From a virus: a DNA stretch of 31,889 nucleotides. This document shows positions 1 through 31,889 of this stretch, one piece after another. The notes beneath the pieces are model-generated. The model searched no databases. It was not told the origin of the DNA and worked only from the letters and a program-made list of their open reading frames with translations. Every line of letters begins with the position of its first letter. Position 1 is the first letter of the stretch. Both the position numbers and the translations under genes were made by a program. Where the stretch lies: the IMG/VR virus record IMGVR_UViG_3300037170_000172, positions 1-31,889 of that record. One strand, 5' to 3'.

Positions 1-427
1 TTACTTCCGTAGTTTGCAACCCACATGTTTGCGCCGCCAAACGCGACCCAGTAAGGGTTCGCGCCTACCGGGTAGGGCCCTGAGGCAACGCCAGACGGAG
101 ATAGCTTCGTTACGTTGTTACTTCCGTAGTTTGCAACCCACATGTTTGCGCCGTCAAACGCGATCCCGCAAGGGTTCGTGCCTACCGGGTAGGGCCCTGA
201 GGCAACGCCAGACGGAGATAGCTTCGTTACGTTGTTACTTCCGTAGTTTGCAACCCACATGTTTGCGCCGTCAAACGCGATCCCGCAAGGCTGCGTCCCT
301 ACCGGGTAGGGCCCTGAGGCAACGCCAGACGGAGATAGCTTCGTTACGTTGTTACTTCCGTAGTTTGCAACCCACATGTTTGCGCCGTCAAACGCGACCC
401 AGTAAGGATGCGTGCCTACCGGGTAGG
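1..427. repeat. 117-bp tandem repeat, about 3.6 copies
   Basis: Units begin at 1, 118, 235 and 352. Each is 117 bp (39 codons) and nearly identical at DNA level, differing mainly in a small window around the codons after PVGT and before AFDG. The fourth unit diverges after about 427. The array continues leftward beyond the window. It encodes the propeller blades of the minus-strand gene. Near-identity including synonymous positions implies recent expansion or gene conversion. Confidence 0.95.
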
Positions 428-512
428 TGCCGTTTACTACCTGCGTAGCTCTGTTGGCAGCACTAACCCTGCCTGCCGTAGCGACGCGACCGGATGCAGT
501 GATGCGCGCCAC
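1..512 (-). CDS. Vgb/NHL-type beta-propeller repeat protein, tail-associated (3' end beyond window)
   Basis: The reading frame is open from a GTG at 512 to the window edge, so the C-terminus is missing. The start is chosen because AGGAG lies about 9 nt upstream and an in-frame stop sits at 546-548. The first 20 or so residues are Ala/Val/Arg rich. They are followed by 39-residue repeats containing VTKLSPSGVASG, YPVGT.P and AFDGANMWVANYGS. This spacing and the FDG.NMWVANYG core are typical of YVTN/NHL/virginiamycin-lyase-like beta-propeller blades. As the last gene of a tail-fibre series it is probably an appendage or receptor-binding protein. The role is inference; the repeat structure is direct. 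A host-like propeller protein acquired as cargo is the alternative. Confidence 0.7.
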   Translation of the reverse strand, partial: MARITASGRVATAGRVSAANRATQVVNGTYPVGTHPYWVAFDGANMWVANYGSNNVTKLSPSGVASGPYPVGTQPCGIAFDGANMWVANYGSNNVTKLSPSGVASGPYPVGTNPCGIAFDGANMWVANYGSNNVTKLSPSGVASGPYPVGANPYWVAFGGANMWVANYGS

Positions 513-621
513 CTTACACCGCTCCTGGGATCGTCTGGTGACTGACTACGAGGCGGCTTGTTGTACCGTCGACGTGTACGGCACGACAGACTCCGGGCGG
601 TGGAAGGATACGTGGCATAAG

Positions 622-1239
622 TTAGACAGCTCCGGTTAGCGTACAGGTCCCCATCGCATTGTTAAACGGCGTAGGGGTAAACGCCGCTCCGTTTGCAATC
701 GCTGGATATTGCTGCTGGAGATTCGCAATTAACGTCGCAACGAACCCAGACCACTGAGCGCCTAGCGCCGCGCCTGCCGCCGCTTGGTTGGCCACCTGTC
801 CGATATTAAACGCGATGCAGCCGACGTCAGCCGCCTGACACTGCTGGATCGTGTACACGGTACCGGGGGCGATAGGGAGAGGAGGAGCGGTCGCGCCGGC
901 CGGCACCCCACCCGAACCGAAGGAGGTCTCCGGCATACCCCACCACCAATAGCCCTGTGTCCCGGAGGCTGCCGCGATATAGTTCCACGTCGAACCACCG
1001 TCCGTGATACCCGAACCGGTACCCGTAGGACCTCCGCTTGCCGCTGTCGTTCCGGGGGTCGTGCACTCGTAGATGCGGCCACCGTTAACGCAATACCACC
1101 CGGCTGGAGTAGGAGTGCCCGCAAGCCACGCAGGCGGCAACCACATCACAACTCCATATAGATTGTGCGCGCCCGTCGGCATGCCACTGGCATCCAAAAC
1201 CACCTGATCGACGTAGCAGAAGTCGTATTGCGTGGTCAC
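622..1239 (-). CDS. putative tail fibre/appendage protein
   Basis: This is a 205-aa protein starting GTG, with a purine-rich AGTGAGG just upstream that overlaps the end of the preceding gene region. The middle is Gly/Thr/Ser rich and contains WYCVNGGRIYECTTPG followed by GITDGGSTWNYI. This short motif is of a kind I associate with phage tail-fibre modules, where one such domain precedes variable tips. Four Cys are scattered through the protein. It lies six nt downstream of another appendage gene and just upstream of the beta-propeller gene, at the distal end of the tail operon. No catalytic motif is visible. The assignment as a structural appendage comes from position and composition. Confidence 0.6.
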   Translation of the reverse strand: MTTQYDFCYVDQVVLDASGMPTGAHNLYGVVMWLPPAWLAGTPTPAGWYCVNGGRIYECTTPGTTAASGGPTGTGSGITDGGSTWNYIAAASGTQGYWWWGMPETSFGSGGVPAGATAPPLPIAPGTVYTIQQCQAADVGCIAFNIGQVANQAAAGAALGAQWSGFVATLIANLQQQYPAIANGAAFTPTPFNNAMGTCTLTGAV

Positions 1240-1245
1240 GTGGCC

Positions 1246-2184
1246 TCACTTGAAGAAAGGGGTGTAGTAGACTTTTTGATTCGTCTGAAGAGTGCCACCT
1301 GCGGCCGTGGTCATGTCTGCGAGCCCGATGGCCGCAAGCTGTACAGGTGCCGGGAATGTGACCGTGATCGTCGAGTTGGCGGGCACCGTGATAGGTGGCA
1401 CTACCGACGGACTTCCGGCCGCCGGGGTGTTGGTGGCGACCAAGAAAATGAAGTGCGCCGACGAGTCGATGTTCGTCAGCATCAGCCCGTAAACGTTGCC
1501 GGCGCTCGACTTGATCCCTCCAACGCCGGAGGACGCGAACAGGGTGCTTGTCGGCGTAATCCCGTAAGCGCTCGCCGCGTTCGGTTTGGGCGCAATGGCA
1601 GCGACGCCATTGGGGTTGTCCTCGTAGACTGGCGCGTCGTCCGCTGTCGTTCCGACTCGTAGATTACCACCCGAGTCGAAGAGCAATCCCGCAGTCAGCG
1701 TCAGGGCCATCGTGCCAGAGATAGAGCCGGATACCTGAACCTGATATGCGACGGCGCCCGCCACCTGCGTGATCGTACCCGTTGCCGCTGCGTTGGCGCC
1801 TCCAGACAATACGATCGAACTCTGCGCCGTGCCTCCGGTAGGCGTCATCGTGGTCGCCGTCCACGTCGTGCCGTTTAGCGAGTAGTATGGCGTCAGGGTA
1901 CCCACGAGGCCGTTCGCTGGGTACGAGTACGAGATCGGCGCGTAGCCCTGCGGGGTAACCGTAGCAATCGTCGCCGACGAGGTGAGCGTCGTCGCGGTCT
2001 GCACCCCGAGCACGGTCGTGAGAGTGGCCCCAGCGAGCGTTACGCTTCCGATCAAATTGGCGCCGGCTGGCAGCGGACTGTTTGTCGTAACCACCCCCGG
2101 GCTCGCCGCGGTGAACAGCGAGGCGCCGGTTGGGTCGACGGCGTGGACGTTTTGCGGCTGGCCGCTGTACGGAGATTGAGCCAT
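1246..2184 (-). CDS. putative tail fibre/appendage protein, Thr/Ala/Ser rich
   Basis: This is a 312-aa protein with an ATG preceded by AAAGGA at good spacing. It is rich in T, A, S, G and V, with a low-charge beta-type composition and repeated phrases such as GAT.T and TGT. The region around residues 85-160 (YYSLNGTTWTATT, then VAYQVQVSGSISGTMALTLT) reads as a beta-sandwich typical of phage fibre modules. The C-terminal 100 residues contain a further beta module (SSAHFIFLVATNTPAAG, then TITVTFPAPV) resembling small decoration-type domains. It belongs to the distal late operon. The exact function and partner are unknown. Confidence 0.6.
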   Translation of the reverse strand: MAQSPYSGQPQNVHAVDPTGASLFTAASPGVVTTNSPLPAGANLIGSVTLAGATLTTVLGVQTATTLTSSATIATVTPQGYAPISYSYPANGLVGTLTPYYSLNGTTWTATTMTPTGGTAQSSIVLSGGANAAATGTITQVAGAVAYQVQVSGSISGTMALTLTAGLLFDSGGNLRVGTTADDAPVYEDNPNGVAAIAPKPNAASAYGITPTSTLFASSGVGGIKSSAGNVYGLMLTNIDSSAHFIFLVATNTPAAGSPSVVPPITVPANSTITVTFPAPVQLAAIGLADMTTAAGGTLQTNQKVYYTPFFK

Positions 2185-2293
2185 GGGGTTCCTTTCGTCG
2201 GACCCGGATTGTGTAAGGGCTCGCGATGCTCAATGTCGGCGTTTTAAGGCATGGCGGGGCGAAGTATCAGTTTGCAGGATTCGTTACCATCTG
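2185..2293. other. intergenic segment between two fibre genes (109 nt)
   Basis: This is one of the larger gaps in the tail-fibre region. On the minus strand it carries the SD AAAGGA of the downstream gene. Across its border with the upstream gene there is a GCAGGA...TCCTGC pair with a long loop. No convincing U-tract or promoter is visible, so I make no terminator call. Confidence 0.4.
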
Positions 2294-3400
2294 TCAGGGT
2301 CCTGCGATTTTGTAATGTGTATTGTTATAATGCCAGTACAGGTCTCCAGCTTGAGATCCTGGAGGCTGACCAGCAATCGCGACGGCGTATAGAATGCCGG
2401 TGTTCGCCCCCGTGGCATATGGCACAGCTGAACCGATAGTAGGAATCCAAACCACGTTGGCTGCTCCGCCAAACAACGGGCTACCAACGCCAAGGGCGAT
2501 GTTGCCCACCGAAGATCCGGAGGCGCCGCCTTGAATCTGCACATACCCACCCTGTGCAGAGGTCCCATTCCCGCCGGAAACTATAACGTTACCACCGGTG
2601 CTAGACGCAGCGCCGGCGCCCGCGCTGATCCCGATCGACTGGCCCGAGTTTGAGGACGCCCCGGTCGTGATCCAGAGCACGTTGGCCGACGTTCCGGATG
2701 TGGTTTTGATCTGGGGGCTGCCCACGGACCCAGTGCTCGAGAGTGCCGCAGCTGCCACAGTCACAGTATCGAAGGCGCAGTTTCCCGATCCGTCGCGCTC
2801 GACGAGGGTCGACGCTGTGGCCGCGGAGGTAGCACCGTTCAGTAGCGTAGTAAAGCTAGTTTTTAGCTGTATGTCATGCGCGTTGACGACGATCGAGTTG
2901 TCAGCGTTCTGCCCGACGGAGTAGACTCCTCCGATGTAGTTGAGGCCTGCACCAGCACCCGCCTGTGGCCCCATAGCGTTTCGCAGCATTGGGTTGAGGG
3001 TCGACAGCCACCCGAAGGCCGCCGACCCCTCCATCGTCTCGCCGAACGCACACACCCGGTATCCGTTCCCGGTCAGGGCGTAGACCGTGAGCGTCGTTGT
3101 TAGCGTTGGATCGACAACGCCGTTGCTGTTGATCCCGCCGTTGACCTGGCTCTGGAACCGCAGCGCGGAGCCCGCGGCGGGTGCGGGGAACGTCGCCGTG
3201 TAGGTCACCTGACTGATAGTGAGTGACGCGTTGACGGCCGCTGTCGTGTTGAGCTCGTCGGTGCCTACGCAGGTGAGCGTCCAGGGGCCTACTCCGGCCG
3301 GCGAGGCTAGCGCGACGGTGACCGTGGATGGCGTCGAGACGTTCACCCCGTTGATCGTGGAGGAGCCGTTGACATTGCAAAGCGGGGAAGGGGTTGACAT
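2294..3400 (-). CDS. tail fibre protein
   Basis: This 368-aa protein starts at an ATG 17 nt after the previous stop. Residues 1-90 look like an Ig-like/beta-sandwich module (STVTVALASPAGVGPWTLTC). The centre contains the common fibre phrases LVERDGSGNCAFDTVTV and SVGSPQIKTTSG, followed by a Gly/Ser-rich GG.V.VSGGNG segment that resembles a repetitive beta-helix shaft. The C-terminus (GDLYWHYNNTHYKIAGP) is a typical fibre end. The VERDGSGN phrase recurs in long tail fibres of many myoviruses. It probably attaches to the baseplate wedge and contacts the host surface. The function is inferred from position and these motifs. Confidence 0.75.
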   Translation of the reverse strand: MSTPSPLCNVNGSSTINGVNVSTPSTVTVALASPAGVGPWTLTCVGTDELNTTAAVNASLTISQVTYTATFPAPAAGSALRFQSQVNGGINSNGVVDPTLTTTLTVYALTGNGYRVCAFGETMEGSAAFGWLSTLNPMLRNAMGPQAGAGAGLNYIGGVYSVGQNADNSIVVNAHDIQLKTSFTTLLNGATSAATASTLVERDGSGNCAFDTVTVAAAALSSTGSVGSPQIKTTSGTSANVLWITTGASSNSGQSIGISAGAGAASSTGGNVIVSGGNGTSAQGGYVQIQGGASGSSVGNIALGVGSPLFGGAANVVWIPTIGSAVPYATGANTGILYAVAIAGQPPGSQAGDLYWHYNNTHYKIAGP

Positions 3401-3417
3401 GTCACATCCCAGTCAGG

Positions 3418-3960
3418 TCAGTACGGGCACGTCACTTTCGACGCGGCGTTGATAAACATGTTTGCGCCAATCTTAATCACCACGAAGGAGTAGGTGGTAG
3501 TATCCCACGCTGCTGCGCTTGGGGTTCCCGCACTGCCTAGCTGAAGGCTAAACCCGTAGTCTATCTGAAACGTGACGGCGTGCCCTGTCCCGTCTTGTAT
3601 TATGACGAGGTACAGACTTTGCCCTGGTGTCGCGTTTTTGATGTACACCGTCGTCGCGCCAGTGATCGGCCCGACAACGTAGGTGTTCGTCAAGGAGTAG
3701 TCGCACGTGACGAGTCCTGAATATGTGGTCGAGTTGGTGATGCTGCACATCAATGCCGCGTCTACGACGACGTTGACGAACTGCTCCGCGCCTGTGTGCG
3801 TATTGTTGCCAGTGAACGATAGGGCTGAGGCGACCGTGTCCGTTTGCCCGCTGCGTTTATCCACCGCATAGGCGGCGTTGAGATCCATCGCGTTGGCCTG
3901 CGACGACGTTAGCTTGTTGTTGGTGCCCCAACCCGCTGGGTTAACTCTGCTTAGACTCAC
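3418..3960 (-). CDS. tail fibre/baseplate-attachment protein
   Basis: This 180-aa protein begins GTG inside a GTGA overlap with the stop of the upstream gp48-like gene, so translation is probably coupled. The N-terminus (NPAGWGTNNKLTSSQANAMDLNAAYAVDKRSGQ) resembles the conserved N-terminal attachment segment of many fibre proteins (LTS.QaN.mD.n...a.dk). The remainder is a beta-rich domain ending ...ASKVTCPY. It follows the last baseplate wedge gene directly, which fits an adaptor joining fibres to the baseplate. No enzymatic signature is seen. Confidence 0.65.
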   Translation of the reverse strand: MSLSRVNPAGWGTNNKLTSSQANAMDLNAAYAVDKRSGQTDTVASALSFTGNNTHTGAEQFVNVVVDAALMCSITNSTTYSGLVTCDYSLTNTYVVGPITGATTVYIKNATPGQSLYLVIIQDGTGHAVTFQIDYGFSLQLGSAGTPSAAAWDTTTYSFVVIKIGANMFINAASKVTCPY

Positions 3961-4649
3961 GAGTCGAACCTTTCGTTATCGAGGTTGTGCGGGTCATCCA
4001 ACACAAAGCCGGCTCCGGAGGCCCCGTCGCGGAACCAATCCCACGTCGCCCACGCAGGAAGTAGGTCGTCCACCGCCTGCGCGACCTGTCCAGCGAGCGC
4101 ATAGAACGTGTAGTCCGGCATAGACGCAGGCGGAGCCAATCCGATCGCGATGTGCGCCACCGAGGACGTCCACGGCCCATCAGGAAGCGTCACGCCTCCT
4201 GGTATCGTGGCGCCGCCAGGCACCGAGCCTACGGCCTGCGCGGAGGACGTCGGCACTAGGCCGGTAAACACGCTCCCGAGAGCAGCTTGTAAGAAGTCCC
4301 TCACCACCTGCAAGGTCGGCGGCGCCATCCAAGCGGCAAGCCTGGCCACGAGCGCCGCGCGGCGGTCCGCGTCGGTAGCTCCTGCAAGCGGCGTCACCCC
4401 GTCAATAGCTTCCCAGCGCGACAAAAACACGGTCGCCCTAGAGCGGTCCCATTGCTTCGCGAGCTGCTCATTGAGGTGCCACAGGTAGGCGATCGCCCGA
4501 GCCTCCGCGAACCGCTCCGCGTACACAAACGAGTCCACGTCCTTCGCGAACGCCGTGCCGTCGGAGTCGAGGAGGGAATCGAGGATGACCTCCTCGATGT
4601 GCCCGGCCTCCGCGCCGAACGTGCTAGGGGACGGGTTAAAGCCGCTCAT
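3957..4649 (-). CDS. gp48-like baseplate wedge/tail protein (DUF2313/YmfQ-like)
   Basis: This 230-aa protein has an ATG immediately after the TAA of the upstream gene. It lies two genes downstream of baseplate J, where Mu-like phages carry gp48. The N-terminal half has the DAFAKD..S.VYAERFAEARAIAYLWHLNEQLAKQ type of helix and RRAALVARLA (about residues 90-100), typical of the DUF2313 layout in which an LPPG or RR...L motif precedes a helical arm. The C-terminal half is beta-rich. It probably closes the wedge and helps anchor fibres. Family membership rests on position plus weak motif similarity. Confidence 0.6.
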   Translation of the reverse strand: MSGFNPSPSTFGAEAGHIEEVILDSLLDSDGTAFAKDVDSFVYAERFAEARAIAYLWHLNEQLAKQWDRSRATVFLSRWEAIDGVTPLAGATDADRRAALVARLAAWMAPPTLQVVRDFLQAALGSVFTGLVPTSSAQAVGSVPGGATIPGGVTLPDGPWTSSVAHIAIGLAPPASMPDYTFYALAGQVAQAVDDLLPAWATWDWFRDGASGAGFVLDDPHNLDNERFDS

Positions 4650-5114
4650 TTACCACACCAGGACCCCAACCCCAGCGGGCGGGTCCGTGGCGGCTCCGGT
4701 GCTTGATAGGCTCACCGTGGCCGTCGCAGTGTTAGGGCCTGTGACCGCCACGCAGATGTCGTAGGCGACCGTTTCCGCGTTGCCAATGGCCATCTGCAGA
4801 TTGAGCCCCCAGGTCTCTCCGCGCGCATCCGTAACCGTCGTTGGCCATGTGATTGCGAAGACGCCAGCGCTCGAGCGCGTGACCGTGGGCGGCGTTCCGT
4901 TCCCCCACACCGCATCTTGACTGGCCACCGTGACTACGCCGCCCGAGTAAGTCCACCGCACGCGGGCTCGGGGGCACATGCGGGTCATTGCGGCGGTGTC
5001 CTGCCGCTGTTCGTTCGCGAGGCTGGCGTCGAGGTCCGTCGTAGGATCCTCCACCGGGTTCGCGTTATGCAGCTCGCCGCCGTAGGTGGTGTAGGTCGCA
5101 GGGGTAGGCAGCAT
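4650..5114 (-). CDS. tail/baseplate-associated protein, unknown
   Basis: This 154-aa protein has an ATG one nt after the baseplate J stop. It begins with a short charged N-terminal segment (ELHNANPVEDPTTDLDASLANEQRQDTAAM). A beta-rich domain follows, from RARVRWTYSGGVVTV to ATVSLSSTGAA, ending in GVGVLVW. It looks like a small beta-sandwich structural protein. Lying between gpJ-like and gp48-like genes, it is probably a baseplate accessory. I do not recognise a named family. Confidence 0.55.
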   Translation of the reverse strand: MLPTPATYTTYGGELHNANPVEDPTTDLDASLANEQRQDTAAMTRMCPRARVRWTYSGGVVTVASQDAVWGNGTPPTVTRSSAGVFAITWPTTVTDARGETWGLNLQMAIGNAETVAYDICVAVTGPNTATATVSLSSTGAATDPPAGVGVLVW

Positions 5115-5115
5115 G

Positions 5116-6606
5116 TTATCCCGGGTAGATTCCGATTCGTTGGGGGACGAAGATATTTGGCGTGTTCGCGATCGACGTGGGCAACGGCGGCGTCACGGCG
5201 CTCTGGTAGAGGTAGCTGGCCGATGCTACCTCCTGGCCGGCGTTCTCCAGGTTGCGCAAGAATGGGCCGGTGAGCGAATATGGCCAGCTCTGAATGGGGA
5301 TCGGGCGACGGTAGGCGCGCGGCAGCAGCGCGGCGGCGTTCGTTTTCTCGCCGGGCCCCATCGCGTTGAAGCCCGCGAGAACCGCTGCGATGTACGTCGG
5401 CATGTTCGTCGCGTTGGGGAACACGTAGTCCCCTGCCGCAATCGTCACGCCGTTGTTGCTCACGAAGGGGGTGTCGATCGTGATCGTGTACGGGTTCGTG
5501 CCGGTGAAGGAGAGTACGGTTGCGGACCGCAAGTTCCAGTCGTCCTGCGACAGCCAACAGGCCTGAGACCCCACGATCGGGGGCGTGTCGGAGCTGACCG
5601 TAAAAACCGTGGAGTTCGTGACGGCGGATGCAGCGACATACCCAGTCGACGCCTGCACGGGGAACGGGTTGGCATCGGTCCAGCCGCCTCCGGGGCCCGG
5701 GGGACTGGCTGTCGTGGAGGCCGGAAGGGACATCGAGAACGCGACAGACACCTGGTAGTTGGCGACCGTCGTCACGACGATCTCGATTCCCTCGTCGTAT
5801 TGCGACAATACGGCAGGCGCCGTCACGTTGGTGAGCGTGAGCGAGTCCACGTCGCGGTTGGTGTTCGTCGACGTCGTAGACCTGGTCACGGCGACGTGAA
5901 GGGTGGACGGGCCATTCGCCGCCTGGTACACGAAAGCCTGCTGAACGGCGACCGTGGAGTCCTCCGCGAACTGCTTCGCGCTGGCCCAGTTCGACCCGTT
6001 GGGCGGGTTGCGCAGACGCGACAGCAGGCGCGTGCGCAAGTCCTCGTAGGCGTCTGCGTCGCGCCCCTGCGTGAGACCACCTGTAGCGACCGATGCCGTG
6101 GGCTGGACGTAGGGGGGCGGCGCCACCCATCGCAGCGGGGTGCCTGCGGGAACGTTCGTCGAGGCGCCTGTGCTGACCGCGACCACGGGGACGCTGGACC
6201 CGTTGGCGTACTGGCCACCCACCGCCACCTGATAGGTGAGTCCGGACGGGTCGATCAGCTGGGAGCCCTGGACGATGCCCACCGCACTCGTTACGGTTGA
6301 CGCCAGGGTTACGGAGCCCACGGAGGGGCCAGCGGCGCGCAGCGCGATACCGTATTGGGCTGCGACGCGCACAAGATCGTCGGCCTGCGCGGAGTCCGGC
6401 ATCTGCGCGTCTGCGACCGCGGGGACTGCCACCGCGGCGGCGTAAATCTGCTGCGCGAGCGACCGGGACCGGATGTAGATTTCGGTGCCCTTGCTGGTGT
6501 TGGGCTGCGTGACGCCTCGCTGCTTTAGGCCGTTAGCATAGGTTCGGAGGTAATCGTCACCGATCTGGTCTGGCGTCTTGATCGTGAGGCTTTGCAGGGT
6601 AGTCAT
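5116..6606 (-). CDS. baseplate protein J-like (Mu gp47-like)
   Basis: This 496-aa protein takes the ATG at 6606, overlapping the upstream stop by four nt (ATGA), as its start. The N-terminus (SLTIKTPDQIGDDYLRTYANGLKQRGV) and the R-S-R-SLAQQIYA.AVAV..VADAQMPDSA segment fit baseplate J-like proteins. So does the LTQGRDADAYEDLRTRLLSRLRNPPNGSNW segment near residues 185-215, where the conserved E.DE..R.R....-N pattern with a following NW/Gly is visible. The remaining part is repeated beta-sandwich arms. J-like proteins form the wedge ring. The length matches large Mu gp47 relatives that carry insertions. Confidence 0.85.
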   Translation of the reverse strand: MTTLQSLTIKTPDQIGDDYLRTYANGLKQRGVTQPNTSKGTEIYIRSRSLAQQIYAAAVAVPAVADAQMPDSAQADDLVRVAAQYGIALRAAGPSVGSVTLASTVTSAVGIVQGSQLIDPSGLTYQVAVGGQYANGSSVPVVAVSTGASTNVPAGTPLRWVAPPPYVQPTASVATGGLTQGRDADAYEDLRTRLLSRLRNPPNGSNWASAKQFAEDSTVAVQQAFVYQAANGPSTLHVAVTRSTTSTNTNRDVDSLTLTNVTAPAVLSQYDEGIEIVVTTVANYQVSVAFSMSLPASTTASPPGPGGGWTDANPFPVQASTGYVAASAVTNSTVFTVSSDTPPIVGSQACWLSQDDWNLRSATVLSFTGTNPYTITIDTPFVSNNGVTIAAGDYVFPNATNMPTYIAAVLAGFNAMGPGEKTNAAALLPRAYRRPIPIQSWPYSLTGPFLRNLENAGQEVASASYLYQSAVTPPLPTSIANTPNIFVPQRIGIYPG

Positions 6607-7070
6607 ACGATGGTCGTGTCCGTCTGCCCCGTAGAGGTGGCGCGCCACTTCACCAGGCGGCGGAAGCTGCCCGGCGCAACCTGTTGCGTCTGAACGCTTA
6701 TGAGCTGCACGATGCCCACGTCGGTAAGAGGACTGAGCGCTGCGACGACGGCCTGACGTTGCAGGGCGAGCAGGTTGGGCGTCACGGTTCCGCCGGGCGC
6801 CTGCAACCCGATGTCCTGCACCACACACGAGCCGAGCTGTGTACGAAGGGCAAGGTACACCTGTTGCTGCACAGAATCGCAACCGAGGCGATTGCCGTAG
6901 CCATCGAGGAGGTAGTCACCCGTCGTCGGGTCGAGGGCGACGGCATCGCCAGGTGTCCCGTCCGGCTTCAAAAGCGGAACCACGGTTTGTGGGGGCGTAC
7001 TCGCCGGCACACCGAAGCCAGCCGGCGAAGAGCCTGCGGGGCACGCGCCAGCACCAAGAGCCGGCGTCAT
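6603..7070 (-). CDS. Mu gp46/gp25-like baseplate protein
   Basis: This 155-aa protein starts ATG in an ATGA overlap with the spike gene's stop. The central segment (DYLLDGYGNRLGCDSVQQQVYLALRTQLGSCVVQDIGLQAP) has the T4 gp25/GpW pattern of a short beta strand followed by a QQV..ALRT.LG helix. The C-terminal strand-helix pair (GIVQLISVQTQQV, then FRRLVKWRATSTGQTDTTIV) also fits. It is located between the spike and baseplate J, exactly the gp45-gp46-gp47 order. The N-terminal 35 residues are Pro/Gly rich and longer than usual. Confidence 0.8.
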   Translation of the reverse strand: MTPALGAGACPAGSSPAGFGVPASTPPQTVVPLLKPDGTPGDAVALDPTTGDYLLDGYGNRLGCDSVQQQVYLALRTQLGSCVVQDIGLQAPGGTVTPNLLALQRQAVVAALSPLTDVGIVQLISVQTQQVAPGSFRRLVKWRATSTGQTDTTIV

Positions 7071-7630
7071 GTCAGCTGCACCTTGCTCGAGGCCGTCGCC
7101 CCTGGACTCGTGTAAGGGCTCGCAAACGAGGCTCCCCCGGTGCCTGGGATGAACGAAGAGAACGCTTGCGCAATCTTCCCGAGCTCTGTCTGCACCTTCG
7201 AATCCAGGGGGGCCTTGTCCCCCGCGGCGCCTAGCACGACATTGCCGACGACGTTGACCGTGCCTCCCGTGATCGTAATGGTGCCGTCTTGCAGCAGGAT
7301 GCGCGTGGTCCCCGTGCCGTCAGCGCCTGGCGCGAAGATCGCTACCTCCCCGTCGGCGAGCGCGATGTTCACGCGGAGGTCACGGTAGGCAATTGCGACG
7401 TCGTTCGAGCCCTGATTGATTGTGATCGCCTGGCAGCTGTGCTGCTGCGGCACCGCCTTGGCTGGGCGCGCGATGAGACCGATGGGGCCCCAGAACTCAA
7501 CGTTGTCCGACGCGACCTCTTCGTTCACGACGTCGCCCGTCTGCCCAAGCACAGTACCCTGTGATCCCTGGTTGGTGCCCAGGATGTCGGCGCCGAGCGA
7601 GAAGGTGTCGTCTTTCTGTGTGGGGGGCAT
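7067..7630 (-). CDS. baseplate spike protein (Mu gp45-like)
   Basis: This 187-aa protein has an ATG at 7630, two nt after the hub gene stop. It carries the core ITITGGTVNVVGNVVLGA and the EVAIFAPGADGTGTTRILLQDGTITI stretch, characteristic of Mu gp45-type trimeric beta-helix spikes. An OB-like N-terminal region precedes it (QTGDVVNEEVASDNVEFWGPIGLIARP). A short helical tail (KVQTELGKIAQAFSSF) follows the helix. The spike pierces the outer membrane at the tip of a contractile tail. I see no obvious HxH iron-binding tip, so the metal site is uncertain. Confidence 0.8.
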   Translation of the reverse strand: MPPTQKDDTFSLGADILGTNQGSQGTVLGQTGDVVNEEVASDNVEFWGPIGLIARPAKAVPQQHSCQAITINQGSNDVAIAYRDLRVNIALADGEVAIFAPGADGTGTTRILLQDGTITITGGTVNVVGNVVLGAAGDKAPLDSKVQTELGKIAQAFSSFIPGTGGASFASPYTSPGATASSKVQLT

Positions 7631-7632
7631 GG

Positions 7633-8979
7633 CTACGCGGAGAGCTGCAAGGTGTAGGGCCGGATCAGCTGAAGCTTGGTGAGGGTGCCGCCCGTCACGC
7701 TCTTTGTGAAGGTCTTCTCCAGCACCCACATGTTTTCGTGTACGTCGCCGACGTCGTCGTCTACCTGCGCCAACGTGTTGACGGTCCACGGGTGCCCGTC
7801 TTGTGTGTGCCCCAGGACCTCGTACGTGACCGACAGCGCCTTCTGCTGGCGGTTCGCCATCTCGCGGCGTGTGAAGGCCTCGAGCTGCGCGAGGTTCTTG
7901 CTCTCGTCGTCCTTCAGAAAGAACGGCTTGGCGATCAACGGGTCCCCCTGGGGCCTTGGTAGGGACGCGAGTTGCGAGCGTAGCGGGAGAACCTTCGCCG
8001 TGGGGTACCGCGCCTGGATGGCCTGCACCTCCGGCAGCGGGGTGCCGTTGTCGTCCAGCCCGGTGAGCTCGTTGATCATAATGATCCGGAGCTTGCTCTT
8101 CTCAGTGTCCTGCCCGCCGCCGAACCCAGTCGCAACGATGCAGCTTGGTTGACTCTCGAGGTCAAACGTGGGGCCGCCTCGAATGATGTTGTTCGCGGGT
8201 CCAACCGGGCTCTTGCGCACGAGCTTCTGATTTGGTGTGCTGGCGAAGTCGGGTTGGTCAACCACCACTCCCGAGCCGTCCGCCATCGCCCAAAGGTAGT
8301 ACCCGAGCCGACGCAGAAGCCGCTCTAGGAAGGCGTACACGCCTTCGCCCGCGTGAGGCTTCGCTTGCTGCAATGGCAGCGTCTTCAGGTCCGGCCTGTT
8401 GGGGTAGAGCACCTGCGTGTCGCTTGCAGTCGTGTACGCGAACGACAGCGAACCGTTGGCTCCCTCCGTGATGTTGGCGATCTGCGCCTGAAACGACACG
8501 GACGAGCCAGAGGCGCCCGGTTGGTAGCCGGACATGAGGTAGCGGTTGTACAGGTCCGCGTTGTAGAATGTCGTGATGCCGAATGGCTTGAGCGTGGCGC
8601 CTAGCACATCCACGATCGTGAGGCCGGGGGCGAACCGGAACCGAGGGTCCACGGTGGCGGTGACGACCGGACCGAGGATGTCACGCCCTGCGATCGTGAT
8701 GTGCGTCCCGCCCGACGTGTCGCCTTCCACGTGCTTGCGCTCTAGATATCCAGTGCATTGAGGATTGTTGTTCACGCGAAGCTGTACACGTGCCCCGGGG
8801 ACGAGCGCTGCCAGTAGCGACGGGTCGCCGTCCCCGATCGCGAACTCCCAACCTGACGTGGGGACCAACACCTTCTGGTTGAAGCTGTACCACTCCCAGT
8901 TCTTGATCTCGCCGCCGTAGTCCAGTAGCGCCAGACTCACTGTGTCAATCTCCGAGGAGCCGTTCGGGATCGTGGTCAT
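7633..8979 (-). CDS. baseplate hub protein (Mu gp44/T4 gp27-like)
   Basis: This 448-aa protein takes ATG 8979, overlapping the preceding stop by four nt, as start. Downstream in-frame methionines would lose the conserved beginning. It has the hub layout: an N-terminal beta domain (NWEWYSFNQKVLVPTSGWEFAIGD), then GYLERKHVEGDTSGGTHITIAGRDIL at about residues 80-105. That is the conserved G.i......d..g...I.GRd pattern of gp27/gp44 hubs. Next come YAFLERLLRRLGYYLWAMADGSGVVVDQP and a C-terminal half with VTYEVLGHTQDGHPWTVNTLAQVDDD. It links the tube to the spike encoded next. Confidence 0.85.
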   Translation of the reverse strand: MTTIPNGSSEIDTVSLALLDYGGEIKNWEWYSFNQKVLVPTSGWEFAIGDGDPSLLAALVPGARVQLRVNNNPQCTGYLERKHVEGDTSGGTHITIAGRDILGPVVTATVDPRFRFAPGLTIVDVLGATLKPFGITTFYNADLYNRYLMSGYQPGASGSSVSFQAQIANITEGANGSLSFAYTTASDTQVLYPNRPDLKTLPLQQAKPHAGEGVYAFLERLLRRLGYYLWAMADGSGVVVDQPDFASTPNQKLVRKSPVGPANNIIRGGPTFDLESQPSCIVATGFGGGQDTEKSKLRIIMINELTGLDDNGTPLPEVQAIQARYPTAKVLPLRSQLASLPRPQGDPLIAKPFFLKDDESKNLAQLEAFTRREMANRQQKALSVTYEVLGHTQDGHPWTVNTLAQVDDDVGDVHENMWVLEKTFTKSVTGGTLTKLQLIRPYTLQLSA

Positions 8980-9956
8980 GGCGAGTAGTACGTCACGATC
9001 GTCTGCGGAGGGATCAGCGCCGAACGTGCCAGGCTTGGGTTGAGCTTCAGAAGCGTGGACACGTCCGTCTTGAGCTTCGTTGTCAGGGAAGGCAGAGTCG
9101 AATACTTGGGCGTCACGTAGTAGCTGACCGCCTTCGACTGCTGCAACTGCTTGTCTCGCATCGCGTGCAGCGCGGAGACCAGGCGCATGGTGGCGTCCGA
9201 CAGTCCAGGGACGTAACCGAAGGCCTCCGCGATGCCCATGAGCGAATTGATAACCTGCGCGATCTTGGCGTTGACCTGCATCACGAGCAGGTTCCACTCA
9301 TCACCGATGGCCTCGATCGAGCTGACGAAGGCGGACAGCGAGATTCCTCCCGTGCCTGTGTCGGGGGGAGGCGTGAGTGTCATGATCGAATCGTCCAGCG
9401 TATTGGCTGCTGCCGTCGCGATCGTGAGTGTCGAGGTGGAGGCGAGGGTCGCCGCGTCACCATCTGCGATGGTCTCGCCGAAGGACACGAGCAGCACGAC
9501 GCCGCCGCGGAAGTTGGGGTCCAGCGTCTCTCCCCACGTAAGAGCCTTGCAGTTGCGTGACCCGTAGGTCGGGTGCACGAGGGGCCCGTCGCTCCTGTCC
9601 TCTACCGCCGTGAGGAATTGCAGCAGCACCGTGGGAAACAGTGGATCTTCCCAGTCCTCCATGTCGCCCGTCCAGAGGCCGTTGACGAAGGGGATCTTGA
9701 GCGTGAACTCGTTGTACTTCTGCCCGGTGTTTTCGAGGCGTGCGCCGTTGCGATCCATGAACTGGTGCACCACGACGTTGTGGCCGCCTTTCATGTCGAC
9801 CGACATCGACGGGAACGAGATACCGCGCCACGATGTGCCCTGTAGCTGCGCGAGCACGTCGGGCGACGTCGGAGGCGGGCCCTTGGGCCCTTTCACGGGC
9901 GGGTTCGCCAGCGCGTCCGAAATGTTGTTTGCGAGGGCGCTGCCAGGTATGGGCAT
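8976..9956 (-). CDS. DNA circulation/tail protein with LysM-like end (Mu gp43-like)
   Basis: This 326-aa protein starts ATG 9956, sharing one base with the tape-measure stop (TGATG). The segment TSWRGISFPSMSVDMKGGHNVVVHQFMDRNG (from about residue 41) matches the DNA-circularisation N-terminal family: WRG..F, GGH and H.F.dR. The C-terminus (YSTLPSLTTKLKTDVSTLLKLNPSLARSALIPPQTIVTYY) looks like a LysM-type module with its L..LN......ip.gt.v pattern. The position between tape measure and hub matches Mu gp43. It is a tail-tip structural protein despite the historical family name. Confidence 0.8.
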   Translation of the reverse strand: MPIPGSALANNISDALANPPVKGPKGPPPTSPDVLAQLQGTSWRGISFPSMSVDMKGGHNVVVHQFMDRNGARLENTGQKYNEFTLKIPFVNGLWTGDMEDWEDPLFPTVLLQFLTAVEDRSDGPLVHPTYGSRNCKALTWGETLDPNFRGGVVLLVSFGETIADGDAATLASTSTLTIATAAANTLDDSIMTLTPPPDTGTGGISLSAFVSSIEAIGDEWNLLVMQVNAKIAQVINSLMGIAEAFGYVPGLSDATMRLVSALHAMRDKQLQQSKAVSYYVTPKYSTLPSLTTKLKTDVSTLLKLNPSLARSALIPPQTIVTYYSP

Positions 9957-12340
9957 CAGCGATCCGTGAAGGGGCCGATCCGGTTGAGTCCACCGAAGAG
10001 ACGCCCAGTCTCCTCGAGCTGCCGGTTGAGGTTTGCTAGGTGCTCTGCGGTCTTCTTCGCTTCCGCGTCGGCCGCCGTCTGTGCCTCGGAGTGAATCGCT
10101 GCGGCCTCCTTCGCTTCCGACGCCTGTGCGCCGGGGGCATCCGAGCGGGACTCGCGAACTACTGGCGCTGACATGAGCTTCCCGATGTCCGTCTCATCGG
10201 CGTTCAGCGGTCCTATCGCCGGCCCCTTCGACGCCTTCCCGATGTCCGTCTCATCGGCGTTCAGCGGTCCTATCGCCGGCCCCTTCGACGCCTTCCCGAT
10301 GTCCGTCTCATCGGCGTTCAGCGGTCCTATCGCCGGCCCCTTCGACGCCTTCCCGATGTCCGTCTCATCGGCGTTCAGCGGTCCTATCGCCGGCCCCTTC
10401 GACGCCTTCCCCACGTCCGCCTCATCGGCGTTCAGCGGTCCTATCGCCGGCCCCTTCGACGCCTTCCCCACGTCCGCCTCTTGGCTCGCTGCTCCTGGCG
10501 AGTGCTCCGCCGCAGGACTCGTCTTCCCGGCGTTGACGTTCTCTTTGCCGATCTTGTACCCGGGCCGGAAGACGGGAACACCAGTTGCCGTGCGCTCCCA
10601 ATGTCCAACGCGGCCTCGCTCCTGCTCCTGGCCCTCGGCATCCTCCACGAAGTCGAGAATCTTGCGGGTGTCGAGCGGGTCTTTGTTCTTGCGCGCCTCC
10701 CAGTGCCCTCGGCCGTGTGTCGCCGGGAAGCGCGTGTTCGCGCCTTCGTCCAGCGCCCATGTCTGCACGCGCCCGGCCTCGGTCTCGCTCCCCGTGGCCT
10801 TGTCAAACCAGCCCTTAACCTTCCCAATGCCCTTGGCGATGTCTATCAGCAGCTCGGCTGAGACGAACATGGCGCGAGTCATGATCACGGCCGCTTCCCC
10901 GATCTTGGGCGCTGCGACGACAAGCTCGTCCACGAACTTGCCGATCGAGGGGGAGCCCGCGAGGATGGCGGCCTTGATCTTGGTCATGGCGGCTTCGATC
11001 CGTTCGCCGTCCGTGGCCATCACGGCATCCCGCTTCTCACTCTCCGCCGCCATGGTGGTGTTCGACGTGGCCAGTGTGCGGATGAAATCTTCAACCGCGG
11101 TTGCCCCCGCTTCCTTGGCCTGAAGGTCTGTCTTCCCCGCAGCCTTCGCAGCGGTGCGCGCTTCCGAGTAGGTGCCTTGGTAGCTTGAGATGAGCTTCGC
11201 CGCTGGCTCGGTGAAACCCATGCCGTGAAGGGTCGTGACGTTGCCAGCGGTGCGCCGGTAGAAGTCCCCGATCATCTTGATGGGGTCCACGATCGTCTCG
11301 ACGCCCCCAAGTTTCGCGATCGACTTCGGCGACAGCGCCTTGCCGATCCGTAGGGAGTCCTGCGAGAAGGCTTGCAGGCCCTCGGCTGCAGACTCCACGC
11401 TGCCGAATCCTGTGCGGCGAGATGTCTGTAGAATCGCATTCGCCGTCGCAACCTTGGTAAACCAGTCGCCCCCGAACTTTTCCGCGGGGGCTGTGAGCCG
11501 ACCGCCGAGCATCGCGAGCTCGCGCATCGGAACCGAGCCCGCCTCGCCCTGCGCGGTGAGGGCGAGCATCATCTTCGTGAGGTCTTCCTTTTTTTGGCCC
11601 GGCCTGTATAGGGCCGCGGCCATTTCGGAGAGAGACCCCATGTCCAGTCCGCGGCCCTTGGAAAGGGTCGCTAGGGACTGCATCATCTCCAAGCCCAAAC
11701 CGGGTTCGCCGGTCTTGTCTTGGAACCTCCCAGCGGCTTCCAGGATGTCGCCCGGCGCCACGTTGTTGCGGATCCCGATCGACCGCGCGGACCCCTCGAC
11801 GCCCTCCGCGGTGAGCTTGCCGCCGCTGTTGTTCGCGATCTGCACCGATCGCGTTTTGAGCTGCATCGCCGGCCGGATGACCTCATTGATCACGAAGCCC
11901 GAGAACTGGCGGAGGCTGGCGGACGCTAGGTTGATTGCGGCGGACATTCCGCCGATGGCGAGACCTGCGACCCCGGCCGCCTTGAGCATGCCGCCCATGC
12001 CCTCTCCCTGCATGAAGGCGCCGTAGACGCTGCCGTCACGGGACGGCTTCCCAACCGCGGCGTTGAATTGGTGCTCCGCTCGAGCTGCGCGGATCTCGGC
12101 AGCGCGGGCCGCGTTCACTTCTTTGACGAGCTTCGCTTCTTCGCGCAACCCGCCAATCTTCGCCTTGAGCTCCTTCTGCGCCTCCGCTGTGCGCTTGCCG
12201 CTTCCCGCCGCTCCCGCCGCCGCGATGTCCTTCTCGAGGTCGAGATAGCTCTGCTTGACCCCTCGGAGGGCGCTCGTAACGGCTTGCGTCCCCTCCGTTT
12301 TGAGGACGATGCTGATCGGGGTCTGCTTGGATCCTGCCAT
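9956..12340 (-). CDS. tail tape measure protein
   Basis: This 794-aa protein takes ATG 12340, whose A is shared with a TAA stop of the frameshifted chaperone product. An upstream in-frame GTG at 12388 is less likely. N-terminal residues 20-110 are a helical coiled-coil segment (LRGVKQSYLDLEKDIAAAG to EIRAARAEHQF). A hydrophobic Gly/Ala/Met-rich segment follows (MGGMLKAAGVAGLAIGGMSAAINLA, about residues 125-150), the usual membrane-inserting section. A long helical region leads to a 19-residue tandem repeat near the C-terminus, then EAKEAAAIHSEAQTAADAEAKKTAEHLANLNRQLEE. Length, position and hydrophobic block support the call. Confidence 0.85.
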   Translation of the reverse strand: MAGSKQTPISIVLKTEGTQAVTSALRGVKQSYLDLEKDIAAAGAAGSGKRTAEAQKELKAKIGGLREEAKLVKEVNAARAAEIRAARAEHQFNAAVGKPSRDGSVYGAFMQGEGMGGMLKAAGVAGLAIGGMSAAINLASASLRQFSGFVINEVIRPAMQLKTRSVQIANNSGGKLTAEGVEGSARSIGIRNNVAPGDILEAAGRFQDKTGEPGLGLEMMQSLATLSKGRGLDMGSLSEMAAALYRPGQKKEDLTKMMLALTAQGEAGSVPMRELAMLGGRLTAPAEKFGGDWFTKVATANAILQTSRRTGFGSVESAAEGLQAFSQDSLRIGKALSPKSIAKLGGVETIVDPIKMIGDFYRRTAGNVTTLHGMGFTEPAAKLISSYQGTYSEARTAAKAAGKTDLQAKEAGATAVEDFIRTLATSNTTMAAESEKRDAVMATDGERIEAAMTKIKAAILAGSPSIGKFVDELVVAAPKIGEAAVIMTRAMFVSAELLIDIAKGIGKVKGWFDKATGSETEAGRVQTWALDEGANTRFPATHGRGHWEARKNKDPLDTRKILDFVEDAEGQEQERGRVGHWERTATGVPVFRPGYKIGKENVNAGKTSPAAEHSPGAASQEADVGKASKGPAIGPLNADEADVGKASKGPAIGPLNADETDIGKASKGPAIGPLNADETDIGKASKGPAIGPLNADETDIGKASKGPAIGPLNADETDIGKLMSAPVVRESRSDAPGAQASEAKEAAAIHSEAQTAADAEAKKTAEHLANLNRQLEETGRLFGGLNRIGPFTDR
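10178..10480. repeat. 57-bp tandem repeat in tape measure gene, 5 full copies plus 18 bp
   Basis: In minus-strand reading the unit encodes the 19 residues ETDIGKASKGPAIGPLNAD. The two copies nearest 10480 encode EADVG and the others ETDIG. Copies are otherwise identical at DNA level. The array is in frame and alters only the length of a linker-like region between the helical body and the C-terminal coiled coil of the tape measure. Confidence 0.95.
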
Positions 12341-12477
12341 TAGGTCGTCTTCGGCGGGTGCGTTCTTACGTACTCTCGGGCAGCCCACCAGGCGAGGAGC
12401 TGTCCGTCGGTGAGCTGCACAATCGGGAGGCCATAAACCTCATGAGCTGACTCTGAACTCCCAATGACATTTCGCCT
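12340..12477 (-). CDS. tail assembly chaperone, -1 frameshift extension (gpGT-like)
   Basis: The extension is the minus-strand frame entered by a -1 slip on CCCTTTA at 12477-12483. It adds 45 residues starting RRNVIGSSESAHEVYGLP and including LTDGQLLAWWAAREYVR, giving a fusion of about 211 residues. It ends TAA at 12340-12342, sharing one base with the tape-measure ATG. The extension has no start codon that would suit independent expression, apart from an internal GTG near its middle. WW-AAREYVR is a pronounced, non-random helical motif with third-position G/C bias. Production by frameshift is inference from the heptamer and the open frame. Confidence 0.65.
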   Translation of the reverse strand, partial: RRNVIGSSESAHEVYGLPIVQLTDGQLLAWWAAREYVRTHPPKTT

Positions 12478-12974
12478 AAAGGGTCGGCGCGCGATCCCTC
12501 CGCGATCCTGTCAATCCAAGCCTTGCACTCGGTCTCCGACATCTCGTGCACGATGGGTCCGAGCTCCGCTCGCATCCAGCTGTATTTGAGCACGAGCACA
12601 GCTACCTCGTCCGTGGTGAGCGTGGAGGCGATCGCGTCGGGTGTCGGGAAGAAGCCTTTGTCCATGTCCCCTACTCGGCGGCAGCATCGGAAGAGCAGCT
12701 CACAGGACGAACGCGATTCGTAGAGCGCCTCGTAGGCGAATGACTGCTCGTCCTTCTTGGCCTGCGCCTTGGCCTCGGCTAGCCGAGCGCGCACCCACCG
12801 CTCGGCAGAAGCGGTAATCGCCATTGTCTCTGTCTGCGTGAGGACGAGCATCTCGAGCTGCCGCACGGATCCATCCTTGGCCTTGCGCGGATACTCGACG
12901 GATCGGTGCGGGCGCGGGAGCTGCGTGAGCTCGAGCCACAGCTCGTCGGCGGGAAGGTCGGGGGGTTGGCTCAT
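12366..12974 (-). CDS. tail assembly chaperone, zero-frame product
   Basis: This 202-aa protein has an ATG two nt after the tube gene stop. It is a predominantly helical acidic/basic protein (WVRARLAEAKAQAKKDEQSFAYEALYESRSSCELLFRC) located between the tail tube and tape measure genes. That is the position of lambda gpG, Mu gp41 and similar tail assembly chaperones that load the tape measure. At codons 165-166 lies a slippery heptamer that gives a second product. The unshifted C-terminus after that point (36 residues, GEMSLGVQSQL to GLPEST) is unremarkable. Function comes from position and the frameshift architecture; the sequence itself is not conserved enough for me to name a family. Confidence 0.75.
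   Translation of the reverse strand: MSQPPDLPADELWLELTQLPRPHRSVEYPRKAKDGSVRQLEMLVLTQTETMAITASAERWVRARLAEAKAQAKKDEQSFAYEALYESRSSCELLFRCCRRVGDMDKGFFPTPDAIASTLTTDEVAVLVLKYSWMRAELGPIVHEMSETECKAWIDRIAEGSRADPLGEMSLGVQSQLMRFMASRLCSSPTDSSSPGGLPEST
12477..12483 (-). promoter_or_regulatory. -1 programmed ribosomal frameshift slippery site CCCTTTA
   Basis: Read on the minus strand, zero-frame codons are GAC CCT TTA. The heptamer C CCT TTA fits X XXY YYZ, allowing both tRNAs to re-pair on CCC and TTT. The zero frame continues to 12366. The -1 frame is open to the base that starts the tape-measure gene. Confidence 0.7.
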
Positions 12975-12975
12975 C

Positions 12976-13350
12976 TCAATCCCAGGTGCTCATCTGCCCG
13001 ACGAACGGGAACGACAAGGCGGAAGCGGAATTCACCGCGTGCGTGAATTCGTCGCTTTCGATGAACGCCTTTACGGTCAGCGTGTTGCCTGCGGCGAAGG
13101 TCGTGATCTCCACGACCGTGAGGCCCTGAATGTTGTCGCCGGGGTCGTATTCGAAGTCCACCGCGGGGACCGCGTTCTTAATGGTCCCCTCCACGATGGC
13201 CGCCCCCGGGGAGAGCCCGGCGAACCCCTTCGCAACGGTGTTCACCCGCTGCGCGTTGGAGGTGCGCTTGAGGCTGATTTCGGTCTCCTCCGCGAGGAGC
13301 TTTCCGTTGATGTAGACGGTCCCCTTGGTGTACAGCCCTAGGTCAGACAT
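12976..13350 (-). CDS. tail tube protein
   Basis: This 124-aa protein starts ATG at 13350, sharing one base with the sheath stop. It is a small beta-rich protein (GTVYINGKLLAEETEISLKRTSNAQRVNTVAKGFAGLSPG) with the features of Mu gpM/phage tube proteins: an early VYINGKLL strand, then SN.Q.V.T...G, then an EGTIKNAVP strand and the ITTFAAG strand. Its location immediately after the sheath gene and before the chaperone is diagnostic. It polymerises as rings around the tape measure and forms the inner tube. Confidence 0.85.
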   Translation of the reverse strand: MSDLGLYTKGTVYINGKLLAEETEISLKRTSNAQRVNTVAKGFAGLSPGAAIVEGTIKNAVPAVDFEYDPGDNIQGLTVVEITTFAAGNTLTVKAFIESDEFTHAVNSASALSFPFVGQMSTWD

Positions 13351-14864
13351 TACGCCACCTGCTGGATCGACGCTGCGATCTGGTGAAGGACGTCGACCGG
13401 CTGAAGTGGGATGAGCGCGGACATTCGCGTCGTGGGCGATGAATTGCGGCTCACCTGTGTGTTGGCGACGATCGTGGCCACGTTTTGCAGCAGCCCGTTC
13501 TCGTCATAGTCGCGGGTGAGCCGGTTGATCAGGGCCCGGTAGTTGCGCGGAGATACGCAGTTCGGCCCGGGATCCGCATCGTTCGGCCCGGGGTCGTTGA
13601 CCACGTTTTTCCCCGAGAGTTGGGCCGTTTCTTTGGCCTTCAGATCGTCTGCGTACCGGTCGCAGATCGTTACCTTGTGGGAGTCTCGGATGCGGTAGTC
13701 CACCGTGCTACCGTTCAGACTCCGAGTCGTGATCCGTGACACGATGTACGTTGCGCCCGTGGCGAGCACACCAATCGGGGTAACACCGCCATTGAGCGCC
13801 GAGACGAACTGCGAGCGCGTCGGTGCCTGGCCGGACAGGGGGGCCTTGAGTCGCCAGTTAGACGCGCTCTCGGATGAGTTGCCGTACCCGTCGAAGTTGC
13901 ACAGTGGAATGACGTTGGCTTCCTCGAGCGTGTACGCCGCCGCTGCCATAGCAGCGAGCTCGCACGGCGGGACGTCGCTCTGGTAGAGCCACACGAGCTC
14001 TGCTCTGGCGCCGTTAAGCCCCTGCGCGATAGAGAGCGCGTTGCTCACGATATCCTGTGACCCGACGACGAGCCGACCCGTAAGGCCGTTCGTCGGCAGC
14101 GATTGCGTGTTGATCTGCGCGAGCGCGGCGCCTGTCTGGGTCGCGTCCTCCGCTGCCGAGACGACGTAGTAGTACCGAGTCCCAACGATCGCGGCAAGGG
14201 CCGTGGCGTTCGAGTCCGAAACCGTCCCGCCCGCCTGGAGCGTGGAGGCCGTGGGGGTCACCGTGGTTCCGACTGCCGCCGGCTTGATCTGGGCAAAGTA
14301 CCGGATGAAGTTCGCCCGGAGACCCTTCTGCTTCGACGTCAGGGTGATTACCCCGGCGCTGGCGGACGCCGTGACGGGCCACGCCGTCTTGCCGTTGATG
14401 TTGACCGCCGCCGCGGCAGCGATCGTTGTCGGCGTGTCGCCGGTCGCGATCCCTGTGTCCACGAACTGGTCCGCTACGAAAATCCGTAGGGTTGCCGCGC
14501 CCGTCGAGGCGGTCGTGAGAGTAATCGTTCCCGTGGATGCCGCCGCGGAGCCTCCCTCTGCGACTGCGATCGCGAAGAGGGGCGTCACTTGGTTCACCGT
14601 CGTGAAGCGCACGAACATCCGGTGCAGCTCAGATCCGGCACCGAAGAGCCCGATCGCGTCGGCCTCCGAGGCCAGGGTTACCGGAGTTGCTGGACCGTAG
14701 ACGGTGGCCGCGCTCGCGTTACCCGTCGAGAGCATGCCGCCAACAAGGATCGCGGCGTACGTGGCCGTGCCGCCCGAGGCGGGCCCCTGCGCGAAGAGGA
14801 TGTCGTTGTATTCGCCGGGAACCGGATCGTTTGCGGCCAGTCCGGTGATTGAAATATCAGCCAT
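13350..14864 (-). CDS. contractile tail sheath protein
   Basis: This 504-aa protein has an ATG overlapping the preceding gene by eight nt. It begins MADISITGLAANDPVPGEYNDILFAQGP. It has an N-terminal core (RMFVRFTTVNQVTPLFAIAVAEG), beta arms in the central region, and conserved C-terminal sheath features. These include the RYYYVVSAAEDA segment, the TPIGVLATGATYIVSRITTRSLNG strand (residues about 370-395), then YRIRDSHKVTICDRYADDLKAKE and the terminal LIPLQPVDVLHQIAASIQ. Length and order match Mu gpL relatives. It forms the contracting outer tail layer. Confidence 0.9.
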   Translation of the reverse strand: MADISITGLAANDPVPGEYNDILFAQGPASGGTATYAAILVGGMLSTGNASAATVYGPATPVTLASEADAIGLFGAGSELHRMFVRFTTVNQVTPLFAIAVAEGGSAAASTGTITLTTASTGAATLRIFVADQFVDTGIATGDTPTTIAAAAAVNINGKTAWPVTASASAGVITLTSKQKGLRANFIRYFAQIKPAAVGTTVTPTASTLQAGGTVSDSNATALAAIVGTRYYYVVSAAEDATQTGAALAQINTQSLPTNGLTGRLVVGSQDIVSNALSIAQGLNGARAELVWLYQSDVPPCELAAMAAAAYTLEEANVIPLCNFDGYGNSSESASNWRLKAPLSGQAPTRSQFVSALNGGVTPIGVLATGATYIVSRITTRSLNGSTVDYRIRDSHKVTICDRYADDLKAKETAQLSGKNVVNDPGPNDADPGPNCVSPRNYRALINRLTRDYDENGLLQNVATIVANTQVSRNSSPTTRMSALIPLQPVDVLHQIAASIQQVA

Positions 14865-15159
14865 TGGTCACCTCCGCCGCAACCGTGAATGGGACGCCTG
14901 CAAGCTTTGCGGTCTCCGCGTCCGCCGACAGCAACGTGCCGGCCTTGAGCTCCTGGAGATACTCCGCGCGGAACGGCACCTCCGAGTGCGTATCATGCGG
15001 TACCCACGCACCGGACGGCTGTTTCGTCTTGGGGTCCACGTGGCCCAGTGACGGGTCCCGGCGTCGGTTCACGTAACGCAACACGCCGTCTTCCTGCGCC
15101 TCGTAGTCGGGCACCAACGCGGTCCCCGCTGCGCGGACGCGCAACACTTGTTTTGTCAT
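14857..15159 (-). CDS. DUF2635-like protein (Mu gp38 position)
   Basis: This 100-aa protein starts at ATG 15159, immediately after the preceding stop. A longer upstream frame exists but lacks support. The sequence TKQVLRVRAAGTALVPDYEAQ, then GAWVPHDTHSEVPFRAEYLQELKAGTLL, has the DUF2635 layout: a short basic strand, a 'G.wVP' turn, and a C-terminal E(Y/W)..L..G.L. It sits directly before the sheath gene, where Mu has gp38. The function is structural but undefined in the family. It is longer than typical (about 60 aa), so this is a diverged member at best. Confidence 0.6.
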   Translation of the reverse strand: MTKQVLRVRAAGTALVPDYEAQEDGVLRYVNRRRDPSLGHVDPKTKQPSGAWVPHDTHSEVPFRAEYLQELKAGTLLSADAETAKLAGVPFTVAAEVTNG

Positions 15160-15160
15160 G

Positions 15161-15907
15161 TCAGGTTCCGAATTGGGTAGAGGTCTGCAACAGGGTCTCT
15201 GTGCCCGTTGAGTCTGTGACGTTGATCGTGGCATCGTCGCCGGCGAGCGCTGTTTGCCCAGCAGCTTGAGAGGTTGGGCTCTTCTGCTCACGCACTTCCA
15301 GTTCGAGCTCTAGCGTGGGAAACAGCAGCTCCGACGTGAGCTTCGGAATATTCCCGTACCTCGCCCTCGTCACGCCGATGTAGGAGATCGTACCGAGGGT
15401 GACGATGTTCGCATCCGAGTTCCAGCCCGGATCGTGCCCGCCCTCGGTTCGCTCCGCGAGCACCTTTGCGGCAGCGCGCAGGAACGGAGACAGTGAGTAG
15501 TATTGATCGACGACGAGCGGCGGAAGAACCCAAAACGCCTTCCACTGCTGCGCGCTCTGCACCCAGTTGCGAGTGTGCTCGCTGAACGTCTCTTCGGCGG
15601 GGAACACCGCGAGCAGCGGTGGTAGTAGCTGGGTCGACTGGAGGAACGGGACCGGGTCGTAGGGGAGGGCAAGCGCCGTGCTCTTGTGCTGCCCGCTCGA
15701 GGCGTTTCCCACGAATTGTGTCAGCCCCGCCATGGTGAACTCTGCATCCCAACGGGCGCCCAGGTGGATCGGGATGATCGCCTGATAGAACTGCAGCACC
15801 GTCCACAGGGCCGGGTCCGCGTCCTGCAGGAGCGGGTTCGCCGTGGAGGCGGTGAGCGGCGTAGCAAGCCCACCGAACTGAAGCGAGACGTACTCGGGAT
15901 TAGACAC
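15161..15907 (-). CDS. putative tail terminator/completion protein
   Basis: This 248-aa protein starts GTG, overlapping the preceding gene by eight nt. The segment WKAFWVLPPLVVDQYYSLSPFLRAAAKVLAERTEGG, then LFPTLELELEVREQ near the C-terminus, fits the general pattern of tail terminators: a hydrophobic strand, a helix, then a terminal P.l...i.v.E strand. It lies one gene upstream of the DUF2635-like gene, matching the Mu gp37 neighbourhood. The N-terminal region contains a Trp/Phe-rich segment (PALWTVLQFYQAIIPIHLGARW). Identity is by position. Confidence 0.5.
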   Translation of the reverse strand: MSNPEYVSLQFGGLATPLTASTANPLLQDADPALWTVLQFYQAIIPIHLGARWDAEFTMAGLTQFVGNASSGQHKSTALALPYDPVPFLQSTQLLPPLLAVFPAEETFSEHTRNWVQSAQQWKAFWVLPPLVVDQYYSLSPFLRAAAKVLAERTEGGHDPGWNSDANIVTLGTISYIGVTRARYGNIPKLTSELLFPTLELELEVREQKSPTSQAAGQTALAGDDATINVTDSTGTETLLQTSTQFGT

Positions 15908-16388
15908 GTGAGGCGTTCACTTCGTCGGTGAGAATCTGTGCGATCTTGCTTTCGACGAGCTCTTCGGCGGGGCCCATGAAAGGGTGCGCCACAATGGGCC
16001 CGACGTGGCGCGTGAAGACGTCCTGCCCGTTCACCACGAAGTGCAGGACCTTGGCGGCGGAATGGCTTCGATAGTTCCCCTCCCGTCGGCCACCTCGGCG
16101 GTAGTCAACGCGGGCCGTGCCTCCAACGCCGAAGGCACTTCTCCCGTTTTCAACGAAGTTGAGGTACCAACGATCCCGAGACCACGTGATGACCCTCCGT
16201 CCAGTGGAGCCGCGGACCTCGATAACCCCGGACCATTGGGGGTTCGCCCGACCGCGAGCGGCGGAAAGGCCAAGCGCAGCCGCCTTGTCCAGTCCTCGCT
16301 CGATGGCTCGATCCAACGGAGAACCAGCGCCAACGAACTCGAGCAGCACATCCTTTGCGCCGAGAACGACCGCGTGGACATCAAACAC
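15900..16388 (-). CDS. HK97 gp10-like head-tail completion protein
   Basis: This 162-aa protein starts GTG at 16388 and overlaps the neighbours on both sides. The arrangement is an N-terminal helix (DRAIERGLDKAAALGLSAARGRAN), then a beta region (GVIEVRGSTGRRVITWSRDRWYLNFVENG), then YRRGGRREGNYRSHSAAKVLHFVVNG and VGPIVAHPFMGPAEELVESKIAQILTDEV. The order of helix, 'G' loop, strands, and a final A.PFM.PA.e........i helix is the signature of HK97 gp10-like proteins. It completes the neck between connector and tail. Confidence 0.75.
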   Translation of the reverse strand: MFDVHAVVLGAKDVLLEFVGAGSPLDRAIERGLDKAAALGLSAARGRANPQWSGVIEVRGSTGRRVITWSRDRWYLNFVENGRSAFGVGGTARVDYRRGGRREGNYRSHSAAKVLHFVVNGQDVFTRHVGPIVAHPFMGPAEELVESKIAQILTDEVNASRV

Positions 16389-16845
16389 CGGTCTCCCCAG
16401 TCTTCCGAACGGTGAACCAGTACCCGAAGTTCTCGGCCAAATACCGCGCGATTTCTTTGTGCCAGTCGCCGCTTGGTGACGTTCCGGGCCCCGTGATGAG
16501 GAACGTGATCTCGGCCGGAGTCGCGCCAGGCGTCGGGTCCAGGATCGTCGGGTCGAAGCCGCCGCCAGCGAAGACCGGGGTCAGGGGCCCGATGCGGAGG
16601 TCCCTGTCCTCATAGAGGCCGCCGGAGGCGAGGATCTGGCGCTGCGTCACCTGCCGCACCTTGGGGTTGCCGCCCCCCTCGAGGATGGGGGTGTCGACGT
16701 AGGTCTTGCCGCCGCCGACCATCGGAATCGCGGAGGTCCAGGAGGTGACGCGTACCGTAACCGTGAACGGCCGAAGGCCAGCATCCGAGACGAGCCCGCG
16801 CCACTTGGAGAGCAGCGGCCTGTAGAGGGCCACGAGGTTACTCAC
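16381..16845 (-). CDS. head-tail connector/neck protein, unknown family
   Basis: This 154-aa protein starts GTG at 16845 inside a GTGA overlap with the preceding stop. I prefer this start to a 120-nt longer frame with Arg-rich, out-of-frame-like composition. The sequence contains LVALYRPLLSKWRGLVSDAGLRPFTVTVRV, VGGGKTYVDTPILEGGG, and a C-terminal amphipathic DWHKEIARYLAENFGYWFTVRK. It belongs to the connector block between capsid and tail. No catalytic motif is recognised and no named family is assigned. Confidence 0.55.
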   Translation of the reverse strand: MSNLVALYRPLLSKWRGLVSDAGLRPFTVTVRVTSWTSAIPMVGGGKTYVDTPILEGGGNPKVRQVTQRQILASGGLYEDRDLRIGPLTPVFAGGGFDPTILDPTPGATPAEITFLITGPGTSPSGDWHKEIARYLAENFGYWFTVRKTGETGV

Positions 16846-17246
16846 CCGAGCCCCGCGAGTGTGGAACGTTGGCCCTTCGCCCAGCCGAAGCCGCCGCTGC
16901 CCCCTCGCCCGTAGACGTCCCCCGCGAGGGGCACCCCGAAGAGCGAGGAGAGGCGCGAGCACCACATGCGGCCATGGTCGCAGAGCTCCTGTTTCTGCTT
17001 GCCCTCAAACAACTCGACGTCTACGCCCGAAAGGGCGTGGACGCCGGCCGATGGGACCGCTGTCCCCATCAACGCGGCGTCAATTTCCGCGAGGTTGCCA
17101 AGGATCGTAACCGTAATGCCGCTGGCATCCGGATCGTTGCCTACCACCTGCATAGTCCCCTCGAGTCGCGGATCCAGAAAGAGCCATACGCTAGGATATC
17201 CGAGGTAGCTGCGAATCTGAGCGAGCTGCGCGGTGGTGAAGGCCAT
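16842..17246 (-). CDS. head closure/connector protein, unknown family
   Basis: This 134-aa protein has ATG 17246, sharing one base with the stop of the preceding gene. The N-terminus (MAFTTAQLAQIRSYLGYPSVWLFLDPRLEGTMQ) shows a short helix followed by hydrophobic strands. The C-terminus is Gly-rich (AGDVYGRGGSGGFGWAKGQ). The segment LCDHGRMWCSRLSSLFGVPLAGDVYG has two Cys eight residues apart. It occupies the position of head-completion proteins between the capsid block and the gp10-like protein. Confidence 0.5.
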   Translation of the reverse strand: MAFTTAQLAQIRSYLGYPSVWLFLDPRLEGTMQVVGNDPDASGITVTILGNLAEIDAALMGTAVPSAGVHALSGVDVELFEGKQKQELCDHGRMWCSRLSSLFGVPLAGDVYGRGGSGGFGWAKGQRSTLAGLG

Positions 17247-17812
17247 CAGGGAGCGCCAACCTGCAACGCCTGATGCACGAAGGCTAATGCTACGTGTGCG
17301 TTTATCGCCGTCTGAAGCGCGTTCAGAAGCGTGTCGCTCGTGCCCTGGTCCACCGCCGCCGCCGCCGATACGGTGTTCACTGTGTCGGCTATTGGGTGGC
17401 TTCCGCTACCCGTCGCCCCAGTCGAGGCACAATGTGCGTTCCAGCCGGTTTTGATGGCGTTCGCCATCGCTTCAACATCGGCGAGAACGACACACGGATA
17501 GGTCAGGCCGCTAGAGAGAGCGTTCGTTGCGTCGGCCGCAACGTGTGCCCCCTGCCCGCTCTTCGGGCCCCTATAGGTCTGGTCGCACGAGGAGGCAACA
17601 TGCGCAACGTAGGTCACGTAGAGGCTGTTCGCGAGGGTCACGGAGGTGGGCAGGCTCGAGGCTGCCGGCGTGGAGTTCGCGGCAGCAGGCACCGCGTCCG
17701 CGTGAAGGATCTTCCCAGCGTGCATCTTGAGCAGGTCCGCGCGGATCAGCTGCAAGGTGTAGACGGATTCTGCCGCTTTAAGCGTCAGGACGTCACGAAC
17801 AACGTTCGCCAT
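17246..17812 (-). CDS. capsid-proximal structural protein, unknown, His/Ala rich
   Basis: This 188-aa protein starts at an ATG three nt downstream of the major capsid stop. The composition is Ala-rich with regularly placed His (KMHAGKILHADA, YVTYVAHVASSCDQ, GAHVAADATNALSS, GWNAHCASTG, AINAHVALAFVHQAL). The motif (H/N)AH(V/C)A(A/S) recurs roughly every 25-30 residues, interspersed with helices such as VEAMANAIKTGWNAH. Such patterns occur in proteins next to phage capsid genes that may be head decoration or connector components. I do not recognise a named family. Confidence 0.55.
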   Translation of the reverse strand: MANVVRDVLTLKAAESVYTLQLIRADLLKMHAGKILHADAVPAAANSTPAASSLPTSVTLANSLYVTYVAHVASSCDQTYRGPKSGQGAHVAADATNALSSGLTYPCVVLADVEAMANAIKTGWNAHCASTGATGSGSHPIADTVNTVSAAAAVDQGTSDTLLNALQTAINAHVALAFVHQALQVGAP

Positions 17813-17815
17813 CTG

Positions 17816-18985
17816 TCAACCCGTTTGCGTGATGTTGATGCGCTTACCGAATGCATTCGGGCGCGTGATGGCTATCTGTGGATACGTCTTGAGCATGGCC
17901 TTGAAAGAATCACCCGTGATGGCGAGAAGTTGGAGCACCAACGAGAACGGGATCTCGTTGTACCCATCGAAGAGGGACGACGTAGCCATCGCCTCGTCGT
18001 CGGTGGGGAACATGTCGAGAGAGGCGACACCCTCGAGTGCCTCCATCTTCCAATATTTGGTGTTGATATAGTAGATGGTCCCGGCCGGGCACCACGGGTC
18101 CGCCACGAAGTAGGTGCCATCAAAATGCACGCGGCCAACCCCCGCATCGAGCTGAATCGTGGTAATGCCACCTCCAGCAGTCGGGCCCGAGTTAACCGGC
18201 ACGCCCACGACGCGGTTCGTCGTCGGTTCCGTGCTCATCATGTAGAACATCTGAGGGTCGAAGAGCGAGCGAAGCCAGTTGAATGTGTTCAGCCCAACGA
18301 TCGCAAGGTCCGGCTTCTCGCCGCACGCCAAGGCGATCTGCGCCTGGTCATACCGGATTGCGGACTGCGTGAGCGACTGCTTCGCAGTACCGTCCGTGTC
18401 CGCACCTGCGCCAGGGTTAGTACTCGCGTCGTACAGATACGGTGACCAGAAATCGTTCCCGCTCGTCGACGGGACGCCACCCGAAAGAGGAGGATTCCCA
18501 GAGCGCACGATCCCAGCGTAGGTGTTGCTCTGCGACCCGATCGCGGAGTCGAGGCCAGTCAACGCGTTACTTCCGATGCCCGCTCCGGTGAAGATGTCCG
18601 CGCCAAGCATCTTGGCGAGCACCTCCGTTGCGCTGACGTACTGCTCAGCCCAAAGTTGGATGTTAGACAGCGGGGAACGGCTGCGCTTCGCCACCGCAAT
18701 TGCACTACCAGACACGTGGTAGTTGGAGCGGTAGCGGGCCCACGGGATCGTTGCCGGAATCTGCGAGTCCGACCCGAAGTTGGCGACGTCCGCGCCTTCT
18801 GCGAAGGTCTCTGCGATCGCTCCGGAGGACGACGCCACCCACGCGATATTCGGGCCTTCGCCAGGGAAAAACGTGGGGGCCATCAGCGCCAGGGTGGGCG
18901 CGATACGGTTGATCTGTCGAACGACGTCGCCGCGGTAGTTCTGCGCGACGGTAATGAGACTCTGCGTCAGCAGTGTGTCTGCCAT
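17816..18985 (-). CDS. major capsid protein
   Basis: This 389-aa protein has an ATG preceded by GAAGG at suitable spacing. The sequence includes QNYRGDVVRQINRIAPTLALMAPTFFPGEGP at the N-terminus and WARYRSNYHVSGSAIAVAKRS in the first third. RVHFDGTYFVADPWCPAGTIYYINTKYWKMEALEGV lies in the C-terminal domain, where HK97-fold capsids often show a WC-P-G--Y-IN- strand region. It follows the scaffold-like gene and precedes the connector block. No prohead protease gene is visible, and the N-terminus lacks an obvious long delta-domain. Assembly may therefore rely on the separate scaffold. Confidence 0.8.
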   Translation of the reverse strand: MADTLLTQSLITVAQNYRGDVVRQINRIAPTLALMAPTFFPGEGPNIAWVASSSGAIAETFAEGADVANFGSDSQIPATIPWARYRSNYHVSGSAIAVAKRSRSPLSNIQLWAEQYVSATEVLAKMLGADIFTGAGIGSNALTGLDSAIGSQSNTYAGIVRSGNPPLSGGVPSTSGNDFWSPYLYDASTNPGAGADTDGTAKQSLTQSAIRYDQAQIALACGEKPDLAIVGLNTFNWLRSLFDPQMFYMMSTEPTTNRVVGVPVNSGPTAGGGITTIQLDAGVGRVHFDGTYFVADPWCPAGTIYYINTKYWKMEALEGVASLDMFPTDDEAMATSSLFDGYNEIPFSLVLQLLAITGDSFKAMLKTYPQIAITRPNAFGKRINITQTG

Positions 18986-19025
18986 GTTGGCCTTCGTGTG
19001 CTGACGCGGAGGTCAGCCGTTGGTG

Positions 19026-19667
19026 TCAGGGTTTGGAGTGTTGAAGCGCCTGGATGTCGCGGTAGGTCTTTTCCGCAAGCTCGATCTTGCTCATCTGCGA
19101 TACCGGCTTCTCGCCACCCTCGGGACCAGCGACCGGAGATCGCGTAGCCGGTCGGCTGCGCTGCGAAGCGGAGGGAGGCGGCAGAAAAACCTTTGCGTGC
19201 TCGGTCTTCGCCCACGCGGCGACGCCTTCCGCGAGCCCGTGCGGCACCTGCTCGTGACTGAAGGTGACGCTACCGTCCTCATGCGCGGTGACCACCTTGT
19301 TCACGTGGAAGAGATGATCCGTCGCCAGGTCCACCAGCTCCGGTTTCACGTGAGCCAAAAGGCTCTTCTTCAGCGCGTCGCGTGCGGCAGTATCGCGCGC
19401 CTTCTGGCGTCCTTCGGCAAGGTCCGTAAGCAGCTTGTTGTGCGAGGCCTGGAGAGCAGCGAAGCGCTTCTCGGGGTCCTTCTCGTCGGCTGCTGCCGCA
19501 GGCGCAGGAGCCGCAAGCTTGGAGAGGTGCGGAGCGAGGGCACCCTCGAGCGCCTTCGGGAGCGCGCGGCCGAGATGTGCGGCGATGGCCGCGTTCATTG
19601 CATCGGCTTGCGCCTGCGTGAACAGATCTGCGGCGGGAGCTGCGGGAACAATCGGATCGGGGGGCAT
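19026..19667 (-). CDS. putative scaffolding protein
   Basis: This 213-aa protein has an ATG with GAGGA about six nt upstream. It is highly helical and Ala/Lys/Glu/Asp rich. The coiled-coil segment is DEKDPEKRFAALQASHNKLLTDLAEGRQKARDTAARDALKKSLLAHVKPELVD, and the C-terminus is charged (MSKIELAEKTYRDIQALQHSKP). The proline/alanine-rich N-terminus (PPDPIVPAAPAADLF) is also typical of scaffolds. The location between portal and major capsid is the classic one for scaffolds. The shape is similar to 'minor structural GP20' proteins. No serine-protease motif is seen. Confidence 0.65.
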   Translation of the reverse strand: MPPDPIVPAAPAADLFTQAQADAMNAAIAAHLGRALPKALEGALAPHLSKLAAPAPAAAADEKDPEKRFAALQASHNKLLTDLAEGRQKARDTAARDALKKSLLAHVKPELVDLATDHLFHVNKVVTAHEDGSVTFSHEQVPHGLAEGVAAWAKTEHAKVFLPPPSASQRSRPATRSPVAGPEGGEKPVSQMSKIELAEKTYRDIQALQHSKP

Positions 19668-19715
19668 GGGCGTCCTCTCGTCCGCCTGCCTAGCGGACGT
19701 GATGTGCAGCAGCGG

Positions 19716-21221
19716 TCAGGCTGCCGTGGGTTGGGTTTTCTGGTCAGCGCCGGGTTGAGCCGGCGAAGTCTGGGGTGGGGAACCTGGCGGAGGCGCTACG
19801 ACTGGCGCGGGCTTGGGCTTCTTCGAAGCCTCGAGCAGCTCTTCGCGGATCTTGTCCTTCGTCTGCTGCGACACGTCTGGCAGCAGCAGCTCCGCGACTT
19901 TGTACTCGAGCTCTGCGTTCAGTGTCGGACTGTCAATTCGGAGGTCGTGCGCGACCTTGCAGTTGTGCACCTCGCCCGTGCGGTTGTCGAGGTTGAACTG
20001 ACTCATGCCCTCGACGCTAAACTTGAGCCTCACGTCGCCGCGAGCGTCGCTCACCAATTCGAAAGTATCCTCCGCGGCACCCTTCACGACGTCGGCGTAG
20101 GCCACTAGGCACACTTCGGTCGCCGCCATGTCCGCCGCCTTGGAGTCGCCGCTACGGTCAAGAGCTGCCGCGGAGGTGTTCATGGCCGCGGCCATCTGTT
20201 GGCAGACGCGGTAGATTTCGGTGCGCTGCTGGTCGATTTCCTTTTGTAGGACCTCGAACGAGTCGGAGGGGGGCGAGACCCAATCAAATTTCTCGTCCTT
20301 CCCGATCGTGGTGACCAGCCCCGGTCCCGTTTTGGGTGCCGTCCCATCCTCGGAGTTGAAAACTCCAAGGGGGTAGCAGGTTCGCCGGATCGCCCACGAA
20401 AGCGCTGCCGACAGCCGGAAGTGCTCGATCTGGGCATCGCTTGCTCGGTCCAGGAGCCACAGTCCCTCGGGCAGCCGCATCTCGACCAGCGGCACACGGA
20501 GGAATCCGTGAGGGCGGCGCCCTTGGCTCGGGATGACGTCGTGCTCCTGAAGCCTGCGGCGCTTGGCGTCGTAGGTGATTTCGAACGTCTCGACGTCCGT
20601 CGTGTCGTAGAGCTTCCACGTCTCCGTCGTGAGGACGCGTTTCTCGCGCGGGTTGTCGCGTCGCACCTTCTTGGTGTGCGTAATGGCCCACTGCCGCACG
20701 CCGGCCTCGTCGACCTCCCAGTCTAGGACGTCGTCGGGCTCCACGGGCAGGATGCGGGCTCGGCCGAGGTTGCGCGTCTCCCACTCGAGCCGGTTGGCCG
20801 GGGGCTTCTCTCCGTCGTCGGGAAGCTCGGCCACCCACCACGCCGAGCGCTTCACCAAAGCTGTCAGGAAGCGCGCCTTGAGGAACCCGGCTAGGTCGGT
20901 GCCTGTGGTGTCCACGTCCTCGCGAAACGACGCATAGAACGCGTCCGGTGCTTCTGTTTCGCCGTCGGTCCCCGAGCGAATCGAGAAGGGCGCACCGAAG
21001 AGCTCCGCGCCGAAGAAATCGCAGATCGGCCCGACGTAGGACCGATAGCCGGCCGTCTTCAACCGCATCGCGTAGACGTCGGAGGCCTCGAGCGGGTTCT
21101 GCTCGAGGAACTCTCTCACTCGCCCGCGAAACGTCTGGCCTCCACGATAGAGTGCATCGTAACGCGCGAAGAGCTCGGGAGTGCACTCCGGGTGCCGTTG
21201 GTTGAGGGTGCCGTATTCCAC
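19716..21221 (-). CDS. portal protein
   Basis: This 501-aa protein takes GTG 21221 as the first usable start. The frame is open further upstream to a TAG at 21291-21293 but has no canonical start there. It has a portal-like N-terminus (LFARYDALYRGGQTFRGRVREFLEQNPLEASDVYAMRLKTAGYRSYVGPICDFFGAELFG), a DVLDWEVD core, then WLLDRASDAQIEHFRLSAALSWAIRRTCYP. The wing/stem helices include QRTEIYRVCQQMAAAMN and ADVVKGAAEDTFELVSDARGD. The C-terminus is Pro/Gln rich. It sits between large terminase and scaffold. The dodecameric ring is the DNA entry channel. Confidence 0.8.
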   Translation of the reverse strand: MEYGTLNQRHPECTPELFARYDALYRGGQTFRGRVREFLEQNPLEASDVYAMRLKTAGYRSYVGPICDFFGAELFGAPFSIRSGTDGETEAPDAFYASFREDVDTTGTDLAGFLKARFLTALVKRSAWWVAELPDDGEKPPANRLEWETRNLGRARILPVEPDDVLDWEVDEAGVRQWAITHTKKVRRDNPREKRVLTTETWKLYDTTDVETFEITYDAKRRRLQEHDVIPSQGRRPHGFLRVPLVEMRLPEGLWLLDRASDAQIEHFRLSAALSWAIRRTCYPLGVFNSEDGTAPKTGPGLVTTIGKDEKFDWVSPPSDSFEVLQKEIDQQRTEIYRVCQQMAAAMNTSAAALDRSGDSKAADMAATEVCLVAYADVVKGAAEDTFELVSDARGDVRLKFSVEGMSQFNLDNRTGEVHNCKVAHDLRIDSPTLNAELEYKVAELLLPDVSQQTKDKIREELLEASKKPKPAPVVAPPPGSPPQTSPAQPGADQKTQPTAA

Positions 21222-21347
21222 GCGGTAGAGGGGAGGAGGAACCGAAGCAGAAGCGTGGCGCCAGGGGTGGGGGACGCCCTTCGTTTCCTCCTACTACCTA
21301 CGCCGATGCCTCGTGGGGCTAGACGGGGTCAACTGGGGGATAAACTT
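21222..21347. other. intergenic segment terminase-portal, with orphan SD
   Basis: This is a 126-nt gap. On the minus strand it contains TAGGAGGA at 21286-21293, a near-perfect ribosome-binding sequence, but no ATG, GTG or TTG follows at a suitable distance. The frame of the portal gene is open from the TAG inside this SD to the GTG at 21221. No hairpin or promoter is evident to me. Confidence 0.5.
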
Positions 21348-22742
21348 TCAGACCATCCCAGGCATGCGGAAATTACCGCGTGGAACCGGCTTCTTTTTAT
21401 CATCGTTGAGACCTGCCAAATGCGTCGCGCCGTGCACAAGGGCGTCAATTCGGTCGTCCTGGCGTGGCTTCTTCGGGCCCAATGGATTCCACTTTCGCAT
21501 CTGCGCCTCGAGCTCGGGCAACCGCGGAACGTGATGCAGCCGCCCCTCCACGTACAGCGTGCGCACTGGCAAGGCGCGCAAGGTCTTCCCGTTCATCGCA
21601 CAGACTCCAACGATGGGCGGGAGAGCACCGAGTCCCTGCTGCCCGTTCGCTGCGCGGTCGCGATAGTAGCTCGCGGTAAGGTTCGCCTTGACCTGCGCTA
21701 GACCGCGGTTCGTCTCGGCGACGAAGCAGTCAGCCTGCCACCCCGCTGCCAGCGATATCGCGCGGTCCCCCCAAATCTCCGGGTCAACGCAGCCTGACTG
21801 ATCCTCGAGCACGTAGACATGTCCCGCGTTGTCGCGCGCCATTACCAGGATGCCGGCCTCGTCGCTCGTGGGGCGAGCCCCTTCGGATGGGTCGACCACG
21901 ACGACCACCTCTTCGAAGGTGCTTCGGTCGACAAGTCCAACGCGAATCGGTGGCGCGTCAAACTTCAGCCCGTGGAACGGGGAGCGATCGTCTTTGTTGA
22001 GCCGACCTCCCGCCCAGTCTGGTATAAGCTCGTCCATCCCCTCTAGCGCCACCTTCTTGTCGAGCATGGCCAGCGTGAGGTTTTCTAGGTTGTCCTCCGC
22101 CGTGCTGTGCGTGCGGACAGTTGCGATCTTGGTATCCTCCATTAGCCACACGAGGATGTCCAAGTCCTCGTCTGGGTTGTAGGTCACGACCATGCGGCCG
22201 TCGCCCTCGCGAAGTCCAAGGTATGCCTGCATGAAGGTCAGCCGTGCGCGCGTCCTGGACCAGATGCTCAGGTCGTCGCACCAGCAAGTCTGAATCCCTT
22301 TCCCGCGGACCCTGCTCCCCGCCTCGGAACCGAACGCCAGGCCCAGCACCCCGTTAGGCCACGTGAGCAATCCGCCGTCCCCAATTGACGGTTCCCACTT
22401 CGGAACGAAGCCAGGCCGAGCCGTCGCGAGGATTCCGCTCGGCCCCTCGACCATGACGACGCGCACGTCCCCCGCTGTGCCGGCGATGAGCACAATGGGG
22501 CCCTTGCCCTCCTCTGCGCGGTCGTTGATCCACTTCGCAGCGGGGTGAGTCTTCCCGCCGCCACGCCCGCCGCCGAGCTGCCAAACCTCCCACCAGCCAA
22601 GGGGGACGCGCTGGTCCTCGCGTTCCCAAACCTCGTGGTACGCCTCTCGTTTGGCAAGCGCCGCAATCTGCCGAGCGGTCAGGCCGTCGAAGAGCGATTC
22701 AAATCCTTCCGCCTCGAGCCGCAAGGCCCTCGAGAGATGCAC
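21348..22742 (-). CDS. terL: terminase large subunit
   Basis: This 464-aa protein starts GTG immediately after the small-subunit stop. ATPase domain: Walker A GGGRGGGKT at residues 57-65; Walker B region TCWCDDLS at 152-158 (hydrophobic residues few, D156-D157 where DE is usual); and a YNP coupling segment (VVTYNPDED). Nuclease domain: VVVVDPSEG, FVAETN and QDDRIDALVHG, giving the three acidic clusters of an RNase H-like fold. The short N-terminus preceding Walker A and overall length fit HK97/lambda-type to SPP1-type terminases. It drives DNA into the procapsid and cuts it. Confidence 0.85.
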   Translation of the reverse strand: MHLSRALRLEAEGFESLFDGLTARQIAALAKREAYHEVWEREDQRVPLGWWEVWQLGGGRGGGKTHPAAKWINDRAEEGKGPIVLIAGTAGDVRVVMVEGPSGILATARPGFVPKWEPSIGDGGLLTWPNGVLGLAFGSEAGSRVRGKGIQTCWCDDLSIWSRTRARLTFMQAYLGLREGDGRMVVTYNPDEDLDILVWLMEDTKIATVRTHSTAEDNLENLTLAMLDKKVALEGMDELIPDWAGGRLNKDDRSPFHGLKFDAPPIRVGLVDRSTFEEVVVVVDPSEGARPTSDEAGILVMARDNAGHVYVLEDQSGCVDPEIWGDRAISLAAGWQADCFVAETNRGLAQVKANLTASYYRDRAANGQQGLGALPPIVGVCAMNGKTLRALPVRTLYVEGRLHHVPRLPELEAQMRKWNPLGPKKPRQDDRIDALVHGATHLAGLNDDKKKPVPRGNFRMPGMV

Positions 22743-23345
22743 CTATCCCTCGCCACGCGCGAGTGCGGCTTTGGCCTCGACGTCCCACGCCGCCCTGGTC
22801 TCCGGCGACAGCGCCGACCGGCAGCGCGAGCAGATGCCCGTGTCGAGGTCGGCTCGCTTCAGCCGTAGAATGCCCCTGCGCAGCTCCGTGACCACCTCAG
22901 CCGCCCTTGGTCGCGTGCGTGCTTCAATCTCGTCCTCAGTGGGAATACGAGGCGGCGCGAGCTGTCGGATACGCCGCACGAGCTCGATGGCGGTGCGCGT
23001 CGCGCTAAGTTGATGCGGGATGCGGTTGTCCTGCGCCGCCGACAGCGCGGCGGACTGCGCCAGCTTGAGCATGCCGCGCAGGCACGCCATGTCGTCGATT
23101 CCAGCGACATTTGGATCGATGGGGTCATCGTCGGCGTCCTGCTTCGCGGCAACGCCCGCAACCGGATTCGGAAGCTGGGAAGGCAGGGGAGCGGAAGGCG
23201 CGGCAGGTGAGGCGCCCTTGAGAGCGTGGCGTACTGCCCCTTCTGAGCAGCCGAGTCTCTTTGCCACGTCGCGAAACGAAAGACCTTGGCGCCTAAGTTC
23301 CGAAGCGGCGGCTTTTTCGGTGGCTCCTACCTTGGTATGGGACAT
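22743..23345 (-). CDS. terS: terminase small subunit
   Basis: ATG 23345 gives 200 aa; a GTG at 23375 would add ten residues. The N-terminal helix-turn-helix (SELRRQGLSFRDVAKRLGCSEGAVRHALKG, about residues 15-44) would bind the packaging site. A Pro/Ala-rich linker follows. The central helical oligomerisation region is MACLRGMLKLAQSAALSAAQDNRIPHQLSATRTAIELVRRIRQL. A C-terminal CSRC pair may bind zinc. The gene abuts the large subunit with no gap. Small-subunit identity rests on HTH plus position, since these proteins diverge greatly. Confidence 0.75.
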   Translation of the reverse strand: MSHTKVGATEKAAASELRRQGLSFRDVAKRLGCSEGAVRHALKGASPAAPSAPLPSQLPNPVAGVAAKQDADDDPIDPNVAGIDDMACLRGMLKLAQSAALSAAQDNRIPHQLSATRTAIELVRRIRQLAPPRIPTEDEIEARTRPRAAEVVTELRRGILRLKRADLDTGICSRCRSALSPETRAAWDVEAKAALARGEG

Positions 23346-23375
23346 AAAGACCGCGTACTTGACGCGCCGAGTCAC

Positions 23376-23460
23376 TTACGCAGTGCGTATTTGAGTTGGT
23401 ACGCGGTGAGAGGTCGCTAACTGCCCCGGGGCATTACAGCAAAACCGGATCTTGATCCTA
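23376..23460. promoter_or_regulatory. palindrome cluster upstream of terminase (candidate packaging or control site)
   Basis: The 85-nt intergenic contains TACGCA-G-TGCGTA at 23377-23389, a perfect 12-bp palindrome TGCCCCGGGGCA at 23422-23433 and GGATC-TT-GATCC at 23447-23458. Terminase recognition sites commonly lie near terS. I cannot tell cos/pac from an operator. Confidence 0.35.
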
Positions 23461-23769
23461 TCAGTATGTAATTCCGCTATCACTGCACGATTTGCCCCAG
23501 ATGGTGTTCTCTACCCGCGTGATGCGTCGTTCGTGGCGCTTGGTGGCCTCCTGCAGCTCCTCGAGCTCGTCGTCCTTGCCTCGCAGCGTTGGGAACAGCC
23601 CGTACAGCTCAGGGGCCGCTAGGCGCAGCTCTCGGCCTAGCCGCACCCACCGCAGGGGCCTGCCACGCTGGGTTGCGAGGGCGTCGAGGCGCGCTCGTAG
23701 GCGCTCGAGGTGCGTGCCATCGTAGGCCAGCAGTTTGGCCATCTGCCGCAGGCTCAGGAGGCGGCTCAT
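23461..23769 (-). CDS. small DNA-binding-like protein with coiled coil
   Basis: This 102-aa protein has an ATG in an ATGA overlap with the preceding gene, so the two are coupled. The N-terminal 55 residues (MSRLLSLRQMAKLLAYDGTHLERLRARLDALATQRGRPLRWVRLGRELRLAAPELYG) read like a winged-helix module similar to excisionase/MerR-like N-terminal domains. That is followed by a charged coiled coil (DDELEELQEATKRHERRITRVENTIWG). It may be a sequence-specific regulator or packaging accessory. The identity is not certain. Confidence 0.5.
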   Translation of the reverse strand: MSRLLSLRQMAKLLAYDGTHLERLRARLDALATQRGRPLRWVRLGRELRLAAPELYGLFPTLRGKDDELEELQEATKRHERRITRVENTIWGKSCSDSGITY

Positions 23770-24380
23770 GGTCGCCCCGCGGCGTAGGCAGCCACAGCGG
23801 CGGTCAGGAGAGCACTCGCCTCCCTCTTGAGCTTCTGAGCTCTGGCATCGCCCCGCGACAGCGCCGAGGCCAGCCAGGCCACACTAAACGCCTTCTGGGC
23901 TCTGGCCGTGGCAGTGAGCTTGGCGAGCCCCGCCAGCTGGCCGAAGGCCTCGTGCACCTCGGGGGGTACCTGGCGCGGCTCGAGGGCGGCCTCTAGGACG
24001 CGCTTATGGCGGCCTGCGAGGCGAGCGTAGCGCGGGAGTATCTGGCGCAGCCTACGGGCCGCCGAGGCGCGACCCATGGGCCTCCGGCGAGCGTCGATCG
24101 CTGCGATCATCTCGTCCTCGCCACCCGTCGCGAGCTCGGGGGCCCGGTGACGGGCTCGAGGGTCCGCGATGCTCCTCGAGGCGAGCGCCTCTAGGAACGG
24201 CCCGAAGTTGCTCTTGATGCCGAGGGCGGCTTCGCTTTCGCCGAAGAGCCACTCGAGGTCGTCGCGTGCCGTCTCTCGTATTCGCTGCACGAGAGACGAC
24301 TCTACGCTCGCCAGAGCTAACTGCAAGCGTTCTGTGTGGCTCTGGTTCTGCTCCGGTTCCGCGAAGGGCACTGAGCGCAT
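23766..24380 (-). CDS. helical protein, unknown; candidate late-region regulator
   Basis: This 204-aa protein is Arg/Ala/Glu rich with no named domain that I recognise. Its features are RDDLEWLFGESEAALGIKSNFGPFLEAL (residues about 39-66) and a basic ARRLRQILPRYARLAGRHKRVLEAALEPRQVPPEVHEAF segment near 110-150. The ATG at 24380 lies only about six nt downstream of an expected start site for a TAAAAT -10-like hexamer at 24393-24398. It is coupled to the next small HTH-like gene and sits between the early operon and the terminase genes. A role in early-to-late switching is inference from position. Confidence 0.5.
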   Translation of the reverse strand: MRSVPFAEPEQNQSHTERLQLALASVESSLVQRIRETARDDLEWLFGESEAALGIKSNFGPFLEALASRSIADPRARHRAPELATGGEDEMIAAIDARRRPMGRASAARRLRQILPRYARLAGRHKRVLEAALEPRQVPPEVHEAFGQLAGLAKLTATARAQKAFSVAWLASALSRGDARAQKLKREASALLTAAVAAYAAGRP

Positions 24381-24549
24381 TCGTCGACCCGCATTTTATG
24401 CCTCCCATCCTGCTCGGGGAATCCTCGAGGCTTGGGGAGAGGGTTCCCCTTTCATCCCGGGTGACCAATAGGCACCGAGAATAATGAGGGGGGTGGGTGC
24501 CTATTGGGCACACAACAAGAGCTCGAACCGTGCCAAGTGCCTAATGGCG
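24381..24549. promoter_or_regulatory. intergenic control region with 12-bp inverted repeat and third half-site
   Basis: CCAATAGGCACC at 24465-24476 and GGTGCCTATTGG at 24496-24507 are perfect inverted repeats with a 19-nt spacer. A further near-match TGCCTAATGG lies at 24538-24547, adjacent to the upstream stop codon. A minus-strand TAAAAT at 24393-24398 may be a -10 element. The arrangement suggests a regulator-binding site or stem-loop at the early/late boundary. Confidence 0.4.
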
Positions 24550-24873
24550 CTACGCAGTTCGTGCGTTGGCGGGGACAAGCGAATAAGTGTTCGTTCGTTG
24601 CTTGTGGTCGACGAACACGCGTTTTACTTGGATCAAGCCTCTTTCTTCGAGACTTTTTAGCGATCGGCGAACCTGACGAATAGACTGGCCGCTCTCCAGT
24701 GCGAGTCGTTTGGCGCCTACATGCGTCTTTCCAGGCCCGTTCTTGACGAATCGGCAATGGCGCACGAGTACCATGTATGCCGCGCGCTCGTACGCGGTCG
24801 GCCATTCCGCCGCGCAGATGAACTCCAGCAAGGCGATGATTCGGCGCCCCCTGCCTGGCGCAGGCTCGCTCAC
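24550..24873 (-). CDS. winged-helix protein, replication-module
   Basis: This 107-aa protein starts at GTG 24873, one nt after the helicase stop. Longer upstream frames overlap the helicase and are Arg-rich. The structure is RIIALLEFICAAEWPTAYERAAYMVLVRHC, then a helix-turn-helix (residues about 51-80: HVGAKRLALESGQSIRQVRRSLKSLEERGLIQVKR) with a wing (VFVDHKQRTNTYSLV). The layout resembles the N-terminal winged helix of phage replication initiators, but the protein is short and lacks the rest. It may load onto the origin or act as a regulator. It is the last gene before the intergenic control region. Confidence 0.65.
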   Translation of the reverse strand: MSEPAPGRGRRIIALLEFICAAEWPTAYERAAYMVLVRHCRFVKNGPGKTHVGAKRLALESGQSIRQVRRSLKSLEERGLIQVKRVFVDHKQRTNTYSLVPANARTA

Positions 24874-24874
24874 G

Positions 24875-26335
24875 TCAACGCCCGTCGCGCTGAATCGCCC
24901 GTCGCTCCTCGTCCTCGTACGACGGCGTAATCCCCGTCGCGGCCATGGCGCGCTCCGCGTCTCCCGAGGCCGGCCACACACCGAACATTTCGCGATACCT
25001 CATCGTCACCCAGCCCGGTTTGAAGCCCTTTGCAGCGGCCACACGCGCCATTTTCCCAAGGTACGCCTCGCGCGTTGCCGGCGTGGAGCGCGCCCCAAAT
25101 TCGAGCATCCGGCGCGGCGTAATCGCGACCTCCACGGGTGCCGCCACTCGCTCTCGACACGCTGGGCAGCAGCGGTAGCCCGCAGAGTCGGTGCGCCACA
25201 AGCCAATCATAGCGCCGCACGCCGGGCAGGGCTTCAGCGCGATGTCTCGCTCTCGCTCTGCAAGACCGATCGCTCGACCGGTGAGCGACCACGAGCGATC
25301 CGCTTCGGGTAGGCCAATTCGCACGCCTGCAACCTCGCGATGGATCGCGCCGCAAAGGTCCCAAAACGTCGCGTGCGTCTTGCCTGGGGCCGCGCGCAGC
25401 ACGCGCCCGACCATCTGCAGGAGCATCCCCGCGTGACCGCACGAACGCGCGAGAATGCAACACGACGCTTCGGGCACGTCCACGCCCTCCGTCAGCGTGT
25501 ACACGTTGCAAAGAACAAGGGGGGCGCTCTCTCTCGTGCCGATCTCGCGCAGCGGATCGTTGCTCTGCTGCTGAAACGCTGCGAGCCGCGCCTCGCGCAG
25601 CGACCACGGAGTGTTCGCGTGAATGGTCGCCGCGTGGATCCCCTGGCCGTTGAACGCCAGCGATACCGTTTCTGCGTGGCTCACGTTTTGACAAAACACG
25701 AAGGCTCGCTCGCCGGCGCTGTGCAGCTGATACGCGACAACAGGGTCGTGCGATAGGTTCTTCGTTGTGGTGTCGGGAGCGAACGTACGGCACGGCACGA
25801 GCACGCCGAGAGCCTGAAGCTCGCGCACGCTCGACACGGGAATCAGCGTTTCGAACAGGTCGCCGAGCGCGGCCCCATCGCCGCGCTCGGGAGTCGCGGT
25901 GAGTCCGAGCTTCACCGCGGGCCCGTAGTGCTCGGCAATCTCGCGCCACGTCGCCGCCGCGTAGTGGTGCGCCTCGTCGAAAACCACGACGGTTGCGGGC
26001 GGCAGACCCTTCTTTGCGCGAGCCACCATGGTTTGTATGCTCGCCACATGGACCGGCGCAGTAGAGCAGCCCGAGCCCGCGTTGATGATGCCCACGTCGG
26101 GGATGCCCTCGCGGTGTAGCCGCGCCTTGGCCTGCTGCAGCAGCTCTTCTCTGTGCGCGAGCCAAAGCACCTTGCCACCTCGGGCCACTGCGGTAAGCAC
26201 GAAGGTGACGCCGATCTTGGTCTTCCCCGCGCCCGTGGGGGCCACGAGCAGGATCGACCGGTGCCCGGCCCGGTACGCCTCGCGCGCAGCCGTCACCGCC
26301 TTCTCTTGGTGCGCCCAAAGCCTCTCCCCGCTCAC
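24875..26335 (-). CDS. SF2 DEAH-box helicase with C-terminal zinc ribbon
   Basis: This 486-aa protein starts GTG in a GTGA overlap with the DnaB-N-like gene. Superfamily 2 motifs are: APTGAGKT (Walker A, K38), DEAH at 120-123, TATPERGD at about 146-153, then FCQNVSHAETV (motif IV region), CNVYTLTEGVDVPEA and LLQMVGRVLRAAPGKT (motif VI). A C-terminal zinc-ribbon-like CPACGA...YRCCPACRER precedes a tail (FKPGWVTMRYREMFGVWP). The family includes helicases from phage replication modules. It probably translocates on or unwinds DNA during replication or recombination. No nuclease domain is visible. Confidence 0.85.
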   Translation of the reverse strand: MSGERLWAHQEKAVTAAREAYRAGHRSILLVAPTGAGKTKIGVTFVLTAVARGGKVLWLAHREELLQQAKARLHREGIPDVGIINAGSGCSTAPVHVASIQTMVARAKKGLPPATVVVFDEAHHYAAATWREIAEHYGPAVKLGLTATPERGDGAALGDLFETLIPVSSVRELQALGVLVPCRTFAPDTTTKNLSHDPVVAYQLHSAGERAFVFCQNVSHAETVSLAFNGQGIHAATIHANTPWSLREARLAAFQQQSNDPLREIGTRESAPLVLCNVYTLTEGVDVPEASCCILARSCGHAGMLLQMVGRVLRAAPGKTHATFWDLCGAIHREVAGVRIGLPEADRSWSLTGRAIGLAERERDIALKPCPACGAMIGLWRTDSAGYRCCPACRERVAAPVEVAITPRRMLEFGARSTPATREAYLGKMARVAAAKGFKPGWVTMRYREMFGVWPASGDAERAMAATGITPSYEDEERRAIQRDGR

Positions 26336-26829
26336 GAGGCCACCGCCGCGAGCTCGCGATCGTGGTACACGCCCCGCAGCGCCTGTGCGGCGTCAGTCGC
26401 CCACCACGCGAAGTCGCGCAGCATACGCGCCCGCCCCCGTTCTGCGTCGTCGCGCTCGGCGGCACCCCGTCGCACCTCGGCCACCGCCGCAACCGCCTGG
26501 CGGCGCCCTGGCGCAGCCGCGGCGAGCTCGCGTAGGTAGCCGGCCACGAGCAGGCCACGGAGCGAGCAGACGGCCATGCACGCGCCCAGGGGCAGCCCGG
26601 CGACGCTGCGCTGGCCCGAGGGCCACAGATCACGGCGCGAGCCGACCACGAGCAGGGCCTCGTGCACGTCGCCGTGCACCTGATAGTGGTAGTCGCTCGG
26701 GTCGAGCGCGGCGACGTCGCGACTTCGCAACGTGCCTCGGATCAGGGCCCCTAGGACCGCCCGTTCAGCGGGCAGGTATTCGACGCGCACAGGCGGAAAC
26801 AGCATCCCAAGGTCGAGGGTAGGTCGCAT
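26332..26829 (-). CDS. DnaB N-terminal-domain protein lacking the helicase domain
   Basis: This 165-aa protein has ATG 26829; a TTG at 26832 also precedes it. Residues about 15-60 (VEYLPAERAVLGALIRGTLRSRDVAALDPSDYHYQVHGDVHEALL) match the DnaB/DciA-linked N-terminal helicase domain pattern: AE.aVLGaLi, l...dF/Y, H..i..a. The remainder is Arg/Ala-rich helix (ELAAAAPGRRQAVAAVAEVRRGAAERDDAERGRARM). No RecA-like ATPase follows. Its stop overlaps the SF2 helicase start. It may recruit primase or helicase. The domain call is moderately certain; the function is inference. Confidence 0.6.
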   Translation of the reverse strand: MRPTLDLGMLFPPVRVEYLPAERAVLGALIRGTLRSRDVAALDPSDYHYQVHGDVHEALLVVGSRRDLWPSGQRSVAGLPLGACMAVCSLRGLLVAGYLRELAAAAPGRRQAVAAVAEVRRGAAERDDAERGRARMLRDFAWWATDAAQALRGVYHDRELAAVAS

Positions 26830-26838
26830 CAATGGCGA

Positions 26839-26881
26839 AAGCCCCGGGCCTTGCGGCTGCGGGGCTTTGTGCTGCCGTAGG
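26839..26881 (-). terminator. 43-nt hairpin element, copy 1 (minus orientation)
   Basis: This segment is an exact inverted copy of 31182-31224. In the direction of transcription it reads CCTACGGCAGCACAAAGCCC then a stem AAGCCCCG...CGGGGCTT with a GC-rich loop. It lies between the coiled-coil gene and the DnaB-N-like gene. There is no U-tract, so terminator, attenuator and RNA-processing site are all possible. Confidence 0.6.
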
Positions 26882-26884
26882 AGC

Positions 26885-27313
26885 TCAGTTTTTGGACTTG
26901 TCGGGGGCCTTGTCGTCCACCGCCGTGAGCTTCCCCTTCTTGGCGGGGAACATGGACACCTGTTGGCAGTCCTCGATCTCGGCCTTGGTGGCAGCTCGCG
27001 AGCTCACCTCCTCGAGCGTGTCCTGCCGCACCGTGTAGATCGTGTGGTCGCGATAGACCTCCCGGCACTCGACCTGCCTCGGCTCGCGGCGGCTCTTCAC
27101 CGCCAGGGCGAGCTCGTACGCCCTTGCGGTGATCGCGTCCTCCTCAGTCTCGAGCTTCTTGGTCCTGGTCTTGGCCTCCTCCTTGTGGGTCTCCAGTTCG
27201 AGCTTCTTGGCCTGAATCCGCGTCACCACGCCCGCGGCTTCCTTTGCTCGCTCGTGCACCTCGTCGTCGCTTAGAGGCACCGGCAGCAGTTCCAAAAACG
27301 CTTCTCGTCGCAT
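26885..27313 (-). CDS. coiled-coil protein, unknown function
   Basis: This 142-aa protein has an ATG with an AGAGGA ribosome-binding sequence at good spacing, so the start is well supported even though it lies inside the RusA frame. Residues 17-75 form a long charged coiled coil (DEVHERAKEAAGVVTRIQAKKLELETHKEEAKTRTKKLETEEDAI). A C-terminal region has EVYRDHTIYTVRQDTLEEVSSRAATKAEIE and a basic tail. No enzymatic motif is seen. It is a common type of small early phage protein and may bind a host partner. Confidence 0.65.
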   Translation of the reverse strand: MRREAFLELLPVPLSDDEVHERAKEAAGVVTRIQAKKLELETHKEEAKTRTKKLETEEDAITARAYELALAVKSRREPRQVECREVYRDHTIYTVRQDTLEEVSSRAATKAEIEDCQQVSMFPAKKGKLTAVDDKAPDKSKN

Positions 27314-27698
27314 CCTTGTTGTCCTCTCGGTTCGTTAACTCGACCTGTACAAAGTACTTAATCAGCTCAGGCGCATCCTTGCGCCGACTCTGCGGCACGG
27401 GCTTGTCCTGCCAGTAATCCCACGTGATCCCCGGGTCCCGGTCGTGGGTCCCCAGGTAGTCCGCAACGGCGTCCCGGCAGCCCTTCAGGGCCCCACGTAG
27501 ATTGTCGTCGTCCAGTGCCCTTGGGGCGATTCGGGTGAGCCGTACGACCACAGGGAGAGACGGCGGGTGAGAGCCGAAGTGCACGCGGCACAGCAGCAGG
27601 ATGGCCGCCCGCTGGGACGCAGTGCGGCCCGCCTTGACCGCCCAGTGTTCGCGCAGGTTGGGCTCGCTGACCGTGTGGATGGGCGCAATGGCCCTCAC
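27144..27698 (-). CDS. rusA: RusA-like Holliday junction resolvase with overlapping C-terminal extension
   Basis: GTG 27698 is chosen because it forms a GTGA overlap with the preceding stop, giving 184 aa. The features are IHTVSEPNLREHWAVKAGRT (N-terminal strand) and TRIAPRALDDDNLRGALKGCRDAVADYLG (residues about 55-83), with the D-x-DN acidic cluster and a second D. THDRDPGITWDYWQDKP completes the RusA fold. The family resolves Holliday junctions produced by replication or recombination. Homologues normally end near residue 130. Here the last 56 residues are read from the same DNA as the coiled-coil gene and are Arg/Gly rich, suggesting a lost stop. Confidence 0.75.
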   Translation of the reverse strand: MRAIAPIHTVSEPNLREHWAVKAGRTASQRAAILLLCRVHFGSHPPSLPVVVRLTRIAPRALDDDNLRGALKGCRDAVADYLGTHDRDPGITWDYWQDKPVPQSRRKDAPELIKYFVQVELTNREDNKDATRSVFGTAAGASKRRRGARASKGSRGRGDADSGQEARTGDPQGGGQDQDQEARD

Positions 27699-27973
27699 AG
27701 GCCGTCCCGGCTTTCGCCGCTGTCGGTGATAAACTCCGTCGCCCGCCATGGCGTACGCTGCACCCACTGCTCGCACCCCATGGGGCACCTGGCGTCGTTC
27801 AGCCGCCGCCTGCCCTGCCCCTCGGTCATGCGAGCGGCGGCGTCGAGGCACACCTCGTAGCGCCCGCAATTCTCGTCCCGGGCCCCGTGCACATCGCTCG
27901 CGATCATGTAGCCGACAAGGGGCAGCCGCACGACTCGCCGGCCAGGATCGCTGCGATGCCAGCCGCGCCTCAC
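27695..27973 (-). CDS. small Cys4 zinc-finger-like protein
   Basis: This 92-aa protein starts GTG at 27973 in a GTGA overlap with the coiled-coil gene, and ends in another GTGA with rusA. Four cysteines at residues 36, 42, 63 and 67 (NCGRYEVCLD..., ARCPMGCEQW) have CX5C-X20-CX3C spacing. They flank a helix AAARMTEGQGRRR, resembling small phage zinc-binding proteins with C..Y..CL..AAR...C..C. Nucleic-acid binding is inferred from the fold type. The DAAARMTEGQGRR stretch is shared with a small gene upstream. Confidence 0.6.
   Translation of the reverse strand: MRRGWHRSDPGRRVVRLPLVGYMIASDVHGARDENCGRYEVCLDAAARMTEGQGRRRLNDARCPMGCEQWVQRTPWRATEFITDSGESRDGL
27805..27845. repeat. 41-bp direct repeat, copy 1
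   Basis: Identical to 28482-28522 and in the same orientation, about 677 bp apart. It encodes DAAARMTEGQGRR on the minus strand inside the Cys4 gene. Confidence 0.9.
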
Positions 27974-28419
27974 GAGGCCCTCACCGGTCGCCGAGCAAGC
28001 TCCTCTTTGTACGCGTCGCGCTCGGCCCTGAGCCGCGCCGCGAGCCTCGACAGCTCGAGGTTTCGCGCGCACGCGTCACGCACCTCCACGCGCTGCTGAT
28101 TCGCGATGCTGCGGCACTCGTAGCGCTCGTTCTGCGCCGCCAGGAGCTCACCCGCGAGCCGGTCGCACTCACGGTCTGCCGCGTCTCGCTCACGCCTTGC
28201 GATGTCACGCTCGCGGGTGAGCTCTTCCAGGTCGCGCACGCGCTCACCTTCTTCGGCGACCGGCGAGTAGGGGATGGGTGTGTCTGCCTCAGGTGGCTCA
28301 TCAAGGAGCTCGTCACGAACCGCCTGCACCAAATCGAGCAGCCCCCGCTCGAGCGACGGATCCCTGCGCCCCCGCATCGCCCACGACACCGCCGCTACGC
28401 ACCGTTCCAATCGACTCAT
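27970..28419 (-). CDS. coiled-coil protein, unknown function
   Basis: This 149-aa protein has an ATG preceded by GAGGTG. The first 45 residues are a helical domain (LERCVAAVSWAMRGRRDPSLERGLLDLVQAVRDELLDEPP). Residues 55-145 are a continuous Arg/Glu/Ala coiled coil (EEGERVRDLEELTRERDIARRERDAADRECDRLAGELLAAQNERYECRS...). No other motif is seen. It stands early in the leftward operon, coupled by GTGA to the Cys4 protein gene. It may scaffold an early complex, but nothing in the sequence specifies a role. Confidence 0.6.
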   Translation of the reverse strand: MSRLERCVAAVSWAMRGRRDPSLERGLLDLVQAVRDELLDEPPEADTPIPYSPVAEEGERVRDLEELTRERDIARRERDAADRECDRLAGELLAAQNERYECRSIANQQRVEVRDACARNLELSRLAARLRAERDAYKEELARRPVRAS

Positions 28420-28428
28420 ATGGCACCT

Positions 28429-28599
28429 CTACCGCCACAACCTCCGGCCCTGGGGGTGCGGAGGCGTGGCGTGGCTCGAGGGCCGCCTGCCCTGCCCCTC
28501 GGTCATGCGAGCGGCGGCGTCGGTGATGGTGAACGCGTAGCCCTCACGGTCGCCCGAGCCTCTTTGTTTTTGCCGGCATCGCTGCCACTTTCGCTGCAT
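28429..28599 (-). CDS. small protein sharing DAAARMTEGQGRR with the Cys4 gene
   Basis: This 56-aa frame starts at an ATG at 28599 inside the repressor gene and ends TAG at 28429. It begins MQRKWQRCRQKQRGSGDREG and contains YAFTITDAAARMTEGQGRR. Codons from residue 15 onward show strong G/C third-position bias, supporting translation. The ribosome-binding site is poor, and the start could be elsewhere or the frame could be a decaying fragment. It overlaps the 3' end of the repressor gene. The 13-residue motif is also read in the same frame in the Cys4 gene. Confidence 0.4.
   Translation of the reverse strand: MQRKWQRCRQKQRGSGDREGYAFTITDAAARMTEGQGRRPSSHATPPHPQGRRLWR
28482..28522. repeat. 41-bp direct repeat, copy 2
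   Basis: Identical to 27805-27845. It lies in the small overlapping gene and is read in the same frame (DAAARMTEGQGRR). Confidence 0.9.
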
Positions 28600-28864
28600 G
28601 AGCAAAGCGCGCCTTCGTCACCGCCCTATGCACACTCAACGTCGCAGGGCTACGGCCAGTACCGTTCGTCAGGTACTCAGCCGAGACGCCGAAAACGCTA
28701 GCGATAGCAATCGTGGTCGAAGCTCGGAGCTTGCTTTTGGTCCCTCTTACGACCTGACCGCAGTGCCCGGGCGAGAGCCCGGCCAACCCGTCGAGCTCTT
28801 CGAGCCCGAGCCCGGCCACGTCGATGAGACAGGCCAACCTGGCACAAATTGTTTCGATGCCCAC
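28544..28864 (-). CDS. XRE-family phage repressor, leaderless start
   Basis: This 106-aa protein takes GTG 28864 as start because the minus-strand promoter at 28873-28902 would start RNA at about 28866. An ATG at 28927 lies in the promoter itself. The helix-turn-helix is GLGLEELDGLAGLSPGHCGQVVRGTKSKLRASTTIAIASVFGVSAEYLTNG (about residues 18-68), the XRE fold with 'a..fgvs.eyL..G' at its end. A basic C-terminus (AKVAAMPAKTKRLGRP) follows. There is no S24 peptidase domain, so RecA-type autocleavage is not expected. It probably binds the operators at 28884-28952. Confidence 0.75.
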   Translation of the reverse strand: MGIETICARLACLIDVAGLGLEELDGLAGLSPGHCGQVVRGTKSKLRASTTIAIASVFGVSAEYLTNGTGRSPATLSVHRAVTKARFAHAAKVAAMPAKTKRLGRP

Positions 28865-28872
28865 GACGAACG

Positions 28873-28902
28873 AATATACAGCGACTAACGTTCGTACGTC
28901 AA
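28873..28902 (-). promoter_or_regulatory. repressor promoter (minus strand)
   Basis: -35 TTGACG at 28897-28902, an 18-nt spacer, and -10 TATATT at 28873-28878. It is predicted to start RNA close to the repressor's GTG at 28864. Operator O3 lies inside the spacer. Confidence 0.6.
28884..28895. promoter_or_regulatory. operator O3 (one mismatch)
   Basis: ACTAACGTTCGT, matching the consensus ACGAANNTTCGT in 9 of 10 defined positions. It lies between the -10 and -35 of the minus promoter. Confidence 0.5.
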
Positions 28903-28916
28903 CCGAAAAAAATCTA

Positions 28917-28945
28917 TTGACGAACATTCGTTCGTCGCGTACGAA
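28917..28945 (+). promoter_or_regulatory. rightward early promoter
   Basis: -35 TTGACG at 28917-28922, a 17-nt spacer, and a weak -10 TACGAA at 28940-28945. It directs RNA starting near 28952, just before the ATG at 28954. Both hexamers are overlapped by operators. Confidence 0.45.
28920..28931. promoter_or_regulatory. operator O2
   Basis: ACGAACATTCGT, the exact reverse complement of O1 and overlapping the -35 of the rightward promoter. Confidence 0.6.
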
Positions 28946-28952
28946 TGTTCGT
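28941..28952. promoter_or_regulatory. operator O1
   Basis: ACGAATGTTCGT, a perfect dyad with half-sites ACGAA/TTCGT. Its centre is 21 bp from that of O2, about two helical turns. It overlaps the -10 of the rightward promoter. Confidence 0.6.
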
Positions 28953-28953
28953 C

Positions 28954-29187
28954 ATGAGACACTCCCCGCCCGCCGCTACTCCTCCGCGCCCCCGCATCAA
29001 ACTCGGCCTCCGCACCTGGCGCGACGACCTGGCCACGGTCGACGCGAACCAGGCGGTCGCCGCCGCCCTGGCGGAGGCAGGCCGCGCCCTCCAGGCCGCC
29101 GGCGCCACGCGCCGTGCGCACCACGCTCGGGTGACCGAAACCCGCACCTCGCGGGTGCTGGCCGCGGGGGTGTGCAGTGGGAGCTGA
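28954..29187 (+). CDS. first rightward early protein, unknown
   Basis: This 77-aa protein has an ATG at 28954; an ATG nine nt upstream is inside the operator O1 and -10. It has no clear ribosome-binding sequence and may be leaderless. The sequence has a Pro/Ala-rich N-terminus, then LRTWRDDLATVDANQAVAAALAEAGRALQAAGATRRAHHARVTETRTSRVLAAG. It is basic and helical. No HTH motif is clear, so calling it a Cro would be guesswork. It overlaps the ERF gene start by eleven nt. Confidence 0.5.
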   Translation: MRHSPPAATPPRPRIKLGLRTWRDDLATVDANQAVAAALAEAGRALQAAGATRRAHHARVTETRTSRVLAAGVCSGS

Positions 29188-29920
29188 CCTGCTGCTACCG
29201 CTGGTCGACGCCGTGGCACCTGCCACGCGGTTCCGTTCGTCTACCCAGGTCGGGGATCTAGCCGCAGCTCTTGCAAAGGCGCAGGGCTCGTTTGAGGCGG
29301 TCGGCAAAGACCGCGAAAACCCGCACATGCGGTACCGCTACGCGACGCTCGCGAGCGTGCTGGCCGCCACCCGCAAGGGGCTGTCGCAGAACGGGATCGC
29401 TGTCACCCACGAGTACAACGACGGCTACCTCGTGACTCGGCTTCTCTGCGGCGAGCAGTGGCTTGAGAGCGAGGCTCGCGTTGCTCTAGACCAGGGCAAG
29501 GGCCTGACCCAGGTGCAGGCGCTTGGGTCTGCGCTGACATACCTCCGCAGGTATTGCCTGTCCGGCCTCCTTGGGGTGGCGCCTGACGACGACGACGATG
29601 GCGCAGGGGCCGACGGGGTGGTCGTTGACCAGGGCGCGCCGCCGCGCCACGAGACTCGCCCCGCGCCGCAGCAGGAGCGCCGGGAGCCCGCTCGCGCCGC
29701 TGTCGCCCCGCAGGCTGCACCTGTTGCCGCTCCGGCGGGGCCACCCGATGAGCGCGTGAAGGACGACGAGACGAGGGCCGTGCTGCTGCTGCGCGAGGCG
29801 CGGTCCGTCGCGGAGCTCGGGCAGGCGGGGAGCGAGGTGCAGAAGCTCACGCTTTCGTCGGAGGCTCGGCAGCGCTGCCTCGAGCTCTACCGCGAGCTGA
29901 AGGCCGCGTTGCAGCGATGA
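29177..29920 (+). CDS. erf: ERF-family single-strand annealing protein
   Basis: This 247-aa protein starts GTG, overlapping the preceding stop. Residues about 30-140 have the ERF core: LAKAQGSFEAVGKDRENPHMRYRYATLASVLAATRKGLSQNGIAVTHEYNDG, then QWLESEARVALDQGKGLTQVQALGSALTYLRRYCLSGLLGVAPDDDDDGA. These match the F...KD..NP...Y.YA.L..v......L...G signature and the G.A.TY..RY.l..llG motif. The rest is a Pro/Ala/Arg-rich linker and a helical C-terminus (EVQKLTLSSEARQRCLELYRELKAALQ). ERF proteins anneal ssDNA in phage recombination and circularisation. It partners with the nuclease encoded next. Confidence 0.9.
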   Translation: MGADLLLPLVDAVAPATRFRSSTQVGDLAAALAKAQGSFEAVGKDRENPHMRYRYATLASVLAATRKGLSQNGIAVTHEYNDGYLVTRLLCGEQWLESEARVALDQGKGLTQVQALGSALTYLRRYCLSGLLGVAPDDDDDGAGADGVVVDQGAPPRHETRPAPQQERREPARAAVAPQAAPVAAPAGPPDERVKDDETRAVLLLREARSVAELGQAGSEVQKLTLSSEARQRCLELYRELKAALQR

Positions 29921-31176
29921 GCACGCGGCTCACAGGCAGCCGCGTGGGGCTGGCCCTGCTCTGCGGCTACGCCTTCCGGCCGGCCGCTGTGATGCACCCC
30001 CAGGCCACCGGGGGCGAGGCCGCGGACCTCGGCACGGCGGAGCACGAGCTAATCGAGGCCGAGGGCGACCCAGAAAAAGCCGCGGAGGATGCCTTCGCTC
30101 AGCTCGTGGCGCGCGACCTGCGCCTCGAGGACGCCATCGCCCGCAACGGGCTGTCCGATGCCGCTGCGGCGGACCTCGTGGCCATGCACGAGGCGTTCAC
30201 CGAATGGTGGCCAGTGTGGTCGGCGGGGCTCATCTACGAGCGCGAGGTGCCGTTCGCGTGGGACGTCGCGAGGTGGTCGGCTCGACGGCTGCCGAGCTCG
30301 GGACAGCGAGACTACAGCGCCGCGGGGGGCACCGAGATACCCCTCACTGTCGACGCCGTTCAGGTCGATACGGTGGCCAGGGTCGGCACGGTCATCGACT
30401 GGAAAACCGGCCGCCTGCCGCAGCCGAGGGCCGCGGAGCACCCGCAGCTACTCACGGCGGCCCTGTGCCTCTCAGAGCTGTACGCCCTCGAACGCGTTCG
30501 GGTGGTCGTGGTGCGCGTGCGACCAGGCTGGGTCTCGGCGGATGAGGCCTGGGTTGACTCGCTCGACCTCCTCGAGCACGGGGGCAACCTGGCGCGGCTC
30601 GCGTTAGAGTTGCATTCGGCGACGCCCAACCCCGGGCGCCACTGCACCGAGTGCCACTGCCCGGCGCTGTCGGCCTGCGAGGGGCCACGGGCACTGGCCG
30701 CTCGAGCGCCGGCGCTTGCCGCCGCACTGCCCGTGGTCGTGGAGACCGAATCGCAGGCCGCCGCCGTGTTGGCTTCGGCGAAGGCGATCCGGGCCTACCT
30801 GGCAGCGCTCGAGGCCGGCGCTGTGACGTGGGCGCAGGCCCACGGGGGCGTGGTGCGGCTTGGGGATCGGGCCTGGTCTAGGGTGACCAAGGCGCGTCGC
30901 ACGATCGATCTAACGCGCGCGGAGACCGCGCTGCGGCTGCGGTTCGGGGCCAAGCTCGACAGCATGATCAGGGTTAAACGCACCCTCTCGATCTCGGAGG
31001 TCGAGAAAGCCGCGGCCTCCACGGCTCCTCGGGGCAAGAGGGGGGAGGCCTCAGGCCAGACCATCGCCGAGCTCGAGGCGACCGGAGGGCTCAGGCTCAG
31101 CGCCTATGAGATATGGGAGGAGGGCGCCACGAGCTCAGCGCCAGCCCCCGAGCCAGTAGGTGCCGTCCCCTTGTGA
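29917..31176 (+). CDS. PD-(D/E)XK nuclease with AddB/Cas4-like iron-sulfur cysteines
   Basis: This 419-aa protein starts ATG in an ATGA overlap with erf. Motifs: acidic D146 (LTVDAVQ), then VIDWKTG with D161 and K163, then HPQLLTAALCL as a QxxxY-like motif IV. Cysteines are C16 at the N-terminus (ALLCGYAF) and C243, C246, C248 and C254 after it (HCTECHCP....AC). This is the N-Cys plus C-terminal Cys cluster of AddB/RecB-like and Cas4 nucleases that hold a 4Fe-4S. A helical C-terminal region follows. It would process DNA ends to supply ssDNA for ERF annealing. Confidence 0.8.
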   Translation: MSTRLTGSRVGLALLCGYAFRPAAVMHPQATGGEAADLGTAEHELIEAEGDPEKAAEDAFAQLVARDLRLEDAIARNGLSDAAAADLVAMHEAFTEWWPVWSAGLIYEREVPFAWDVARWSARRLPSSGQRDYSAAGGTEIPLTVDAVQVDTVARVGTVIDWKTGRLPQPRAAEHPQLLTAALCLSELYALERVRVVVVRVRPGWVSADEAWVDSLDLLEHGGNLARLALELHSATPNPGRHCTECHCPALSACEGPRALAARAPALAAALPVVVETESQAAAVLASAKAIRAYLAALEAGAVTWAQAHGGVVRLGDRAWSRVTKARRTIDLTRAETALRLRFGAKLDSMIRVKRTLSISEVEKAAASTAPRGKRGEASGQTIAELEATGGLRLSAYEIWEEGATSSAPAPEPVGAVPL

Positions 31177-31186
31177 CGGCACCTAC
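31156..31186 (+). terminator. 12-bp stem hairpin at the end of the nuclease gene
   Basis: GTAGGTGCCGTC (31156-31167), a seven-nt loop, then GACGGCACCTAC (31175-31186). The gene's TGA stop (31174-31176) lies at the loop/stem boundary. There is no U-tract. It may be a terminator, attenuator or mRNA end. Confidence 0.55.
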
Positions 31187-31224
31187 GGCAGCACAAAGCC
31201 CCGCAGCCGCAAGGCCCGGGGCTT
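31182..31224 (+). terminator. 43-nt hairpin element, copy 2 (plus orientation)
   Basis: Identical (inverted) to 26839-26881. It has the same stem AAGCCCCG...CGGGGCTT and the same orientation relative to transcription. It lies between the nuclease gene and the octapeptide-repeat gene. Confidence 0.6.
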
Positions 31225-31249
31225 GTGGCGTTGGGGGACAGGAGACGAC

Positions 31250-31889
31250 ATGGCTAAGGTTCTTTGTCTGCGCACGTGCACCTCTAAGATGACTTCGTAC
31301 AACGATTTTCGGTGGCCCGAGAGCGGGCACGTTGAAGCGCCAGACTGGAGCCCGGTGGCGCGCTGCGGGCATGGGCTCCACGGCCTGCTCTGGGGTGAGG
31401 GCGACGGGTCGCTGCTCAACTACGACGTCGACTCGAAATGGCTCGTGGTGCAGGTTGACGATGATGCGATCGTGGACCTGAAGGGAAAGGTGAAGTTCCC
31501 TGGATGCGATGTCGTTTTCTGCGGAGACCAGGGCGGCGCCACCTCGTACCTAGCCGCGCACGGCTGCGCCCACATGTCGATCGTGGGCGCGACGGTCGTC
31601 GGCGGCCACGGCGCGACGGTCACCGCAGGCGACAGGGCGACGGTCACCGCCGGCCACAGCGCGACGGTCGTCGCCGGCGACAGGGCGAAGGTAACCGCCG
31701 GCGACTACGCGACGGCCATCGGCGGCTACGGCGCGACGGTCGTCGCCGGCGACATGGCGACGGTCACCGCCTGCGACAGGGCGACGGTAACCGCCTGCGA
31801 CTACGCGAAGGTAACCGCCGGCGACTACGCGACGGTCATCGCCGGCCACAGCGCGACGGTCACAGGCGGCGACTACGCGAAGGTAACCG
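31250..31889 (+). CDS. DUF7666-like protein with octapeptide repeats (C-terminus beyond window)
   Basis: ATG 31250 follows an AGGAG at good spacing; the frame is open to the window end (213 codons). The N-terminal globular part (about residues 1-105) contains RTCTSKMTSYNDFRWPESG, VEAPDW and CGHGLHGLLWGEGDG, followed by NYDVDSKWLVVQVDDDAIVDLKGKVKFPGC, a pattern I recognise in phage proteins with a DUF7666-type N-terminus. From residue 114 an octapeptide repeat runs to the edge: AT(V)(T/V)AGD(R/Y), AKVTAGDY and variants. Such repeats could form a right-handed beta-solenoid. The function of the family is unknown to me. Confidence 0.7.
   Translation, partial: MAKVLCLRTCTSKMTSYNDFRWPESGHVEAPDWSPVARCGHGLHGLLWGEGDGSLLNYDVDSKWLVVQVDDDAIVDLKGKVKFPGCDVVFCGDQGGATSYLAAHGCAHMSIVGATVVGGHGATVTAGDRATVTAGHSATVVAGDRAKVTAGDYATAIGGYGATVVAGDMATVTACDRATVTACDYAKVTAGDYATVIAGHSATVTGGDYAKVT
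31589..31889. repeat. 24-bp tandem repeat (octapeptide), at least 12 units
   Basis: In frame with the gene above, units such as GCGACGGTCACCGCCGGCGA recur every 24 nt to the window edge with mainly minor substitutions. Variable positions alternate between D and H/Y at unit position 7 and R, Y, S, M or G at position 8. Confidence 0.9.

Follow-up and report, generated by a model that had tools for sequence, protein, structure and literature searches.

The window, the whole 31,889-nucleotide stretch analysed here, is a 31.9-kb IMG/VR virus record that carries a Mu-like tail module on the minus strand, with genes in the order sheath, tube, chaperone, tape measure, N-like protein and GpP-like hub. 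The tail sheath gene (13350..14864, minus strand) is identified by a match to phrog_165 (E 2.2e-59), and the gene for the DNA circularisation or baseplate hub protein, which is Mu N-like (8976..9956, minus strand), by matches to PF07157 (E 2.7e-11) and phrog_184. The chaperone gene lies between the tube and tape measure genes, and both of these neighbours are assigned by position or length only. The putative tail tube protein (124 aa; 12976..13350, minus strand) occupies the same slot as Mu M and gave no significant match to a tail-tube family in Pfam or PHROGs. The putative tape measure protein (794 aa; 9956..12340, minus strand) is assigned from its length and its position between the chaperone gene and the DNA_circ_N/N-like hub gene, and this open reading frame gave no family match of its own in Pfam, PHROGs or NCBIfam. 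An Rfam search of the window returned no matches.

The zero frame of the gene in the chaperone slot (12366..12974, minus strand) encodes a putative tail assembly chaperone of 202 aa, the TAC-N form. The gene contains a single in-frame XXXYYYZ heptamer, CCCTTTA at 12483-12477 (12477..12483, minus strand), which lies in the zero-frame phase as C_CCT_TTA and has the X_XXY_YYZ form expected of sites of programmed -1 ribosomal frameshifting. No stop interrupts the -1 frame between a point 27 nt 5' of the heptamer and a TAA at 12342-12340 (12340..12342, minus strand), and this stop shares one base with the ATG of the tape measure gene at 12340-12338. Past the slip site the -1 frame encodes a predicted C-terminal domain of 45 codons, RRNVIGSSESAHEVYGLPIVQLTDGQLLAWWAAREYVRTHPPKTT (12343..12477, minus strand), compared with 36 residues in the zero frame. 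The two products would therefore have 166 N-terminal residues in common and total lengths of 211 aa (-1 frame) and 202 aa (zero frame), with stops 26 nt apart; QLTDGQLLAWWAAR is a stretch of the -1 product. An earlier note on this DNA had given the position and phase of CCCTTTA, the overlap of the -1 stop with the tape-measure ATG, products of 202 and about 211 aa differing in their C-terminal 36 or 45 residues, and a zero-frame end 26 nt before the -1 stop, and all of these were reproduced on recomputation. Given the encoded amino acids D-P-L and local codon usage, a heptamer would occur at this site by chance with P 0.012; ten window genes with 4,455 codons between them use TTA only twice, one of these uses being in this heptamer. 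The -1 frame would be open across the tail by chance with P 0.48. The open frame alone is thus unsurprising, and its significance comes from conservation across homologues.

With the chaperone alone as query, no relatives were found in viral contigs, genome contigs or phages. Relatives were reached by using the tail sheath as bait and then by alignment, and a profile search over 318 genomes of the Polyangia class yielded further ones. The working set comprises 13 sequences (the window, L002, L003, L012, L013, L014, L015, L016, L017, L018, L021, L022 and L024), in which the 12 homologues occupy the same gene slot in IMG/VR viruses, Polyangium and other genomes of the Polyangia class; nine of the 12 are 38-51% identical to the window protein. 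Among the relatives obtained with the sheath is a prophage in Polyangium sp. 15x6 (L018), whose -1 product would include LTEGQLLAWYAAR. The window virus is Mu-like and related to prophages of predatory soil bacteria.

Alignment of homologues had been proposed in the earlier note as a check on the frameshift, and the outcome bears it out: a slippery heptamer is found in 11 of the 12 homologues, and a -1 tail with an LTDGQLLAWxAAR-type motif in all 12. The heptamer lies at the same codon or one codon off (12/13 sequences with the window included). Ten homologues have it at the same codon, with A, C, T and G all represented at the final position: CCCTTTA in the window and in L002, L003, L016, L018, L021 and L024, CCCTTTC in L012 and L013, CCCTTTT in L014 and CCCTTTG in L015. 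In L017 the first triplet has changed and the sequence T_TTT_TTG lies one codon upstream of the common site. The exception is L022, which has the imperfect heptamer C_CCT_ATC at the site. Elsewhere in the 2,730 codons of the 13 genes there are just 11 other in-frame XXXYYYZ sites. Synonymous resampling with amino acids fixed and local codon usage gives a chance of 0.001-0.2 per gene for a heptamer at the site, with a nominal product over 12 genes of ~1e-20, although the genes are related and the true figure is therefore larger. In E. coli assays, 61 of 64 X_XXZ_ZZN heptamers are frameshift-prone in the presence of a strong stimulator, and CCCUUUA is outside the three exceptions (PMC4066793). 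The class H_HH.U_UU.Y, which covers CCCUUUC and CCCUUUU, is counted as efficient in such assays (PMC4066793). CCCUUUA itself may be a weak slip site, which would fit the low levels of frameshifting in such genes, such as the 6-7% found for two genes whose cluster resembles an HK97 protein (PMC3711429).

The -1 tail is present in all 13 sequences with the pattern YGxPxxxLTDGQLLAWxAARR, which is weaker in L014, L016, L022 and L024. Divergence by codon position indicates which frame is constrained. Upstream of the slip site, zero-frame third positions are the most divergent, with a difference between third and second positions of +0.24 (bootstrap 0.20 to 0.28). This difference is reversed in overlap codons 14-32, at -0.12 (bootstrap -0.293 to 0.047, which includes zero); none of the 147 equally wide upstream windows has a value this low (minimum 0.072), and the bootstrap interval is wholly below the upstream one. 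Overlap codons 1-13 have an intermediate pattern in which zero-frame third positions still diverge most. The reversal in the second half of the overlap indicates that the -1 reading is under selection. The route by which ribosomes would enter this frame is narrowed by L003 and L024, in which the -1 frame opens just 6 nt 5' of the heptamer, leaving no room for a shift further upstream. In the -1 frame, no start codon is kept across the 13 sequences. Taken with the late opening in L003 and L024, this leaves a shift at the heptamer or immediately 3' of it as the only simple route into the tail.

The arrangement of the overlap differs from the usual one. After the slip site the zero frame continues for 30-65 codons across the 13 genes and runs through the coding sequence of the C-domain. 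The zero-frame open reading frame thus has the -1 C-domain embedded within it, and either product can be the longer one. Measured from the zero-frame stop, the -1 stop lies between 64 nt upstream and 86 nt downstream across homologues, and in L016, L017 and L022 the -1 product is the shorter of the two. It is the -1 C-domain that is conserved, not near-equality in length. The earlier note had proposed that frameshifting swaps the C-terminus rather than extending it; this describes the window gene accurately and does not extend to a rule for the family. Neither a slip site near the zero-frame stop nor a clearly longer minor product, features that are usual but not defining for the lambda G/GT type, is found here. 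In SEA-PHAGES data the distance from slip to stop averages 26 nt (PMC10885494). The description of the gene as an unusual variant holds in that its zero-frame run is longer than those of lambda and P2, the comparison being one with lambda, P2, Mu and the SEA-PHAGES mean.

The zero-frame ending is serine-rich, and in the window the zero-frame sequence SSPTDSSSPG is encoded by the same DNA as QLTDGQLLAW in the -1 frame. The -1 protein therefore accounts for at least part of the conservation of this ending, and the serine-rich ending is probably, for the most part, C-domain DNA read out of frame.

No match to a known chaperone family was found by sequence in Pfam, PHROGs, NCBIfam or the PDB sequences, nor is one required, as such proteins diverge widely. 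In the AlphaFold model of the zero-frame protein (mean pLDDT 73.5), the core is modelled with confidence, a helix is predicted at residues 171-187, and the segments with pLDDT below 50 include residues 182-202; this low-confidence end is probably disordered. The best PDB matches of the model in Foldseek are chains A and B of the HK97 tail assembly chaperone (2ob9; probability 0.94 and 0.72, E-values 0.14 and 0.45, identity 9%), and no PDB match has an E-value below 0.001. With an E-value of 0.14 and 9% identity, the likeness to the HK97 protein amounts to a shared fold at most. Several named tail assembly chaperones recur among the viral Foldseek matches, none of them with an E-value below 0.001. 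The earlier note's assignment of the gene is thus supported by the gene order and by the structural match. Position, frameshift, conservation and fold match together make the chaperone identity convincing, no single item being strong. The -1 tail resembles P2 E' and lambda T by eye; profile comparison of the -1 C-domain with P2 E' and lambda T detected no similarity, and homology is not claimed. The family has no existing model in the libraries searched. It is a new family with known biology, from which the embedded C-domain is a notable difference.

From these features of the DNA we infer that the Mu-like, contractile-tailed virus of the window very probably makes two forms of its tail assembly chaperone by -1 frameshifting in this gene. 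The 202-aa zero-frame protein would come from most ribosomes, while a minority would slip back by 1 nt at C_CCU_UUA, with re-pairing from CCU to CCC in the P site and from UUA to UUU in the A site. The slipped ribosomes would yield the 211-aa protein, consisting of the same 166 N-terminal residues and the conserved C-domain, which ends at the start codon of the tape measure gene. Unlike those of lambda and P2, the zero-frame open reading frame does not stop early and traverses the coding sequence of the C-domain out of frame. By analogy with lambda gpG/gpGT (PMC5009743), the shared domain would coat the tape measure protein, with recruitment of tail tube subunits falling to the -1 C-domain; the ratio of the two forms would, also as in lambda, tune tail assembly. 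In several homologues only a few nucleotides separate the -1 stop from a start codon, and in the window the stop overlaps the tape-measure ATG. Such proximity makes it plausible that initiation of the tape measure gene is coupled to termination in the -1 frame, and hence to the ribosomes that have shifted.

A refinement that is compatible with frameshifting, and that we regard as possible though on balance doubtful, is that both C-termini are functional and under selection, so that the frameshift trades one working C-terminus for another. The zero-frame tail extends for at least 30 codons in all 13 genes, which would occur by chance with a probability of 0.035-0.82 per genome (0.035 in the AT-rich L003; summed log10 -5.2, the genes not being independent), and some selection on the zero-frame tail is possible. 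The greater divergence at zero-frame third positions in overlap codons 1-13 and the predicted helix at 171-187 point the same way. However, overlap codons 14-32 diverge in accordance with the -1 frame and not the zero frame, pLDDT is below 50 from residue 182 on, and the position of the zero-frame stop varies. In its specific form, which we hold with equal reserve, a flexible zero-frame tail would be exchanged for a folded, tube-binding C-domain of similar size, both having been selected from one overlapping stretch of DNA. If so, what matters for tail assembly in this family would be the identity of the chaperone's C-terminus rather than any added length.

Three other explanations of the conserved -1 tail fare much worse. 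It is very unlikely that the tail belongs to a short independent gene that begins at an internal start codon of the chaperone open reading frame. The window does have an in-frame GTG 63 nt past the start of the heptamer, and some homologues have a GTG, ATG or TTG 33-45 nt upstream of the heptamer. However, no start is conserved, none is present in the -1 frame from -60 to +75 in L002, L003, L015 and L018, and a separate gene would leave the conservation of the heptamer unexplained. Slippage by RNA polymerase rather than by the ribosome is more improbable still: transcriptional slippage is known at long homopolymer runs (PMC3711429), whereas the site here is C3T3 without such a run, and the X_XXY_YYZ phase that is kept across homologues is that of tandem tRNA slippage. 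That an ordinary gene shows the heptamer and open -1 frame by chance or through misassembly can be dismissed. Although the -1 frame of this GC-rich gene has ~48% odds of being open over the tail, records assembled separately, with GC contents of 35% to 69%, have the same arrangement and the -1 frame is under constraint, so that the homologues already refute this reading.

The frameshifting chaperone proposed for the window can be placed among known systems. In lambda, the gpG/gpGT chaperone is likewise encoded between the tube and tape measure genes, slips by -1 at a heptamer and has a second frame that ends at the start of the tape measure gene (PMC5009743). The zero-frame stop of lambda, however, ends 18 nt past the heptamer, and 144 codons are added in the -1 frame, whereas in the window 36 zero-frame codons compare with 45 in the -1 frame. 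P2 gpE/gpE+E' shares with the window a contractile tail, the order sheath, tube, chaperone and tape measure, and a -1 frameshift; its heptamer, T_TTT_TTG, is that of homologue L017. In P2, E ends 21 nt past the heptamer and E' adds 57 codons, unlike the long zero-frame run in the window. Mu gp41 is a verified frameshift chaperone in a module of like order (L, M, 41, 42, N, P). In Mu, unlike the window, the shift is -2 (PMC5009743); the frameshift product reaches 130 nt past the stop of the 144-aa zero-frame product. E. coli dnaX is, as proposed for the window gene, a case of programmed -1 frameshifting in bacteria whose products have a common N-terminal part, and it differs in that its frameshift product is the shorter one (PMC3711429).

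Judging from this family, frameshifting chaperones may work without a long -1 extension: ~45 residues appear to be enough, and the frameshift product is sometimes the shorter one. Since an intact open reading frame encloses nearly all of the -1 domain and no obvious orphan frame is left, the second product would be missed by annotation pipelines, and phages thought to be frameshift-free could hide one likewise. KS10 gp39 has been described as lacking a frameshift (PMC2628397); a hidden -1 C-domain was ruled out for this gene, which has no in-frame heptamer and a broken -1 frame.

A search for stem-loops in the 75 nt downstream of the heptamer in the 13 genes gave no conserved 3' structure; a strong stem-loop is present only in L015 and a moderate one in L018. 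A 3' structure is not always present as a stimulator in prokaryotic cases of frameshifting (PMC4066793). Upstream of the slip site, the interval from -21 to -5 of the window heptamer (12488..12504, minus strand) contains the SD-like stretch GGAGGG, which matches the anti-SD sequence and is a putative stimulator, and in E. coli dnaX an upstream SD-like stimulator is present (PMC5600365). Ten of the 13 genes have an SD-like purine stretch, at about -20 to -8, that ranks with the best anti-SD matches anywhere in the gene. Synonymous resampling attributes most of this to the amino acids encoded there (combined P 0.035), and the element is weak in L021, L022 and L024. Finally, L014 has an extra tandem copy of the chaperone gene, 34% identical, in which the heptamer is absent and the -1 frame is closed; a copy of this kind would be expected if the form without the C-domain is needed in excess.

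In L022, a related genome that encodes one of the 12 homologues of the window's tail assembly chaperone, the sequence at the position of the slippery heptamer is C_CCT_ATC, and the -1 tail (FFGVPACQLLDGHVLAWLGAKR), the conserved C-domain read after the slip, is nonetheless retained. CCCTTTN is absent from four more distant relatives, the Polyangia-class genomes L025, L027, L030 and L031; in these the -1 frame is open through the zero-frame end and past it, and a TGR...ELL-like tail is present in the -1 frame of L025, L027 and L031.

Tail genes in tandem are found in two of the genomes with chaperone homologues. L014 contains chaperone paralogues in tandem (11898-12485 and 12492-13097) that are 34% identical to each other, and only the second copy has a heptamer at the shared site (CCCTTTT) together with an open -1 frame. 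L015 contains a tandem pair of tail-tube-like genes (11629-12003 and 12024-12443), flanked by the sheath gene on one side and the chaperone on the other. In the virus L004 (5278-6798), which has a 57% identical sheath, the interval between tube and tape measure is occupied by different-looking genes (217, 188 and 109 aa) in place of a window-type chaperone.

In the window itself, the tape measure protein carries a repeated 19-aa, KASKGPAIGPLNADETDIG-like unit close to its C-terminus, encoded by a 57-bp in-frame tandem repeat (5.3 copies, 10178-10480). Tandem repeats are also present at both ends of the record (1-427 and 31587-31889), with units of 117 bp (3.6 copies) and 24 bp (12.6 copies).

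Follow-up and report, generated by a model that had tools for sequence, protein, structure and literature searches.

The right third of a phage genome fragment carries the same 43-nt hairpin-forming sequence twice, once in each of two divergent operons, which raises the question of how the two copies arose and what they may do for the genes that surround them.

Genomic setting

The window, i.e. the whole stretch analysed, corresponds to an entire IMG/VR virus record (31,889 bases, 64.8% G+C), whose minus strand carries myovirus-type genes for tail sheath, baseplate, portal and terminase. Both ends of the record lie inside tandem-repeat genes, which identifies it as a fragment. At the left contig end, 117-nt tandem repeats (1-448) form part of a tail-fibre-like repeat protein on the minus strand, and a 57-nt tandem repeat of six copies, near-identical in the middle, is found inside the tail gene region (10121-10537).

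The right third is organized around a divergent control region near 28.9 kb. The leftward (minus) arm comprises a repressor-like gene, small genes, a 142-aa gene, a DnaB-N-like gene and a helicase, and the rightward (plus) arm a small gene, an ERF protein, a PD-(D/E)XK exonuclease and a DUF7666 repeat protein. We regard both operons as putatively early from their gene content (repressor-like HTH, ERF, PD-(D/E)XK exonuclease, helicase). The relevant features are:

24875..26335, minus strand: ResIII/DEAD-type helicase (PF04851, 2e-26; phrog_16, 4e-73), overlapping the gene before it by 4 nt, in the same operon
26332..26829, minus strand: gene directly downstream of the left copy, with weak similarity to the DnaB N-terminal domain (PF00772, E = 0.012, below the curated cut-off)
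26839..26881, sense strand minus: left copy of the 43-nt element, identical to the reverse complement of the right copy; fold predicted
26885..27313, minus strand: 142-aa gene directly upstream of the left copy (open reading frame; no match in family searches)
28544..28927, minus strand: repressor-like HTH, first gene of the left operon (phrog_2328, 2.4e-5; HTH_3, 0.0013)
28885..28955, no strand assigned: divergent control region with operator-like inverted repeats TGACGAACATTCGTTCGTCGCGTACGAATGTTCGTCA and one sigma-70-like site (repeat and promoter scans)
29177..29920, plus strand: ERF-type single-strand annealing protein of the right operon (PF04404, 8e-19)
29917..31176, plus strand: PD-(D/E)XK exonuclease directly upstream of the right copy (PF12705, 5.4e-10; phrog_69, 2.6e-18)
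31182..31224, plus strand: right copy of the 43-nt element, same sequence as the left copy in its own transcript sense; fold predicted
31250..31889, plus strand: DUF7666 protein with 24-nt (beta-roll-like) repeats, downstream of the right copy (PF24703, 1.5e-8; phrog_18079, 1.3e-44), with its own AGGAG ribosome-binding site and running off the contig

The operator-like repeats at 28885-28955, between the divergent operons, read TGACGAACATTCGTTCGTC...GACGAACATTCGTACG.

Duplication of the element

The earlier note had described the two copies as perfect inverted copies with the same orientation relative to each transcript, and both statements are correct: all 43 nt of 26839-26881 match the reverse complement of 31182-31224, and both copies read CCTACGGCAGCACAAAGCCCCGCAGCCGCAAGGCCCGGGGCTT in transcript sense, being oriented alike relative to their own operons. 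The match can be extended to 55 nt at 91% identity (26830-26884 / 31179-31233), and the 43-nt pair is the longest exact inverted repeat of the window. In eight simulated windows (first-order Markov) the longest exact repeats reached 15-16 nt, about a third of the length of the real one. There is no third copy in the window, where the next best local match spans 13 nt. The duplication of the element is not due to chance. Recent copying, one of the two origins considered in the earlier note, is likely, and copying inside the phage genome, or identity kept by recombination, is the most likely origin as judged from the sequences.

The left operon contains a second exact repeat, a direct one of 41 nt (27805-27845 / 28482-28522), which indicates that other short duplications happened there. 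This direct repeat extends to 56 nt at 89% identity, twice includes the start ATGACCGAGGGGCAGGGCAGGCGG of a small reading frame, and looks like a partial gene duplication.

Placement between genes

Both copies are located in short gaps between putative early genes, as had been claimed; the gaps are non-coding and comprise 55 nt (26830-26884) and 73 nt (31177-31249). On the left, the copy begins 3 nt and its stem 16 nt past the TGA of the 142-aa gene, and another 9 nt lead from the stem to the next start codon (26829). On the right, the corresponding distances from the exonuclease TGA are 5 nt for the copy and 18-19 nt for its stem, with 25 nt between the stem and the next start (31250). Neither gap has room for a conventional promoter between the hairpin and the next gene, so that full termination would silence the latter unless a promoter was available further upstream. 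The promoter scan found no promoter-like site at either copy, and the copies are 2046 nt (left) and 2237 nt (right) away from the promoter-proximal start codons of the divergent region.

The junction on the right has one further structure:

31156..31186, plus strand: perfect 12-bp hairpin GTAGGTGCCGTC-N7-GACGGCACCTAC (fold and repeat analysis)

It spans the exonuclease stop codon, overlaps the first 5 nt of the right copy and has no counterpart at the left copy. A frame of 243 codons runs through the right copy into DUF7666, but we do not consider it coding, since the left copy would fall in a different frame and since 31250 is preceded by a good ribosome-binding site.

Predicted fold and terminator features

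The element consists of a 13-14 nt leader CCTACGGCAGCACA followed by a hairpin AAGCCCCG-CA-GCC-GCAA-GGC-C-CGGGGCTT, predicted to fold into an 8-bp GC-rich stem (AAGCCCCG/CGGGGCTT), a 2x1 internal loop and a 3-bp stem with a GCAA loop. The fold energy of the element is -19.6 kcal/mol, with z = -2.0 against shuffled sequences, hence the hairpin is not unusually stable for its own composition. A search of the window against Rfam gave no match at the gathering threshold.

Two features of intrinsic terminators, a GC-rich stem-loop (the 8-bp stem, at the energy given above) and a site just downstream of a gene end, are found in both copies. The sequence after the stem is TTTCGCC on the left and TTGTGGC on the right, i.e. 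a T-tract of 2-3 nt in the sense direction. The corresponding tail scores, 2.55 (left) and 2.24 (right), fall at the 24th and 18th percentile of 91 similar hairpins among the matches listed (see below). Both are above random 15-mers of the window (95th percentile 1.70); random 15-mers with a fixed TT start have a median of 1.95 and a 95th percentile of 3.09, so the tails of the copies are not exceptional. A terminator scan of the window listed neither copy, one reason being that its loop limit of 8 is too low for this structure.

In their GC-rich stem, preceding A-tract and, less clearly, following T-tract, as well as in their position inside an operon just downstream of a stop codon, the copies resemble intrinsic terminators or attenuators of the lambda tR2 type. 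They differ from them in the shortness of the sense-direction T-tract and in the presence of an identical leader and stem in two operons. Conservation between the copies includes the 13-14 nt before the stem and ends with the stem, leaving the 3' tail variable, a combination not accounted for if the element were a terminator in its sense direction only. The edges of identity may be just the borders of the copied piece; alternatively, the leader may matter, or termination in the opposite direction may have been kept (tail TTTGTGCTG, score 2.98).

The hairpin core in other viruses and genomes

A scan of IMG/VR identified the core CACAAAGCCCCG-N4-28-CGGGGCTT in at least 112 viral stretches. Among the matches listed there are 92 distinct examples, in which the loops vary freely, the downstream bases are mostly T and upstream conservation is limited to a few A-rich bases. 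On a rough map of open reading frames, the matches listed lie between convergent gene ends (23), between divergent starts (7), in tandem arrangements on either strand (23) or inside crude ORF calls (30). The bias towards convergent ends, the variable loops and the T-rich tails together identify the pattern as that of intrinsic terminators, and by these sequence features the core is a widespread, generic hairpin of the intrinsic-terminator type.

The complete 43-mer was not found elsewhere: a leader-plus-stem scan of IMG/VR gave nine other contigs, none of which contains it, and blastn searches of plasmids and phages gave partial matches of low significance only. Several of the nine contigs had unrelated loops or showed the sequence in other contexts, and they were set aside. 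In 85,462 genomes, 17 hairpins led by GGCAGCAC were detected, spread across Actinomycetota, Bacillota, Paracoccus and Chloroflexota, a scatter that makes the leader no taxon signature and gives no host. A match of 28/30 nt in Pseudomonas phage EM was rejected: it is a gene-end hairpin of an ordinary kind, its leader differs, and the two places reported for it probably represent both strands of one palindrome.

Related phages

Two relatives, L168 and L169, have the helicase (about 36% identity) and the DUF7666 protein (62-65%) in common with the window, in the same divergent arrangement. L168 also encodes a PD-(D/E)XK protein and a CI-type repressor, and its gene content differs from that of the window. 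DUF7666 domains followed by 24-nt (8-residue) repeats are found in both the window and L168, the latter with two such genes (5986-6717 and 10922-11632). Neither L168 nor L169 contains the AAAGCCCC hairpin or any duplicated gene-end hairpin, and the 43-nt element is likewise absent from ERF relatives and from more distant ones. Searches with the terminase identified a single near-identical relative, the L146 fragment (99.96%), which covers 14497-22519 and hence not the element; no relatives were found via the terminase in bacterial genomes, the DnaB-N-like protein or the exonuclease. The earlier note had named absence from related phages as one part of what would speak against its reading, and this part holds for the relatives found, although their shared proteins are only about 36-65% identical to those of the window. 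As far as the collections searched show, it appears to be specific to this lineage.

L168 has a different and very strong intercistronic hairpin in its rightward operon (9246-9324; -61.9 kcal/mol for the stretch, z -5.9), which starts about 15 nt past a stop codon and runs into the ribosome-binding site of the next gene. Such hairpins may thus serve these phages without conservation of sequence. This observation bears on an unlikely alternative, in which the element would be an intercistronic hairpin for mRNA processing or stability that blocks 3'-to-5' exonucleases or offers an endonuclease site, so that the upstream and downstream parts of the transcript would have different half-lives; the left copy may, in addition, mask the site at which ribosomes bind to the following gene. 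Along with the example of L168, the presence in both gaps of a GC-rich stem closed by a GNRA-type loop agrees with such a role, as does the left start codon 9 nt past the stem with no Shine-Dalgarno sequence visible outside it. However, the core fits a family of terminator-type hairpins flanked by A/T tracts, a good AGGAG stays free at the right copy, so that masking of the ribosome-binding site is not common to both copies, and two identical copies provide no support by covariation.

Pairs of inverted repeats, each of a different sequence, are present in L168 (5094-5128/5606-5640), L169 (5265-5297/5613-5645) and L142, a relative by its helicase (2876-2922/4207-4253). The inverted hairpin repeat of L142, considered as a possible counterpart of our element, was rejected for its different sequence and its operator-like position near a repressor-like region, and the pairs of all three relatives, placed around repressor-type genes, are likely operators. 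By analogy, the stem arms of the element, which form an inverted repeat in DNA, might constitute a protein-binding palindrome or operator rather than an RNA structure. We consider this highly improbable, since the repeats of the relatives surround repressor genes and promoters whereas the two copies of the element follow stop codons, and since operator-like repeats of another sequence are present in the window itself, at 28885-28955.

Possible recombination between the copies

Identical intergenic pieces behind stop codons could provide homology for the shuffling of genes in a variable early region. The exact identity of copies that abut stop codons, the 41-nt direct repeat in the same region, the ERF annealing protein and exonuclease encoded by the phage and a gene content that differs from that of L168 are all consistent with such a recombination cassette. 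We nevertheless find it distinctly unlikely, as there are two copies only, none is present in L168, L169 or other relatives, no shuffled junction occurs in any of the nine virus contigs from the leader-plus-stem scan, and a recognisable adjacent early promoter is absent. The nearest known case is that of the promoter-early stem-loop (PeSL) cassettes of T4-type phages, where gene shuffling reportedly proceeds via repeated intergenic stem-loops, as Arbiol et al. are said to have described in 2010. They share with our element a repeated intergenic stem-loop past stop codons and a variable early region. In contrast to the PeSL arrangement of a stem-loop plus early promoter between genes, the window has 9 and 25 nt between stem and next start, and instead of many copies at different junctions in related phages there are two copies, inverted, in this phage.

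The perfect inverted copies might also bound an invertible segment of 4.3 kb, whose flipping would exchange the downstream genes of the two operons, leaving operon polarity intact, and which includes the gene for the ERF annealing protein. This is extremely improbable: L168 agrees with the window in the strand and side of its exonuclease and DUF7666 genes, the alternative junctions occur in no contig of the scan, 43 nt is short, and no invertase was found.

Among other repeats, the palindromes of Cluster O mycobacteriophages and REP-type repeats resemble the element as short inverted repeats recurring in intergenic DNA. Cluster O phages have about 34 copies of a 17-bp palindrome (PMC4351075), in contrast to two copies of an asymmetric 43-nt element here. 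The parts of our pair are ordinary; its arrangement alone is notable.

Comparison with antitermination sites

The occurrence of one similar RNA element per divergent early arm, in the same sense and at similar distances (2046 and 2237 nt), is reminiscent of lambda nutL/nutR and HK022 putL/putR, and the earlier note had accordingly suggested an antitermination site through which one trans-acting factor would control both arms. The conservation of the leader rather than the tail is in agreement with a recognition site of this kind. However, nut and put sites are promoter-proximal, whereas about 2.0 and 2.2 kb separate the copies from the first start codons of their arms, a promoter-distal position. 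No boxA-like stretch (CGCTCTTTA-like) was seen by eye in or just upstream of either copy, and the family searches of the window recognised no candidate antiterminator gene. The core is a generic terminator stem of many unrelated phages, and the element is absent from the relatives found. Nut-type antitermination is not supported by these observations and is very unlikely.

Possible attenuation in the two arms

The reading that we tentatively prefer, with slightly less than even confidence, is that the element serves as an attenuator inside each operon, a terminator of weak or conditional effect that lies near a stop codon and was duplicated in the genome. The duplicated hairpin, its placement and spacings and the commonness of its core are seen directly, and from them we infer termination, its partial strength, ribosome gating and origin by copying. 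Of the suggestions made before, attenuation or a tL/tR-like terminator agrees with the terminator-type core and the position of the copies and less well with their mediocre tails.

In each putative early operon, the hairpin would attenuate transcription between the upstream gene and the downstream gene, which has no room for a conventional promoter in front of it. With a ribosome close behind the polymerase, folding of the hairpin would be blocked and read-through would follow; with lagging translation, the hairpin would fold and terminate transcription. The expected outcome is lowered or translation-dependent expression of the helicase genes in one arm and of the DUF7666 gene in the other. 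Gating by the ribosome is to be expected because the stem begins just 16 nt (left) or 18-19 nt (right) past the stop codon. In E. coli, ribosomes repress lambda tR2 near a stop codon; distances above about 27-30 nt are needed for full efficiency, and values of about 0.12 to 0.8, depending on the sequence, were obtained at 17-18 nt (PMC4824070). Both copies lie inside this suppressed range, which favours a weak, translation-sensitive attenuator, under rules of termination that are taken from E. coli and may not be those of the phage host.

If the copies act as conditional terminators, the same signal would limit both early arms at the same relative point, a simple means of balancing two operons. 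In a more elaborate variant, to which we give a slim chance, they would be matched, promoter-distal, translation-gated attenuators, or sites of one factor, with the leader as the recognition part, setting the read-through of both arms together. The pair also offers a clean case of a terminator-type hairpin probably copied within a phage genome, which bears on how the regulatory signals of phages spread.
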